DNA of 40,658 nucleotides. It comes from a virus. The stretch spans positions 1 through 40,658 of the IMG/VR virus record IMGVR_UViG_3300046816_000075. The stretch is one strand, 5' to 3'. Below the pieces are notes generated by a model. The model was not told where the DNA came from. It ran no database searches and saw only the letters and a program-made list of their open reading frames with translations. Below, piece by piece: positions 1 to 40,658 of the stretch. Position 1 is the first letter of the stretch, and each line of letters starts with the position of its first letter. The position numbers and the translations under genes are program-made.

Positions 1-149
1 GCCGTGCCGGGCGAACGGCTCGATGTTGTTCGACACGTCGCCGTCATTGGTGCCCTCGACGTACACCGTGCGCACGAAATCCGCAGGCAGCCGGAAGGCC
101 AGCGCGTAGCCGAACAGCGGCTTGGCAGTCGGGTCGGAGGCCAGTTGCG
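1..149. repeat. Terminal direct repeat, left copy
   Basis: 149 bp identical to 40510-40658 except A at 127 versus G at 40636. Both versions encode Thr (ACT/ACC) in the tubular A gene, so the change is silent. It is best read as the overlap of a circular assembly drawn from a mixed phage population. A genuine short terminal redundancy is the alternative. Confidence 0.9.
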
Positions 150-336
150 CCTGCGCGCGGCAGCAGCGCCACGGGTGCGAGCGCAGCATTTCCAGAACGG
201 TGGGCTCGTAGCTGGTGAGAAAAAGGCGGCCAGCCTTCGATGTGCTGTCAGCGACAGCCAGCGTCGGCTGGCCCAAGTCGATCAGGGCAAGGTTGGCGAT
301 GCCAAGGTCGGTGATCGGAAGTGTCGACGCGGGCAT
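1..336 (-). CDS. Tail tubular protein A-like (T7 gp11 type), N-terminal part, cut by window edge
   Basis: Start ATG at 336 opens with MPASTLPITDLGIANLALI and stays open to the left edge. Because bases 1-149 repeat at 40510-40658, the frame continues at 40509 and ends at 40237. That gives one gene of 202 aa, against about 196 aa for T7 gp11. In T7-like phages this protein forms the gatekeeper ring between portal and nozzle. The stretch LEMLRSHPWRCCRAQA followed by the FGYALAFRLPADFVRTVYVEG region is typical of the family. A weak AAAAGG lies six bases before the start. It follows the 166-aa head gene and precedes tubular protein B. The split is a linearisation artefact, not a broken gene. Confidence 0.85.
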   Translation of the reverse strand, partial: MPASTLPITDLGIANLALIDLGQPTLAVADSTSKAGRLFLTSYEPTVLEMLRSHPWRCCRAQAQLASDPTAKPLFGYALAFRLPADFVRTVYVEGTNDGDVSNNIEPFARHG

Positions 337-366
337 GTTCGACCTTTTGACCCCTGCCGTGGCAGG

Positions 367-867
367 TTACTTCACGTATTCCATGTTCCACGAAATGTTG
401 CCCGCCGCCGCGCCCGCCGTGCCTGCGACGACGACCACGTCGTACCAGAGGTTGGGGTCGGCGGTGAGGCCCGCGTCCTGCCACACCTGCTGTCCGATTT
501 TCGAGCCGAGCCGGTTGGCACCGAACGACACTTCCTGCCCGGCTTGGTTCGCCGCCGTCGGCGCGAGCGCCGAGGTATAGGCGTTGCCGAGGACGACAGC
601 GCCGCCGTCCGCCGCCGTGCGGTAGAGGCCGACGGTCCACGCCGCAGCCGCCGCAAAGGCGTCGTTGAACAGCAGGATGGAGAGGATGCGCCAAGACGAG
701 TGAACCCGCGCGATGCGGTAGGTCGATCCGTCATTGTCGGACGCAGCCTTGGCGATGGTGCCGACCATGTGGGCGGCCTTGCCTTCCGAGGTGGCGTTCG
801 GGGAAAGCGTTTGTACGGCTGCGTCGGCGTTGGCAACGCCGGGGGATTTGGCATTAACGACGGCCAT
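367..867 (-). CDS. Small head/structural protein downstream of the capsid gene
   Basis: 166 aa, starting MAVVNAKSPGVANADAAV, from an ATG with a strong AGGAGG eight bases upstream. Rich in Ala, Gly, Val and Thr with alternating hydrophobic stretches (SSWRILSILLFND, LWYDVVVVAG), suggesting a mostly beta protein. Its place between the capsid gene and tubular protein A fits a capsid decoration or head-completion role. I do not recognise a named family. A 13-bp RNA hairpin separates it from the capsid gene and may set their relative expression. Confidence 0.8.
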   Translation of the reverse strand: MAVVNAKSPGVANADAAVQTLSPNATSEGKAAHMVGTIAKAASDNDGSTYRIARVHSSWRILSILLFNDAFAAAAAWTVGLYRTAADGGAVVLGNAYTSALAPTAANQAGQEVSFGANRLGSKIGQQVWQDAGLTADPNLWYDVVVVAGTAGAAAGNISWNMEYVK

Positions 868-920
868 GATGGCCTCCTGTTGCTAGACGCCGAGCCCTAT
901 TGCTGGCGTTCGCATTTGCT

Positions 921-954
921 GGCGGCGTAACGGGGTGGAAGCCGTCACGCCGCC
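921..954 (-). terminator. Hairpin between capsid and downstream structural gene (attenuator-like)
   Basis: In the minus-strand RNA, bases 954-942 pair with 933-921 over 13 positions with one G-U pair, around an 8-nt loop. The plus-strand RNA would have an A-C mismatch at that position, so the structure suits the minus transcript. No U-tract follows. It could be a weak attenuator or a 3' stabilising hairpin for capsid mRNA. Confidence 0.5.
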
Positions 955-965
955 CTCGTGAGGAT

Positions 966-1871
966 TTAGATGCCGGGTCCTGTAGTCGCGGAACAGGTGA
1001 TGATGCCGACCTTGGTTTCTTCCATGCGGGTCGACCCGATGATCATCGAATAGAAGACCTGCGTGGCGTAGTTCTTGTCGTCGCGCTCGCTGATGCGGGC
1101 GGAGGCGTCCTTGCCGATGCCCAGCTTGATGCCCGACTTCGTCCAGTACAGCACGTTGTCGTTGCCCGAGCCGTCCAGCGTGGTGCGCTGGATGCGGATG
1201 AACTTGAAGCCGACAAAGGTGTCCAGCTTGCCCTCGACCAGCGCCTTGACCGTGTTGTAGTCGGCGGACGTGGTCTTGGTGGTCGACAGGATCGAGGTGA
1301 TCTGCCGCGCCGGGCAGGCGATGAAGCGTTCCTCGTCCGGGTCGACGTCCTTGCTGTCGAGCATTTCCTTGGCCGCCAGCAACTTCTGCACGTTGAGGCC
1401 CCAACTGCCTGCCGAGGCTGCCGGGTCCTTCACCGTGATCGGGATGGTCATCGTGGTGTCGTAGGGCGTGAGCGTCGAACCATCGACGCCCGTGTTCGCC
1501 GTGGCCGTGGCTGCGACAATGATCGCATCGTCCATGGCGCGGCCCATCGCCCAAGCAGCGGCCTGCGCGTATTGCGAGGCGGGGTCGATCAGCATCCTGA
1601 CTTTGTCTTCCTGATCGACGAGGTCGGCCCAGTCGTAGTCGACGAGTGCCACGCGCCTGCGGGCGTGTGGGGTATCCATGCGCGGGGTGTCGGAGTGGCG
1701 GGAGACGCGGACCTGCGCCGCGACCGGACCAATCTGCTCGAAGTACGCGGTCTTGCCGACCACGCTTTCGGTCGAGACAGCCGACCTGAGCCTGCTGCCT
1801 TTCTGTTGCGCGAGGTGAGCAACATTCCCTTTGTATTGCTCAACAAATGCCGTCGTAATTTGAAAGCTCAT
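966..1871 (-). CDS. Major capsid protein
   Basis: 301 aa, starting MSFQITTAFVEQYKGNVAHLAQQKGS. The N-terminal arm (FVEQYKGNV), the VGKTAYFEQIGP segment, the TPRMDTPHARRRVALVDYDWAD stretch and the DPASQYAQAAAWAMGRAMDDAII helix are typical of the phage capsid family found in T7-tailed podoviruses of Alpha- and Betaproteobacteria. It forms the icosahedral shell and is presumably HK97-fold. The SD AGGAAA lies eight bases before the ATG. It sits between the scaffold (with a homing endonuclease inserted) and a small head gene, the expected head order. Confidence 0.9.
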   Translation of the reverse strand: MSFQITTAFVEQYKGNVAHLAQQKGSRLRSAVSTESVVGKTAYFEQIGPVAAQVRVSRHSDTPRMDTPHARRRVALVDYDWADLVDQEDKVRMLIDPASQYAQAAAWAMGRAMDDAIIVAATATANTGVDGSTLTPYDTTMTIPITVKDPAASAGSWGLNVQKLLAAKEMLDSKDVDPDEERFIACPARQITSILSTTKTTSADYNTVKALVEGKLDTFVGFKFIRIQRTTLDGSGNDNVLYWTKSGIKLGIGKDASARISERDDKNYATQVFYSMIIGSTRMEETKVGIITCSATTGPGI

Positions 1872-1881
1872 AGCTAATTTC

Positions 1882-2325
1882 CTATGCTAGCGACACTACG
1901 CCTAGGCTTCGCTCCAGCGTCCAGCCGAGGCGAAGCAGGCGAGCGCGCAAGGTCCAATAAGCGATGCCAAAGAGTTCGGCTATTTCGGGCAGCGTGTAGT
2001 CGAGTTCGCCGACCCAATAGCGCCGGACATTGCGACGATTTTTCCCTTGAACATCGCGGGTGGCCCAACGCACGTTGCCGGGTTGATAACCAAGCGAGTT
2101 GTCAATCCGGTCTATCGTGTGTTGGGGTGTTGGACGCTTGCCGATGGCAGCATGGAACACGCTGAATGAGTTCAGCCATTCATCGCAAACCGTGATGCCG
2201 CGCGCACCATAGTTCTTGTAGTCTTTTGAAGAACTATCGTAGCAACGCTTTTTCAGGTTGTTCCAAGCGTTGTATTCGGGCGTCGCCCTACCCACACGCT
2301 TGTGACCATGCCGGAAATTAGACAA
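1882..2325 (-). CDS. Free-standing HNH-type homing endonuclease with NUMOD-like C terminus
   Basis: 147 aa from a TTG start with GGAGG five bases upstream. The nuclease part (about 15-100) carries YNAWNNLKKRCYD, YKNYGARGITVCDEW, HTIDRIDN and NVRWATRDVQGKNRR, a pattern seen in many mobile phage nucleases. Residues about 108-143 (LPEIAELFGI, TLRARLLRLGWTLERSL) look like a NUMOD-type helix-turn-helix that contacts DNA. Such proteins cut a conserved site in a relative and spread their own gene. By eye its base composition is more AT-rich than the flanking head genes. It interrupts the usual scaffold-capsid junction, consistent with recent insertion. Confidence 0.8.
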   Translation of the reverse strand: MSNFRHGHKRVGRATPEYNAWNNLKKRCYDSSSKDYKNYGARGITVCDEWLNSFSVFHAAIGKRPTPQHTIDRIDNSLGYQPGNVRWATRDVQGKNRRNVRRYWVGELDYTLPEIAELFGIAYWTLRARLLRLGWTLERSLGVVSLA

Positions 2326-2393
2326 GCGGTCCTCCGGTCGACTTGGGTTTCAAAGTCTGCCGGAGTGCCGCCGTAAGGCGATCCGATTTTAGG

Positions 2394-2431
2394 GGGCGTT
2401 GCGGATCGGAAGCCGAGTGCCCGCAACGCCC
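2394..2431 (-). terminator. Strong hairpin after the scaffold gene
   Basis: GGGCGTTGCGG (2394-2404) pairs perfectly with CCGCAACGCCC (2421-2431). The 16-nt loop contains a further 4-bp stem, TCGG/CCGA. No T-run follows on the minus strand, so it is more likely an attenuator or RNA-processing site before the capsid unit than a full terminator. Confidence 0.5.
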
Positions 2432-2438
2432 TTCTGTA

Positions 2439-3377
2439 TCACGCCGCCGGGGCTTCGACAAACAACCGATTGTGCAGGTCTGTGAGTTCACGCAGGCGCA
2501 GATCGTGGTCGGGATGGCTGGCGTCCTTGAGTGCCGCGTCGTGCGTGTTGCGGAAAGCCGCGATCTTGTTGCGCAGGTTGTCCGGCGAGTTGTCGGCGGC
2601 CTCGCCCGGCGGTCGTGGTTGCCGCTCGCCGGTCGTCGCCACCTTGTTCTGGTAGAGGTACTTGATGAACGCGGGCATGCGCGCCAGCCCGCTGTCCTTG
2701 GCCGACTTCTGCAGTTCGGGCGGCATTTCGAGGTAGGCGGCGCGCGCCAGCGCGCGGCGCGCCTCGAACTCCGAGCCCCAGTCGCGCTGCAGTTCGGCCT
2801 TGCCCTTGACCACGTCGGTGTCGACCGACCTGTTGTACATGTCGATCTGCGCCACGTAGCGGTCGCGGTACTGGTCGACCAGCTTCTGCGCTTGGCGCTG
2901 CGACAGCCCCGACTGGAACGCGGCCTGCCGCCACCAGCCCTCCATGCTCTCGTCCCAGTACACGCCTTCCGGCATGGCCTGCGGCTTCTCGAACGAATAG
3001 CCCTGCGGTTCCGGCGGACGCCCGCCCGCGACGTAGTAGCGGTCCCATGCCTCTTGATCGTTGGGGTCCTTGGGGATCGGCACCTTGTCGCTGCCAAGCG
3101 TGCGCTCAAGGTTGACGTAAGCGCGCGCAAGGCTCTCCGGGTTGGAGTAGCGCGCCAGCGAAGCGTTCTCCTGCAGGTCCTTCGGCAGCGTCTTCAGGAA
3201 CTCGCGCTGCGGGTCCGTCCCGAGCGACGGCGGGGTTTGCGGGGCTGCGGGCGCGGCAGGCGGCGTTCCAGCCGCTGCAGGAGCCGCTGCAGGCGCTGCA
3301 GGCGGCGGCGCAGCAGGCGGTGCTGCCGCTGCAGGCGGCGCTGCCGGGGGGTCAACACCTAGGAGGTCTTCTGGCAT
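2439..3377 (-). CDS. Capsid scaffolding protein
   Basis: 312 aa, starting MPEDLLGVDPP, placed at 3377 because AAGGAAG precedes it. An in-frame ATG at 3407 would lengthen the overlap with the upstream gene. Residues about 8-50 are a low-complexity Pro/Ala tract coded by repeated GCTGCAGGCGGC-like units. Then come the scaffold motifs LARYSNPESLARAYVNLERTL, VPIPKDPNDQEAWDRYYVAGG and GYSFEKPQAMPEGVYWD. The C-terminal half is highly charged and helical and should bind capsid subunits during prohead assembly. It lies between portal and capsid as in related podophages and overlaps the 72-aa coiled-coil gene by 19 bases. Confidence 0.85.
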   Translation of the reverse strand: MPEDLLGVDPPAAPPAAAAPPAAPPPAAPAAAPAAAGTPPAAPAAPQTPPSLGTDPQREFLKTLPKDLQENASLARYSNPESLARAYVNLERTLGSDKVPIPKDPNDQEAWDRYYVAGGRPPEPQGYSFEKPQAMPEGVYWDESMEGWWRQAAFQSGLSQRQAQKLVDQYRDRYVAQIDMYNRSVDTDVVKGKAELQRDWGSEFEARRALARAAYLEMPPELQKSAKDSGLARMPAFIKYLYQNKVATTGERQPRPPGEAADNSPDNLRNKIAAFRNTHDAALKDASHPDHDLRLRELTDLHNRLFVEAPAA

Positions 3378-3577
3378 TGCCTTGCTTCCTTCTTGATTTG
3401 CTCCCAAGCCATGATGACGTCGTCCTCGCGCATGTTGAGGTCGCGTTCGCGCGCGTCAAGCTGGCAGGTGCGTTCGTCGACCTGCCGGGCCAGCGCATCG
3501 AGGCTGTTCGCGCGCGCCAGCAACTCCAGTCCCATCTGGTCGAGGCGCTGCTGCAGCGCCCTGAAATCCTGTATCAC
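3359..3577 (-). CDS. Small coiled-coil protein between Bbp19-like gene and scaffold
   Basis: 72 aa from GTG at 3577, which overlaps the upstream stop as GTGA. Heptad-like spacing (LQQRLDQMGLELLARANSLDALARQV; ERTCQLDARERDLNMREDDV) predicts one long coiled coil. There is no recognised family. Its place in the head operon suggests an assembly accessory. The 4-base overlap upstream and 19-base overlap downstream imply coupled translation. Confidence 0.75.
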   Translation of the reverse strand: MIQDFRALQQRLDQMGLELLARANSLDALARQVDERTCQLDARERDLNMREDDVIMAWEQIKKEARQCQKTS

Positions 3578-3861
3578 GGCGGCTCGTCTCCTATTTCGAG
3601 TTCAAACTGCTCCAGCATGCCGATGCGCGCCTGCGGGATGTCCGAGGGTGTCATCTGCATGTAGCGCAGGATATGCAGCACCACCTCGCGCTGCCCCTCC
3701 GCATGCGCCATGCTAATAGGATCAGCCGACAGCGTCGAGCCCAGCAGGTAGTGCCGCGCCATTAAGTCGTGGAGAACCCGCCTGCCCTCGCCCGACCCGA
3801 ACACGGCGCGGTAGTCCTGCAGCCGCATGCGGTCGTCGTATCGCTGCTTCTTCTCCGCCAT
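3574..3861 (-). CDS. Bbp19-like phage structural protein
   Basis: 95 aa, starting MAEKKQRYDDRMRLQDYRAVFGS. The pattern YRAVFGSGEGRRVLHDLMARHYL followed by AHAEGQREVVLHIL matches the small proteins named after Bordetella phage BPP-1 Bbp19, which sit beside the portal in such podophages. The molecular role is not established in the family as far as I know. The start is only three bases after the portal stop with no clear SD, so translation is probably coupled. Confidence 0.75.
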   Translation of the reverse strand: MAEKKQRYDDRMRLQDYRAVFGSGEGRRVLHDLMARHYLLGSTLSADPISMAHAEGQREVVLHILRYMQMTPSDIPQARIGMLEQFELEIGDEPP

Positions 3862-3864
3862 CGC

Positions 3865-5676
3865 TTACTGCCGGTACGCCTGCTGCGCGCCGCCGACCGC
3901 CGACTGGATCATCGAGGGGATGTCGATGCCGCCCGGGCCTCCGGGTGCGCCCTGCCCGCGTGGCGGCGGGACCAGCGGCGGCGTGGCCGACGGTGCCGGT
4001 GGCGGACCCTGCCCGACCGAGGGCGGCGGTGTCTGCTGCGCCTGCCCGACCGTCTCGACCGCCTGCTTGCCCGCCGAGGCGAGGCTGTCGGTGCCGCCGC
4101 CCGCATCCTTGAACGCCTTGGCCAGCATCGGGATCATCGCCATCATGTTCTTCTGGTTCGCCTGCTGGCCCATCTGCGCGGTCTGGTCGTCGGTCTTGAG
4201 CATGGCGTCGTCGACGCCGAACCAGTCGAACAGCATCGGCGTGACCTTGGTCATGTCGATGGGCGCGAACAGTTGCTGCGCCACGTCCGGCCCCAGCTTG
4301 GCCAGCGGTTCGAGCACAGCGATCACCTGCTCGAAGCCCTGCGCGATCTGCGACTTCTGCGCCCGCGCCAGCGGCGACGAATACTCGATGCGCATGTCCG
4401 CGCCTTGGATTTCATCGGGCGGCTGCTCGAAGGCGTTCATCCGCGACATGATGCCGAACACCCGCTCGACCAGCGGGTTCAAGAACTCGTTCTCAAGGCG
4501 GCCCAGCACCGGGCCGAGCAGGCGCATGCGCTCTGTCTGCCGCTGGATAACTTCCGTTGCCGTCATCTTGAAGTCGCCGACGAACTGCACCTGATCGACG
4601 AACATCGTCGTCCTGATCGCGTCGTCCAGCTTGGCGATGTACTCGCCCGCGTAGGGCAACTGCGCCGAGGTCGGCATCTGGCCGATTTCGGTCTTGTTGC
4701 GCAGGTAGGTCAGTGAACCCGCGTACTGGCGTACTGGTCCGACAAGGCCTTCGTGCGGTACGGTCAGCGGCGGGTCCACTGCCTTCTCTGCCGCACGCAT
4801 CACGGTTCGCGTTGCAGCGTTGGCGACCTTGACCTGCGGCAAAGCTGTCATCAGCGGCGAGCGCCCGAACACCTCCCCGGAAATCACCCACCAGCGCGGC
4901 ACCACGTAGGGCATTTCCTCGACGCCGCTTTCCTCCAGCAGGTGCTGCTCGCCTTCCTCGATGTAGCAGATGGCGATGGGCATGTTCGCCGGGGTCTTGC
5001 TGCCGTAGGCGCGGTCCTTGTCCTCGCGCGGCGAGCAGACGTTGAGCACCTTGAACTTCTCGTCGTACCTGCCCTTGTCGTACAGCGCCGTCACCTTCGG
5101 CGAAACCTTGTCGCCCCAGATGTCGACCATGCTGCGCACGGTGTACATGCTGTCGCGCATCACCGTGTCGATGAAGCCGTACTCGTTCTCCGCCACCACG
5201 CACTCGAACACCGGGTAGGTGCGCACGAAGATGTGGCCCTTCTTCTGCTGGCCGACGTACATCACCGCCGTGCCGAGGCTCGCCATGTCTTCCAGCAACT
5301 GGTTCGCCTGCGAGTGGAACGCGGTGAACGGCGAGGACAGCGCGTTGGAAATCCCCTTGGACACGCCGTTCGTCCAGTGCTTGGCGCTCTCCTGCTCGTC
5401 CAGCGCCTCGTTGGCCAGCCGGATGTTGAGCCAGTTGGTCGCCGGGTTCATCAGCATGCCGTGCATCGCAGCCGCCAAGGTCTGCACGCACTGGATGCCG
5501 ATGGGGTTGAAGATTTGCGGACTGATGCGGCGGTCGCCGTCGGCGCGCGGACCCTGCGCGCCCATGCGGCGCGGTGCGCCATAGCGGGCGCAATCGTCCC
5601 ACATGTTTTTCCAGTTGCCCCGGTCGCTGTCGAGGTGATTGTAGCGTGCGATCAGCTTCTCGACGTCAGCCGCCAC
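3865..5676 (-). CDS. Portal protein (T7-type head-to-tail connector)
   Basis: 603 aa from GTG at 5676. It forms the dodecameric ring at one capsid vertex through which DNA is packaged and ejected. Signatures include RYNHLDSDRGNWKNMWDDCARY at the N terminus, LAAAMHGMLMNPATNWLNI, LLEDMASLGTAVMYV, a conserved GEVFGRSPLMTALPQVK stretch near residue 285, and GDFKMTATEVIQRQTERM leading into the stem helix. The last 70 residues are a Pro/Gly/Gln-rich tail ending in QSAVGGAQQAYRQ, longer than in T7 gp8 (536 aa). The start overlaps the HExxH gene by 11 bases. Confidence 0.93.
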   Translation of the reverse strand: MAADVEKLIARYNHLDSDRGNWKNMWDDCARYGAPRRMGAQGPRADGDRRISPQIFNPIGIQCVQTLAAAMHGMLMNPATNWLNIRLANEALDEQESAKHWTNGVSKGISNALSSPFTAFHSQANQLLEDMASLGTAVMYVGQQKKGHIFVRTYPVFECVVAENEYGFIDTVMRDSMYTVRSMVDIWGDKVSPKVTALYDKGRYDEKFKVLNVCSPREDKDRAYGSKTPANMPIAICYIEEGEQHLLEESGVEEMPYVVPRWWVISGEVFGRSPLMTALPQVKVANAATRTVMRAAEKAVDPPLTVPHEGLVGPVRQYAGSLTYLRNKTEIGQMPTSAQLPYAGEYIAKLDDAIRTTMFVDQVQFVGDFKMTATEVIQRQTERMRLLGPVLGRLENEFLNPLVERVFGIMSRMNAFEQPPDEIQGADMRIEYSSPLARAQKSQIAQGFEQVIAVLEPLAKLGPDVAQQLFAPIDMTKVTPMLFDWFGVDDAMLKTDDQTAQMGQQANQKNMMAMIPMLAKAFKDAGGGTDSLASAGKQAVETVGQAQQTPPPSVGQGPPPAPSATPPLVPPPRGQGAPGGPGGIDIPSMIQSAVGGAQQAYRQ

Positions 5677-5938
5677 GGCGTGCCGCCTCTCTTGCCTCGA
5701 CCTCGTAGGGCGAGTTGTTATAGCCGTACCAGACCAGATACCAGAACGTTTTCAGCCAGTAGGCGACAAAGCCGTCGCGCTGGCGCTGCAGCCAGTGGCA
5801 GAGTTCGTGGCGGCGCAGCGAGCGGTTGTTGAAGTACTTCGGCTGCAGGTAGATGCCCCATGGCGTATAGACCCCGCCGAAATCGAGCCAGCGCAGGAAC
5901 GTCCCCCAGAACCATCCGGCGGGCTTGATGTCCGGCAT
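5666..5938 (-). CDS. Minimal HExxH zinc-peptidase-like protein
   Basis: 90 aa, starting MPDIKPAGWFWGTFLRWLDF, at 5938 in a TAATG stop/start overlap with the preceding small gene. It carries RRHELCHWLQ, an HExxH motif at about residues 54-58, and a downstream SPYEVEAREAARR that could supply a third ligand (Glu). Between them lies an aromatic hydrophobic helix (FVAYWLKTFWYLVWYGYN). The pattern resembles compact gluzincin-like proteins of phages and bacteria, but catalysis is unproven. Next to the portal it could act on a virion or scaffold protein, or be purely structural. Confidence 0.65.
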   Translation of the reverse strand: MPDIKPAGWFWGTFLRWLDFGGVYTPWGIYLQPKYFNNRSLRRHELCHWLQRQRDGFVAYWLKTFWYLVWYGYNNSPYEVEAREAARRGG

Positions 5939-6141
5939 TACGCACCCAGCAGCGTCTTCTGCGTAACTTTGTTGGTGCTGTCGCCCAGCGTTCCGACCGC
6001 CGGGCCTCCCGCTGCCGCTGACCGGGTATCGAACGGCGCACCCGCCGCTTGGCCCTCGGTCACGGGCGTGATCGGCGTGACGATAGGCGGTGGTGCCGGG
6101 GGTGGTGTCGGTGCCGGATACGATGGACGTCCGCCGCACAT
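5938..6141 (-). CDS. Small Pro/Gly-rich protein ending KTLLGA (1 of 4)
   Basis: 67 aa with a strong AGGAGG SD. It begins MCGGRPSYPAPTPPPAPPP, continues Ala/Gly-rich and ends TNKVTQKTLLGA. Short proteins opening MCGG or MCFGG and rich in Pro are common beside portals in podophages, and no function is established for them. The shared C-terminal K-x-L-L-G ending links it to the next three upstream genes. It is probably a minor virion or assembly factor. Confidence 0.6.
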   Translation of the reverse strand: MCGGRPSYPAPTPPPAPPPIVTPITPVTEGQAAGAPFDTRSAAAGGPAVGTLGDSTNKVTQKTLLGA

Positions 6142-6150
6142 GGTCGCCTC

Positions 6151-6477
6151 CTAAACTCCGAGCAGGGTCTTGCGCAGGGCAGCGGGATCGCCGCCTGCGC
6201 TCCGGCTAAGAACGCCGCCGCTTGTTGCCCCCAGCGGCGCTACGGTGGCAACCGGCGCAATCGGCACGGCTGCTGGCCCGGTATCGGGGGTCCGGGCGGC
6301 GGTGGCCCCGCCGGTCAGCCGCGCGACTTCCTCTGGCAGCGCCTTGTTGGTAACGGGATCGGTCCTGTAGAACCCCATGTAGGGATATTGCGGCATCGGC
6401 AGCGCCGCCCCCGTGTCGGCGTTGTACATCTGCCCGCCGCCTGCGATGCCGCTGCCCGGTATGTTGGCCCCGCACAT
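6151..6477 (-). CDS. Small Gly/Ala-rich protein ending KTLLGV (2 of 4)
   Basis: 108 aa, starting MCGANIPGSGIAGGGQMYN, in a TGATG overlap with the preceding stop. The middle (MPQYPYMGFYRTDPVTNKALPEEVARLTGG) is the most folded-looking stretch in the group. The end is DPAALRKTLLGV. Function unknown. It probably shares ancestry or a binding partner with its neighbours through the common C-terminal motif. Confidence 0.6.
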   Translation of the reverse strand: MCGANIPGSGIAGGGQMYNADTGAALPMPQYPYMGFYRTDPVTNKALPEEVARLTGGATAARTPDTGPAAVPIAPVATVAPLGATSGGVLSRSAGGDPAALRKTLLGV

Positions 6478-6725
6478 CACGTACCGCCGAGCGACTGCTT
6501 GGCCGCCGCCTTGTTGGCGCTGTCGACGAGCAGGCCGCCGCCCATGCGTCCGGTCGTGTTCGGGTCTGCTGGCCCGCCGCGAAACTTGTAAGCCTGCGAG
6601 GGATCGCCCGCGACCTTGTCGACGTTGACCACGCCGACGTTCGGCGCGGGTGCCGGGGCCGGTTGCGATGATCCGCCGCCGCCGCCGAAGCAGTAGAGCG
6701 CCTGCACATGGCCGGGCCTGTGCAT
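6477..6725 (-). CDS. Small protein with CFGGGGG motif (3 of 4)
   Basis: 82 aa, starting MHRPGHVQALYCFGGGGGSS and ending NKAAAKQSLGGT. It is clearly paralogous at its N terminus to the next upstream gene (MRRPGEVQVYWCFGGGGSS), so the two arose by tandem duplication. The C-terminal ending is a diverged form of KTLLG. Pro/Ala-rich linker in the first half. Function unknown. Confidence 0.6.
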   Translation of the reverse strand: MHRPGHVQALYCFGGGGGSSQPAPAPAPNVGVVNVDKVAGDPSQAYKFRGGPADPNTTGRMGGGLLVDSANKAAAKQSLGGT

Positions 6726-6727
6726 GG

Positions 6728-6982
6728 TCACGCCCCCAGCAAGGTCTTGGCTGGCTTGCTCGAACTGTCCTGCACGCCCGCGAGGCCCGAAGGCCCGACA
6801 GTCGACTGGAAGCCGGACGCACGCGCCGCGCGCAACTGGTCGACGGCGGCCTGTCGGCCCGCCGCGCCTTCGTCCATCTTGGAGGGTGGCGGCGGTGGGG
6901 CCGCTGGTGTGGGTGCCGGTGCCGCTGACGATCCGCCGCCTCCGAAGCACCAATAGACCTGAACCTCACCGGGCCTACGCAT
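6728..6982 (-). CDS. Small protein with CFGGGG motif ending KTLLGA (4 of 4)
   Basis: 84 aa, starting MRRPGEVQVYWCFGGGGSS with GCGAGG upstream. A proline run (about 27-37) leads into AAGRQAAVDQLRAARASGFQ, a short helix, and the end SSKPAKTLLGA. It is a tandem paralogue of the following gene, separated by two bases. The Cys followed by a Gly run at position 12 is the most conserved feature. Function unknown, probably virion-associated. Confidence 0.6.
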   Translation of the reverse strand: MRRPGEVQVYWCFGGGGSSAAPAPTPAAPPPPPSKMDEGAAGRQAAVDQLRAARASGFQSTVGPSGLAGVQDSSSKPAKTLLGA

Positions 6983-7049
6983 GGTGTGCCTCGCCGTGAT
7001 GGATGCTGCACAGCCACACCACGTCAAGGGGTCGGCTGTAGTCGGACAT
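6975..7049 (-). CDS. Micro-ORF, 24 aa, WLC-H-H-H motif
   Basis: MSDYSRPLDVVWLCSIHHGEAH, then His-Ala and a stop. It has a good SD (GGAG about eight bases before ATG) and overlaps the next gene start by eight bases. The PLDVVWLC...H...H pattern is what remains at the end of many short phage zinc-binding domains (WLCxxCHxxxH), here with one Cys missing. It may be a real micropeptide or simply a coupling cistron for the KTLLG genes. Confidence 0.4.
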   Translation of the reverse strand: MSDYSRPLDVVWLCSIHHGEAHHA

Positions 7050-7051
7050 GG

Positions 7052-7183
7052 CTACTTCTCCGACGGTGATTTGCCGACCGGAGTGACGCGCGGCGTGACC
7101 AGCGGCGTCTCTGCTGGCGTCACGCGCGGTGTTGGATTGCCCGAGGTGCCTTGTCCGGGATTGCGCTGGCCTTCGATGCCCAT
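7052..7183 (-). CDS. Small proline/threonine-rich protein, 43 aa
   Basis: Starts MGIEGQRNPGQGTSGNP with GGGGAG seven bases upstream and ends TAG just before the 24-aa ORF. Contains TPRVTP twice (PTPRVTPAETPLVTPRVTPVG), so it is low-complexity and probably unstructured. It is the first gene after the AT-rich gap at 7184-7282 and so may lead a transcription unit. Function unknown. Confidence 0.5.
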   Translation of the reverse strand: MGIEGQRNPGQGTSGNPTPRVTPAETPLVTPRVTPVGKSPSEK

Positions 7184-7282
7184 GCTCGTACTCCCCGGTT
7201 GCTGCTATGCCGCTATAACATGGCTGTGGATTTCATACCATTGTGTCATGTTCTTAACGCAACTTTCATCAGGTTTACTGTA
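7184..7282 (-). promoter_or_regulatory. AT-rich intergenic gap, possible promoter for the small-gene run
   Basis: This 99-bp gap is much more AT-rich than its surroundings, in an otherwise gapless operon. On the minus strand it carries AT-rich hexamers (TATGAA; TGTTATAGC). None pairs with a clean -35 at 17 bp, so the promoter call is tentative. Confidence 0.3.
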
Positions 7283-7906
7283 TTACCGTGTCGGCTGCGC
7301 CGCGCTAACCCCCGGCGCAGCCGTCTCGACTTGCCGCGCGTTCACCTCCCCGGTGACGCGCGGCTTTTGTTTGGGCCACACCCGGGCGAACTGCAAGTAG
7401 TCTGCGCCGTCGGTGCCGTACTGCTTCAGCCGCGCCTCGTTGGTGAAGTCGATGATGCGCAGCAGGGCGTGCGCGGTGACGTGATTGATGTGGCTCTTGC
7501 ACTCGACGCGGTGCCCGCCGTTCTCGCGGATGAAACGCCACATCAGGTCCAGCTTCGGCTTGAACTGCGCCAGCACCTGCTGGTAGGTGTCGGTGCCGAA
7601 CGAAAATAGCTGCCAGCAGCAGGCGTACTGCTCGAACACGCCGATGGTCGCAGCGGGCCTGCCGTTGAGGCGGGCGATCCAGCCGACGCCCTTGTTGTCG
7701 CGCCCGACCGCCTGATGGATCATTGCCGCCCATTCCAGCGGGTTGTTCGACGGCAGCATGTTGGATATTTCCTGCCGGTCGATGGCGCGCATGTTGAAGC
7801 AGATGAACTCCAGCGCCAGCCAGTCCATGGGTTCGGCGGCGACACGCCAGCCGACCCCGGTCATCGACTTGTCTGTGCCTTCCAGCCAAGTCTTACGCGC
7901 CAGCAC
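7283..7906 (-). CDS. GNAT-like / DUF2833-type phage protein (T7 gp13-like)
   Basis: 207 aa from GTG at 7906 (AGGAAC upstream); ATG at 7864 is the alternative. The fold pattern (DWLALEFICFNMRAIDRQEI, VGWIARLNGRPAATIGVFEQ, CWQLFSFGTDTYQQV, GGHRVECKSHINHVTAHALLRIIDF) resembles the acetyltransferase-like DUF2833 family, which includes T7 internal virion protein gp13. Typical members use the GHRVE...HxxAHxWL stretch for cofactor or structure. Whether it binds acetyl-CoA is unknown. The C terminus after residue 185 is low-complexity. It overlaps the zinc-ribbon-like gene by 14 bases. Confidence 0.75.
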   Translation of the reverse strand: MLARKTWLEGTDKSMTGVGWRVAAEPMDWLALEFICFNMRAIDRQEISNMLPSNNPLEWAAMIHQAVGRDNKGVGWIARLNGRPAATIGVFEQYACCWQLFSFGTDTYQQVLAQFKPKLDLMWRFIRENGGHRVECKSHINHVTAHALLRIIDFTNEARLKQYGTDGADYLQFARVWPKQKPRVTGEVNARQVETAAPGVSAAQPTR

Positions 7907-8111
7907 TCTTGTCCGTTCCTTTGCCCGCCTTGCGGTTGACCGTGCCGCCCTCGACGGCGAAGGCATCGAGCGTCTGCGCAGCAGACAGCCGCACGCCGCA
8001 GGCGGCACACTCCGCCGTGCCGTCGGCCCGCCTGATCCACGTGTGCTCGCCGTTCGGCGACTTCTCAAGGTTGCTGCACGGCGCTGCCGCCGGGTTGTTG
8101 GCTTCCATCAT
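7893..8111 (-). CDS. Small zinc-ribbon-like protein
   Basis: 72 aa; ATG at 8111 has AAGGTG just upstream, and GTG 8117 or ATG 8108 are possible. HTWIRRADGTAECAACGVRLSAAQ gives one clear CxxC with an upstream His, as in single-knuckle zinc ribbons. An earlier Cys (AAPCSN) may be a ligand. The C terminus is basic (NRKAGKGTDK). Function unknown. Confidence 0.55.
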   Translation of the reverse strand: MMEANNPAAAPCSNLEKSPNGEHTWIRRADGTAECAACGVRLSAAQTLDAFAVEGGTVNRKAGKGTDKSAGA

Positions 8112-8135
8112 TGGCACCTTAATACGTCTTCCAGA

Positions 8136-8366
8136 TCACGCCAGCAGTCGCAGCATGGGGTCACCCAGTCGACCGAGAACGCCGTGGGGCAACACCAGTC
8201 GCACCAGAATTAAGATGCAGATCAGCGCGAAGATGACCCACAAAATCTGAATGACCTTGGCCGGGATCGGCACGCCGATGACCGTGGTGAGCACCCAGAT
8301 CACCAGATAGATCACCAGTGCGACGAGGCAGATGTAGATCAGTGCGTAGATAATGCCTTCGATCAT
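8136..8366 (-). CDS. Two-helix membrane protein, holin candidate
   Basis: 76 aa, starting MIEGIIYALIYICLVALVIY. Two hydrophobic segments (about 2-27 and 38-60) are separated by a short loop with GVPIPAK, and the end is short with few charges. Size and topology fit a class II holin, and small proteins of this kind recur in rhizobial phages. It is far from the endolysin (24022-24981) in the linear map but in the same long minus-strand operon. ATGA overlap with the 28-aa membrane ORF upstream. Holin function is inference from topology only. Confidence 0.65.
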   Translation of the reverse strand: MIEGIIYALIYICLVALVIYLVIWVLTTVIGVPIPAKVIQILWVIFALICILILVRLVLPHGVLGRLGDPMLRLLA

Positions 8367-8449
8367 TGTCGCCTCCCTGCTGCCGCGTATCCAATCCAGA
8401 ACCCGACGCCCATGATGGCGATGACGATGATCAGGTCGAGGGTGGTCAC
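8363..8449 (-). CDS. 28-aa single-helix membrane peptide
   Basis: GTG start gives MTTLDLIIVIAIMGVGFWIG, then YAAAGRRQ. One transmembrane helix, then a basic end, so the C terminus is probably cytoplasmic. It is locked between neighbours by a GTGA overlap upstream and an ATGA overlap downstream, strong evidence that it is translated. Its pairing with the two-helix protein suggests a holin/antiholin or pinholin pair. That role is inferred. Confidence 0.6.
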   Translation of the reverse strand: MTTLDLIIVIAIMGVGFWIGYAAAGRRQ

Positions 8450-8673
8450 GTCTGTGTTCTCGGTGCCCCGTTGTCCTCGCGCGTGATGGCGACGTTGACC
8501 CACATCGCCACCGTCCGCAGCGAGCGCAGGATGAAGGTCTTGTCGGGGCCTTCCGGCACGCCGATTTCGATCAGCTTGGCGTACTGCGCGGCACCGCCGC
8601 GCAGTTCGTCCATCATTTCGACTTGCCGTTCGGTTGGTCGATGGTAGTCGAACGCCTGCTTGTCGAGGCTCAT
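8446..8673 (-). CDS. Acb2/Tad1 hairpin-domain-like protein (candidate anti-CBASS nucleotide sponge)
   Basis: 75 aa. The sequence FDYHRPTERQ...MDELRG...AKLIEIGVPEGPDKTFILRSL...MWVNVAITRED follows the F-x-Y-H-x-P ... L-R ... VP-x-x-x-x-K ... L ... MWxNxAIxR signature of short phage proteins assigned to the Acb2/Tad1 hairpin family. Acb2 proteins form hexamers that sequester cyclic oligonucleotides and so block CBASS immunity. The usual REKSLAL segment is diverged to DKTFILR, so ligand range could differ. ATGA and GTGA overlaps on both sides. Family membership is recognised by pattern; anti-CBASS activity is inference. Confidence 0.65.
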   Translation of the reverse strand: MSLDKQAFDYHRPTERQVEMMDELRGGAAQYAKLIEIGVPEGPDKTFILRSLRTVAMWVNVAITREDNGAPRTQT

Positions 8674-9203
8674 CGACGGCTGCCCCGCTTTTTGTGCTCG
8701 TCGTCGTCGTCATTCTTGCCAGCCTTGGCCGACATTGCGCCGCCCTCTGGCGGTGCTTCCGCCGTGAAGGTGAACGGCACTTCGGTGGATGGCGCGAACC
8801 CTGCGTTGCGCACCGTCACCGGCACCGCATCGGGATTGACGAACAGCGACGGCTTCACGCCGGTCGACACCTGCGTGGCGGAAATGAACTTGGTCGGCTC
8901 GTCGTGCTCGCCGAACACGATGACGCTCTTGGGGTGGAAGCCGGTGCCAGTGATTACCAACGTGATGTCCTTGGGATCGCCGCACACTGCGGTGTCTGGT
9001 TCGAGCGCCGTGATCGTCGGCTGCTCGATGCCTTCGATGCGCACGCCCTCTGCGCCCACGTCCATCGGGACGATTTCATCTTCTGCCATGGTGATAGCCC
9101 TCTGTACTGGTTTACGTCGTGGCTTGGGTAATGGCTTGGGTAATGGCTTGGGCAACGCGCGGCTGCGCTTTTTGCTCCGTACCGGCTTTGCCTTCTTCTT
9201 CAC
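8670..9203 (-). CDS. IPT/TIG Ig-like domain protein
   Basis: 177 aa from GTG 9203, which overlaps the terminase stop as GTGA. A second in-frame start, ATG 9089 (138 aa), has AGAGGG eight bases upstream and may be the main one. The N-terminal extension is basic with PLPKPLPKPLPKP, coded by a 12-bp tandem repeat. The core about 60-145 (ITALEPDTAVCGDPKDITLVITGTGF, KSVIVFGE, VPVTVRNAGFAPSTEVPFTFT) is a single IPT/TIG beta-sandwich like those on capsid surfaces or tails. The C terminus is charged (KNDDDDEHKKRG). Probably a virion surface or decoration protein. Confidence 0.75.
   Translation of the reverse strand: MKKKAKPVRSKKRSRALPKPLPKPLPKPRRKPVQRAITMAEDEIVPMDVGAEGVRIEGIEQPTITALEPDTAVCGDPKDITLVITGTGFHPKSVIVFGEHDEPTKFISATQVSTGVKPSLFVNPDAVPVTVRNAGFAPSTEVPFTFTAEAPPEGGAMSAKAGKNDDDDEHKKRGSRR
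9121..9156. repeat. 12-bp tandem repeat, three units
   Basis: Units GGCTTGGGTAAT, GGCTTGGGTAAT and GGCTTGGGCAAC. The length keeps frame and codes the repeated Pro-Lys-Pro-Leu run in the N-terminal extension of the IPT/TIG gene, so copy number could vary without a frameshift. Confidence 0.85.
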
Positions 9204-10660
9204 AGTGCCTCGGTCTGTTGTCCCCGGGCATAGTGTCGGTGTTCGCGACTGGCGTCCAGCATATCATAGGGTTCGTCCAGCGCCTCGGTGTGCCTGCGAT
9301 AGTCGGCGGCGAACTCGCCCCCGGCGAACGTCAGGCAGAAGGCGTCTGCCACATCCGGCGACTTCAGGCCCCGCTTCTTCATTTCGTCCTTCGGCTCGAT
9401 CTGCAGCTTGCCCGAGGACAGCGGCTTGTAGGTCGGCCCCACGAGGTCGCTGATCAGCGCCGGATCGTTGGGGATGCGGCAGTCGCGGGCCATGAACCAC
9501 TCGCGCGCGTTCCACCACAACTCATCGCGCAGCCGCATGTAGCGGTCGGGCTGGCTTGAGGTTTCCCCGACGTTGACGCCGAACACCGGCAGGCCCAGTT
9601 CACGCAGGCGGTCGATCACGCCAGCGCCGATGCCGATGACATCGCCGTTGATCACCGACGGCTTGGTGCTGTCGGGCGTCTCGAAGTATTCACGGCTGAC
9701 GATGCCGCAGCTTTCCATCAGGTCGCGGTGCCGCCACACCTTGGCGGGCTCGATGACGTGATTGCCTCGTCGCTTGACCAGCGCGCAGCGGTCATCACCA
9801 AAACGCGCAACATCCAGCCCCCACACGCACGCTCGACCGCTGGTGACAGCCACGTCGCGCGCGACTGCAGCCTCAACAAGGTCAAGGCTAATAACAGCGT
9901 TATCCTCAGACGTAGGAAAGTCGCCTTTGACCCGGATGCGGAAGACATTGGAGTGCTCGCCATACTCGCGCGCCATCTGTTCGGGATAGTTCGGAGAAGA
10001 CCACGGGTTCAACTGCCATGGCCAGTGCAGGCAGTGCCACAGCCAGCGCCCCTCCTTGAAAGCGCGCGAGAAGTAGCCCATCGACTTGTTTGGGTTGCCA
10101 ATCATCAGCGCGTGCGAGCCCTTCGAGGACATTGCGCCGGATGCGATTTCAAAGATGATGTCCTCCATGCCGCTGGCTTCTTCCAGCAGGAACAGCAGGT
10201 TCTCGCTGTGGAAACCTTGCAGGGCTTCGGGGTTGGACTTCGAGGCGGTACGCGCCACCATGAAGCTGTCCTCGGGCATGGCTCGCAGCGTGATCCGCTC
10301 CAGCCCGATGTCGTACTGCGAGCGAAGTGCTTCCGGCAGCAGGCGTCCCCATTTCATCAGTTCGGACCATGTCACGTCACGCAACTGGTCCTGCGTGTTT
10401 GCGGCTACTGGTATCTTGCAGGGGAAGTGCGTCGTGATGAAGTACCACGCGATCCATGACAGCAGCGCGGTCTTGCCCTGATCGTGCGCGGCGCGGATCG
10501 CCAGATGTGTGTGCGTGCGAAACGCAATGAGCGCCTCGACCTGATGCGGCTCAGGCTTGGCGCAGAGCACGTCGGTGACGAACAGCAGCGGATCAGCTTG
10601 GATCGCGCACGTCTGCCACGCTTCCATTCGTTCGCGGTCGGTCTTCGGCGGAGTGTTCAA
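9200..10660 (-). CDS. Terminase large subunit
   Basis: 486 aa from TTG 10660 (AGGGCG upstream); ATG 10627 is an alternative. It is the packaging motor ATPase and nuclease. The Walker A region is IRAAHDQGKTALLSW (about 55-69). GKT is kept, but the usual first two glycines of SGHGVGKT are Ala and Asp. Walker B is LLFLLEEA (155-162). Nuclease acidic residues are visible at D283 (GLDVARFGDD), D340 (NGDVIGIG) and D436/D439 (DVADAF). The Q-containing adenine motif is near PEPHQVEAL (37-45). The start lies inside the small-subunit gene (68-base overlap). Confidence 0.92.
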   Translation of the reverse strand: MNTPPKTDRERMEAWQTCAIQADPLLFVTDVLCAKPEPHQVEALIAFRTHTHLAIRAAHDQGKTALLSWIAWYFITTHFPCKIPVAANTQDQLRDVTWSELMKWGRLLPEALRSQYDIGLERITLRAMPEDSFMVARTASKSNPEALQGFHSENLLFLLEEASGMEDIIFEIASGAMSSKGSHALMIGNPNKSMGYFSRAFKEGRWLWHCLHWPWQLNPWSSPNYPEQMAREYGEHSNVFRIRVKGDFPTSEDNAVISLDLVEAAVARDVAVTSGRACVWGLDVARFGDDRCALVKRRGNHVIEPAKVWRHRDLMESCGIVSREYFETPDSTKPSVINGDVIGIGAGVIDRLRELGLPVFGVNVGETSSQPDRYMRLRDELWWNAREWFMARDCRIPNDPALISDLVGPTYKPLSSGKLQIEPKDEMKKRGLKSPDVADAFCLTFAGGEFAADYRRHTEALDEPYDMLDASREHRHYARGQQTEAL

Positions 10661-10970
10661 TGGTCAGCGCCCTGCGTTCACGCAACTCCTTTAGCAGGTC
10701 GATGAACACCTCGCCCGCCTCGTAGGTGATCGTCTGATCCACCACCTGCATCGGCCTGCCGTCGAGCCGGTCGTAGATCATGGTGCAGGCCCAAGGCTCG
10801 CCATCCATGGCGCAGAGCGCGATCTTGTCGGCGATGCAGCGCAGTCTGGTGCTGCCCTTGTACTTGCCCTTCTTGATCTGCTCCTTGACCGCCATGCGCA
10901 GCGCGTCGGTCGCCAGCTTCTCGCTTAGCCGACCGCCGGGATTGGCAACATTACCGGGTTGAAACGGCAT
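10593..10970 (-). CDS. Terminase small subunit candidate (DUF5681-like)
   Basis: 125 aa, starting MPFQPGNVANPGGRLSEKL, with AGGACGCAGGG upstream. The GN-x-NPGGR N terminus and the ACTMIYDRLDGRPMQVVDQT segment are characteristic of DUF5681-type proteins found directly before large terminases, which are thought to bind DNA and recruit the motor. The C-terminal 25 residues are polar and overlap the large-subunit start. The role is assigned from position plus family pattern. Confidence 0.7.
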   Translation of the reverse strand: MPFQPGNVANPGGRLSEKLATDALRMAVKEQIKKGKYKGSTRLRCIADKIALCAMDGEPWACTMIYDRLDGRPMQVVDQTITYEAGEVFIDLLKELRERRALTIEHSAEDRPRTNGSVADVRDPS

Positions 10971-11136
10971 GTCCCTGCGTCCTAAGTTCCTGCGCTCTCA
11001 CTCTGATCGCGGAGGCGAGAAGCCGATATACGTCAGGCTCCTTGCCCTTGTTGCCGAAGAGGATTTCCGCAATGGCGACAGTGTCATAGCCTCTATTCCA
11101 GAGGCGGGCGGCACGGTCAATGTCCTCTTGGTTCAT
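10951..11136 (-). CDS. Small helix-turn-helix protein
   Basis: 61 aa, starting MNQEDIDRAARLWNRGYDTVAIAEILFGN. ARLWNRGYDTVAIAEIL reads as the first two helices of a DNA-binding HTH of the GcrA-N/resolvase type, and VYRLLASAIRVRAQEL as a third. ATG 11136 is preferred to TTG 11151. It overlaps the small-terminase gene by 20 bases. It could be a late regulator or help recognise the packaging site. Confidence 0.6.
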   Translation of the reverse strand: MNQEDIDRAARLWNRGYDTVAIAEILFGNKGKEPDVYRLLASAIRVRAQELRTQGHAVSTR

Positions 11137-11161
11137 TTTGATCCAGATCAAAGTTGCGTTC

Positions 11162-11404
11162 TCACTTTGTCCTCGCCTCGAAATGACTGCAGGACTTGGT
11201 CTGTCGGGGGATCGCGGTCAGTGGCGAATAGCCCATGATGCGGGCGAACTCGCCGCAGATGTAGCCGCCCAGCCCGCCACGCTTGACGAGGTGAACGCAG
11301 TCGCCGCAGCACATCCCTGCAGGACCCGTGCCAGCCCAGTGGGCCATGCCCTCGATGGTGTTGCGGACCTTGCGGTCGAAGTCGGGGTCAAGACTGGTCA
11401 GCAT
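11162..11404 (-). CDS. Cysteine-rich small protein (zinc-knuckle-like)
   Basis: 80 aa with AAGGACC before the ATG. Residues 31-74 carry GMCCGDCVHLVKRG, GYICGEFAR and KSCSHFEAR, a C-x-x-C ... C ... C-x-x-F-E layout common in phage and alphaproteobacterial zinc-binding mini-proteins. Function unknown. Near the head of the late operon, possibly regulatory. Confidence 0.65.
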   Translation of the reverse strand: MLTSLDPDFDRKVRNTIEGMAHWAGTGPAGMCCGDCVHLVKRGGLGGYICGEFARIMGYSPLTAIPRQTKSCSHFEARTK

Positions 11405-11441
11405 GGTCCTTCATCGCCTCGCTGATCCCCGGCGGCCACTG

Positions 11442-11621
11442 CTAGCCAGTAGCGTTTGAGACTAACTTACGGATTTCCGCGATTGCCTTTTCCGCAGTTG
11501 TTTCTTTCCAAGTCAACCGTTCAACCTCAACCAATAAGGCTTCAGCGCGGCAACATCGGTCCCCCCAATAATTGACATTGGGTGGTGAATATCTCGCTTC
11601 TATTCTCACAATGTCGATCAT
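11442..11621 (-). CDS. Hypothetical 59-aa protein
   Basis: MIDIVRIEARYSPPNVNYWG at the start, then RCCRAEALLVEVERLTWKE, and IAEIRKLVSNATG at the end. The ATG follows the previous stop directly (TAAATG), so translation is coupled. Amphipathic and helical in the second half, with a Cys-Cys pair. By eye more AT-rich than the structural genes. No family recognised. Confidence 0.6.
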   Translation of the reverse strand: MIDIVRIEARYSPPNVNYWGDRCCRAEALLVEVERLTWKETTAEKAIAEIRKLVSNATG

Positions 11622-11879
11622 TTAAGGGCCATCAAGGGCTTTCACCCCGAAAACAAGGTCAACAGCATTTGCGCCCGCAGCGGTGTCGCCACGGCTATAT
11701 CGAGCAAATACTGTTCCGTTGCGCCACGATGAAATTGTCCCGGCCTCAGCGCGTCCGTGGTCCCGATAGATCACTGTTCGCCCGACATGCTCGGGGCCAA
11801 GTTTATCGTAGTCGAGCGGCTCAGCTTCCCAAGACCCAACCCAACTGCGCCGACGATCATCGACATTGTGAACAATCAT
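11622..11879 (-). CDS. Conserved hypothetical protein, small beta-barrel-like
   Basis: 85 aa. HVGRTVIYRDHGRAEAGTISSWRNGTVFARYSRGDTAAGANAVDLVFG reads as a compact five-strand SH3-like barrel (turns at GRAEAG, RNGT, RGD). Proteins with this GRTVIYRDHGRAEAGT pattern occur in rhizobial phages without a known role. ATGA overlap with the upstream gene and TAAATG with the downstream one. Confidence 0.65.
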   Translation of the reverse strand: MIVHNVDDRRRSWVGSWEAEPLDYDKLGPEHVGRTVIYRDHGRAEAGTISSWRNGTVFARYSRGDTAAGANAVDLVFGVKALDGP

Positions 11880-12121
11880 GTAGTCGTCCCTTGTGCGGCG
11901 GTATACGTGTCAGTCGCTTTTTCAGGGTAACGCGCTCGATATAGCGTGATGACGCGAGCGGCCCAATCAAGCAATTTGGCCGTTGCTTCATTGGTCTGCG
12001 TTGGACCGTCAGCATTCGCGATAGCGTCCATCTTGCGGATCAGCGCGGCGTGGTCAGTAAGCGCCTTCACCAAATCCCGAGGCGCATTGTCGTCTAATCG
12101 CTTGAGATAATCTTCCGTCAA
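11876..12121 (-). CDS. Hypothetical 81-aa helical protein, first gene of the late run
   Basis: TTG at 12121 is chosen because GGAGG sits five bases upstream; TTG 12151 (91 aa) is possible but has no clear SD. It reads MTEDYLKRLDDNAPRDLVKAL, then DHAALIRKMDAIANADG and a helix ending YRARYPEKATDTYTAAQGTTT. Mostly helical and acidic. It opens the minus-strand run that continues into packaging and head genes. No function assigned. Confidence 0.55.
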   Translation of the reverse strand: MTEDYLKRLDDNAPRDLVKALTDHAALIRKMDAIANADGPTQTNEATAKLLDWAARVITLYRARYPEKATDTYTAAQGTTT

Positions 12122-12372
12122 ATCATCCTCCGTGGCGCGTAGGGCGCACAATCGACGATCACTGCAAAGTCGGCGAGCCTGTCGTAAACCAATCTTGAAT
12201 TACCCTGTCTGCTCGTTCCCTACGCGGCGGTCAGGGCCACCCCGGCAGCATCCCCGGATGGGGATAGACGCAGTAGGTTGCCCGGGTAGGTTTCCAGCCG
12301 CGCCTCGGTACCTGCCGAGGTGGTTCCGGCGAGCATAGCATTTTAGCCGCTGGCGTACAGAGAAAAGAAAGC

Positions 12373-12381
12373 TGTGGATAA
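12373..12381 (-). other. Perfect DnaA-box sequence (TTATCCACA)
   Basis: TGTGGATAA on the plus strand is the consensus DnaA 9-mer on the minus strand. It lies in an AT-rich patch 12 bp from a long palindrome, in the largest intergenic region, which makes a host-dependent origin plausible. A single box can occur by chance. Confidence 0.4.
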
Positions 12382-12392
12382 GTTGCCCATGG

Positions 12393-12414
12393 GTTATGGA
12401 ATATGTTCCATAAC
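12393..12414. promoter_or_regulatory. Perfect inverted repeat, operator candidate
   Basis: Arms GTTATGGAA and TTCCATAAC flank TATG. It differs from the TTAGC-N5-GCTAA family, so it should bind a different dimeric protein, for example the XRE or GcrA-like regulator coded just to its right, or serve as an origin element. Confidence 0.55.
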
Positions 12415-12640
12415 TCGGAAAAATATCATGCGATTACAATGCGTTGATCTACCCATAGTGTGCCCTCCCCGAACTTGACCAGTCGAAAAGCACAAGCGTC
12501 AACTCGCGCGCGGCCCCCCGACGGGGGAGAGGCCCCAAGGGGCAGCCGATGTGAGGCGGCAAGGCGATAGCTGCCCGCGTGCCCATCGCACGCTGTAGGG
12601 CAGCGAGAAAGCAAGCAAAGCGTCCTTTTTGGTGAGAACT

Positions 12641-12799
12641 ATGCCCGGCAAGAAGTCCAAGCTGATGACCCGTATGGAAGCGGCCCGCAAGGGCTGGCGG
12701 ACCAAGAAGAAACAACTGGCGGCGCGTAAAGCAAAAGCGCCTGCCGTTGTTGGTGGGTCGGCAGACGCTTCTGCGAAACGAGGCCAGCCGACTAGCTGA
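12641..12799 (+). CDS. Small basic protein, 52 aa
   Basis: MPGKKSKLMTRMEAARKGWR, then TKKKQLAARKAKAPAVVGG and a Ser/Ala end. About 17 Lys/Arg in the first 33 residues, so nucleic-acid binding is likely. GGTGAG lies four bases before the ATG. It is the only plus-strand gene among the left-hand minus genes and its stop overlaps the end of the GcrA-like gene by eight bases (convergent). No family recognised. Confidence 0.45.
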   Translation: MPGKKSKLMTRMEAARKGWRTKKKQLAARKAKAPAVVGGSADASAKRGQPTS

Positions 12800-13280
12800 A
12801 GGACGCCTGACCCGAGAAGACTTTTAACGGAGGCGGCTTGGTGCAGGCAACAAGCCTGTGCGCCTCGCAGTACACGTGCTCCCCGCCATTGTCGGCCCCA
12901 CATGATCCACCCTCGACCGGCCAGCGGCAGTGCCGGGGTTCGAGGTCGACAATCTGCACGGGCTTGCAGCCATCCAATGGCAGCCAGACGGCTTCGAGGG
13001 GCAGCGGCTGCGGCGGCTTCGGGTTGGGTTTCAGCTTCGGCACGGGCGTGGGTATCCTTCTGTCGGGGACGGCAGTCAGCGGCTTCTGCGGGCGCGGCTT
13101 GACCATGTCGGGCATCAGTCCTTTGGGGCGGCTTAGTCCTATGCGGAACATGCGCCCGCACACGGCAGCGCGGGTGCGCTTGAGCATTTCACCGATGAGC
13201 GAAGCCGACTTGCGGTCGCGCAAGGCGTGCAGCACCGCGTCTTCCTCGTCGGTCCAGAACGGCTTGCCGCCACTATGCAC
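12792..13280 (-). CDS. GcrA-family transcription regulator
   Basis: 162 aa from GTG 13280, overlapping the XRE stop by eight bases. N-terminal HTH about 8-52: FWTDEEDAVLHALRDRKSASLIGEMLKRTRAAVCGRMFRIGL, the GcrA pattern (W-x-x-E ... SASxIA ... TRNAVIGKxxRLGL). A Pro-rich linker follows (70-95), then a GcrA-like C-terminal segment with HCRWPV...YCEAH (118-141). In Alphaproteobacteria GcrA binds sigma-70 and CcrM-methylated GANTC promoters. Phage copies presumably redirect host RNA polymerase. Likely the activator of phage late or middle genes. Confidence 0.85.
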   Translation of the reverse strand: MHSGGKPFWTDEEDAVLHALRDRKSASLIGEMLKRTRAAVCGRMFRIGLSRPKGLMPDMVKPRPQKPLTAVPDRRIPTPVPKLKPNPKPPQPLPLEAVWLPLDGCKPVQIVDLEPRHCRWPVEGGSCGADNGGEHVYCEAHRLVACTKPPPLKVFSGQASFS

Positions 13281-13479
13281 GGGCGATTTCGTCCATCGAC
13301 AGCTTGGTCACGTCGGCGATCCGGGTGAGCAGGTCGACCGAGGGGTTCTTCGCCCGGTTCTCGATGTCGGACAGGTGCGGGGCGGAGGCCTTGACCTTCT
13401 TGCCCAGCGCCGCCAGCGACAGCCGACCGTTCTCGAAGCGCCAGCGGGTGAGCGGGTGCAGCTTCTGCTTCTTGGCCAT
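13273..13479 (-). CDS. XRE-family (Cro/CI-like) DNA-binding regulator
   Basis: 68 aa with AAGGAG before the ATG. HPLTRWRFENGRLSLAALGKKVKASAPHLSDIENRAKNPSVDLLTRIADVTKLSMDEI is a complete five-helix XRE domain: HTH helices at LAALGKKVKAS and APHLSDIENR. There is no C-terminal oligomerisation or cleavage domain, so it is Cro-sized rather than CI-sized. Its promoter carries a TGCTAA half-site at the -10, suggesting autoregulation and making it the first candidate to bind the TTAGC-N5-GCTAA operators. Co-translated with the GcrA-like gene. Confidence 0.85.
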   Translation of the reverse strand: MAKKQKLHPLTRWRFENGRLSLAALGKKVKASAPHLSDIENRAKNPSVDLLTRIADVTKLSMDEIARA

Positions 13480-13498
13480 GCTATTCTCCTTGCGAACT

Positions 13499-13527
13499 TA
13501 TTTAGCATGAGGGCGACCCCCGTTCAA
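13499..13527 (-). promoter_or_regulatory. Promoter for XRE-gcrA-like pair
   Basis: -35 TTGAAC (13527-13522), 17-bp spacer, extended -10 TGC-TAAATA (13504-13499), giving a leader of about a dozen bases. A perfect 8-bp inverted repeat overlaps the -35 and spacer, and the -10 contains TGCTAA, half of the early-operator palindrome. Confidence 0.5.
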
Positions 13528-13538
13528 GGAGGTCGCCC
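13511..13538. repeat. Inverted repeat GGGCGACC/GGTCGCCC
   Basis: 8-bp perfect arms at 13511-13518 and 13531-13538 around a 12-nt loop. It lies between the 97-aa gene and the XRE gene and overlaps the XRE promoter. It could end upstream transcription (no U-tract seen) or bind a regulator. Confidence 0.5.
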
Positions 13539-13563
13539 CGTCGGTCGTGCCTCGCCCTCTGGG

Positions 13564-13857
13564 CTAGGGATCGACCTCGACCGGAACCAGTCGCCAGCGC
13601 CACGGCTCGCCGATCAGCGGCACCACCCGTTCCAGTTCACGCTTGCAGGCCGGGCATGAACACAACTCGTCCGCCGTGCTGGTGATAAGGTCGAGGCTGT
13701 CGACGTCGATGCCTGCGCCCTCGAAGTAGTCGATCTGCCGCGTGCAGTTCGGGCAGGGCTTGGGCTCGATCAGGGTGGCGAGGATGAAACGCTTCTGCCG
13801 GTCGATGCTCGACAGCACCTTGTAGTTCGGTACGCGCAGTAGTTCGGTGTTCTTCAT
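13564..13857 (-). CDS. Zinc-ribbon protein, two CxxC pairs
   Basis: 97 aa, starting MKNTELLRVPNYKVLSSIDR, with AGGAGG nine bases upstream. Ligands KPCPNCTRQ (about 35-38) and CSCPACKREL (about 67-72) form a four-Cys zinc ribbon split by an acidic insert (GIDVDSLDLITSTADEL). The end WRWRLVPVEVDP is aromatic and basic. Probably nucleic-acid binding or an adaptor to host polymerase. ATGA overlap with the 37-aa lipoprotein gene. Confidence 0.65.
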   Translation of the reverse strand: MKNTELLRVPNYKVLSSIDRQKRFILATLIEPKPCPNCTRQIDYFEGAGIDVDSLDLITSTADELCSCPACKRELERVVPLIGEPWRWRLVPVEVDP

Positions 13858-13967
13858 TTGCAGCAGCCTCCTGCGCAGAAGCCGGAATGACAGGCCTGCG
13901 CGGGCGTGATGCCCGGGGTGCATGCCAGCAGCGCCAGCGCGGTGATGATCAGGATCAGGGTCTTCAC
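13854..13967 (-). CDS. 37-aa Cys-rich secreted lipopeptide
   Basis: GTG start with AAGGAGA upstream: MKTLILIITALALLACTPG, then a short TPAQA stretch and the Cys-rich end CHSGFCAGGCCK. A hydrophobic signal segment ends in a lipobox-like LLAC, so Cys16 may be lipidated; cleavage after AQA is an alternative. GTGA overlap with the HD gene and ATGA overlap with the zinc-ribbon gene tie it into the operon. It could be a membrane decoy or superinfection-exclusion peptide. No homologue recognised. Confidence 0.6.
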   Translation of the reverse strand: MKTLILIITALALLACTPGITPAQACHSGFCAGGCCK

Positions 13968-14479
13968 GGTGTCTCCTTCACTTGGTCGTTGGCCATGTCC
14001 CACAGCTTGGAGTTCCCGGCCTTGAGGACCTCCAGCAGTTCCCGCTTTTCGGCCAAGTACACCTTGGCGAACTCCGGGTCGTACCACTCGATGGTGCAGG
14101 TGTTGTCGATCAGGTCGGCCAGCTTGATGGTCTGCGCTGCTGCGCTGGCGTCCGCGAGGAACGCCCGGTTGATCTTGGCGCGCACCGCCCGGTCGGGATC
14201 GACCGAGGGGTTGGTGACCTGCCGCACCAGTTCCGCCACCCCGGTGCCGAACTCGTTGATCAGTTGGCCGTAGGTAGTGGTGGTATCTTCGAGGGTGTCG
14301 TGCAGGTGCGCTGCCGCGATCATGATGGGGTTGTCGGTGACCATCGCCACGATCCGCGCCACCGCTTCGGTGTGCAGCCAGTAGGGCGCACCCGTGTACA
14401 TTCGCTTTTGATGGGCGTGCTGGAGGCGGGCGAAGGTCTTCGCCCGCTCGATCAGTGCGTTGTTCTGGTTCTTTTTCAT
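13964..14479 (-). CDS. MESH1/SpoT-type HD hydrolase (candidate ppGpp hydrolase)
   Basis: 171 aa. Motifs follow the MESH1 order: TGAPYWLHTEAVARIV (H36), AAAHLHDTLEDTTTTYGQL (H60, D61, catalytic-type E64-D65), EFGTGVAELVRQVTN, and TIKLADLIDN (D122, N126). In SpoT and MESH1 these residues hold Mn2+ and remove pyrophosphate from (p)ppGpp; some relatives act on other nucleotides. There is no synthetase domain in this protein. It has its own promoter with an early operator over the -35. A RelA/SpoT-like domain is coded separately in the 1550-aa ejection protein. Activity is inferred from intact motifs. Confidence 0.8.
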   Translation of the reverse strand: MKKNQNNALIERAKTFARLQHAHQKRMYTGAPYWLHTEAVARIVAMVTDNPIMIAAAHLHDTLEDTTTTYGQLINEFGTGVAELVRQVTNPSVDPDRAVRAKINRAFLADASAAAQTIKLADLIDNTCTIEWYDPEFAKVYLAEKRELLEVLKAGNSKLWDMANDQVKETP

Positions 14480-14485
14480 CGACCC

Positions 14486-14514
14486 ATTCTAGCTGATGCG
14501 AAGGTTGTTAGCAA
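14486..14514 (-). promoter_or_regulatory. Promoter for the HD hydrolase unit
   Basis: -35 TTGCTA (14514-14509), 17-bp spacer, -10 TAGAAT (14491-14486), a good sigma-70 match. The -35 lies inside the operator at 14508-14522. Confidence 0.65.
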
Positions 14515-14522
14515 GGGGCTTA
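14508..14522. promoter_or_regulatory. Early operator site 1 (TTAGC-AAGGG-GCTTA)
   Basis: One mismatch from the perfect TTAGC-N5-GCTAA palindrome. It overlaps the HD promoter -35 and the stop codon of the 129-aa gene. A repressor here would block RNA polymerase. Confidence 0.6.
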
Positions 14523-14909
14523 GTTCTTCCGTATCGTCTCGACGTAGGCGCGGATGCCCTTGGTCAGGGTGACGAGGTCGCCGGGGCAGTGCTCCATGAT
14601 TTCGCGGCCCCGGGCGAACACCTTGGGGATGTCCATGATGTCGATCTGGATGCCGCTGCAGGTCCGGTAGTAGACCTGCTCGATCACCTTGTCGGCGGCG
14701 TTCTCGCGCAGCTTGGCCGCCTTGCGCGCCTTCTCTGCCATCGCTAGCGGCCACTTCGTCTCGACCTCGGCGTCGGTCAGGTCGTCGAGCGCCACCAGCG
14801 TGGTGCCGCCCGGGCGCAGGACCATGATGGTCTTGAAGTCGCCCAGCTTGCCCTTGTAGTTGCGGTGCGTCTGCGCCCAGATCACCGCCAGCTTCTTCTC
14901 GCGTGTCAT
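14520..14909 (-). CDS. Hypothetical early protein, 129 aa
   Basis: Starts MTREKKLAVIWAQTHRNYKG with GGAGG close upstream. DFKTIMVLRPGGTTLVALDDLTDAEVETKWPLAMAEKARKAAK suggests a small alpha/beta fold followed by a long helix; IDIMDIPKVFARGREIMEHC follows. No family recognised. Member of the leftward early operon, ATGA-overlapped with the 73-aa gene. Confidence 0.7.
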   Translation of the reverse strand: MTREKKLAVIWAQTHRNYKGKLGDFKTIMVLRPGGTTLVALDDLTDAEVETKWPLAMAEKARKAAKLRENAADKVIEQVYYRTCSGIQIDIMDIPKVFARGREIMEHCPGDLVTLTKGIRAYVETIRKN

Positions 14910-15127
14910 GCGTCCTCCCTTTTGTGGAGGCTGGCCGTGCTGACCAGCCCGATGAACTTGCCTTCCAGTGTCTCGACGAAGCAGTGCCCCATCGTGTTGG
15001 GCGGCGGGCAGCCGTAGGGCGTGCAGACCCGGACCACCGTGCCGTTGGCTGGCGTGTTGCTGCGCCGGTCGAAGCGGTCCCAGCCGACCGCGTTGAAGAC
15101 CAGCACCTGACCTTTGCGAACTCTCAT
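14906..15127 (-). CDS. Hypothetical early protein, 73 aa, beta-barrel-like
   Basis: Starts MRVRKGQVLVFNAVGWDRF with GGAGG upstream. GTVVRVCTPYGCPPPNTMGHCFVETLEGKFIGLVSTASL has the strand-turn pattern of a small SH3-like barrel ending in LVSxxSL, seen in other short phage proteins. Role unknown. ATGA overlaps at both ends. Confidence 0.65.
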   Translation of the reverse strand: MRVRKGQVLVFNAVGWDRFDRRSNTPANGTVVRVCTPYGCPPPNTMGHCFVETLEGKFIGLVSTASLHKREDA

Positions 15128-15273
15128 TCATCCTCCGTTTCGGTTGGGAAGTCGTACTCGTAGTCGCTGCCGTAGTCGTCGGCACCGATGTTCCACTCGT
15201 CGAAGCCGCACTCGCCCATGTCGCGCGCGGCCTTCATGTCCTGCCGCAGTCTCGTTTCACCCGGTCCCGTCAT
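15124..15273 (-). CDS. Acidic 49-aa protein
   Basis: MTGPGETRLRQDMKAARDMG, then GFDEWNIGADDYGSDYEYDFPTETEDE. AAGGGA lies six bases before the ATG. The C-terminal half carries more than a dozen Asp/Glu plus tyrosines, resembling DNA-mimic inhibitors in composition. That role is only a suggestion. Overlaps both neighbours by four bases. Confidence 0.55.
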   Translation of the reverse strand: MTGPGETRLRQDMKAARDMGECGFDEWNIGADDYGSDYEYDFPTETEDE

Positions 15274-15377
15274 TTTGATCCCTTCACAAGTGCGAAGGCG
15301 AAGCCGGGGTAACTCCCGTGCTTCGCCATCCAGACCCCGATCAGAACCACCAGTGTCGCGTGGATCAGTGCTGCCAT
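15270..15377 (-). CDS. 35-aa single-helix membrane protein
   Basis: MAALIHATLVVLIGVWMAKH, then GSYPGFAFALVKGSK. One hydrophobic segment (about 3-18), with GGAGGG nine bases before the start. The ATG directly follows the previous stop (TGAATG) and its own stop overlaps the next ATG, so it is almost certainly translated. Function unknown. Confidence 0.6.
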   Translation of the reverse strand: MAALIHATLVVLIGVWMAKHGSYPGFAFALVKGSK

Positions 15378-15614
15378 TCAGTTTGTCCCTCCGCCGTACC
15401 CCGCCTCTTTCAGTTCCGCGTAGATTTCCTGCGCGGCGTTCTTCCAAGCCTCCCCGCTGATGAAGGCGTTCTCACCCCAGTTCGGGGCAGGCGCGAAGGC
15501 CTCCTTCTTGGCGGCCTCTATCAGGGTGGTCATTATCCAGACCTGCTTCATCGGGTTGCCGTACTCCATGATCTGCTTCAGCGTGCCGACGTTGGTCTGC
15601 TGCTTCTTTTTCAT
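15378..15614 (-). CDS. Hypothetical early protein, 78 aa, first gene of the leftward early operon
   Basis: ATG 15614 has AAGGAAA well placed; GTG 15638 would add eight residues. MKKKQQTNVGTLKQIMEYGN begins a mainly helical protein (MKQVWIMTTLIEAAKKEAF; EAWKNAAQEIYAELKEAGYGGG). No family recognised. Driven by the operator-controlled promoter at 15645-15673. Confidence 0.65.
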   Translation of the reverse strand: MKKKQQTNVGTLKQIMEYGNPMKQVWIMTTLIEAAKKEAFAPAPNWGENAFISGEAWKNAAQEIYAELKEAGYGGGTN

Positions 15615-15644
15615 CCGGTTTCCTTTTCTGGTTTCCACACCCCC

Positions 15645-15673
15645 TAATATGCACGGGCGAATAATATTAGCAA
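15645..15673 (-). promoter_or_regulatory. Leftward early promoter
   Basis: -35 TTGCTA (15673-15668), 17-bp spacer, -10 ATATTA (15650-15645). The -35 lies inside operator site 2. Confidence 0.55.
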
Positions 15674-15681
15674 GGGGCTAA
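15667..15681. promoter_or_regulatory. Early operator site 2 (TTAGC-AAGGG-GCTAA)
   Basis: Perfect palindrome arms over the leftward promoter -35. Its core AAGGG is identical to site 1. Confidence 0.65.
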
Positions 15682-15721
15682 GGTGCGGCAGGGTGTCACA
15701 CCTGATATGCGTATTTGCCTC

Positions 15722-15749
15722 TTGCTAATCTTGTTAGCCGTGCTAGATG
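15722..15749 (+). promoter_or_regulatory. Rightward early promoter
   Basis: -35 TTGCTA (15722-15727), 16-bp spacer, extended -10 TGC-TAGATG (-10 at 15744-15749). It overlaps operator site 3, mirroring the leftward promoter 50 bp away. Confidence 0.45.
15724..15738. promoter_or_regulatory. Early operator site 3 (GCTAA-TCTTG-TTAGC)
   Basis: Same half-sites in everted order with the same 5-bp spacing. It lies across the rightward -35 and spacer. Confidence 0.55.
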
Positions 15750-15783
15750 GAGGGTGATGGTTCACAACAGAAAGGCGGTTCGG

Positions 15784-16143
15784 ATGACGGTCGACTTCGG
15801 GAGCCTCTACGAGACGGCCCACGCGGCTGGGATGGCGGCGGGATACGGCAGCAAGCCGACCCCGATGGTGGTGACCGGCGGAGTGCCGGGGCAGGCGGCG
15901 GAAAGCTGGTACGTGTCGGAAGGCTGCTGCGGGTTCGCTTGGGTCGAGTTCAAGGGCACCACGCCTTGGGCCAGATGGGCTAAGAAGGCGGGCAAGGCGC
16001 GGAAAGCCTACCCGACAGGCTGCTCGATCTGGGTCAGCGAGTTCGGACAGTCGGTTGACCGGAAGGAGGCCTACGCCAAGGCCTTCGCCGGGGTGCTCAA
16101 GGCCCACGGGATCGAGGCCTACGCCAACAGCAGACTGGACTAG
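15784..16143 (+). CDS. Conserved phage protein (CGFAWV ... QSxxRKEA ... SRLD)
   Basis: 119 aa from ATG 15784 (AAAGGCGG upstream); ATG 15757 would add nine residues. The core YVSEGCCGFAWVEFKGTTPWARWAKKAGKARKAYPTGCSIWV and the end GQSVDRKEAYAKAFAGVLKAHGIEAYANSRLD match a short protein family widespread in phages of many hosts, with no established function that I know of. First gene right of the early divergent promoters, ended by two hairpins at 16150-16221. Confidence 0.75.
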   Translation: MTVDFGSLYETAHAAGMAAGYGSKPTPMVVTGGVPGQAAESWYVSEGCCGFAWVEFKGTTPWARWAKKAGKARKAYPTGCSIWVSEFGQSVDRKEAYAKAFAGVLKAHGIEAYANSRLD

Positions 16144-16149
16144 CGAATA

Positions 16150-16171
16150 GGGCGGCGCTTCAAAGCCGCCC
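16150..16171 (+). terminator. Hairpin GGGCGGC/GCCGCCC
   Basis: 7-bp perfect stem with an 8-nt loop, seven bases after the stop of the 119-aa gene. No T-run follows; with the next hairpin it probably ends transcription. Confidence 0.5.
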
Positions 16172-16197
16172 TCCCACTGGAGCGGGGCACGCCCAGC

Positions 16198-16232
16198 AGC
16201 CGGGGTCGCGAGGCCCCGGCTGGCGTTTGTCT
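16198..16232 (+). terminator. Terminator candidate before the cargo gene
   Basis: AGCCGGGG (16198-16205) pairs with CCCCGGCT (16214-16221), then a modest T-rich stretch (GTTTGTCT). It would insulate the PEP-CTERM-like gene from early transcription. Confidence 0.5.
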
Positions 16233-16306
16233 AACAACTGGCCATTGACCCCAGTACCTCCACGGGCGCATACTCTGTCGGCTAACTCTCTTTGCAAGGA
16301 GTAAAT

Positions 16307-16996
16307 ATGAGAAAAGCACAAGGAATACTGGCAGGGCTCGCCCTGCTGGCAATGGCTGGGGTGGCGCAAACACCAGCGAAGGCCGCTACGTTCACGCAAA
16401 GCGATTTTGCGGGAACTGGCACTTTCGGTACAGCGTCGGCATCCTGCTTGGATGCCTCCTGCGATCAGGTTGGCGTCAACGTCAGCATGACCCCCAACAT
16501 TCTGCTCCAGACAGGCTCGCACTTCCTGTTCAACTTGAGCTTGGCTGGATCGGGGTTCATCGACGCTTCGTCAATCGACCTCGCACAAGGCACCAACATT
16601 CAGGTGCTGACACACACCAGCCCCGCCACTTACTCAAACGGGCCGTTCAAGTTCTTCTCGGACGGTATTTCTGCTAACTGCGGCAACGGTGGGTCGTCTG
16701 GCGGCTGCGGGAGCACACTGTCGTTTACAATCGACAACTTCAGTGGCTTCCTTTTCGCCACCACTCAGTTCAACAACATGAACATCATTGCAGCGGCAGA
16801 CGTTCTGCTCACCGACTGCACAGGTGGTTGCACTGGTCCCGTTGGGTTGACGGGCGACTTGGTGCCGACACCGTTCGCGGTGCCGACGCCTATCGCCGGT
16901 TCTGGTCCGTTGTTTGTCAGCGGCCTCGCCGGACTGTGGGCGCTGATGCGGCGGCGGAAGAAAAGGCTGGGCTTGCACCTGCCAGCGGCGGCATAG
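16307..16996 (+). CDS. Secreted protein with PEP-CTERM-like C-terminal sorting tail (cargo gene)
   Basis: 229 aa, starting MRKAQGILAGLALLAMAGVA, with AAGGAG before the ATG. The signal peptide probably ends at AKA, residue 26. The middle is Ser/Gly/Thr/Asn-rich beta sequence with four spaced Cys pairs (SCLDASC, CGNGGSSGGC, CTGGC). The end has VPTPIAGSG, a hydrophobic helix (PLFVSGLAGLWALM) and RRRKKR, the tripartite layout of exosortase substrates. VP-x-PI-x-G-x-G variants are common in Bradyrhizobium-like hosts. Bounded by hairpins on both sides and more AT-rich than its neighbours. Probably a host-derived gene exposed on the infected cell surface. Confidence 0.75.
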   Translation: MRKAQGILAGLALLAMAGVAQTPAKAATFTQSDFAGTGTFGTASASCLDASCDQVGVNVSMTPNILLQTGSHFLFNLSLAGSGFIDASSIDLAQGTNIQVLTHTSPATYSNGPFKFFSDGISANCGNGGSSGGCGSTLSFTIDNFSGFLFATTQFNNMNIIAAADVLLTDCTGGCTGPVGLTGDLVPTPFAVPTPIAGSGPLFVSGLAGLWALMRRRKKRLGLHLPAAA

Positions 16997-17011
16997 CGGG
17001 GCAACCCGCTA
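16994..17011 (+). terminator. Hairpin with GCAA tetraloop after the cargo gene
   Basis: TAGCGGG (16994-17000) and CCCGCTA (17005-17011) around GCAA. It begins at the stop codon. No T-run, so it may stabilise the mRNA end rather than terminate. Confidence 0.45.
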
Positions 17012-17076
17012 TCGGCCCTGCATCGGGGGCACTCCCTGAAACCCCATCGTAGTGCGCCACAACCCCGGTGCAGGGC

Positions 17077-17304
17077 ATGAAAGGCTACCCCGGCGTCTCT
17101 CGGTTCGTGGTCCCCCACAGGCTGGTGCGCCGGGGCCAGTACCAAGGCTGGTCGATCAAGTACGTGTATTACAAGGCGCGGCTCATGCGACGGGGCCGCG
17201 TCTTTTTTCTGGGGCACTTCGATACCCCGGAGGCCGCCGCAGAGGCCTACCGCAAGGCCAAAGAAAAACCCCCGGCAGGAGCATCCCGCCGGGGGTCACG
17301 CTAG
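17077..17304 (+). CDS. Stand-alone AP2-type DNA-binding protein
   Basis: 75 aa from ATG 17077; GTG 17068 is possible. GVSRFVVPHRLVRRGQYQGW...VYYKARLMRRGRVFFLGHFDTPEAAAEAYRKAKEK is an AP2/ERF-like fold: three strands then the EAAxAYxxA helix. In phages it usually accompanies an HNH nuclease, but none is fused here. The last codons run through the terminator hairpin of the converging DUF932-like gene. Possibly a remnant of a homing endonuclease or a regulator. Confidence 0.65.
   Translation: MKGYPGVSRFVVPHRLVRRGQYQGWSIKYVYYKARLMRRGRVFFLGHFDTPEAAAEAYRKAKEKPPAGASRRGSR
17261..17295 (-). terminator. Rho-independent terminator of the DUF932-like gene
   Basis: On the minus strand CCCCCGGC (17295-17288) pairs with GCCGGGGG (17276-17269) and is followed by TTTTTCTT. 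It lies inside the 3' end of the AP2 gene. Confidence 0.8.
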
Positions 17305-17319
17305 GCAGCCTGGGGGACG

Positions 17320-18414
17320 TTAGGCCGCCGTCGCGATCCGTTCCCACTGGTTCGCCGGGAGTTCGATCACCTGCGCGCCGATCCGCTCAAGGTCGGTCGC
17401 CCGGTCGTAGTCCTCGACCGTCTGCGAGGCCGCCGTGATCGCGTTGTAGAGGCCGAACCGCGAGAGGTCGCCGCCGCTCGCCAGTTGCTTGAGCACCGAC
17501 TTGCCCTCTGCCTCGTTGAGGCCGAAGTGCTTGCCAGCCATTTCGACCACCTTCACCAGATCATCGCTTTCGATCCGGTCGGCCTGCGTGCCCTCGACCT
17601 TCGCCGCGAGTGCCTCGAACTGCACCCGGTCGAAAGCGGCGCGGGTCACGTCGACCAGTTGCGCCATCGAGGCCACCTGCGTCTTGCGCTTGGTGTCGTC
17701 GGTCAGCATCGTGTAGTGCGCCTCGCTGACCAGTTCGTGCCGGGCACCGACATGGTACTTCCGCACGCTGCGCTCGCTGAAGGTGGCGAGGTTCGAGCAG
17801 AAGCCGTCGTAGAGGCCGGTCAGCACGTTGGCCCCGCCGTAGCCGACTTCGCTGTCGCTGATGGTGATCGCTGGCGAGAGGCAGCGCACGATGTTGTGCT
17901 TGCCGTCACCGAACTTGCCGCCGATGGCCGCCAGTTCGCGCGTTACCTTTTTGTCAACGCACTTGATGTACATCCGCGTGTCGGTCACTTGGCAGGACAT
18001 GACCTCGACGTCGATGTCGAGCAGCACCGGCAGCAGCGAGGCCGCCATGTCCTCGTACTCCATGTCGGTGCGAAACTTGTCCGACCGGAGCGCGCGCAGC
18101 TTGCCGTCCTGCGTGCGGAACAGTTGCTTGGTGGCGTTCTTGGTGAACCACGTGTTGACGTTGTCGGCGAGTAGGCGGGGTTCCTCCGCCAGCATCTTGT
18201 CGTAGTAGGGCTTCGGGATGCGGGTGACCTCCGCCAGTTGCGCGTGCCCGATCTTGTTGACCCCGAACTTCATGTCGCCGACGTGGAGGTTGATGTCCTC
18301 CCCGGTGGCGACCACCTCCGCGTTCTTCGTGTTGGCGATGAAGTCCTTCTTCGTCTCGGCACGCCGCGCGATTTCTGCGGCGAACTCTTGGATCGAATGG
18401 ATACCTGCTTTCAT
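17320..18414 (-). CDS. DUF932-like phage/plasmid protein
   Basis: 364 aa from ATG 18414 (AGGAGC upstream); GTG 18465 is a weaker choice. The layout FGVNKIGHAQLAEVTRIPKPYYDKML, KQLFRTQDGKLRALRSDKFRTDMEYEDM, MYIKCVDKKV, CLSPAITISDSEVGYGG and SERSVRKYHVGARHE matches the DUF932 family, common on plasmids and phages near recombination genes but of unknown biochemistry. It is transcribed alone from a TATAAT promoter under an early operator, opposite to the ERF/YqaJ operon, and ends at a clear terminator. Confidence 0.8.
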   Translation of the reverse strand: MKAGIHSIQEFAAEIARRAETKKDFIANTKNAEVVATGEDINLHVGDMKFGVNKIGHAQLAEVTRIPKPYYDKMLAEEPRLLADNVNTWFTKNATKQLFRTQDGKLRALRSDKFRTDMEYEDMAASLLPVLLDIDVEVMSCQVTDTRMYIKCVDKKVTRELAAIGGKFGDGKHNIVRCLSPAITISDSEVGYGGANVLTGLYDGFCSNLATFSERSVRKYHVGARHELVSEAHYTMLTDDTKRKTQVASMAQLVDVTRAAFDRVQFEALAAKVEGTQADRIESDDLVKVVEMAGKHFGLNEAEGKSVLKQLASGGDLSRFGLYNAITAASQTVEDYDRATDLERIGAQVIELPANQWERIATAA

Positions 18415-18506
18415 GTGACTTGCTCCTGTGCCCCGTGGGGCGTTTTCGGCTTGTCTCTGGGTCACTCCCTGCAGCTTTCAAGGCGTAGCCCGACTTGCCT
18501 GACGGC

Positions 18507-18536
18507 ATTATACCGTGGCGAAGAATGTAAGCGCAA
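18507..18536 (-). promoter_or_regulatory. Promoter of the DUF932-like gene
   Basis: -35 TTGCGC (18536-18531), 18-bp spacer, perfect -10 TATAAT (18512-18507). Operator site 4 covers the -35. Confidence 0.7.
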
Positions 18537-18542
18537 GGCTTA
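18528..18542. promoter_or_regulatory. Early operator site 4 (TAAGC-GCAAG-GCTTA)
   Basis: Palindrome of the same 5-5-5 geometry with two-base variation in the half-site. It lies on the -35 of the leftward promoter and 10 bp upstream of the rightward -35, so one bound dimer could control both. Confidence 0.5.
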
Positions 18543-18552
18543 TTTTAGGGGC

Positions 18553-18582
18553 TTGCAACTACCTTTGCTTTGGGCTTATACT
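18553..18582 (+). promoter_or_regulatory. Promoter of the rightward recombination operon
   Basis: -35 TTGCAA (18553-18558), 18-bp spacer, -10 TATACT (18577-18582), about 24 bp before the ATG at 18606. Confidence 0.7.
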
Positions 18583-18605
18583 GTTGGATCACAGGGAGGG
18601 ATGCC

Positions 18606-19151
18606 ATGACCGCGCAGGTGCTGTCGTTGAAGACCCCGACCGCCAACGCCTTGATTGATCAGGTGAAAGCGGCATGGGACCGGGCCGACGAGAAAAAGGC
18701 CGACGCCGACGACTGGTACATCCGCACTGGCAAGCTACTGCTTGAACTGAAGCAGCGCACCGGGCACGGGCAATGGCTACCGACGCTCAAGAAACTGGGA
18801 CGCAGCCAGCGGCGCGCCCACGAACTGATGGAGTTAGCGGAGGACCCGAAGGCGCTGGAAACGCAGCGCGAACGCAAGCGCGAGCAGGAGCGCAAGGTCA
18901 GACGAAATCAGCGCCATGGCGCTGATTTGCCCGAACCTGTCGAGCCTGCCGACGACGAGGGGCAGACCCCGGAGGACCAGTGGCAGAACAGCCTCGCTAA
19001 CCTGTGCGGTGACGTTCTGGCGATGCAGTCCTACTGGGACAAGCACTTCAAGGGCTGGAAGCATTTCAAATGTCCGTCGCACATCAAGACGCTGGCGAGG
19101 GAGGCCGCGACGGAACTGACCTCCCTCACCACAGCAGTCACCGGGCGGTGA
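18606..19151 (+). CDS. DUF3102-like protein
   Basis: 181 aa, starting MTAQVLSLKTPTANALIDQV, with GGAGGG well placed. About 40-80 reads GKLLLELKQRTGHGQWLPTLKKLGRSQRRAHELMELA, the DUF3102 pattern (L...K....HG.W...L.....S.R.A..LM..A), which includes an HTH and occurs in phage and plasmid regulators with ParB-like neighbours. A charged ALETQRERKREQERKVRRNQR stretch follows. First gene of the rightward operon, so a regulatory role is plausible. Confidence 0.7.
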   Translation: MTAQVLSLKTPTANALIDQVKAAWDRADEKKADADDWYIRTGKLLLELKQRTGHGQWLPTLKKLGRSQRRAHELMELAEDPKALETQRERKREQERKVRRNQRHGADLPEPVEPADDEGQTPEDQWQNSLANLCGDVLAMQSYWDKHFKGWKHFKCPSHIKTLAREAATELTSLTTAVTGR

Positions 19152-19167
19152 CAGAAAGCGGGCCATT

Positions 19168-19698
19168 ATGGCACGGAAGACGACGCGGCTCTATTACGGG
19201 CTGCACGCCGAGACAGGCAAGCGCCTGTACTGGACGTTGAAAGTGAGGAACTCCACCAAGTCCGTCAAGCTGAACGGCACGGTGGAAGACGCGATGACGG
19301 GAGGGGCCGGGGTGTCGATTGGCTGCCACCTGTCCAACACGGCAAAGAACAACAGAGACAAGTTCGGGCACCCAGCCTTCTACATTTCGTTCACAAAAAG
19401 CATTGCCTTGGTGGTGACCAAGATCACCAATGGAAGGCCGTCGCATTGCATCCGCTATCGGCACGCCTACGGCAACTACGTTGACCTAAACGACACCGAC
19501 CCAAGCAAGAGCACCATCAAGAAGCACCCCGAACTGTTCGAGCGGCAGTTCACCTTGGGAGCCTACAAGGAAAGCAAACGCCATTGGCGGCCAGAGTACG
19601 GTCGCCGGGAGACTGGGCAGCGCAGCCGGTTCCAGATGGCCAAGGGCGAACTGGCACGCATGAAGAAGGCGGGGCTGGTACAGTTGCCATTGGCTTAA
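19168..19698 (+). CDS. Hypothetical basic protein, 176 aa
   Basis: Starts MARKTTRLYYGLHAETGKRL. Lys/Arg-rich throughout, with VSIGCHLSNTAKNNRDKFGHPAFYISFTKSIALVV and HCIRYRHAYGNYVDLNDTD. Three Cys/His pairs do not form a clear zinc site. More AT-rich than its neighbours. No family recognised. A GC-rich hairpin (19721-19744) follows it. Confidence 0.65.
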   Translation: MARKTTRLYYGLHAETGKRLYWTLKVRNSTKSVKLNGTVEDAMTGGAGVSIGCHLSNTAKNNRDKFGHPAFYISFTKSIALVVTKITNGRPSHCIRYRHAYGNYVDLNDTDPSKSTIKKHPELFERQFTLGAYKESKRHWRPEYGRRETGQRSRFQMAKGELARMKKAGLVQLPLA

Positions 19699-19720
19699 CT
19701 ATTCTGTGCAAATAACCTTT

Positions 19721-19744
19721 GCGGGGGGCTTACATGCCCCCCGC
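19721..19744 (+). terminator. Strong GC hairpin between operon genes
   Basis: GCGGGGGGC (19721-19729) and GCCCCCCGC (19736-19744) around TTACAT. The 9-bp perfect stem has no U-tract. It could attenuate transcription into the recombination genes. Confidence 0.5.
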
Positions 19745-19787
19745 TATTGCGTTACACTGTCAGCATCAGAACCAAGGAGGGATGCCA

Positions 19788-19988
19788 ATGACCAGTCCGT
19801 TCGCCCGCATGGCCGCCGGGATATGCTTCGGCCCGGGTGCCATGACCCGCCTCGACCGGGGGGCCTGCCCCGACTGCGGCGAGGAAAAGCCCATCCGAAC
19901 CCTGACCACCGAAATCGAGTTGCGCGAGTTTCACATCAGCGGGCTGTGCAAGGCCTGCCAAGACAAAGTCTTTGGGGACCACCGATGA
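19788..19988 (+). CDS. Zinc-ribbon protein, 66 aa
   Basis: AAGGAGG precedes ATG 19788 (ATG 19782 also in frame). GACPDCGEEKP and GLCKACQDKVFGDHR give CxxC pairs about 28 residues apart around a short beta segment (IRTLTTEIELREFHISG). A typical small zinc ribbon, probably protein- or DNA-binding. ATGA overlap with the ERF gene suggests a partner role in recombination. Confidence 0.7.
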   Translation: MTSPFARMAAGICFGPGAMTRLDRGACPDCGEEKPIRTLTTEIELREFHISGLCKACQDKVFGDHR

Positions 19989-20806
19989 CCGCCAAGACCC
20001 GCGAAGAGCAGCAGGAGAACTACGCCAAGCGCGCGGCGGCGAAGAAAAAGCGCAAGATCATGCCGAAGGCTGCCAATCAGATGGTCGTGCATCGACCCAT
20101 GTCCGACGAACAGGCGTTCGTTGCCCTGATCGACCGGGCCGCGCGCGACCCCGAGTTCGACGTGCAGAAGTTTCAGATACTGATGAACGCGCGCGCAGCC
20201 GACAAGGCGCAGCGCCAGCGCGAGGCCTTCGCCAAGGCAATGTCCGAGGTACAGGAGAAGCTGGAGCCCGTGCGGCGCGACTGTGAGAACCGGCAGACCC
20301 GCTCGCGCTATGCCTCCTACGAGGCGCTCGACCGGGCGATCCGCCCGACCTACACGCAGCACGGCTTTGCGCTGTCGTTCTCGACCGACCCGTCACCGAC
20401 CCCTGACAGCATGCGCGTCATCTGCGAGGTGTCACATCGGGAAGGAGCCTATCGCCAGCACCAGATCGACATACCCATCGTCACCAAGGGACCGCAGGGC
20501 AAGGAGGTGATGACGGCAACGCACGCTGCCATGTCGGCGAAGACCTACGGCATGCGCGGACTGCTGACCATGATCTTCAACGTCGCGTTAACCGACGACG
20601 ACGGCAACGCCGCAGGCAATGGCGGCCCGGTTAGCGATGCGCAACTGCTCGAACTGCAGGAGTTACTGCAGCAGAAGCCGCCGATTAACGAGAAATCGTT
20701 CTGCGCCTACATGGGCACCGACGAACTGATCAACCTGCCAGCGAAAAAGTTCGCCGAGGCGAAGGACGCCATCGCCGACAAGCGCAAGGGGATGGAGACG
20801 CTATGA
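19985..20806 (+). CDS. erf: ERF-family single-strand annealing protein
   Basis: 273 aa, starting MTAKTREEQQENYAKRAAAK. About 85-190 carries the ERF core: EVQEKLEPVRRDCENRQTRSRYASYEALDRAIRPTYTQHGFALSFST, VICEVSHREGAYRQHQIDIP and HAAMSAKTYGMRGLLTMIFNVAL. ERF proteins coat single strands left by an exonuclease and anneal them, allowing genome circularisation and recombination-dependent replication. The basic N terminus (KRAAAKKKRKI) is phage-specific. ATGA overlap with the YqaJ exonuclease supports a two-component recombinase. Confidence 0.88.
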   Translation: MTAKTREEQQENYAKRAAAKKKRKIMPKAANQMVVHRPMSDEQAFVALIDRAARDPEFDVQKFQILMNARAADKAQRQREAFAKAMSEVQEKLEPVRRDCENRQTRSRYASYEALDRAIRPTYTQHGFALSFSTDPSPTPDSMRVICEVSHREGAYRQHQIDIPIVTKGPQGKEVMTATHAAMSAKTYGMRGLLTMIFNVALTDDDGNAAGNGGPVSDAQLLELQELLQQKPPINEKSFCAYMGTDELINLPAKKFAEAKDAIADKRKGMETL

Positions 20807-21468
20807 ACACCCCGGAGGAACTGGCCGAAGTGCTGCTCGATGTCGCGCGTCCGACGATTATACAAGGTTCGCCAGAGTGGTTTGCGATGCGATGCGGAAA
20901 GGTGACTGCGTCCCGCATCGCAGACGTGATGGCGAAGCCGCGCGAGCCCGGCAAGGGCATGCGCGTGAACTACATGTGGCAGATCGTGGTCGAGCGGCTG
21001 ACCCGGCAGCCGATGAAGACCTACCAGTCGAAGACCATGGCCGAGGCGCACGAGTGGGAGCCGCTGGCGCGTGCCGCCTACACCTTCCACACCGACCACG
21101 CGGTCGAGCAGATCGCCTTTGTCGACCACCTCGACATTCCCCTGTGCGGCTGCTCCCCCGACGGCTTCGTCGGCAGCGAGGGGCTGGTGGAAATCAAGTG
21201 CCCCGAACTGACCGCGCACATGGACACCATGCTCAAGGACACGATCCCCAGCGAGTATTTCAAGCAGATGCAGTTTCAGATGGCCTGCACCGGGCGGCGC
21301 TGGTGCGACTACGTCTCGTTCAACGCCGATTTGCCAGAGCGCATGCGCAAGGCGATCATCCGCGTCGACCGTGACGGCACCGCGATCAGTGCCATGGAGG
21401 CGGAAGTTCGCAGCTTCCAGACGCAGGTCGACCTCGCGCTGTCCGCCTGCAAGGAGCGTTTCGGGTGA
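20803..21468 (+). CDS. YqaJ-type viral recombination exonuclease
   Basis: 221 aa. PD-(D/E)XK nuclease with SPEWFAMRCGKVTASRIADVM near residue 25, E86 in HEWEPLARAAY, D120 in CSPDGFVG, E130 and K132 in VEIKCPE, and Q155/Q157 in KQMQFQM. All catalytic positions are present and length is normal. It resects double-strand ends to feed the ERF annealing protein coded immediately upstream (ATGA overlap). The C terminus is a helical cap (SFQTQVDLALSACKERF). Confidence 0.9.
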   Translation: MNTPEELAEVLLDVARPTIIQGSPEWFAMRCGKVTASRIADVMAKPREPGKGMRVNYMWQIVVERLTRQPMKTYQSKTMAEAHEWEPLARAAYTFHTDHAVEQIAFVDHLDIPLCGCSPDGFVGSEGLVEIKCPELTAHMDTMLKDTIPSEYFKQMQFQMACTGRRWCDYVSFNADLPERMRKAIIRVDRDGTAISAMEAEVRSFQTQVDLALSACKERFG

Positions 21469-21908
21469 ACGACAAGGGCCTCTTTCGTCCCACGCCTGCA
21501 GGCTTCGTGCCGTTCGAGAAGCGGGCCGCCGACCTGCTGGACACACTGCTCAAGCGCAACGACGGCAAGCCGGTGTTCATGACGGTGCGCACCGCGCGCA
21601 ACCCGGAGTTCTCCGCCTTGGCGCACGTGGTGTTCTCCATGCTGGCCGACGGGCTCGGCGTGCCGATGGAGGCGATCAAGAATTATTTGAAGGAGCAGTC
21701 GGGGCGCTTCGACCTGACCAAGATGCCGGACGGCACGGTCATCAAGACCCGCCACTCCGTCGCCTTCAGCGCCATGGGCGAGGAACAGTTCCGCGCCTTC
21801 TGGGCCGATGCGCTGCCGGTGATCTACGAAAAGTTGCTGGGCGGTGTGCCGTCGGACACCTACCGGGAAATCCTCGAAGTGCTGGGCGGCAACAGGAAGG
21901 ACTACTGA
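21465..21908 (+). CDS. DUF1367-like protein
   Basis: 147 aa from GTG overlapping the YqaJ stop (GTGA). TVRTARNPEFSALAHVVFSMLADGLG, DGTVIKTRHSVAFSAMGEEQFRAFWADALPVIYEKLLGG and YREILEVLGG match the DUF1367 layout (RNPxFHxxFFALL; SIAFxxMDExEFExLYxxVIxVI). These proteins occur in the nin-like recombination region of lambdoid phages. Role unknown, perhaps recombination mediation. Confidence 0.6.
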   Translation: MNDKGLFRPTPAGFVPFEKRAADLLDTLLKRNDGKPVFMTVRTARNPEFSALAHVVFSMLADGLGVPMEAIKNYLKEQSGRFDLTKMPDGTVIKTRHSVAFSAMGEEQFRAFWADALPVIYEKLLGGVPSDTYREILEVLGGNRKDY

Positions 21909-21909
21909 C

Positions 21910-22080
21910 ATGGACATTGCCCGCGCCCGCGAGGCGCTGCAAGACCTGCTCAAGTCGCCGAACAGCACCACGGCGACCCGCTACTACGTCAAGCTGGCGT
22001 TGAGCCACCTGCAGGACGAGCCCGCCCATGACCTGCCAATCATCGACCAGATGAAGCGCGACCACAGGGGCGACAAGTGA
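21910..22080 (+). CDS. Hypothetical 56-aa helical protein
   Basis: MDIARAREALQDLLKSPNST, then ATRYYVKLALSHLQDEPAHDLPIIDQMKRD. Two amphipathic helices. Starts one base after the DUF1367-like stop (TGACATG) and its stop forms GTGA with the next start. No family recognised. Confidence 0.6.
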   Translation: MDIARAREALQDLLKSPNSTTATRYYVKLALSHLQDEPAHDLPIIDQMKRDHRGDK

Positions 22081-22343
22081 GGATACCGGAAATCGACATG
22101 GATCACGTTGCCATCGCTGCCGTCATCGTCGTCGTCATGTTCGTCAGCATGCGCCTGCTGTACGGCTACTGGCCATGGCGCACACATCCGAGGCTGCGGC
22201 GCAGGGCGCAGGTGGCCGACGATCCGCCGCCGGGAAGTTTTGACTTCCAGCCGATACCGGGGACGGTCGGCGTCATCGGCAACGACAACAAGGACAGCTT
22301 CGAGCGCCCGCAGCCGACCGCAGGGGGCGACATTGGATCATAG
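22077..22343 (+). CDS. Single-pass membrane protein, 88 aa
   Basis: GTG start in a GTGA overlap. MRIPEIDMDHVAIAAVIVVV continues into one transmembrane helix to about residue 29, then RTHPRLRRRAQ marks a cytoplasmic tail that is Pro/Asp-rich and probably unstructured. It overlaps the HNH gene by 11 bases. Function unknown. Confidence 0.6.
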   Translation: MRIPEIDMDHVAIAAVIVVVMFVSMRLLYGYWPWRTHPRLRRRAQVADDPPPGSFDFQPIPGTVGVIGNDNKDSFERPQPTAGGDIGS

Positions 22344-22659
22344 GCAGGAGTTCTCCAAGCACACCAAGCGACTGATCTGGGCGCGGGCGCGCGGCTACTG
22401 CGACGGCTGCGGTGCAGACATGAGCACGGGCAAGCGGTGCCAGTACGATCACATCGTCACCTGCGCCAACGGCGGCGACAATTCGGCGTACAATGGGCAC
22501 CTGCTTTGCATCCCGTGCCACAAGGCAAAGTCCGGTGTCGACGCCAAGCGCGAGGCCAAGGTCAAGCGCATCCGTGATCGTGCTCGCGGCATTTCTCCAC
22601 GCCGCAGCCGTGGCATTTCTTACCGCAAGTTCGACGGCACCCCCGTCAGGAGGATGTGA
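22333..22659 (+). CDS. HNH endonuclease
   Basis: 108 aa from TTG 22333 with AGGGGG about five bases upstream; no better start exists before the domain. YCDGCGADMSTGKRCQYDHIVTCANGGDNSAYNGHLLCIPCHKAKSG is a full HNH core: Asp-His of the first motif, central Asn, final His, with two CxxC zinc pairs. The basic tail (KVKRIRDRARGISPRRSRG) should bind DNA. Placed in the recombination operon, far from the terminase, so more likely a recombination or homing nuclease than a packaging cofactor. Confidence 0.8.
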   Translation: MDHRQEFSKHTKRLIWARARGYCDGCGADMSTGKRCQYDHIVTCANGGDNSAYNGHLLCIPCHKAKSGVDAKREAKVKRIRDRARGISPRRSRGISYRKFDGTPVRRM

Positions 22660-22663
22660 CCCC

Positions 22664-22852
22664 ATGCCTATCCCACCGTGGCTTGAGCCCTACGTCGACG
22701 ACCACGATCCGGCCCGCGACAGCCTGACCACCCCGCAGCAGGTGCTGTTCGACACCCTGTGGGACCGCGCCTGCGGCAACGCCACCCCGGGACTGTCGGG
22801 TCGCGAGCGCGCCAGCCTGATCAAGTTCTTGGCGTCGGGGCGCGACCCATGA
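22664..22852 (+). CDS. Hypothetical 62-aa protein
   Basis: MPIPPWLEPYVDDHDPARDS, then TPQQVLFDTLWDRACGN and SGRERASLIKFLASGRDP. AGGAGG lies ten bases upstream. Acidic N terminus and two helices. ATGA overlap with the coiled-coil gene. No family recognised. Confidence 0.6.
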   Translation: MPIPPWLEPYVDDHDPARDSLTTPQQVLFDTLWDRACGNATPGLSGRERASLIKFLASGRDP

Positions 22853-23250
22853 AGAACGGCGACACGCTGCAGGAGACAGCCGCCAAGGGCGTCGAGGCGA
22901 TCCACACCATCGTCAAGGAGCGCGATGAACTGCTCGTCGGCCATGACCGGATGACGACCGACATTGCCCTACTGCGGCAGAAGTGCGCGCAGCTTGAAAG
23001 CCGATTGAGCACGGCGCAGCAGGAACGCGACCACTACATGCGCTTCTCCACCGAACTGGTCGCCGACCTCAACAACATCCAAGGCATCATCCACTCGGCA
23101 GTCGCGTCGGCGAAGGCGGAGGCGTTCGCGCCGCCGCAGGTGCCAGCGCCGAGGAAGGCAGAGACGCTGTCGGTTACCGACCAGAAGACCATCGAGAACC
23201 TGATCCAGCGGCTGCCGCAGAACAGCGGCAGTGGCGACCCCCGGTTGTAA
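22849..23250 (+). CDS. Coiled-coil protein, 133 aa
   Basis: MKNGDTLQETAAKGVEAIHT opens a long helix; LLRQKCAQLESRLSTAQQERDHYMRFSTELVADLNNIQGII has clear heptads (about 43-85). A Pro/Ala linker (APPQVPAPRKA) then leads to a short terminal helix (TDQKTIENLIQRLPQ). Similar proteins often close phage recombination operons; no function assigned. A terminator follows at once. Confidence 0.65.
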   Translation: MKNGDTLQETAAKGVEAIHTIVKERDELLVGHDRMTTDIALLRQKCAQLESRLSTAQQERDHYMRFSTELVADLNNIQGIIHSAVASAKAEAFAPPQVPAPRKAETLSVTDQKTIENLIQRLPQNSGSGDPRL

Positions 23251-23270
23251 AATCGGGGTCGGCTCTTTTT
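23235..23270 (+). terminator. Terminator of the recombination operon
   Basis: CGACCCC (23235-23241) pairs with GGGGTCG (23255-23261), then GCTCTTTTT. The stop codon of the coiled-coil gene lies in the loop. Confidence 0.7.
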
Positions 23271-23335
23271 GCGAAAAAGCATGTTTTAAAAAAAAGTTCT
23301 CCAATCATTTCGGTCGGAACTCCCGGCTAACCCCT

Positions 23336-23347
23336 TGACGCGCGTCA
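23336..23347. promoter_or_regulatory. Palindrome TGACGCGCGTCA
   Basis: Perfect 12-bp palindrome 17 bp upstream of operator site 5, in the leader of the 173-aa gene. A possible second regulator site. Confidence 0.4.
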
Positions 23348-23364
23348 CTCAACCAGCACGGGTA

Positions 23365-23379
23365 TTAGCAATGTGCTAA
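23365..23379. promoter_or_regulatory. Early operator site 5 (TTAGC-AATGT-GCTAA)
   Basis: Perfect palindrome, extending to ATTAGCA/TGCTAAT arms. It contains an extended -10-like TGC-TAATAT (23374-23382). No good -35 is visible, so the promoter is inferred. Confidence 0.6.
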
Positions 23380-23439
23380 TATACCCTTGACGGTCGGGAT
23401 GGACCTGACCGAGTTGTTTGAAATCGTAAAGGAGGCAAC

Positions 23440-23961
23440 ATGCAGTTAACCCTGCAAGAAGTCGAGAAGCGTCTAAAGCGGTGGCACACCCGGCTGACCC
23501 GGGCCAGCAACGAGGTTGCGAAGCTGGAGAAGAAGCGCCGCCGCTTGGCTGGACCCGGTTGGGTCGAGCAGGTGAAGACCTTGGCGGATCGCCCACGCGA
23601 GCACACCAAGGTGCGCACCACCAGCGGCGAGGTGGTCGGCGTCAAGACCGACAGCGAAATCCCGCTGCCGGAACTGGATGCCTTCTTCGTCCTGCCCAGC
23701 CTGCCGGAAAAGTCGGAGAGTGACCTGACCATCCCGCCGGAACTGAAGCGGACAGAGAAGCCGCTGCCGAAGGCTGGCGACCCCGGGCCGAAGATGCTGT
23801 CGGACCTGCTCAACAAGCCGTTCATCGACGCCCGCAAAAAGAAGCGGCTCGATGCACTCGACGAAAAGCGGCGGGGCCGCTCGCGGTTCAGCGCGAGCGA
23901 CATGCCCCTGAGTGGCCGGGATGCCATCAAGGCCATCAAGGACGCCCGTCGCAAGAAGTAG
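23440..23961 (+). CDS. Hypothetical Lys-rich protein, 173 aa
   Basis: Starts MQLTLQEVEKRLKRWHTRLT with AAAGGAGG. An N-terminal coiled coil (about 3-38, VEKRLKRWHTRLTRASNEVAKLEKKRRRL) precedes an acidic-proline middle and a basic end (DARKKKRLDALDEKRRGRSRF; IKDARRKK). Transcribed alone between two terminators and under its own early operator, so it is an independently controlled unit. No family recognised; DNA binding is likely from charge. Confidence 0.7.
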   Translation: MQLTLQEVEKRLKRWHTRLTRASNEVAKLEKKRRRLAGPGWVEQVKTLADRPREHTKVRTTSGEVVGVKTDSEIPLPELDAFFVLPSLPEKSESDLTIPPELKRTEKPLPKAGDPGPKMLSDLLNKPFIDARKKKRLDALDEKRRGRSRFSASDMPLSGRDAIKAIKDARRKK

Positions 23962-23975
23962 ACTAGCGCCGCCTG

Positions 23976-24005
23976 CCCCCGCCCTTCGCCGGGCGGGGGT
24001 TTTTC
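23976..24005 (+). terminator. Rho-independent terminator
   Basis: CCCCCGCCC (23976-23984), loop TTCGCC, GGGCGGGGG (23991-23999), then TTTTT. It separates the converging early gene and endolysin. Confidence 0.9.
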
Positions 24006-24021
24006 TGTTCTCCCTGTTTGG

Positions 24022-24981
24022 TTACTTCTCTGCCACCTTCCGCTCGTCCGCACCACCGAGAACGGCGGCGATGGCCGTGCAGATGCGGTCGAACTGGCGG
24101 CTGTAGACGTCAGCGTCCGCCGCGCTGTCGACAAAGCAGACCTCGATGAGGATCGCGGGGCCTGTCGTCTGGTTGAGGAAGTACAGGTCGGTGCGCTTCT
24201 TGGCCCCCCGGTTGATGAAGCCGCAGGCGGCGATGGCCCCCGCCATACGCGCGGCGAGCGACGATTGCGTGACGTAGAGCACCTCGCAGCCCATGGGGCT
24301 GGTCGTCTCCACGTAGGCATTGAAATGCACCGATACGTCGAGATCGCGCTGCTCCGAGTTGTGCGCGTCGACGATGGTGGCGAGGTTCTCCGACTGCGAG
24401 GTGCTGGTATCGTCGTTGAAGGTGGTCACCTCGACGCCACGTTCCTGCAGTTCCTCCGCCACCTTTTCGACCACGGCGCGGGCGCAGTCGACCTCGTCGA
24501 GCACTCCAGAGGCACCCCTGACGTATTTGCCGTGGCCCGAGGAAATCACCACCCGGTCATAGACCTGCGCTTCCGGCCCGCGATGCGTGAACGGGAAGAT
24601 CACCTCGACAGTCTCGTCGGTCATCAGGCCCAGTGCTTCGAGCACAAAGGGCGACACATCCGCTATGCGGTTCGTGTTCTCGTGCGGTCCCCAGTCTGCC
24701 GGGTATGCCTTCATCGACTTGCCGGTCTTGGGATTGCGCACCAGCGCCATTTCCTCCAGCAGCATGTAGGGCGGCGTCTCGTCGTAGTCCCAGCGGCAGG
24801 CGATGTAGGGCACCTCCGGGTTGAGCCGTCGCGCCAGCCCGCTGGTCCCTTCCGGCTGGTAGGACAGGAACAGATGCGGGGCTGTCTCGACGTCGTAGAT
24901 GAAGGCCAGCCCCTCGTCGGCGTCGACGCCATCGTCGTCTGGTCCGCCGAACCAACTGACTTTACCCGTGAGGTTTAGCAT
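24022..24981 (-). CDS. Endolysin: N-acetylmuramoyl-L-alanine amidase (Amidase_3) with N-terminal barrel domain
   Basis: 319 aa from ATG 24981, overlapping the 100-aa gene by seven bases. Residues 1-130 (GKVSWFGGPDDDGVDADEGLAFIY, EGTSGLARRLNPEVPYIACRWDYDETP, PADWGPHENTNRIADVSP) form a double-psi-barrel-like module found in phage lysins. Residues about 143-310 are Amidase_3: H150 (SSGHG), E163 (LDEVDCAR), H219 (VSVHFNAY) and E280 (ILIEVCFVDS) are the zinc and catalytic residues. It cuts the amide between MurNAc and L-Ala. No signal peptide, so it needs a holin. Confidence 0.9.
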   Translation of the reverse strand: MLNLTGKVSWFGGPDDDGVDADEGLAFIYDVETAPHLFLSYQPEGTSGLARRLNPEVPYIACRWDYDETPPYMLLEEMALVRNPKTGKSMKAYPADWGPHENTNRIADVSPFVLEALGLMTDETVEVIFPFTHRGPEAQVYDRVVISSGHGKYVRGASGVLDEVDCARAVVEKVAEELQERGVEVTTFNDDTSTSQSENLATIVDAHNSEQRDLDVSVHFNAYVETTSPMGCEVLYVTQSSLAARMAGAIAACGFINRGAKKRTDLYFLNQTTGPAILIEVCFVDSAADADVYSRQFDRICTAIAAVLGGADERKVAEK

Positions 24982-25277
24982 GATGACGGGTTCCACTTGA
25001 GCGCATCGGCCCGCGCCCGCTGGTAGGCAACAACTGACGCCTGCAGTCCGGCAGACGCACGCCCCGGCTGGCCGTGCGTGTCCTTGAGCCAGCCGGTGAA
25101 TAGATGCTTGACGTTCTCCTTGAACGCATCGTCAACCGCCGCCAGCACTTGCGCGCGAATGTGAACGCGGTCTTCGTCAGTGACGCAGGTCGGCACTGGC
25201 GGCACGGTGCCCTGCGCGTAGAGGAAGGTGCCGACCAGCAGCACGGCAACGGAAATGCTGGCGACTGCCCTGATCAT
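24975..25277 (-). CDS. Signal-anchored periplasmic protein beside the endolysin
   Basis: 100 aa, starting MIRAVASISVAVLLVGTFLY. A signal or anchor helix (4-21) precedes a soluble domain: TDEDRVHIRAQVLAAVDDAFKENVKHLFTGWLKD, GRASAGLQASVVAYQRARADALKW and a final NPSSC. Cys at 31 and 100 could pair in the periplasm. Place and topology suggest a lysis accessory (spanin-like or endolysin regulator), but there is no spanin coiled coil. No SD is seen; the start follows the TGA of an 8-codon mini-cistron (TGACATG), so initiation is probably coupled. Confidence 0.65.
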   Translation of the reverse strand: MIRAVASISVAVLLVGTFLYAQGTVPPVPTCVTDEDRVHIRAQVLAAVDDAFKENVKHLFTGWLKDTHGQPGRASAGLQASVVAYQRARADALKWNPSSC

Positions 25278-25278
25278 G

Positions 25279-25305
25279 TCAGGCAGTGAGTTGATATTCT
25301 GCCAT
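25279..25305 (-). pseudogene. 8-codon remnant of the fibre-chaperone gene
   Basis: MAEYQLTA then TGA. The first seven codons equal those of the 103-aa chaperone ([10 protein letters not shown]), and the stop context CCTGACATG equals the end of that gene, so it looks like a copy that lost its interior. It starts in a TAATG overlap with the fibre stop and ends one base before the next ATG, serving as a coupling cistron. Confidence 0.65.
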
Positions 25306-25319
25306 TAGAGCCTCGCGTC
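25286..25319. repeat. 34-bp direct repeat at the end of fibre 2
   Basis: Matches 26903-26936 with one difference (25294). It covers the last fibre codons (DARL), the stop, and the first codons of the chaperone reading frame. Confidence 0.85.
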
Positions 25320-26609
25320 CAGAGCAACAGTAAGACCGGCAACATAGTTTTGCCCCACAGCAATCGCGTTCACATCAATGCGCACATCGCCCTGCGTTGT
25401 GGAAGTAAGTGTGTAAGTGCAACCACCTAATGTGGGAGCGTTGCCAATTTGGGCTGCAGTCGGTGCCGCCCGCATTGGCGTAGCGAACTGATTTGAGGTG
25501 TAAAGCGCACCTCCAGCAAGCGTTGAATAATAGCCAATAGTACTTATCAACATTCGTTGATAGTATCGCTGACAGATGACGAGCTCCTGATCGAATGGCC
25601 GCATCACGAACGGCGAGCGCGCGGCGCTGGGGGCTTCGTTGCCGGGAAGAACGATGACGCCGGTCAGACGAAAAACGTCTGCCGCTGCCGCTACTGCGTT
25701 CACCTGACCAGAGACGGCAAGGTAATTGCCGCTTTGCCAAGTGTTCGCGGCGGGGGCTATTAAATTTGAGCCAGCCGCCATCGTAAACGAAAGAAAAATC
25801 CCGGCTGTGTTGTCAGTGGTCCAAGCGCCACCAGTATCGCCGGGGATGGTGACGACGTTATACTGCGCAACATCAGCGACGTTGTGCGTGTAGGTTGTGA
25901 CATAGGAACGGTTGCTTCCCCCGTTGCGCGCGCTAACGCAGTAGAGGCCCGTGCGATGATGCGCCGACCAGAACCCGATGGTGATGGGCTGCGCGTTGGC
26001 TGTGCCCCATCCCAGCCGTGCGGCGCGATAACCTTCGATGGGCTGAAATATAAACGCAACATCACTCGCACCCATCGAAGCCTGTGGCGTGGGCACAGTG
26101 TAATAAAGATGGCAAGGAAAGCCGGGAGCAATAGACGCGGCACCCTGCAATCCCGAAAGCACCATCGACCCAGCCCAATATATCTTCCAGCCGTCGCACA
26201 CATAAGTGTTGGCAGTATTGGTGCCGCTCGATCCTTTTTCCTGACTGACCTCAAAGCCGCCGTTGATCTGCAGCCCCCCGTAAGCCATCGCATCGAACGG
26301 GGCCGCGTAGGCGTTCTGCCGCGCCAGTTGCTGCTGCGCCGGGGTCCACAGTGTCGCTACGTCGGAGCGCACCGCCTTGGTGTCGACCGGGTGGACGTGG
26401 TCCTCGCGCGTGTAGTTGGTGGCAGCGCCCGCCACCGCAGGCGTGTTGTCCATCAGCGGCAGGGCATTGCTGGGCGTGCCCGATATGATGCTGCCGCCGA
26501 CCGTCGTCCACTTCTCGCCGTCCCACGTGTAGACCGGCAGGCCCGCGACGGCAGGCACCGGGTACTTGTCGCCGTTGGCGGGCGATGAGGGGAAGTCGAG
26601 GGCTGCCAT
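25305..26609 (-). CDS. Second tail fibre / receptor-binding protein
   Basis: 434 aa with AGGAGGG upstream. The N terminus (MAALDFPSSPANGDKYPVP, VYTWDGEKWTTVGG) is a small WDG-type attachment domain; DHVHPVDTKAVR follows. From about residue 104 it is paralogous to the C-terminal half of the 736-aa fibre: [94 protein letters not shown] and the end ALDARL. Different N and shared C domains suggest two attachment points displaying related receptor-binding heads. Confidence 0.8.
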   Translation of the reverse strand: MAALDFPSSPANGDKYPVPAVAGLPVYTWDGEKWTTVGGSIISGTPSNALPLMDNTPAVAGAATNYTREDHVHPVDTKAVRSDVATLWTPAQQQLARQNAYAAPFDAMAYGGLQINGGFEVSQEKGSSGTNTANTYVCDGWKIYWAGSMVLSGLQGAASIAPGFPCHLYYTVPTPQASMGASDVAFIFQPIEGYRAARLGWGTANAQPITIGFWSAHHRTGLYCVSARNGGSNRSYVTTYTHNVADVAQYNVVTIPGDTGGAWTTDNTAGIFLSFTMAAGSNLIAPAANTWQSGNYLAVSGQVNAVAAAADVFRLTGVIVLPGNEAPSAARSPFVMRPFDQELVICQRYYQRMLISTIGYYSTLAGGALYTSNQFATPMRAAPTAAQIGNAPTLGGCTYTLTSTTQGDVRIDVNAIAVGQNYVAGLTVALDARL

Positions 26610-26610
26610 G

Positions 26611-26922
26611 TCAGGTCCCTCCTGCTTTCTTGTTGACCTGCCCCGAGGATGATTGCTGCACCTGCGCCCTGAAGCCGTCCGCCGTCAGCGGCGGCTGCCC
26701 CTCCAGTGCGCGCAGGCGGTTCTCGTGGTCGAAGGCCAGTTCCTCTCCCGGCGTCGGTTCGGGTTCTGGCACGGGCGGCGGCACGTAGGGATCGGGTACG
26801 CCGCCGTCCTTGATCCACTGTTCATATTCGGCGCGATCACGGTTGGCCGGATCGTTGGGGATTGATGCGCCGTCTTCCGTACGGATGACGACATCGGTGT
26901 TGGTGAGTTGGTATTCTGCCAT
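26611..26922 (-). CDS. Tail fibre assembly chaperone-like protein
   Basis: 103 aa, starting [20 protein letters not shown] in a TAATG overlap with the fibre stop; GAGG in the fibre codons serves as SD. IPNDPANRDRAEYEQWIKDGGVPDPYVPP is the common phage fibre-assembly pattern, followed by Pro/Glu linker and a helix (ELAFDHENRLRALEGQ). It should help fold or trimerise the adjacent fibres. A deleted copy of this gene follows the second fibre. Confidence 0.7.
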   Translation of the reverse strand: MAEYQLTNTDVVIRTEDGASIPNDPANRDRAEYEQWIKDGGVPDPYVPPPVPEPEPTPGEELAFDHENRLRALEGQPPLTADGFRAQVQQSSSGQVNKKAGGT

Positions 26923-26936
26923 TAGAGCCTCGCGTC
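26903..26936. repeat. 34-bp direct repeat at the end of fibre 1
   Basis: Counterpart of 25286-25319 with one mismatch. Here the repeat runs into the intact chaperone gene. Confidence 0.85.
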
Positions 26937-29132
26937 TACAGTGATGTTGCCAGTGCTGCCGCCTATCGAAACCACCATTGCCCTTCCAGCAACACCAACA
27001 ACATTCGTCTGGCAGTCAACTTCAAGAGCAAGTGGCGTGGAGTAGTTGGTTGTAACGCCAGCCGATTGCAGTATTTGGCTTCCATCCAAAAAAGAAATCG
27101 TTGCTGGAATAATGACAGTTGGTGATGCTCGCATCGCTACCGGATGAGGAAATCCCATTCTTTGTGCCCACGGTTGAGCACCGCCAGTAACACCCTTTAG
27201 GGGTAATATTCCGTTGTAGAAGTAGCGTTTGCAGATCAGCAGTTCGTCTTGATACGCCCGCATCACAAACGGCGATTTCGTCTGCACTGGCGCTTCGTTG
27301 CCGGGGATGACGATGACGCCGGTGATGCGGAATTGGTCAGACGTTGCGCCGACACTATTCACTTGCCCCGGCGCGGCCATGTAACTCCCGGCGAGCCATG
27401 TGTTTGCTGACGGTGCGGTGACGCCGCTGCCCATGCTCACTGCAAAACAAAGATTTAGTCCAATCGTGTTGTCGATAACCCAAGTGCCAGCCGTGTCGCC
27501 GGGGATGGTGATGGTGTTGTACTGAGGAACGTCAGCGGCACTGTGCGTGTAGGTGAAAACGTAAGTGCGGTTGTTTGCGCCGTTGCGGACGCTGCCACTG
27601 TAAAGTCCTGTACGGTGATGATTGGACCAGAAGCAGAGTGTGATCGGTTGCGCGTTAGCGGTTCCCCACTGCAATCGCGTACAACGCCACCCCTCGATCA
27701 GTTGCTGAACAACATAAAATTCCGCTGCGCCAAGTGATGCCTGTGCCGTTGTAACAGACACAAAAAGCAACCAAGGAAACCCAGCGAACATTGCGTTTGT
27801 AAAAATGCCAGCAGAAAGGACCGCAGCCCCGCTGTATGCCAGCTTCCAGCCATCGCAAATGTAAGCTGTCCCTGTTGTGAGGCCAGAACCCTTCTCCTGA
27901 CTGACCTCCATTGCTCCGTTGATCTGCATGCCGCTGTAGGCCATCGCATCGAAGGGCGCGGCGTAGATGTTCTTGCGCGCCTGCTCCAGTTGCGGAATGG
28001 TCAGCGACTGCGCCACGTCGTAATGCACAACGGCACCGGGTGCGGTGTCGACGTAGGCCTTGCTGGCGGCATGCGCGGGTGCGGTCGGCGGCGTGACCAC
28101 GTTGAGCGGCCCGGCCATGGTGTCGCCCGCCTTGATGACGAAGCCGTTGATGTCCGGCTGCGGCGCGGCAATCACCCACTGCGTCATGTAGCGGATGTAG
28201 AGAAGCCCGCTGTCGCTCTCCCACCAGAGTGCCTTATCGGCTGCGCCGACTGGCGGCGTCGGCCCGACCAGCACCACTGCCTGTCCGGCCCCGAAGCGCG
28301 GGTCGTCGCCCGCCGCCACGGTGCCCGCCACGGTGCCGACGTCGAGGATGGCCGCGCCCTTCAGCCCGAGGTTGGTGCGCGAGGTCGGCGCACTGAGCAC
28401 ATCGGACAGGTTGGCGGAGCGCAGCATGTCGCCAGCGCCCGACCCGGCAGGTCCCGTCGCGCCAGTCGGACCTTGCGGGCCTGCTGGCCCGGTTGAGCCC
28501 TGCGGGCCGGTCAGCCCGGGAGGGCCTTGTGATCCGGTCGGCCCGGTCGGACCAATCGGCCCCCGGATGTCGGTCGCAAGACTGATGTTGGTGACGTAGC
28601 CCGCCGGGCCGATGTACATGCCGCTGGGCGGCACGTCGCCCACGCCGCCGGTCCACGCGACCACCTGTATGACCACGCGGTTGCCGTCATTCACCAAGGC
28701 GACGACAGGCAGCCACGTGGTCGGGATCGGGATGATCGCGCCGTCGCTGGTGTGCAGCGAGCGGTTGAACCCGTCCTTGAGTTGCGCCAGCGCGTGCCAG
28801 ATTTTGTCGTAGGCGATTTCCTGATCGCCCGCGTCCATGGTCGACAGCGTCGTGCCGTCGAGGTCTTGGATGAACTGCACGTCGCGCAGGATGGTCAACA
28901 CCTGCCCCACGTTCGGCGTGAACTGCAGCGTCACCGTCCCCGCCGTCTCGGTCATCGCCCCGGAGAGTTCGTAATGCGCGTGCTCCGTGAGGACGGTTTC
29001 GGTATTGGTCGGCGCATCGGTGAGGATGATCTTGACGTCGAGGTTCGACTGGAAGGCAAAGCCGGTCGAGAACACCCGCGTGATGCCGTTGCAGGTGTAC
29101 TGGACGCGCGCGAGGTCGGACGAGACTGTCAT
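26922..29132 (-). CDS. T7-type tail fibre with collagen-like repeats
   Basis: 736 aa, AGGGGTG before ATG. Residues 1-140 are the T7 gp17 N-terminal tail-attachment domain ([37 protein letters not shown]). About 190-235 is a Gly-x-y collagen-like stretch ([16 protein letters not shown]...[10 protein letters not shown]). A central region ([39 protein letters not shown]) follows, then a C-terminal receptor-binding domain from about 393 that is paralogous to the second fibre. It should bind the tail nozzle and recognise the host surface. The C-terminal half is more AT-rich, as in swapped receptor domains. Confidence 0.88.
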
Positions 29133-29141
29133 GCGTCACCC

Positions 29142-32100
29142 CTATTGCGATGGTACGGCAAAGCCGCCCCCTGCGGTTGGATTTCGTCGCGGCACCACTG
29201 AGGGCTTGCCGAAGCGGTCGGGCAGCGGGTCCTGCACCGGGCGTTCCATCGCTGTGGATACCGCCTGCTGGCCCTGCTCGATGCCTTGGCCCTGCAGGTA
29301 GGTCGGCAGCTTCTGCGTCTCGCGGTGCGCCTGACCTTTCTTGATTTCGTCGTAGAAGTCGGGGTAGCGCGTCTTTGCCTCCGACATGATCTGCTTCTGC
29401 GCCGCCTGCCGGTACGCCTGCGCCCACTCCTTGATGAACAGCGACTTGCCGCTGTCGACGCCCGTCTCGCCCGGGTCGCTGCGGGTCTTGTAGATTTGCG
29501 AGTAGATCGGGTCCTTGCCGCTGATCACCCGGTTGATGAAGTCCTCGAAGCCTATCTTCTCGCCGGTCTTCGGGTTGTACTTGAGTTCGTTGCCAGCCAG
29601 CCGCCGGTACATGTCGAGCACTTCGGGGTAGTCGCGGAAGTTGACGTTCACATTCTGAAACGCTGCCTTCCATGCGATGCGCTCAAGCCCGGTGTGCAGC
29701 CGCACCATTTCGTTGAAGGCCGGGTGATCGTTCTGCCAGCTAAGGCGGAACGGACTGACGTAGTTGTAGAGTTGCCCGCCCTTGCCCGCAGGCTGCTGCG
29801 CGATTTCGTGACCGAACACGTCGCGCATCGGGATCAGCTTGTCGGACAGGCCGGGAATGTCCTTGTAGAGCAGCGCGTCCATGAAGCTGGCGATCTGCCG
29901 CTGCTGCGGGTCCATGGCGTGGCCGACCGACCGGGCAAAGCCAACGCCCGGCAGCAGGTTCATCTGGCTCGATGCGAGGTCGCGGATGTAGGCCCCCATC
30001 GCCCCGCCCGCGCCGGTCTTGGCGCTGTCGTTGATGGCACCGAACAGCTTGCCCAGTCCCTGCAGGTAGGACTGGTCGGCGGTCGAGTAGGCGATGATCG
30101 AGGACACCGCGCCGGTCCACTCGTCGACCGTATCGAAGGCTTCCGGGTGGACGTCCTTGTTCGCCATCAGTTCGTTGACCGCACCCGCGAAGGCGATCAT
30201 CGGTGCAAGCTGGCCCAGCCCGCTGATTTCCACGTTCAGCTTGCCGATGCGCACCGACATGGGCCGGATGCCCATGCCCTGCTGCGCTTCGCTGTAGGGC
30301 TTCTCGCCGCGCATGGGTCCGGTGAGGTGGCCGTTGTGGGCGAAGTCGTAGAGCAGCGCCATGGCCGCCGACCCGGTCGTCATCTTCGCCAGCGCCAGCG
30401 ACTGCGCCGCCCCGCCAGCGGCAATGTCGGCCCGCCACTGCTCCAGCGCAGGGGCAATCGGCGAGTGCTCCATCGCCACCCGGAACAGGTTGGTCGGCGT
30501 GCGCACGTAGGGCAGCGTCATGTACAGCGGCAGGAAGTTGTTGCGCGCCCGCATGATGTCCGACGCGAACTTGCCCGGGTTGTTGTTGAAGGTCGCGTAC
30601 ATGGCGTGATCGACCGCCGCCAGCTTCACGTTCTCTGGCGGGTTGGAAATCATCTTCGAGACGGCGTCGGCGTAGTCCTTGCCGACCAGACCCTGCGCCA
30701 TGGCAGCCCGGTGCGCCTGCGCCTCGATTTCCCCGGAGTAGCCGATGACCTTGAAGAAGTCGTCCTCCGCCTGCAGGAAGCGCCCCGGGAGGCGCTGCAC
30801 GCCGCCGATGAAGTCGATGGCCTTGCCGAACGGGCTTTCGGTGAAGGCCTGCGTGGCTGCCGCCGACAGCCGCCGCTGCTGCGCCACCGAGGCTGCGGAC
30901 ACCCCGCGCGCCTGCGCCTGCTCGATGGGCGTGCCGGTCAGCATCGGCTCGAACTGCCGCTCGCCCGTGGTGAACGCCTTGCCTGCGGTGCGGAACGCCT
31001 CGCCCAAGGAGGAAAGCTGGCCGCGCACGTAGGCCATGGCCTCGCCCGGGGCGACACTCGTCTCCTGCCCCAGTATGGTGGCGAACTTCTCCGCCGCCCT
31101 GCGGTCGATCCCCTGCTGGATCGCCATGGCGACGTTGCCGACGATGTTGCGCACCTGCGTGGTCGGTCGCCACAGGTAGCCCATGGCGGTGGCCTCTTGG
31201 ATGGCGTCCTTCGACCACCGATACCAGCCGCGCGACAGCGCCGCGTTGATCGCGCCCGGGGGTTTCCCGGCGGCGTTGAGGTCGGTGATCATCTGCGACA
31301 GGCGCTTGATGCCTTCCTCGCCGCCGTGCTCGTCGAGCAGCACCTGCAGGCCGCGCGCCCGCGACAGCGGTCCCTGCTGATGCACAACACGCAATGCGCC
31401 GAGCGCGCGGCCTGCCTCCCCGGATGCGCCGAGGAACTGTTCGATCAGCGCCATATGCGTGATCAGGGCTTCGTTGACTTTCATGGCGTCGACCGCCGAG
31501 GCCGTCGGCTTCTGCGCCTCGATGGCCAGTTGTAAAAGCCGCTCGTCGGACGCCTGCATCAGTTGCCCGGCGGCGATGATCTGCTCCGCGTTGAGCGCCT
31601 GCCCGCTCTGCCGGGCGATCAGGTCTTCCGGCAGCAGGCCCAGCGCGTCGGCCATCTGCTTCTGCGTGGCCAGCGTGATCTGCCCGCGCTTGGCGTCACT
31701 GATCTTGCCCTTCATTTCCCCGGCGATCTGGCCGATGACGCCGTCGAGGTTGCCCTTCTCGATGTTGTCCCAGTTCACCTTGGTGCGGATGTCGGTCAGT
31801 TTCTGCGCCAGCGTGGCCTCGGTGACCGCCTTGCCGGTGACCTGACCGGGCACACCGACCTGCGCCGTCGGCACGTCCCATGCCTGTTTCGACCACGCCT
31901 CGTCCATCCCCTGCGCCACCTTCGCCTTCGACACCTTGATGGCGGCTTCCTGTTCCGGCGTCGGATTGACGATGCGCTTGTAGGCGTCGTACTCGCTGTG
32001 GAAAAGTTCTTGGACCTTGTTGATTTCCTTGGGCACGATCTGGATTTCGGCGGAGAGGCCGGGCGCGACCTCGACCTGCACGTGGATGGCGCGATAGCCG

Positions 32101-33794
32101 TCCACCGGCTTGGTGATCTTGTCGTCGACCTCCAGCACCTTGAAGCGGTTGCCGAGGTCGTTGAGCGCGTCGGCTGCCGCCTGCGGACTATCGACCGACA
32201 GCCGCCCGGCAACGTAGTCGCTGATGGCTTCGGGTGACCGCCCGGTGTCGATCTTGTCGGCAACGCCCTGTGCTGTCTTGACCCGAACCCCGTTCGGGGC
32301 GACGTCGGAGGTGGCGACCTCGACCCCGGGGGTATTGCTGGCAACGTCGGCCAGCGCCTGCTCCAGTTCGGGTTTAACCTTTTCGCCTGCGGCTAATAAA
32401 GCGTTGCTGTCGGTGGTTCCCTGCCTTATAATGGCGTTAGAGGTGTTTCTCGTGCCAAGCGATAACTCATCGAACTTAACCGTCGTGGCTGGCCCCGTGC
32501 TGGTCGACGGCATACCGCGCCGACTGATCGAACTGGCCGACGGGTCCGGCAGGGTCGAGAGTTTCGTCAATGGCGCTTGGACGCCCGGCGGCTGCTCCGT
32601 CAAGGACGTCTTGATGGGCACACCCGTCGACGAGGGCGCACCCGCTGGCGGCGCTGCCGCCTCGCCCGCCCCGGCGACCGGAGGCGTCTCAGAAACCGGC
32701 CCCTTGCCGGTCACACCCATGGCCGAAGGGCCTTCGCCCGCCATCCCCGCGCCCGCGCCAGTTGGCGGCCCCACTTCCACCGATACCGGCGGCACACCCG
32801 CCTGAGGCTTTCCCGCCACTGCATCGACGAGGCTTTGCGCCTGCTGCGTCTGCGCGTCCGCAGGTGCGGCAGCCGGGGGGACACCCGGTTGTGCCGCCGC
32901 ACCCGGCTGCACCTCGGTGGCCTTTGTGAACCGGCCAACGGCGGTGATGCCCCGCACGATCAGTTCCGCCGCCACCGTCCCGGCAAAGCCCTCCGCCGCA
33001 TGGCGCAGCCGGTTGAGGGCGGCGTTGTCGCCTGCCCCGGTCGCCAGCACGTCGCTGATCGGCCCCTGCAGCCCGGGGTACTGCTTGACGATCATGCTGG
33101 TCAGGTTCGGCTGGTTCGGATCGGTGCCGAGGAACATGCTGATCCCGGCGGCCCCGGGAGACGCAAGGAACTCCGGTATTTTCCCCGCCTTGAGCAGCGC
33201 CAGCGGCTGGCTGTAGCCCGCCATGAACTCGCTGATCGAGCGCACGATGCCGCCCGTGGTGGTGGTCGGAGCGCCGCCGATGCCCAGCACGTTCTCGCTT
33301 GAGAACTCGCCCTTGCCTGCCAGTTCTCTTATTTTGGCGCGGTTCTGCGCTTCCAGCGCCTGTTCCTCCGGGGTGCCGACCATGGAGGCAGGCAGGTGCT
33401 TGTTGAGGAAGTCGCCGAACTCGCCGACCGCCTGCCCGGCATGCCGGTAGAAGTCGAACGCGCCGCCGACGATCTGGCCCGGCGCTTCGAGGGTCGCGCC
33501 ATAGGCGACGTCTTTCGCCACCTTGGGGCCGAAGCTGCCCCAGAACGCGCTCATCTTGTCCGCCGTGTCGAGGTCGGACAGGTGCTGCGGCGCGTTGACG
33601 CCAGCCTTCGCCGTGCCTGCGGGCGCGTCCGGCTTGGACGGCTGCCCCGGTTCGCCAGCTTGCGCGGGCGGCGGCATCGGCGGTGCTGACGGGTCGGTGC
33701 CGTTCGACATTTCGTTGAGGATGCGCTGCATCGTCGCCGAGGTGTCGCGCTCGCCGTTCTTGGTCTGGAACACGCTGTCGCTGCTGTCCGCCAT
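29142..33794 (-). CDS. Large polyvalent internal virion (ejection) protein with RelA/SpoT-like domain
   Basis: 1550 aa, TGATG overlap with the upstream core gene. Position and size fit T7 gp16-like ejection proteins. Pro/Ala-rich linkers (about 290-430) precede a RelA/SpoT nucleotidyltransferase-like domain, about 475-610: VRVKTAQGVADK (R504, K506, K514), DYVAGRLSVD, KPVDGYRAIHVQV, SAEIQIVPKE and HSEYDAYK align with synthetase motifs including GYxSIH and EIQI. The remainder (from about 700) is helical and resembles large polyvalent protein-associated domains (GYLWRPTTQVRNIVGN, FLPLYMTLPYVRTPTNLFRVAM). No transglycosylase motif here. The domain call is by motif; activity and product are unknown. 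Confidence 0.8.
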   Translation of the reverse strand: MADSSDSVFQTKNGERDTSATMQRILNEMSNGTDPSAPPMPPPAQAGEPGQPSKPDAPAGTAKAGVNAPQHLSDLDTADKMSAFWGSFGPKVAKDVAYGATLEAPGQIVGGAFDFYRHAGQAVGEFGDFLNKHLPASMVGTPEEQALEAQNRAKIRELAGKGEFSSENVLGIGGAPTTTTGGIVRSISEFMAGYSQPLALLKAGKIPEFLASPGAAGISMFLGTDPNQPNLTSMIVKQYPGLQGPISDVLATGAGDNAALNRLRHAAEGFAGTVAAELIVRGITAVGRFTKATEVQPGAAAQPGVPPAAAPADAQTQQAQSLVDAVAGKPQAGVPPVSVEVGPPTGAGAGMAGEGPSAMGVTGKGPVSETPPVAGAGEAAAPPAGAPSSTGVPIKTSLTEQPPGVQAPLTKLSTLPDPSASSISRRGMPSTSTGPATTVKFDELSLGTRNTSNAIIRQGTTDSNALLAAGEKVKPELEQALADVASNTPGVEVATSDVAPNGVRVKTAQGVADKIDTGRSPEAISDYVAGRLSVDSPQAAADALNDLGNRFKVLEVDDKITKPVDGYRAIHVQVEVAPGLSAEIQIVPKEINKVQELFHSEYDAYKRIVNPTPEQEAAIKVSKAKVAQGMDEAWSKQAWDVPTAQVGVPGQVTGKAVTEATLAQKLTDIRTKVNWDNIEKGNLDGVIGQIAGEMKGKISDAKRGQITLATQKQMADALGLLPEDLIARQSGQALNAEQIIAAGQLMQASDERLLQLAIEAQKPTASAVDAMKVNEALITHMALIEQFLGASGEAGRALGALRVVHQQGPLSRARGLQVLLDEHGGEEGIKRLSQMITDLNAAGKPPGAINAALSRGWYRWSKDAIQEATAMGYLWRPTTQVRNIVGNVAMAIQQGIDRRAAEKFATILGQETSVAPGEAMAYVRGQLSSLGEAFRTAGKAFTTGERQFEPMLTGTPIEQAQARGVSAASVAQQRRLSAAATQAFTESPFGKAIDFIGGVQRLPGRFLQAEDDFFKVIGYSGEIEAQAHRAAMAQGLVGKDYADAVSKMISNPPENVKLAAVDHAMYATFNNNPGKFASDIMRARNNFLPLYMTLPYVRTPTNLFRVAMEHSPIAPALEQWRADIAAGGAAQSLALAKMTTGSAAMALLYDFAHNGHLTGPMRGEKPYSEAQQGMGIRPMSVRIGKLNVEISGLGQLAPMIAFAGAVNELMANKDVHPEAFDTVDEWTGAVSSIIAYSTADQSYLQGLGKLFGAINDSAKTGAGGAMGAYIRDLASSQMNLLPGVGFARSVGHAMDPQQRQIASFMDALLYKDIPGLSDKLIPMRDVFGHEIAQQPAGKGGQLYNYVSPFRLSWQNDHPAFNEMVRLHTGLERIAWKAAFQNVNVNFRDYPEVLDMYRRLAGNELKYNPKTGEKIGFEDFINRVISGKDPIYSQIYKTRSDPGETGVDSGKSLFIKEWAQAYRQAAQKQIMSEAKTRYPDFYDEIKKGQAHRETQKLPTYLQGQGIEQGQQAVSTAMERPVQDPLPDRFGKPSVVPRRNPTAGGGFAVPSQ

Positions 33795-36700
33795 CAGATG
33801 TTCTCCTGCAGGTCAGTCGCGTTGCGTGTGCGCATCACGTCTTCCGGCTTGATGGCGTTCCTGTCGTAGCCGTTCCCCTGCGGCGGCTGCTCGATGGTGT
33901 CAGCCGCCTGTCCGGCTTGGCTGCCGAACTGCGGCCCGGGCGTCTCGACCGGCGCGATCTGCGCGCTCATCTTCTTCGGCTGCTCTGGCTTGGGCTGTTG
34001 CGGCTGCGGCTTCACGCCCCGCTGCGCGTCGGTCATGCTGTCCTGCCACGCCTTGATATTCTGCCAACGTGTCTGCGCTTCCGCCTCGCTCATCAGTCGC
34101 TGCCCTTGGTCGTTGGTCTTTTGCATGTCGAGCGCCAGCTTTGCCTTGGCGTCGGCGATCACCGCCGCGTCGACGTTCTCCGGGTGTGTGCCGGGCGGGA
34201 AGTAAGGCGACAGCGGCAACCCCAGCCGCACCTGCTTGAGCCCCTCCATGCGGTAGCGGTCGTAGATGTCGCGCGTCTGCTGCATGACGATGGCGCGGTC
34301 CTTCAGCTTCTCCTTGTTGAGCGGATTGTTCGCCCAGTCGTCGAGTTCGACACGCGCGTCCGCCATCGAGCCGCGCATGATCGAGCCCTCGATGCCGGAC
34401 ATGCCCGGGGTCATCTTGTCTTCCAGCCACTTCTTGGCGTCGACCATCGGCGTCTGCACGCCCTGCGCCCAGTAGGCTTCGTTGCGCTCGACGTAGCTTT
34501 TGAGGTCGTCCTTGCCGACGTTGTTCTTCGCCACCCAGCCCATGATGTACTTCTGGAACTCGCCGGGCGGCATCGTGCGCACGCTGTTTTCAATTTCGAT
34601 GGTAGCGGTGTCGTTGCGCTGGACCGGCGGCTGGTCGCGAAGAACGTAAGCCGCCGACAGTTCGGTGTGCGACAGCCACGGCTTGGCGGCGTCAATCATG
34701 TCGGTCGTCACCTGCCCGTCGCGCGAGGCGTCGATCAGCTTCTTCATTTCGAGGTCGCCCTTCAGCTTCGTCATCTTGTCGCGGCTCTCCATGGTCTTCA
34801 CCATCAGCGCGCGTGCTTCCTCGTAGTTCTTGCCCCACTGCGTGAAGGCCGCCGACTGCGGGTTGACGTTCTTCGGGTTGAGCGTTTCGAGGTCGTTCGA
34901 CATTTGCACGGGGTCGGTCATCGGGGTCCAGCCCGAGGTGGCGGCGTTGAACTTGAGGTTCGCTTCCCGCTTGTCCAGCGCCACCTCGGCATCGCGCGGA
35001 CCCAGCACCATGGCCAGCGCCTGCGGCGTCCACGTCGGGTTGACGCCCGCGCTGCCATGCACCTTGATCGAACTTTCCTCTTGCCCGAGGTCGTCGTTGG
35101 CGCGCTTCTTCGCCTGATCCTGTATCTGCTTGCGATATGTCTCCACGGCGCGGAACTGGGTGTCCCAGTGATCTTGCCGCGCCTGCATTTCCTTTGGCGT
35201 CTCGCCCAGCATCGGCGCGGCCTGCGTGATGTCAGCCGTGCGCGGAACGGCGGCCCGCTGTTCGACCCGCGTCAGCCGGTCGGCGTAGTCGTTCGCCGCG
35301 CTCGACTGGTCGAACACGCCGATATGCTGCCCGGTCTGCTGGAACTGAGCGACCGCGCCGCTGTCCGACAGAACCTTGCTGCCGTCGCTCGACACCGTCG
35401 GGATCACAAACGAATTGCCCTGCGCGTTCTGGATAACGACTGGCCTCGACGTGGTTCCGCCCGTCGTCGTCGTGCCCGTACCCGGCTTGACCGTCGGTTG
35501 GCTGACCATCCGCGTCTCGCCGCGCTTGGCCGCGAAGTAGTCCCCGGTGTCCTTCTCCATGAAGGCGTGCATGGCGTCGTAACGCTTCTGCGCCTCGTCG
35601 ACAGTCTTGTACGACGGCAGCTTCTCCAGACCGTCCTTCTTCGCCGCCGCGATAGCTTCGTCGGTGGAGAGGATGTGGCCATCCTTCACGGTCGGGATCA
35701 GGTAGACCTTGTCGTCGATGGTGGCGGTGGTGACGAACAGCGTCGAGCGTGACCCCTGCGGGTTCTTGATGTCCGGCGGATTATCGACACCTCCGGGTCC
35801 GTACAGGTTCTTCAGGTGCGTGCGGTACAGGTCCCGCTCCAGCGGGGTCATCGTCAGCGCCTTGTCGGCCTCCGCCAGATGGTCGGGGCGCACAGGACCC
35901 TTGAAGTCTGTCACGCCCGCACCGCCGCTGACCCACTTGTCCTGCGCGTGGATGAAGTCGCGACTGGTGACATTCTCAACGCTGCCAGCCGCCGCCTTCG
36001 CCTCCTTGCTCATGTTGCCCCAGATTGCGATCTTGGCGACGGCATCGCTGCCGTAGAACTTGCGCACGTTCTGCCACGCCAAGCCGTCGGGGTTGGCAAG
36101 ATGCGCGCCCGCCCCCGCGAAACCCTGCTGGTGCATCAGGTAGAGTTCTGTCGCCGTCGGCGGGCGGCCATCGTGCGCCTTGGCAAACTGGGCGCTGAAG
36201 TCCGCCAGTTCGCGGGCTGTGGCGAAGACATTGTCCTCCGCGTTGAAGATGTTGCCGCCGGGCTTGCCGTACTTCTGGAAGATGTCGTCGGACAGTTGCC
36301 CCGCACCCTTGTTCCGACCAGTGACTGCGTTCGGGTTGCCGCTGCTTTCGATGTGCAGCACCACCTTCAGCGTGTTGGGATCGACGCCGGTCGCCGCCGC
36401 CGCCTTCTCCGCCACTGCGCCGACAGGCGTCTTGTCGATGGCATCGACCCGCTTCTGGCTGACCCCGCCAGCCGGTGGCGTGGTCTGCGGCAGGTCCTGA
36501 ATGTTGAGGCCCTTGCTGATCTGCGCCGCGCCGTTCTTGCGGAACGCCTCCGCCTCGTCGGCCAGCGCCGTGTTGAGCGGCTCGTTCTTCATCCGCTCGA
36601 CGTAGCCCTTGTTGACGCTGTCGTAGAGTTGCGTGCCGTACTTGATCTTGAGTTGCCGCTTGACGAACGGGTTGAGGTTGGTTTCGTCGACCGAGGTGTT

Positions 36701-37237
36701 GACGATGCCCATGGCCCCGTCGAGTTGCCCGGGGTTGGCCATCAGCGCGCTGTTCTGCTTCTCCACCGTGCCGTCGATCTGCAGTTCGGTGTACTTGTCC
36801 TTGTTGGCCAGCGTCTGCGTGTTCAACTGCGTGTTGACGTTGTTGTGGTAGACGTGCGCCGTGGTGTCGGCTTGGTTCTGGAACTTGCCGCTGACGCCCT
36901 GCCGCCGCGTGTTCCAGTCTTGAGTGGCGAAGTCCTGCACCGCCTTCGGGATGGTCGACACCTGATCCGGCGGCGTGTCGCGCTCAAGCTGCGTGCGGTA
37001 GGCGGTGACGGCGGCTTCGTGGTCGGACAGGATCGACTTGCCCTTGAGCGCCTCCTGCTCGTCGAACTGCTGGGTCAGCGCCCCGCCGAGGGTTTCCAGT
37101 CCGCCTGCGATGGCCTTGCCCGCGCTGGCCTGCGCCGTGCCGATTTCCGAACCGAACGCCTCCGGGGTGGCAAATGGCGTCTTGCTTGCGCCCGGGAGGT
37201 CGCTGACGTTCTGATCCCATGTCGGCACTTTCACCAT
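33794..37237 (-). CDS. Internal core protein with lytic transglycosylase domain
   Basis: 1147 aa, TGATG overlap with the gp14-like gene. N-terminal 250 residues are helical (LETLGGALTQQFDEQEALKGK...). An SLT/lysozyme-like domain spans about 268-410: VVLHIESSGNPNAVTGRNKGAGQLS with E297 as likely catalytic acid, and TATELYLMHQQGFAGAGAHL. It should open peptidoglycan during DNA ejection. Two related modules follow (VYLIPTVKDGHILSTDEAI; SFVIPTVSSDGSKVLSDSGAV...YADRL) at about 480-680. The C-terminal half is charged helix. Functions of T7 gp15/gp16 are distributed differently here. Confidence 0.85.
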   Translation of the reverse strand: MVKVPTWDQNVSDLPGASKTPFATPEAFGSEIGTAQASAGKAIAGGLETLGGALTQQFDEQEALKGKSILSDHEAAVTAYRTQLERDTPPDQVSTIPKAVQDFATQDWNTRRQGVSGKFQNQADTTAHVYHNNVNTQLNTQTLANKDKYTELQIDGTVEKQNSALMANPGQLDGAMGIVNTSVDETNLNPFVKRQLKIKYGTQLYDSVNKGYVERMKNEPLNTALADEAEAFRKNGAAQISKGLNIQDLPQTTPPAGGVSQKRVDAIDKTPVGAVAEKAAAATGVDPNTLKVVLHIESSGNPNAVTGRNKGAGQLSDDIFQKYGKPGGNIFNAEDNVFATARELADFSAQFAKAHDGRPPTATELYLMHQQGFAGAGAHLANPDGLAWQNVRKFYGSDAVAKIAIWGNMSKEAKAAAGSVENVTSRDFIHAQDKWVSGGAGVTDFKGPVRPDHLAEADKALTMTPLERDLYRTHLKNLYGPGGVDNPPDIKNPQGSRSTLFVTTATIDDKVYLIPTVKDGHILSTDEAIAAAKKDGLEKLPSYKTVDEAQKRYDAMHAFMEKDTGDYFAAKRGETRMVSQPTVKPGTGTTTTGGTTSRPVVIQNAQGNSFVIPTVSSDGSKVLSDSGAVAQFQQTGQHIGVFDQSSAANDYADRLTRVEQRAAVPRTADITQAAPMLGETPKEMQARQDHWDTQFRAVETYRKQIQDQAKKRANDDLGQEESSIKVHGSAGVNPTWTPQALAMVLGPRDAEVALDKREANLKFNAATSGWTPMTDPVQMSNDLETLNPKNVNPQSAAFTQWGKNYEEARALMVKTMESRDKMTKLKGDLEMKKLIDASRDGQVTTDMIDAAKPWLSHTELSAAYVLRDQPPVQRNDTATIEIENSVRTMPPGEFQKYIMGWVAKNNVGKDDLKSYVERNEAYWAQGVQTPMVDAKKWLEDKMTPGMSGIEGSIMRGSMADARVELDDWANNPLNKEKLKDRAIVMQQTRDIYDRYRMEGLKQVRLGLPLSPYFPPGTHPENVDAAVIADAKAKLALDMQKTNDQGQRLMSEAEAQTRWQNIKAWQDSMTDAQRGVKPQPQQPKPEQPKKMSAQIAPVETPGPQFGSQAGQAADTIEQPPQGNGYDRNAIKPEDVMRTRNATDLQENI

Positions 37238-37767
37238 CAGCTAAACAGGGTCAGCGACTGACCGCCTCCGCCCCCGCCTCCAAAGCCCTTGACCAGTCCC
37301 CCGGCTGCCCCGGTGATGCCGCCGATGATCGCGCCCTGCGCAGCGATGTCGCCCGCCTTCTTGGCGTTGATCGCCTGCATCGACGAGAGGGTCGCCTGAT
37401 CCTGCCAGCGTTGTGTTTCCAGCGCGCCCGCGTAGCGGGTATCGGCGACGTCGCCCGCGATGCGGCCCGCGCTCTGCCCGAACACGGTGACGGGTGTGCC
37501 TGTGGATACCTGTGCGCCCGACGAGGCGAACGCCGCGCGCTGCTGCGCCAGCGCGTAGTCGCCCTTGATGGCGATGTCCTGACCTTTTTCGGATGCCTTG
37601 TAGGCCTCGGCGGTCGCGTTGTTGCGCGCCACCGCCGCCTGATAGTTGGCGGCCTGCGCCTCCGCGTCGGCCTTCTGCCTCGCCCCCGCTGCCGCTGCCA
37701 TGCCGCCGACAAGTGACCCGACTGCCGAAACGACAGCGCCGATGACGCCAAGGGCTGCAACGCACAT
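37237..37767 (-). CDS. Internal virion protein gp14-like
   Basis: 176 aa, starting MCVAALGVIGAVVSAVGSLV. Hydrophobic N-terminal helix with Gly/Ala zipper, then a long Ala/Gln-rich coiled coil (GARQKADAEAQAANYQAAVARNNATAEAY), FASSGAQVSTGTPVTVFGQSAGRIAGD, a second glycine-rich hydrophobic segment (GAIIGGITGAAGGLVKG) and GGGGGGG near the end. The pattern matches T7 gp14, which inserts in the outer membrane to extend the tail during ejection. GGGG-type SD; lies between tubular B and the transglycosylase gene as expected. Confidence 0.82.
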   Translation of the reverse strand: MCVAALGVIGAVVSAVGSLVGGMAAAAGARQKADAEAQAANYQAAVARNNATAEAYKASEKGQDIAIKGDYALAQQRAAFASSGAQVSTGTPVTVFGQSAGRIAGDVADTRYAGALETQRWQDQATLSSMQAINAKKAGDIAAQGAIIGGITGAAGGLVKGFGGGGGGGQSLTLFS

Positions 37768-37771
37768 TGGC

Positions 37772-40237
37772 CTACCCCGAAACTCGCTGGCCGATTATCA
37801 AGGCTGTGAGCGTAAATGGTAGGGGGTCCGCATGCTCTATGACTATATACCTGTCCCTGTCCCACTCGCCGTCGAACGGCAGTCGCTTGTCCCCGGAGAA
37901 CAGCGGGATCGCCGTCTCCAGCGGCGCGTCGGCGGATCGGTAGGGGATCGGGTCGAGCCCGCCATTGGCCGCCATCAAATCGGTGCCGTAGCTGCCGCCG
38001 ACCGAGTACTGCAGCCGCGCGGTGATTTCAAAGACGCGCCCGATTTGCCCTTGCGCGGTGCCCCCTTGAGCCCCCGCTTCGATGTGCAGGGTCCGGATGC
38101 GCGCCGTGTAGTTGTAGCCGATGAGCACCTTGGACGCCGGGATGTCGAGCGTGACCACCCCGTTGTTCACCGCCTTGCCGTGGTAGGGCACGCCGTCGGC
38201 CAGCATACTGACCAGCATGCCGTTGAGGTGCCACAGCCCGGTGATGGTGGTGACCGGCGGCCCGACGTACAGCAGCGCATCATCGAGGTAGAAGCCGTCC
38301 TCCAGCGCCGCACCGTCTTCCAGACCCGGCTGGCCGACCTCGACATGCCGCACCGTCTGCCCGCCGACCACCCGCTCGACGATCATCCACAGTTCGTCAC
38401 CGCCCAGCCCCGGGATGGAGGCGACCCCGCGCGCCAGTCCGCCGCCGCCAATCTGGTGGTGATGCCAGCCGACCACCTGCTGGTCGCGCTCGTAGGTCAT
38501 CGCCACCATGTCGCCGTCGGCGCGCGCGTACCAGATCATCAGGTCGGGCACCGCCACGTAGGCCCCTTGGATCAGTCCGGGGGCGGTGATGTGCTCCGAC
38601 AGGATGGTGAGGTCGGGGGCGGCGTAGCTGTCGGTCTGGAAGTTGTAGACGAACTCGCGCAGGCGGCGCGCCGGGTTCTCGTTCCTGCCCTTGCGCTGGG
38701 TGAACAGGATGGCGGGACCGGCCCGCACCGGCTTGACCAGCGCCGTGCCGAACGATGTTTCACGTGACACCTTGATATTGGTCGAGGTGATCGCCTCGTT
38801 CGCGTTCGAGGCCGCCACCGTGTACTCGCCCGAGGTGGCGTTGACCACCAGCCGCTTGGTGGTCGACAGGTAGCGGATGGCGTCGACCTGATCGGAACTG
38901 ATGGTGTAGTTGTAGGACAGGTCGGCCTTGTCGCCGTCCTTGTAGTTGAGGTAGGCGTCGATGTCGCTGCCCCACAGCGTCGTCGGCTGCCATTCCGTGT
39001 TGGCTGCCACCAGCCGCTGCTCGTGGAAGGTGGCGGTGGTCGGGTAGCCCCGATAGTCGGACCACGCCCCCTCCTGCCACATCCATGACGACCGGGCGGA
39101 GTAGGCGGTGTAGGGCGTGCGGTACTTGACGATGTTGGCGTAGGCCTGCTGCGTGTTGATGACGTCGGTGACCTGCACCACGCAGTAGCCGGAATGTTCG
39201 TAACTCATTTGCGCGACTTCGCCCGCCGTGCCGTAGAACACGTCGACGATGCCGCGCGTGTGCGTCGGGTAGGATGCGGTCGAGGCCATAACGCCACCGC
39301 CGCCCGACACCACAAAGTACACGTTGCCCTTGTACTCCCAGAAGGTGTTGTTCGCGACGGTGACCGTCGCCCCCGGTGCCCATGTCGCATAGCCGAAGGA
39401 TGAGCCGTTCGACTGCTCCCAGATGCGCCACAGCGAGCCGACATGCGCGTCGTTGAGCATCGGGTAGTTGAACGTCATCACCGCCGAACCGCTCGCCACG
39501 TCGAGCGACACGCGGATGCCGTCGTTGATGTTCATGTCGAGGAAGGGGCCTTCCTCGACGTTGCCGGTGTTGAGCGTCCATGACGCATGCGACAGCCGCT
39601 TGAGCAGCGTGATGGGCCAGTTCGAGGTGAACAGGAACAGCGTGTCCGCCGACTGCGTGAAGGTCATCGTGGCGATGTCCTGCGCGGAGTAGAGGGTCGC
39701 CACCTCGTAGATGCGCGAGGATACGCCGCCGCTTGTGTAGGGCGAGTAGGTGCGGCTGTCGACGTTGATGACCAGCGTCGTCGCCGTGCCGCCGGTCACC
39801 GTGAACTCGCGGTTGTTAAGCTGGTGCGTGCCGCCGATGTTGGTGAAGATGACGCGGTCGGTGGTGGAAAGCCCGTGCGCGGCGGCGCAGGCGATGGTGG
39901 TGGTGACCCCCCGCGTGATGCCGACGATGGCGCTCTGCACGTCGAAGATGATGCCTTGGTTCTTGAAGAAGCGGATATAGCCCGGGCCGAACTCCAGCAT
40001 GTAGGCCTGCGTCGTAGAGAATACGAACGGCACAAGGATCGAGTTCGGATTGCTGTCCTTGACGGTCGACACGTTGAGCGTGCCGCCGCGCTTGCGCGCG
40101 CCGCCCTGCGGCAGCACCACCACGTTGGTGAGTTCGCGCGCGCCGTTCTGGTACTTGGCAAGGTCGACCCGCCCGTAGATGCGCGGGGATATTTCGCCAG
40201 CCGTGAAGTTGGTCAGGATGCTGTTGACGGTGCCCAT
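37772..40237 (-). CDS. Tail tubular protein B-like (T7 gp12 nozzle)
   Basis: 821 aa from ATG 40237 in a TGATG overlap with tubular A (GTG 40240 adds one residue). MGTVNSILTNFTAGEISPRI, YGRVDLAKYQNGARELTNVVVLPQGGARKRGGT is the family hallmark. Later come YMLEFGPGYIRFFKNQG, ERVIFTNIGG-like beta repeats, ARSSWMWQEGAWSDYRGYPTTATFHEQRLVAANTEWQP and DGDMVAMTYERDQQVVGWHHHQIGG. The length is close to T7 gp12 (794 aa). It forms the hexameric nozzle of the short tail. Confidence 0.92.
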   Translation of the reverse strand: MGTVNSILTNFTAGEISPRIYGRVDLAKYQNGARELTNVVVLPQGGARKRGGTLNVSTVKDSNPNSILVPFVFSTTQAYMLEFGPGYIRFFKNQGIIFDVQSAIVGITRGVTTTIACAAAHGLSTTDRVIFTNIGGTHQLNNREFTVTGGTATTLVINVDSRTYSPYTSGGVSSRIYEVATLYSAQDIATMTFTQSADTLFLFTSNWPITLLKRLSHASWTLNTGNVEEGPFLDMNINDGIRVSLDVASGSAVMTFNYPMLNDAHVGSLWRIWEQSNGSSFGYATWAPGATVTVANNTFWEYKGNVYFVVSGGGGVMASTASYPTHTRGIVDVFYGTAGEVAQMSYEHSGYCVVQVTDVINTQQAYANIVKYRTPYTAYSARSSWMWQEGAWSDYRGYPTTATFHEQRLVAANTEWQPTTLWGSDIDAYLNYKDGDKADLSYNYTISSDQVDAIRYLSTTKRLVVNATSGEYTVAASNANEAITSTNIKVSRETSFGTALVKPVRAGPAILFTQRKGRNENPARRLREFVYNFQTDSYAAPDLTILSEHITAPGLIQGAYVAVPDLMIWYARADGDMVAMTYERDQQVVGWHHHQIGGGGLARGVASIPGLGGDELWMIVERVVGGQTVRHVEVGQPGLEDGAALEDGFYLDDALLYVGPPVTTITGLWHLNGMLVSMLADGVPYHGKAVNNGVVTLDIPASKVLIGYNYTARIRTLHIEAGAQGGTAQGQIGRVFEITARLQYSVGGSYGTDLMAANGGLDPIPYRSADAPLETAIPLFSGDKRLPFDGEWDRDRYIVIEHADPLPFTLTALIIGQRVSG

Positions 40238-40658
40238 CACACGTCAGACAGACGTGCCTGCTCCCATGTGGACAGCGGCATGATGTCGGGCGAGCCGTCC
40301 ATGGCGTCGGCGAACTTGGCGTCGGCGGATATTTCCGCGAAGGCCTGCTGATACATCTTCACGTCGTTGGCGCTGTCGGTGAACGGCTTGCACCAGCGCC
40401 ACGCCAGCCGCGCGGCAATGGTCGCCACCAGCCCGGGGTCGAACTCGTCGGTTGGCTTGCGCGCGATGTAGGTGAAGCGGAAGCCCTCGATGTTGCAGTG
40501 AATATACTGGCCGTGCCGGGCGAACGGCTCGATGTTGTTCGACACGTCGCCGTCATTGGTGCCCTCGACGTACACCGTGCGCACGAAATCCGCAGGCAGC
40601 CGGAAGGCCAGCGCGTAGCCGAACAGCGGCTTGGCGGTCGGGTCGGAGGCCAGTTGCG
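40237..40658 (-). CDS. Tail tubular protein A-like, C-terminal part, cut by window edge
   Basis: Open from the right edge to TGA at 40237; in the circle it begins at base 336. Visible residues include FVRTVYVEGTNDGDVSNNI, YIHCNIEGFRFTYIARKPTDEFDPGLVATIAARLAWRWCKPFTDSANDVKMYQQAF and the end WEQARLSDV. YIARKPTDEFDPGLVATIAARLA matches the YTxxVxDxxxFDPxFxxALAxRLA pattern common to podophage tubular A proteins. Its stop overlaps the start of tubular B. Confidence 0.87.
   Translation of the reverse strand, partial: QLASDPTAKPLFGYALAFRLPADFVRTVYVEGTNDGDVSNNIEPFARHGQYIHCNIEGFRFTYIARKPTDEFDPGLVATIAARLAWRWCKPFTDSANDVKMYQQAFAEISADAKFADAMDGSPDIMPLSTWEQARLSDV
40510..40658. repeat. Terminal direct repeat, right copy
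   Basis: Equals bases 1-149 except G at 40636 (A at 127). Supports closing the sequence into a circle of 40,509 bp. Confidence 0.9.

Follow-up and report, generated by a model that had tools for sequence, protein, structure and literature searches.

A putative phage sponge of the Acb2/Tad1 hairpin family with a clade-wide change in helix 2

We describe a 75-amino-acid phage protein of the PF24729 (Acb2/Tad1 hairpin) family as a putative sponge for a nucleotide signal of bacterial immunity, a reading to which we assign a probability of about 0.72. Studied Acb2/Tad1 members soak up the alarm molecules that bacteria use to stop phages. Judged from the residues that set its clade apart, the ligand range of the protein has most likely shifted, and its natural ligand could be a CBASS, a Thoeris or another signal. 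If this reading holds, a gene common among uncultured phages encodes an immune-signal sponge of altered specificity, and the switch between R43 and R50 offers a simple sequence handle for distinguishing sponge specificities.

The hairpin gene and its family

The window analysed here is the whole 40,658-nucleotide viral record, and its relevant features are collected in Table 1. The sequence-only reading had called an open reading frame at 8446-8673, and this is borne out: it encodes 75 residues from an ATG start (MSLDKQAFDYHRPTERQVEMMDELRGGAAQYAKLIEIGVPEGPDKTFILRSLRTVAMWVNVAITREDNGAPRTQT) and lies on the minus strand, which had been left unstated. The plus strand of the same interval has no match to the PF24729 family, and a plus-strand reading was rejected for that reason. 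The gene is real and has a coding-type base composition, its G+C content by codon position (0.63/0.43/0.82) resembling that of the terminase large subunit (TerL) and portal genes. At each end it overlaps its neighbour by 4 bp, its start with the upstream stop and its stop with the start of the next gene.

Table 1. Features of the hairpin gene and its surroundings
Feature	Position	Strand	Evidence or comment
Acb2/Tad1-type hairpin protein, 75 aa	8446..8673	-	PF24729, PHROG 1454/31113, AlphaFold, Foldseek
Tyr10 codon	8644..8646	-	aligned with T4 Acb2 Tyr8 and PaP2 Acb2 Tyr11 (dinucleotide-stacking position)
Arg25 codon	8599..8601	-	aligned with T4 Lys23 and PaP2 Lys26; 15 positions past Tyr
Codons 41-50 (EGPDKTFILR)	8524..8553	-	helix-2 N-terminus; clade-specific P43/D44/R50; R53 just beyond
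TerL, head of overlap series	9200..10660	-	phrog_2, E 9e-43
TIG/IPT-domain protein, directly upstream of hairpin	8670..9203	-	PF01833, E 5.5e-5, over cut-off
Putative 28-aa single-pass membrane peptide, GTG start	8363..8449	-	strongly hydrophobic
76-aa hydrophobic protein, probably two membrane passes	8136..8366	-	4-bp overlap with 28-aa peptide
Portal / head-tail connecting protein, downstream, same module	3865..5676	-	PF12236, E 8e-116

Membership of the family is secure when the sequence profile and the predicted fold are taken together, the fold alone being insufficient. PF24729 matches the protein over profile positions 1-58 of 58 with 31.5 bits (E 2e-7; curated cut-off 27 bits), and a scan of all 40.7 kb with this profile gave this one match (31.2 bits at genome level). 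Two PHROG profiles for which no cut-offs are given also match, 1454 (E 5e-10) and 31113. The F-x-Y-H-x-P ... MW-x-N-x-A-I-x-R signature, from which the family assignment had first been made, is thus a real family signal, and the assignment itself has support from the profile, the sequence and the predicted fold. With the PF24729 profile, T4 Acb2 reaches 70 bits and PaP2 Acb2 65 bits; the profile gave no match in 14 control genomes and missed its cut-off in 2 of 17 sampled records that contain relatives. PADLOC and NCBIfam gave no match to the hairpin protein, nor did direct sequence searches of the PDB, whether started from the protein itself or from close relatives; PDB entry 9ptq (‘Acb2 homolog 43’, E 3e-6, with a similar short loop, PEGREK) and Tad1 were reached solely with a broader family profile.

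AlphaFold models of the monomer reached a pLDDT of 88 with 12 relatives and 89 with 38 sequences, with predicted helices at residues 5-8, 15-38 and 43-64. Structural matches of the 12-sequence model were mixed and were sorted out by the 38-sequence model. A structural match to Acb2 or Tad1 had been proposed as a check on the assignment, and one was found: in the Foldseek search of the PDB with the 38-sequence model, T4 and PaP2 Acb2 occupied ranks 1-4 and CbTad1 ranks 6-10 and 14, with weak E-values (0.9 or worse) because small hairpins are common. In the BFVD viral library nearly all matches down to rank 17 were named ‘Acb2/Tad1 hairpin’, these having probabilities close to 1.00 and the best an E-value of 2e-3, a probability of 1.00 and a TM score of about 0.73. 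VIA-align gave Z-scores of 6.3 (7uq2), 6.0 (8h2x) and 5.8 (8h2j) at 12-22% identity to Acb2, and a Z-score of about 6 is equalled by unrelated helical hairpins and bundles.

A retained pocket pair and a clade-wide swap in helix 2

Residue equivalences were taken from two MAFFT alignments, in which Y10 falls on Y8 of T4 and Y11 of PaP2 Acb2, and R25 on K23 and K26; we take PaP2 K26 to be the basic residue of the Acb2 dinucleotide pocket. By these alignments the Tyr/basic pair of that pocket is retained as Y10/R25. Position 10 is Tyr in 103 and Phe in 5 of the 108 R50-type clade sequences, and position 25 is Arg in all 209 family sequences, which were gathered with a pattern that demanded R or K there. 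Binding of cyclic dinucleotides by T4 Acb2 is reported to be disrupted by the Y8A substitution, with F82 stacking against the ligand (PMC12657218), and a review describes Acb2 as having independent pockets for dinucleotides and trinucleotides (PMC12043709).

At other ligand positions the protein departs from Acb2. T4 Phe82 aligns with T64, at which position PaP2 has Ala. PaP2 Arg67, presumably the trinucleotide-site Arg, aligns with P43, as does the Arg of Tad1 ‘SRENACALT’. Because the PaP2 R67 equivalent is P43, we assign the protein to the PF24729 hairpin family without calling it Acb2 proper; T4 Acb2 also lacks an Arg there, so the trinucleotide-site Arg is not a strict mark of the family. 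R50, seven positions on, may replace the missing R67 equivalent.

The replacement of REKSLAL by DKTFILR, already seen in the sequence-only reading, holds up and extends across the clade. A profile search of IMG/VR found at least 216 viral loci with relatives, of which 80 were kept, and the clade is found in many uncultured phages. The searches were seeded with PEGPDKT and xAMWxNV, and conservation of those motifs is therefore partly ascertainment; clade members with PDGPDK, PAGPDK and ADGADK were recovered despite these seeds. Among 209 distinct family sequences with ungapped geometry, 99 have R43 without R50, 108 have R50 without R43, 2 have neither and none has both, in a contingency table that is confounded by ancestry. 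R43-type sequences carry E44, T50 and E53, and R50-type sequences carry P43, D44 and R53. The exclusion of R43 and R50 rests on this table and on about three tree changes, because by mutual information the 43/50 pair ranks only 38 of 1653. A quick, poorly resolved tree that left out columns 43 and 50 puts the number of changes at about three for either label; they fall at the main split, at Brevibacillus phage Jenst and at a Myrna-like group. With so few events, the pattern is suggestive of a compensatory 43/50 swap. In our reading, a needed helix-2 Arg would have shifted two helical turns along, with a reversal of the charge at position 53, a swap that ought to affect the ligand site and may alter specificity.

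The earlier suggestion of a different ligand is plausible on these grounds, the loop change being part of the clade-wide 43/44/50/53 swap while Y10 and R25 are kept. That the P43/D44/R50/R53 clade forms a separate sponge class, for a signal that known Acb2 and Tad1 proteins do not bind and by way of the Arg moved from 43 to 50, is a doubtful proposal at this stage. The literature examined contained no description of the clade, and a preprint of 2025 that deals with how phage sponges differ in function, cited in PMC13232231 and PMC13148439, may already cover it.

A more restricted form of the main reading, overlapping with it, makes the protein a sponge for a non-CBASS signal (Thoeris-type ADPR or one as yet undescribed), with a specificity changed by the helix-2 swap. 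This is possible, although the odds are against it. The clade-wide change from R43/E44/T50/E53 to P43/D44/R50/R53 would suit such a ligand, as would the presence of CbTad1 among the top Foldseek matches and the position of R65, which by an extension of the Tad1 alignment stands where we take Tad1 to have a gcADPR-contacting Arg. Set against it are the retained equivalents of the Acb2 dinucleotide pocket and the missing N-terminal beta domain of Tad1.

Gene neighbourhoods and the packaging alternative

The hairpin gene stands in a run of 4-bp overlaps headed by TerL, the TIG/IPT gene overlapping both TerL and the hairpin gene and the 28-aa peptide gene overlapping the hairpin stop, and we infer that the genes of this run are very probably co-transcribed and translationally coupled. 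The structural neighbours named in the sequence-only reading were found, with TerL on one side and portal, scaffold and capsid genes on the other. Its ‘lysis-like’ neighbours found no support: the small membrane genes beside the hairpin gene have no lysis-family match, the 76-aa hydrophobic protein has no family match above cut-off in Pfam or PHROG, and the amidase-type endolysin gene (24022-24996) lies 15 kb from the hairpin gene. TerL shares 45-50% identity with its counterpart in Sinorhizobium phage phiM5 and with the matching ORF of phage C72C1. A homologue of the GcrA cell-cycle regulator (12792-13280, minus strand; PF07750, E 9e-11), typical of Alphaproteobacteria, is also encoded, and together with the phiM5-related terminase it suggests an alphaproteobacterial host. 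To judge by its related organisms, the phage probably originates from soil.

Several further features of the record were observed. The TIG/IPT protein (8670-9203, minus strand) has a lysine/proline repeat, PKPLPKPLPKPRRKP, near its N-terminus. Hydrophobic peptides of 28-38 aa, their start sharing 4 bp with the hairpin stop, occur here (8363-8449, minus strand) and at loci L041, L048 and L097; they are possible unannotated partners of the hairpin, and a short membrane peptide as a general partner was rejected, such peptides being present at few loci only. A 171-aa RelA/SpoT-type HD hydrolase (13964-14479, minus strand), with the alarmone hydrolases HDDC3/MESH1 as nearest solved relatives (E 4e-13), may destroy (p)ppGpp. 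A 234-aa protein (16292-16996, plus strand) has a signal-peptide-like start and a tail of VPTP, a hydrophobic stretch and RRRKKR that looks PEP-CTERM-like by eye; it has no profile match.

The neighbours of relatives vary, with terminase and portal genes in some and Sak4, exonuclease, DNA polymerase, methyltransferase or ParB genes in others, and a single conserved operon partner was rejected since neighbours differ between relatives. On a different contig (L013) the gene order is again TerL-hairpin-portal. Gordonia phage Schomber has three hairpins around its terminase and portal genes, one of them below the family cut-off; they are of different subtypes (L114, 5685-5897, 8562-8768 and 11591-11806, plus strand). 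Viral contig G002 also holds two hairpin types, one of this clade and one of the AMWAVKA type (51 bits), at L115 (1495-1692, minus strand) and L018 (6001-6222), a pair that may cover two signals. The one-per-species genome contigs gave two matches to relatives, both partial, on which a prophage origin was rejected, and PF24729 was not found in the genome behind L118. The 216 IMG/VR loci against two partial contig matches, together with the shifting neighbourhoods, fit an accessory phage gene. A late position had been thought odd for an anti-defence gene; this objection is weakened, as relatives adjoin terminase or portal genes in Gordonia phages and in L013, and others have replication genes as neighbours. 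We read the position as a probable cargo site and not as a sign of a packaging role, and the late slot appears unexceptional.

This variation also bears on whether the hairpin fold has been reused as a head or packaging accessory, a helper of terminase or portal assembly whose likeness to sponges reflects ancestry only. Such a role would account for the overlap series headed by the terminase, the gene order in L013 and the three Schomber hairpins, but replication, methyltransferase or ParB genes adjoin the hairpin in many relatives, and the Tyr10/Arg25 pocket positions are retained here. Moreover, the terminase-portal interval of phiM5, C72C1 and ctvy9321 holds other, mostly unnamed small genes and, by annotation alone, no hairpin-type product. 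We consider this role unlikely. A decayed or non-binding paralogue with another small-protein role is very improbable, for although the equivalents of PaP2 Arg67 and T4 Phe82 are lost, the 43/50 swap looks compensatory and the relatives' loci combine free synonymous codon use with strict amino-acid conservation at P40-T46, R50, R53 and N60 (the locus search itself favoured the P40-T46 motif).

As a putative sponge, the hairpin would form a symmetric and probably hexameric assembly, as Acb2 does, and bind small cyclic nucleotide signals; with the signal captured, CBASS- or Thoeris-type effectors would not be triggered. The helix-2 swap would shift the second (trinucleotide or other) site without abolishing it, and late expression, expected from the operon, would suit a signal made late in infection.

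Comparison with known sponges

With Acb2 (T4 Vs.4, 7uq2; PaP2 p26, 8h2j/8h2x/8ixz) the protein has in common the PF24729 hairpin, a short N-terminal helix followed by two antiparallel helices, and a Tyr with a basic residue 15 positions later (Y8/K23 in T4, Y11/K26 in PaP2, Y10/R25 here). It is shorter, at 75 aa against 88 in T4 and 93 in PaP2, and lacks the insert that both have between the two long helices. It also has P43 in place of PaP2 Arg67, T64 in place of T4 Phe82, R65 where Acb2 has Gln and V61 where Acb2 has Arg.

In Tad1 (CbTad1 7uav, 8kbe, 8smd) the helix-2 stretch SRENACALTHVEEALMWMN aligns with the hairpin-family stretch GPDKTFILRSLRTVAMWVN, with Arg/Thr at aligned positions 43/50 against Pro/Arg here. 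Tad1 has an N-terminal beta-sheet domain, whereas the present protein is predicted to consist of helices only, and identity with Tad1 was rejected because this domain is absent.

The nearest sister group of the clade in the tree is the REKSLAL type of short hairpins (Paenibacillus and Gordonia phages; 9ptq), which are of similar length. Its phage members share the F-x-Y-x-x-P, R25 and M-W-x-N core, from which 9ptq departs in part. Comparing the two groups across a shared set of ligands could uncover the determinants of ligand choice and may bring to light signals that environmental bacteria use. The REKSLAL type carries R43/E44/T50/E53 with H11 and Y21, whereas this clade carries P43/D44/R50/R53 with M21 and usually L11.

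Follow-up and report, generated by a model that had tools for sequence, protein, structure and literature searches.

A predicted exported protein with a PEP-CTERM-like tail as acquired cargo in an uncultured phage

The window analysed here, the whole 40,658-nucleotide stretch of IMG/VR record IMGVR_UViG_3300046816_000075, belongs to a soil phage and carries a recently acquired gene for a predicted exported protein with a sorting-type C-terminal tail, preceded by a terminator-like stem-loop and followed by a small ORF (Table 1). The window is probably a complete phage genome because a 149-bp repeat, with one mismatch, is present at its two ends. Its other genes encode a portal of family PF12236, tail proteins, fibres, an Erf-type annealing protein, NinB-like and HNH proteins and an Amidase_3 endolysin. 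Among the named phages listed as matches, none exceeds 38% identity in the portal. Two phage integrases, used as queries in what is a weak test, found no match in the window, and neither tRNAs nor a near phage with a known host were found that would point to the host. One tail protein (PHROG 376; 37772-40240, minus strand) matches Pfam E1_FCCH at 36.3 bits, above the cut-off; such a domain is unusual in a phage tail protein.

Table 1. Features at the cargo locus, in window coordinates
Feature	Position	Strand	Basis
Terminator-like stem-loop ending the upstream gene; left edge of the shared block	16197-16222	+	11 pairs, 9 GC; five T in the 8-base window past the stem
Horizontally shared block (moron): promoter region, exported-protein gene and small AP2-like ORF	16221-17276	+	blastn to G002/G003
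Predicted sigma-70-like promoter, TTGACC - 18 nt - CATACT	16245-16274	+	Consensus match only, 9/12
Shine-Dalgarno AAGGAG	16296-16301	+	Sequence; 5 bases 5' of the ATG
Exported-protein gene with sorting tail	16307-16996	+	229 aa, ATG start
Signal peptide MRKAQGILAGLALLAMAGVAQTPAKA	16307-16384	+	Sequence; predicted cleavage between AKA and ATF
Mature Cys-rich body	16385-16861	+	Six Cys; 1 K/R/E per 159 residues
Class-1 sorting tail AVPTPIAGSGPLFVSGLAGLWALMRRRKKR	16877-16966	+	Sequence; aligns with other class-1 tails; sub-threshold VPLPA-CTERM score
Small ORF with AP2 / HNH-associated DNA-binding motif	17068-17304	+	Pfam AP2 E 0.002 (below cut-off); PHROG HNH E 1e-6

The sole longer start available to the reading frame is a TTG at 16292. 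A signal peptide, as expected of a PEP-CTERM protein, is recognizable from the sequence itself and from the mature N-terminus, since the residues ATF are kept among homologues; the signal peptides differ. The body is poor in basic residues and rich in serine, threonine and asparagine, and its single K/R/E residue compares with 24 expected from the remaining phage proteome (P ~1e-10). Purifying selection acts on the body among relatives (dN/dS 0.02-0.23). Its six cysteines may form disulfides, and a low-confidence structure model suggests strands (pLDDT 34 and 46 in two predictions). The protein ends in a tail, VPTPIAGSGPLFVSGLAGLWALMRRRKKR, that combines the proline motif VPTPIAG, which has no glutamate, with a hydrophobic stretch and the basic cluster RRRKKR; nine further residues follow the cluster. 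The earlier note's description of an exported protein with a PEP-CTERM-like tail is thus borne out. When three GC-matched control phages were scanned for a signal peptide plus tail, no ORF of at least 120 aa came up, and 30 Markov-1 randomized copies of the window yielded none of 150 aa or longer. A sequence search of the PDB found no match, homologues of the protein were absent from INPHARED phages and from plasmids, and no bacterial homologue of the body was found in 299 sampled Pseudomonadota.

A comparison with other viral contigs revealed that the gene belongs to a block of about 1.05 kb that is shared with two of them, G002 and G003, at 89% DNA identity over 16221-16968 and 73% over 17082-17276. 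The flanks of this block within 16101-17400 show no similarity to either contig by blastn, the portals of the window and G002 are about 24% identical as proteins, and in G002 the cargo gene runs opposite to the genes that flank it. Together with the terminator hairpin at the block's edge, these are the marks of a moron, an independent transcription unit that lies between genes and is common to divergent phages. The earlier note's proposal that the gene is acquired cargo therefore holds, since a block so similar in DNA sits in otherwise very divergent phages and its similarity begins at the upstream terminator hairpin. Two of the observations offered in favour of that proposal fared less evenly. 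The gene is indeed richer in AT (59.1% GC against 63.6% for the phage), but mildly so, with 10.6% of 690-nt windows lower still. Hairpins were claimed on both sides, and the upstream one is a good terminator-like structure, whereas the downstream one (TAGCGGGGCAACCCGCTA, 16994-17011) has no T-run; the next terminator-like site on the same strand (17173-17204) lies within the small ORF.

The small ORF travels with the cargo gene, being the part that is 73% identical in G002 and G003, and could be what is left of a homing endonuclease by which the block was mobilized. Upstream of the gene, the window has the sequence GTTTGTCTAACAACTGGCCATTG at 16225-16250, whose counterpart in G002 (L012, about 7921-7937) is a near-perfect inverted repeat, TGTCTACAAATTAGACA; this element is possibly an operator. 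Elsewhere in the window, a second short segment (11892-12115) is 95% identical in DNA to G002 and G003. It falls in an ORF (11876-12151, minus strand) that is 94% identical over 66 aa and has no family match, and it is a further piece that these divergent phages have come to share recently.

We found the same body in eight IMG/VR contigs and homologous or analogous genes in at least 43 contigs besides the window, a count that includes five, mostly fragments, with a tblastn match and no complete gene seen. In relatives, a second exported gene with a similar tail often adjoins the first, giving a two-gene cassette. Clustering of bodies placed the window protein in a first-slot family (n=17) with members down to 22% identity, next to a second-slot family (n=25) that is related to the FxDxF PEP-CTERM family at scores below its cut-off, and several smaller families. 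INPHARED phages contain no homologue of the companion proteins. One viral contig (L114, 6387-6935, minus strand) encodes an exported protein with a VPLPATLPLFAIALGVIGLIGRRK tail and an unrelated body, adjoining another such gene. Carriers G001, G005, G007 and G311 contain phage DNA polymerase, helicase, primase, portal or tail fibre genes, and the carriers look like phages of Gram-negative bacteria.

The position of these genes bears on when they are expressed. In G001 and G005 they come last on the strand that carries the replication genes, with the endolysin on the opposite strand, which argues for expression before lysis. Since carriers encode an amidase endolysin 2-12 kb from these genes, we considered a role in lysis, as a spanin or otherwise. 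We rejected it because several relatives have the genes among those for replication, on the strand opposite the endolysin. The window's endolysin (24022-24996, minus strand) has relatives in nearly all carriers checked. Its N-terminal part alone matches in L063-L069 and G311 and its whole length matches elsewhere, so the catalytic half seems to have been exchanged.

The tails of this family fall into two classes. Class-1 tails (VPTPIAGSGPLF..., VPGPIAGAGFPG... and VPVPAVGAGLPG...) include that of the window protein, and class-2 tails are of the forms ETPLPAAVWLFGSGLG... and ETPIPGAVWLFGGG... Each of body families 0, 1 and 4 has members with class-1 and members with class-2 tails, and the trees of the body families imply at least four changes of tail class. 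Both genes carry the same class in 19 of 19 two-gene contigs, though the independent cases are fewer because several of these contigs are near-identical. Exchange is visible within class 2 as well. Between G006 and G007 the body is 99% shared and the tail 60%, whereas between G005 and G007 the tail reaches 97% and the body 92%. The signal peptides of G005, which has the body of the window protein, and L034, which has a distantly related body, are almost identical in DNA at the 3' end. Recombination thus acts on ends and bodies independently.

We asked how these tails stand against curated PEP-CTERM models. The window protein matches none of TIGR02595, TIGR03370 or PF07589 at the curated cut-offs, its tail peptide reaching 17.3 bits against TIGR03370 where 25.35 are required. 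The earlier note had named two findings that together would speak against its reading, the lack of a PEP-CTERM HMM hit and a true host devoid of exosortase, and the first of these is what we obtained for this protein. Because the protein falls short of the cut-offs tested, we do not file it as a PEP-CTERM member and describe it as PEP-CTERM-like by architecture. The companions, which are genes of relatives and absent from the window, score 28 to 46 bits against the FxDxF model NF038126 (E 5e-12 to 2e-6; cut-off 50 bits) and are, by sequence comparison, related to that family and not members of it. The L018 companion passes TIGR03370 (VPLPA-CTERM; 25.6 against 25.35 bits), and the tail peptide of L007 passes TIGR02595 by itself (18.0 against 16). 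That homologues in the same slot carry true PEP-CTERM-class tails lends support to the PEP-CTERM-like reading of the window protein.

Profiles of the two tail classes were compared between 40 exosortase-positive and 40 exosortase-negative genomes. The class-2 profile found C-terminal PEP-CTERM tails in 11 of 40 positive genomes and 0 of 40 negative ones (Fisher P 0.0004), or 12 against 2 when all reported matches are counted (P 0.006). Class-2 tails are thus in all likelihood genuine PEP-CTERM sorting signals. The class-1 profile showed no such association (4/40 against 4/40, with one good C-terminal tail among the matches). Given this result and the sub-threshold model scores, the sorting claim for the window protein is carried by its homologues, from which we infer that its class-1 tail is processed by an exosortase. 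The enzyme would have to be the host's, since no PF09721 exosortase turned up in this phage or across the 14 phage contigs searched; 81 of 398 Pseudomonadota genomes encode one. A strict DNA pattern for class-1 tails, PxxGAGLPG, matched these 398 genomes at chance level and gave one tail-like fragment, L081. It is a short frame (VPGPIVGAGLPGLLRRSVAS) with a class-1 tail-like motif in genome G487 of a Bradyrhizobium-like family, in which 0 of 110 genomes have a PF09721 exosortase. Another match of the genome scan, L010, was rejected as a FimV-like protein whose resemblance is limited to its membrane segment (WALMRRRKK).

Exosortase substrates are known from bacteria. The phage proteins resemble those of TIGR02595, TIGR03370 and NF038126 in their signal peptide, proline motif, hydrophobic helix and C-terminal Arg/Lys cluster, in a body with few basic residues and much serine, threonine and asparagine, and in that companions from related phages match the models. 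They differ in being phage-encoded, in their Cys-rich body and in a window tail (VPTPIAGSGPLF) that is neither PEP nor VPLPA and scores below the cut-offs. Few basic residues and much S/T/N were described for PEP-CTERM proteins along with low cysteine (Haft et al., 2006; PMC1569441). As small acquired cargo genes with products in the host envelope, the phage genes also parallel surface-exclusion morons such as the Ltp-type lipoproteins of S. thermophilus phages (PMC3952083) and SieA of P22 (PMC10883804). Those rely on lipoprotein or membrane insertion, whereas the window protein has a C-terminal sorting signal and any exclusion by it is conjectural. A further parallel is provided by prophage-coded LPXTG surface proteins of Gram-positive bacteria, such as SasX, which are phage-borne substrates of a host transpeptidase displayed on the cell. 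They involve another enzyme class and another envelope, whereas the present genes have Gram-negative-type carriers and exchangeable tails. We found no report of phage-coded PEP-CTERM proteins in the open-licence literature, as judged by titles and abstracts, which is not proof of novelty.

We consider it somewhat probable that the gene is a phage moron that displays a surface or exopolysaccharide protein on the infected cell through the host's sorting machinery. The body would be exported and the tail would arrest the protein in the membrane, where a host exosortase-type enzyme would cut at the proline motif and the body would pass to the outer surface or exopolysaccharide. This sequence of export, arrest, cutting and release is the one modelled by Haft et al., 2006 (PMC1569441), and the surface location of the body is presumed from it. 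The displayed body could then alter the surface in a way that impairs adsorption of competing phages, with bodies exchanged under an arms race and tails exchanged to suit the host's sorting enzyme. Superinfection exclusion is a natural first guess because it is where small acquired phage genes with envelope products are best known (PMC3952083, PMC10883804), and we hold it tentatively. The coating of the infected cell and the altered receptors that the earlier note also suggested would be equally conjectural. Support for display comes from the architecture of export signal and tail, from the presence of such genes in dozens of phages and their horizontal transfer, from the exchange of tails and bodies with a single tail class per phage, and from the PEP-CTERM nature of class-2 tails and the PEP-CTERM-type composition of the body; we also count in its favour that PADLOC returned no match. 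On the other side stand the absence of a passing PEP-CTERM model and of an exosortase association for class 1, six cysteines where PEP-CTERM proteins have few (PMC1569441), and the lack, in the weak test described, of an integrase match that would point to a lysogen needing protection.

The alternative that survives best, although we think it unlikely, is a plain tail-anchored periplasmic protein whose uncut helix holds the body at the inner membrane, where it might for instance block DNA entry by a second phage, as Sie-type proteins do. The behaviour of class 1 in the models and genome comparison fits an anchor, and the FimV-like protein illustrates how ordinary membrane proteins can mimic such a tail. 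Against this, the same body family bears PEP-CTERM-class tails in other phages, the proline motif and arginine cluster are retained in nearly every tail, and the two genes of a phage always agree in class, which a mere anchor would not need.

The displayed protein might instead aggregate infected cells or promote biofilm, keeping hosts near released virions. Zoogloea requires PEP-CTERM proteins to form flocs, according to Gao (2018) as cited in PMC12642866, and the relatives' tails are weakly similar to the floc protein PepA. The bodies share no similarity with PepA-type proteins at a meaningful score, making this rather improbable. We regard as quite improbable a decoy function, in which abundant phage substrates would occupy the host exosortase, starve the host's surface or exopolysaccharide proteins and open the capsule or matrix. 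It would suit a decoy that a phage has two substrates, which bear host-type tails on unrelated bodies and are placed at the end of a replication-gene operon in several relatives, yet the tail alone would then suffice and the bodies are strongly conserved. PEP-CTERM proteins being otherwise known from bacteria, a host gene could have entered the contig by misassembly or contamination, for which there is hardly any chance given the terminal repeat and the portal, tail, recombination and endolysin genes of the window, the recurrence of the gene in many independent viral contigs with phage genes and the lack of a bacterial homologue of the body in the Pseudomonadota sampled.

Within the display reading, the exchange patterns suggest, as a speculative extension, a modular design in soil phages, with interchangeable bodies set between an export signal that stays constant and a tail matched to the host. 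A phage could then place different proteins on different hosts by way of whichever sorting enzyme each one has, and the class-1 tail (VPxPIxGxGLPG / VPTPIAGSGPLF) may address a sorting enzyme outside the known exosortase family. Phages may more broadly be using the sorting machinery of their hosts to redecorate them, because dozens of uncultured phages carry such genes with exchangeable bodies and tails. If phages do use this pathway, it would provide a route for rewriting the surface of Gram-negative soil bacteria. Natural tail swaps, in which similar bodies bear different tails, would then help to pair tails with their sorting enzymes, a pairing that is hard to settle using bacterial genomes alone.

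What the first reader, a model, noticed from the sequence alone, without database searches (positions are those of the whole stretch)
31965..32372. RelA/SpoT synthetase-like domain inside a virion ejection protein
Residues about 475-610 of the 1550-aa internal virion protein show the ordered motifs of alarmone synthetases: R-x-K and a later K (504-514), D-x-x-x-x-R-L, GYRAIH, EIQI and a His near HSEYDAYK. The G-loop Ser position is Gly. If ejected with the DNA, the domain could make or mimic (p)ppGpp or modify another target at the first moment of infection. The motifs are seen directly; RelA/SpoT-like modules are known in phage polyvalent proteins; the effect on the host is inference.
Basis: partly seen in the sequence, partly recalled or inferred. 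Interest (0 to 1): 0.82.

Follow-up and report, generated by a model that had tools for sequence, protein, structure and literature searches.

The report
Alarmone-synthetase domain in phage ejection protein
A short-tailed phage carries, inside the large protein it is expected to inject together with its DNA, a domain with the fold and catalytic residues of the bacterial 'magic spot' (alarmone) synthetases, and the same genome encodes a separate enzyme of the kind that destroys such alarmones.

Summary
Residues about 447-640 of the 1550-aa protein (29142-33794, minus strand) are a RelA/SpoT-type synthetase domain. Evidence: Pfam PF04607 above its cut-off, 46 bits against an independent RSH profile (best of 500 shuffles 6.8), and an AlphaFold model (pLDDT 84, pTM 0.80) whose best PDB matches are small alarmone synthetases. 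R504, K506, K514, D526, R531, Y567, H571, E583, Q585 and H599 are invariant in relatives as far as 49% identity.

The protein holds the T7 gp16 place: gp14-like, transglycosylase protein, this protein, tail fibre. Its N- and C-terminal parts match podoviral 'internal virion protein D', which lacks the domain. Further out, the window encodes a Mesh1-like small alarmone hydrolase (13964-14479, minus), syntenic in all four clade contigs long enough to show it. Hydrolases also occur in phages without the synthetase, so functional pairing is unproven.

RelA/SpoT domains in phage polyvalent and MuF capsid proteins are published. An alarmone synthetase in a T7-type ejection protein, with a phage hydrolase, appears to be an unreported variant. 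Activity, substrate ((p)ppGpp, (p)ppApp or tRNA) and delivery are inference.

The parts
29142..33794 (-). 1550-aa gp16-like internal virion (ejection) protein that contains the RSH domain
   Evidence: ORF; phrog_6651 'internal virion protein' 3.5e-15; tblastn to 'internal virion protein D' of ProddE and others; profile match to ProddE gp16-like protein 4e-44
31875..32456 (-). RelA/SpoT-type synthetase domain, residues about 447-640
   Evidence: PF04607, AlphaFold model, Foldseek PDB and BFVD, null test
32253..32285 (-). Donor-site motif RVKTAQGVADK, residues 504-514 (R504, K506, G510 in the Ser position, K514)
   Evidence: R, K, G and K invariant in A2; maps to FaRel2 R64/K66/S70/K74 (PMC11782079)
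32199..32219 (-). Mg2+ / adenine motif DYVAGRL, residues 526-532 (D526, R531)
   Evidence: maps to FaRel2 D90 and R95
32082..32099 (-). Acceptor-site motif GYRAIH, residues 566-571 (Y567, H571)
   Evidence: maps to FaRel2 Y128
32037..32048 (-). EIQI, residues 583-586 (E583, Q585); followed by VP where other RSHs have RT
   Evidence: maps to FaRel2 E145 and Q147
31977..32000 (-). HSEYDAYK, residues 599-606 (H599)
   Evidence: His invariant in A2
32895..33287 (-). N-terminal region shared with RSH-less gp16-like proteins (about residues 170-300), hydrophobic in relatives
29853..31208 (-). C-terminal region shared with RSH-less gp16-like proteins (residues 863-1314)
33794..37237 (-). 1147-aa protein in the gp15 position, transglycosylase (SLT) domain at residues 276-351
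   Evidence: PF01464 E 0.0016, below its curated cut-off, phrog_22520
37237..37767 (-). gp14-like internal virion protein, 176 aa
   Evidence: phrog_418 1.2e-19; PF24072 T7_gp14 1.3e-4
26922..29132 (-). Tail fibre directly downstream, as in T7
   Evidence: PHROGs tail families
37772..40240 (-). Tail tubular protein B-like, upstream
   Evidence: phrog_376 1.5e-177
13964..14479 (-). Mesh1-like small alarmone hydrolase (SAH), 171 aa; HD motifs H36, H60-D61, E64-D65, D122 present
   Evidence: PF13328 6.4e-13; MESH1 chain 3.8e-13; AlphaFold pLDDT 91 and Foldseek TMq 0.84-0.89 to MESH1; conserved and syntenic

Best explanation
The 1550-aa protein is a T7-gp16-type DNA-ejectosome protein into which a catalytically competent RelA/SpoT-type pyrophosphokinase domain has been built. 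It is packaged in the head, ejected ahead of the DNA, and the RSH domain ends up on the cytoplasmic side of the inner membrane. There it moves pyrophosphate from ATP to the 3'-OH of an acceptor ((p)ppGpp or (p)ppApp synthesis, or the tRNA CCA end), so host growth and translation are throttled before any phage gene is expressed. The phage's own hydrolase, made later, clears the product so that phage synthesis can proceed and the producing cell is protected. Shown: the domain, its fold, its catalytic set, selection on it, its gene-order position, the hydrolase gene. Inferred: packaging, delivery, activity, acceptor, and the link between the two enzymes.
For: Fold and residues. Pairwise dN/dS 0.11-0.32 in the domain, which is better conserved than the rest of the protein in window/L017 (72% against 47-61%) and window/L022 (61% against 43-52%, except the extreme C-terminus at 64%). 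Ejection-protein identity: gp14-SLT-gp16-fibre order and profile matches; ProddE links it to Prochlorococcus phage P-SSP7 gp16. Topology: hydrophobic stretches lie on both sides of the domain (about 197-284 in relatives, 1186-1206 in the window) as in T7 gp16, whose segment between TMH I and TMH II is placed in the cytoplasm (PMC8954989). The domain recurs in the gp16 region of more distant podoviral clusters (L051, L054-L057). Hydrolase. Precedents: RelA/SpoT in phage polyvalent proteins (PMC5512222); Apk2 MuF head protein with (p)ppApp synthetase plus hydrolase (PMC12226406); PHB04 portal-adjacent RSH protein with a nearby hydrolase.
Against: No protein, virion or activity data. The Arg after EIQI in other RSHs (EVQIRT/EIQIRT) is Val here, and the Ser of the donor helix is Gly. 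T7 gp16 itself is not detectably homologous. SAHs are found in 136 phage records, and 6 of 6 best-matching ones checked lack an RSH; L051, RSH-positive and 35.7 kb, has no SAH. Synthetase and hydrolase genes lie about 18 kb apart, not adjacent as in Apk2-Aph1.
Confidence: 0.55

Rival explanations
1. The domain is delivered and active, but its acceptor is the tRNA CCA end (as in PhRel, FaRel2, CapRel) rather than a free nucleotide: a translation stop at entry, reversed by the SAH.
For: GYRAIH resembles PhRel's GYRAVH more than the (p)ppGpp-type GYRS-x-H or the Apk2 G-x-N signature (PMC12226406). CapRel and FaRel2 chains are among the Foldseek matches.
Against: The best structural matches are SAS1/SAS2 (p)ppGpp synthetases. 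The size of the acceptor-site positive patch, which separates tRNA-type from alarmone-type enzymes (PMC11782079), could not be measured. Sequence motifs do not fix specificity: exchanging the syn motifs did not change it.
Confidence: 0.3
2. The RSH fold is a retained structural module, catalytically dead or regulatory (binding nucleotides or DNA), used in core assembly or ejection.
For: The domain sits inside a structural protein; EIQI-R is lost in this clade; distant relatives lose further residues (L054/L055 lack the His, L058 lacks the R of R-x-K).
Against: Every donor, metal and acceptor residue is invariant among clade members as different as 49% identity, and the domain is more constrained than most of the protein around it. 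RSH-less gp16-like proteins of other podoviruses do without it.
Confidence: 0.17
3. The synthetase acts in the producing cell late in infection (for example against superinfecting phages or to time lysis), not at entry.
For: The protein is encoded with late virion genes; the genome also carries a hydrolase that could balance it.
Against: Fusion to an ejection protein would be an odd way to make a cytosolic enzyme; in MuF toxins the capsid fusion is read as a delivery signal (PMC5576092, PMC11699363).
Confidence: 0.13
4. The hydrolase is unrelated to the synthetase: a generic phage SAH that removes host (p)ppGpp during starvation; the two share a genome by chance of descent.
For: 136 phage records hold a SAH-like match; none of 6 best-matching records checked has an RSH synthetase domain; a phage SAH without synthetase partner is described (PMC12846349).
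Against: Present and syntenic in 4 of 4 clade contigs that reach the locus and absent from 7 of 7 complete RSH-less gp16 relatives, though these are not phylogenetically independent; Apk2-Aph1 and PHB04 are independent pairings.
Confidence: 0.45

Closest known systems
RelA/SpoT domains in phage-type polyvalent proteins (Iyer et al. 2017, PMC5512222)
   Same: An RSH synthetase domain inside a large phage protein predicted to enter the cell with the DNA; the paper already predicts an alarmone-like response that shuts down or alters host expression.
   Different: [quoted passage not shown] a term search of the main text found no mention of internal virion proteins, gp16 or Autographiviridae. Here the carrier is the gp16-type protein of a podoviral ejectosome and no other recognisable effector domain was found in it.
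Apk2 MuF polymorphic toxins with IapK/Aph1 immunity (PMC12226406)
   Same: RSH synthetase domain fused to a phage head protein; alarmone hydrolase in the same genome; a protein of this kind in phage 80alpha is called an ejection protein in the literature cited there.
   Different: No MuF domain; domain internal rather than C-terminal; hydrolase 18 kb away; syn3 is A-x-H rather than G-x-N; [quoted passage not shown]
Small alarmone synthetases RelQ/RelP (SAS1/SAS2) and toxSAS
   Same: Same fold and the same donor, metal and acceptor residues.
   Different: Embedded in a 1550-aa virion protein; Ser of the donor helix is Gly; EIQI-VP instead of EIQI-RT.
T7 gp16 / internal virion protein D of podoviruses
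   Same: Gene order, size class, flanking homologous regions, transglycosylase swapped to the gp15-position protein, as the review reports for the K1E and K1-5 gp15 homologues (PMC8954989).
   Different: About 200 extra residues forming the RSH domain; no detectable sequence match to T7 gp16 itself.
Small alarmone hydrolases (Mesh1/SAH)
   Same: Full HD motif set and fold.
   Different: Phage-encoded; substrate unknown; model closer to MESH1 (TMq 0.84-0.89) than to the (p)ppApp hydrolase 7smg (0.55-0.61).

Membership tests
RelA/SpoT (RSH) synthetase domain, PF04607 | Profile match above the curated cut-off | tested here: met
   28.1 and 27.9 bits against 27; relatives 33.7 and 29.5 bits. Not found when the whole protein or genome was scanned with default filters.
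RelA/SpoT (RSH) synthetase domain, PF04607 | Synthetase fold | tested here: met
   AlphaFold pLDDT 84.1, pTM 0.80; Foldseek best 6fgk E 5e-7, probability 1.00, TMq up to 0.64
RelA/SpoT (RSH) synthetase domain, PF04607 | Donor and metal residues R-x-K...K, D, R, E-x-Q and acceptor Tyr | tested here: met
   All present and invariant in 7 aligned rows; equivalents from FaRel2 structure
RelA/SpoT (RSH) synthetase domain, PF04607 | Pyrophosphokinase activity | not testable with these tools
   Needs biochemistry
(p)ppGpp-type RSH | syn3 S-x-H and syn4 I-R signature | tested here: not met
   A-x-H and I-V (signatures). Substrate class therefore not assigned.
Apk2 MuF polymorphic toxin | N-terminal MuF domain with C-terminal toxin domain | tested here: not met
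   No MuF match in Pfam scans of the protein or its pieces; domain internal at 447-640 of 1550
Apk2 MuF polymorphic toxin | Adjacent immunity hydrolase gene | tested here: not met
   SAH exists but about 18 kb away
Apk2 MuF polymorphic toxin | syn3 G-x-N signature | tested here: not met
   A-x-H
Polyvalent protein (Iyer 2017) | Large multidomain protein of a phage or plasmid with effector domains expected to be transferred with the DNA | tested here: inconclusive
   Large phage protein with an effector domain; no second effector domain in Pfam; transfer not tested. BFVD matches include 'DdrB-like' and 'ART-PolyVal-like' phage proteins.
gp16-like ejection protein / internal virion protein D | Position after gp14- and gp15-like genes and before the tail fibre | tested here: met
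gp16-like ejection protein / internal virion protein D | Homology to annotated family members | tested here: met
   ProddE 4e-44, CRP-804 1.1e-36, Gjalp 2.5e-34; no detectable match to T7 gp16
gp16-like ejection protein / internal virion protein D | Present in virions and ejected | not testable with these tools
   Needs virion proteomics and cell-entry assays
Small alarmone hydrolase (PF13328 HD_4) | Profile match and HD metal/catalytic residues | tested here: met
   6.4e-13, 43.5 bits against 27.2; H36, H60-D61, E64-D65, D122 conserved; fold

The most novel reading that the evidence does not exclude
A lineage of podoviruses uses its DNA-ejection motor as a syringe for an alarmone (or tRNA) pyrophosphokinase that re-sets the host at the moment of entry, and encodes a matching hydrolase expressed afterwards: a two-stroke, virion-borne on-switch and gene-encoded off-switch for the stringent response.
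Probability: 0.3. Interest if true: 0.85.

Novelty: new variant of a known kind. Interest (0 to 1): 0.6.

Why it matters
If active and delivered, this would be an alarmone synthetase acting from the ejectosome before any phage transcription, with a phage hydrolase in the same genome. It would show that T7-type ejection proteins carry swappable enzyme cargo beyond transglycosylase and give a clean test of whether phages raise, and not only lower, alarmones at entry. It also offers a natural enzyme pair outside the temperate, MuF-borne systems in which this has been studied.

Tried and rejected
Full-length Pfam scan and family search of the genome gave no RelA_SpoT match; the excised domain did, so the miss is most likely a filter effect. 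tblastn of the domain against phages and plasmids gave nothing or only weak matches (E 0.009-10), several of them to annotated RelA or other RSH genes. First genome-contig scan found no relative; the second found one partial alphaproteobacterial MAG protein (L040) and one ordinary chromosomal RelA (L041). Pieces of the protein other than the domain have no Pfam family, so no LPD38 or other polyvalent domain could be claimed. A weak recurring phosphoketolase match ends before the acceptor motif and is rejected. Profile and hhalign comparison with T7 gp16 failed, so topology rests on analogy. Search for phage-type RNA polymerase was uninformative because the control found none. The RSH tree has long branches and weak support, so single or multiple acquisition is not decided. 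No promoter-like site in the late cluster.

Full report
WHAT WAS CLAIMED AND WHAT IS THERE. ORF 29142-33794 (minus) encodes 1550 aa. K514, D526 ... R531-L532, G566-Y-R-A-I-H571, E583-I-Q585-I, and H599 in HSEYDAYK. A scan of the whole protein found no Pfam family. The excised stretch matches PF04607 RelA_SpoT at 28.1 bits, above the curated cut-off of 27, E 2.6e-6, and all seven rows of the family alignment match, best 1.3e-7. A profile made only from three RSHs outside this clade (a Nitrososphaera provirus, the PhRel toxSAS of phage Phrann, a betaproteobacterial chromosomal RelA) gives the domain 46.1 bits, the best of 500 shuffles 6.8, the best other piece of the protein -1.4.

STRUCTURE. 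AlphaFold on residues of the window and six relatives gave pLDDT 84, pTM 0.80. Foldseek found 63 PDB matches with E <= 0.001; the 50 listed are all RSH proteins: SAS2/RelP, SAS1/RelQ, an exported SAS, Tas1, CapRel, FaRel2, Rel, SpoT, RelA. TM-scores are moderate (query-normalised up to 0.64). In the viral library the domain matches several phage proteins of 1000-1300 aa, including ones named 'DdrB-like' and 'ART-PolyVal-like', names that belong to polyvalent-protein domains.

CATALYTIC SITE. Using the FaRel2-ATP-analogue structure (PMC11782079) as a key, the donor residues R64, K66, K74, R95, E145 and Q147, the metal ligand D90 and the acceptor tyrosine Y128 correspond to R504, K506, K514, R531, E583, Q585, D526 and Y567. 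The correspondence is by motif order and spacing. S70, a donor-triphosphate residue, is G510 here and Gly throughout the clade. Every listed residue is invariant among relatives down to 49% identity (L005, L006, L012, L017, L021, L022). The clade reads EIQIVP where the three outside RSHs read EVQIRT/EIQIRT. Acceptor signatures are mixed: A-x-H is neither the S-x-H of (p)ppGpp synthetases nor the G-x-N of Apk2, and is closest to PhRel's GYRAVH. I do not assign an acceptor.

SELECTION. Pairwise dN/dS in residues 490-610 is 0.11 to 0.32 (NG86). In window/L017 the domain is 72% identical against 47-61% for the rest of the protein; in window/L022 it is 61% against 43-52%, with only the last 190 residues higher at 64%. 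Constraint on a fold plus its active site is the simplest reading.

THE CARRIER. Gene order is tail tubular B-like (37772-40240), gp14-like (37237-37767; PF24072, phrog_418), a 1147-aa protein with a weak transglycosylase match (33794-37237), the 1550-aa protein, then a tail fibre. The 1550-aa protein matches 'internal virion protein D' of podoviruses, and a family profile hits the ProddE, CRP-804 and Gjalp proteins in two blocks, N-terminal about 170-300(370) and C-terminal about 890-1280, with nothing matching the RSH block between. The stretch between the blocks is about 590-670 profile positions here and 330-410 residues there, so a module of about 200 residues accounts for most of the difference. 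ProddE in turn matches P-SSP7 gp16. None of seven such relatives has PF04607, although that search also missed the window itself, so the family-profile comparison is the better evidence. T7 gp16 itself is too far for sequence comparison. Movement of the transglycosylase from gp16 to the gp15 homologue is documented (PMC8954989).

WHERE THE DOMAIN WOULD END UP. In T7, gp16 residues 411-1118, between two membrane regions, are placed in a cytoplasmic ring after ejection (PMC8954989). In this family moderate hydrophobic stretches occur at about 197-284 in relatives and 1101-1206 across members, and T7 gp16 shows the same layout with the same crude measure. The RSH domain lies between them. This supports, by analogy only, a cytosolic position with access to ATP.

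THE HYDROLASE. A search of the window for HD_4 (PF13328) found ORF 13964-14479 (minus), 6.4e-13. It matches human MESH1 at 3.8e-13, keeps H36, H60-D61, E64-D65 and D122, and its model (pLDDT 91) superposes on MESH1 with TMq 0.84-0.89. The gene is present in G004, G005 and G008, the other RSH-positive clade contigs long enough to include it, at 59-71% identity and in conserved gene order. The seven RSH-less gp16 relatives lack it. Caution: 136 of 50,697 phage records have a SAH-like match, six best-matching ones checked have no RSH, and the RSH-positive 35.7-kb contig behind L051 has no SAH. Bordetella phage PHB04 independently has a portal-adjacent RSH protein with a hydrolase gene nearby.

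DISTRIBUTION. A broader scan found the domain in more distant contigs: L051 and L054-L057, where it is at the C-terminus of a 1029-1055-aa protein followed by an 839-858-aa protein and a tail fibre, so the gp16 role may be split over two genes; L058 and L052/L059 have it in shorter proteins. L040, a partial alphaproteobacterial MAG contig, has the closest copy outside viral contigs (34%). The tree does not resolve whether these are one acquisition or several.

PRIOR ART. Iyer et al. 2017 (PMC5512222) describe RelA/SpoT domains in phage polyvalent proteins and MuF fusions and predict host shut-down by an alarmone-like response. Apk2 MuF toxins make (p)ppApp and travel with hydrolase and inhibitor immunity genes (PMC12226406). 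MuF toxins are proposed to be delivered with phage DNA (PMC5576092). I found no paper in the held library that reports an RSH domain in a gp16-type ejection protein; subscription papers are mostly not held.

VERDICT. The domain is real (about 0.97). That it is an active pyrophosphokinase I put at about 0.75, that it is delivered to the cytosol at about 0.6, that the SAH is its functional partner at about 0.4; these are judgements. It is a new variant of a known kind: the principle is published, the carrier and the combination appear not to be.

Noticed in passing
13964-14479 (-): Mesh1-like small alarmone hydrolase gene, conserved in the clade; not part of the finding as given.
   Followed up: yes
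29142-31215 (residues about 860-1550) against L005: Window and L005 are nearly identical in the C-terminal half (dS 0.02-0.03) but diverged in the N-terminal half (dS 0.31-0.44), which suggests a recombination junction near residue 860.
   Followed up: partly
L021 2234-6877: The RSH-bearing protein of this contig is broken into three overlapping frames, assembly error or real frameshifts.
   Followed up: no
L061 4077-7037 (Bordetella phage PHB04): A 494-aa protein right after the portal carries an RSH-like domain with GYRDLM in place of GYR-x-x-H; a SAH gene and a serine/threonine phosphatase gene follow.
   Followed up: partly
37772-40240 (-): Tail tubular B-like protein has a Pfam match to the E1 ubiquitin-activating FCCH domain above its cut-off (6e-9), perhaps a shared beta-barrel.
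   Followed up: no
L025 974-1435 and L027 1394-1981: In some RSH-less relatives an acetyltransferase gene (one annotated as ribosomal-protein L7/L12 acetyltransferase) sits at the start of the internal virion protein cluster.
   Followed up: no
18570-21468 (+): Erf-like annealing protein and RecE-like exonuclease on the opposite strand from the virion genes; no integrase found.
   Followed up: partly
1-336 and 40237-40656 (-): Gene order suggests a circularly permuted genome, but the open frames at the two ends do not join in frame.
   Followed up: no
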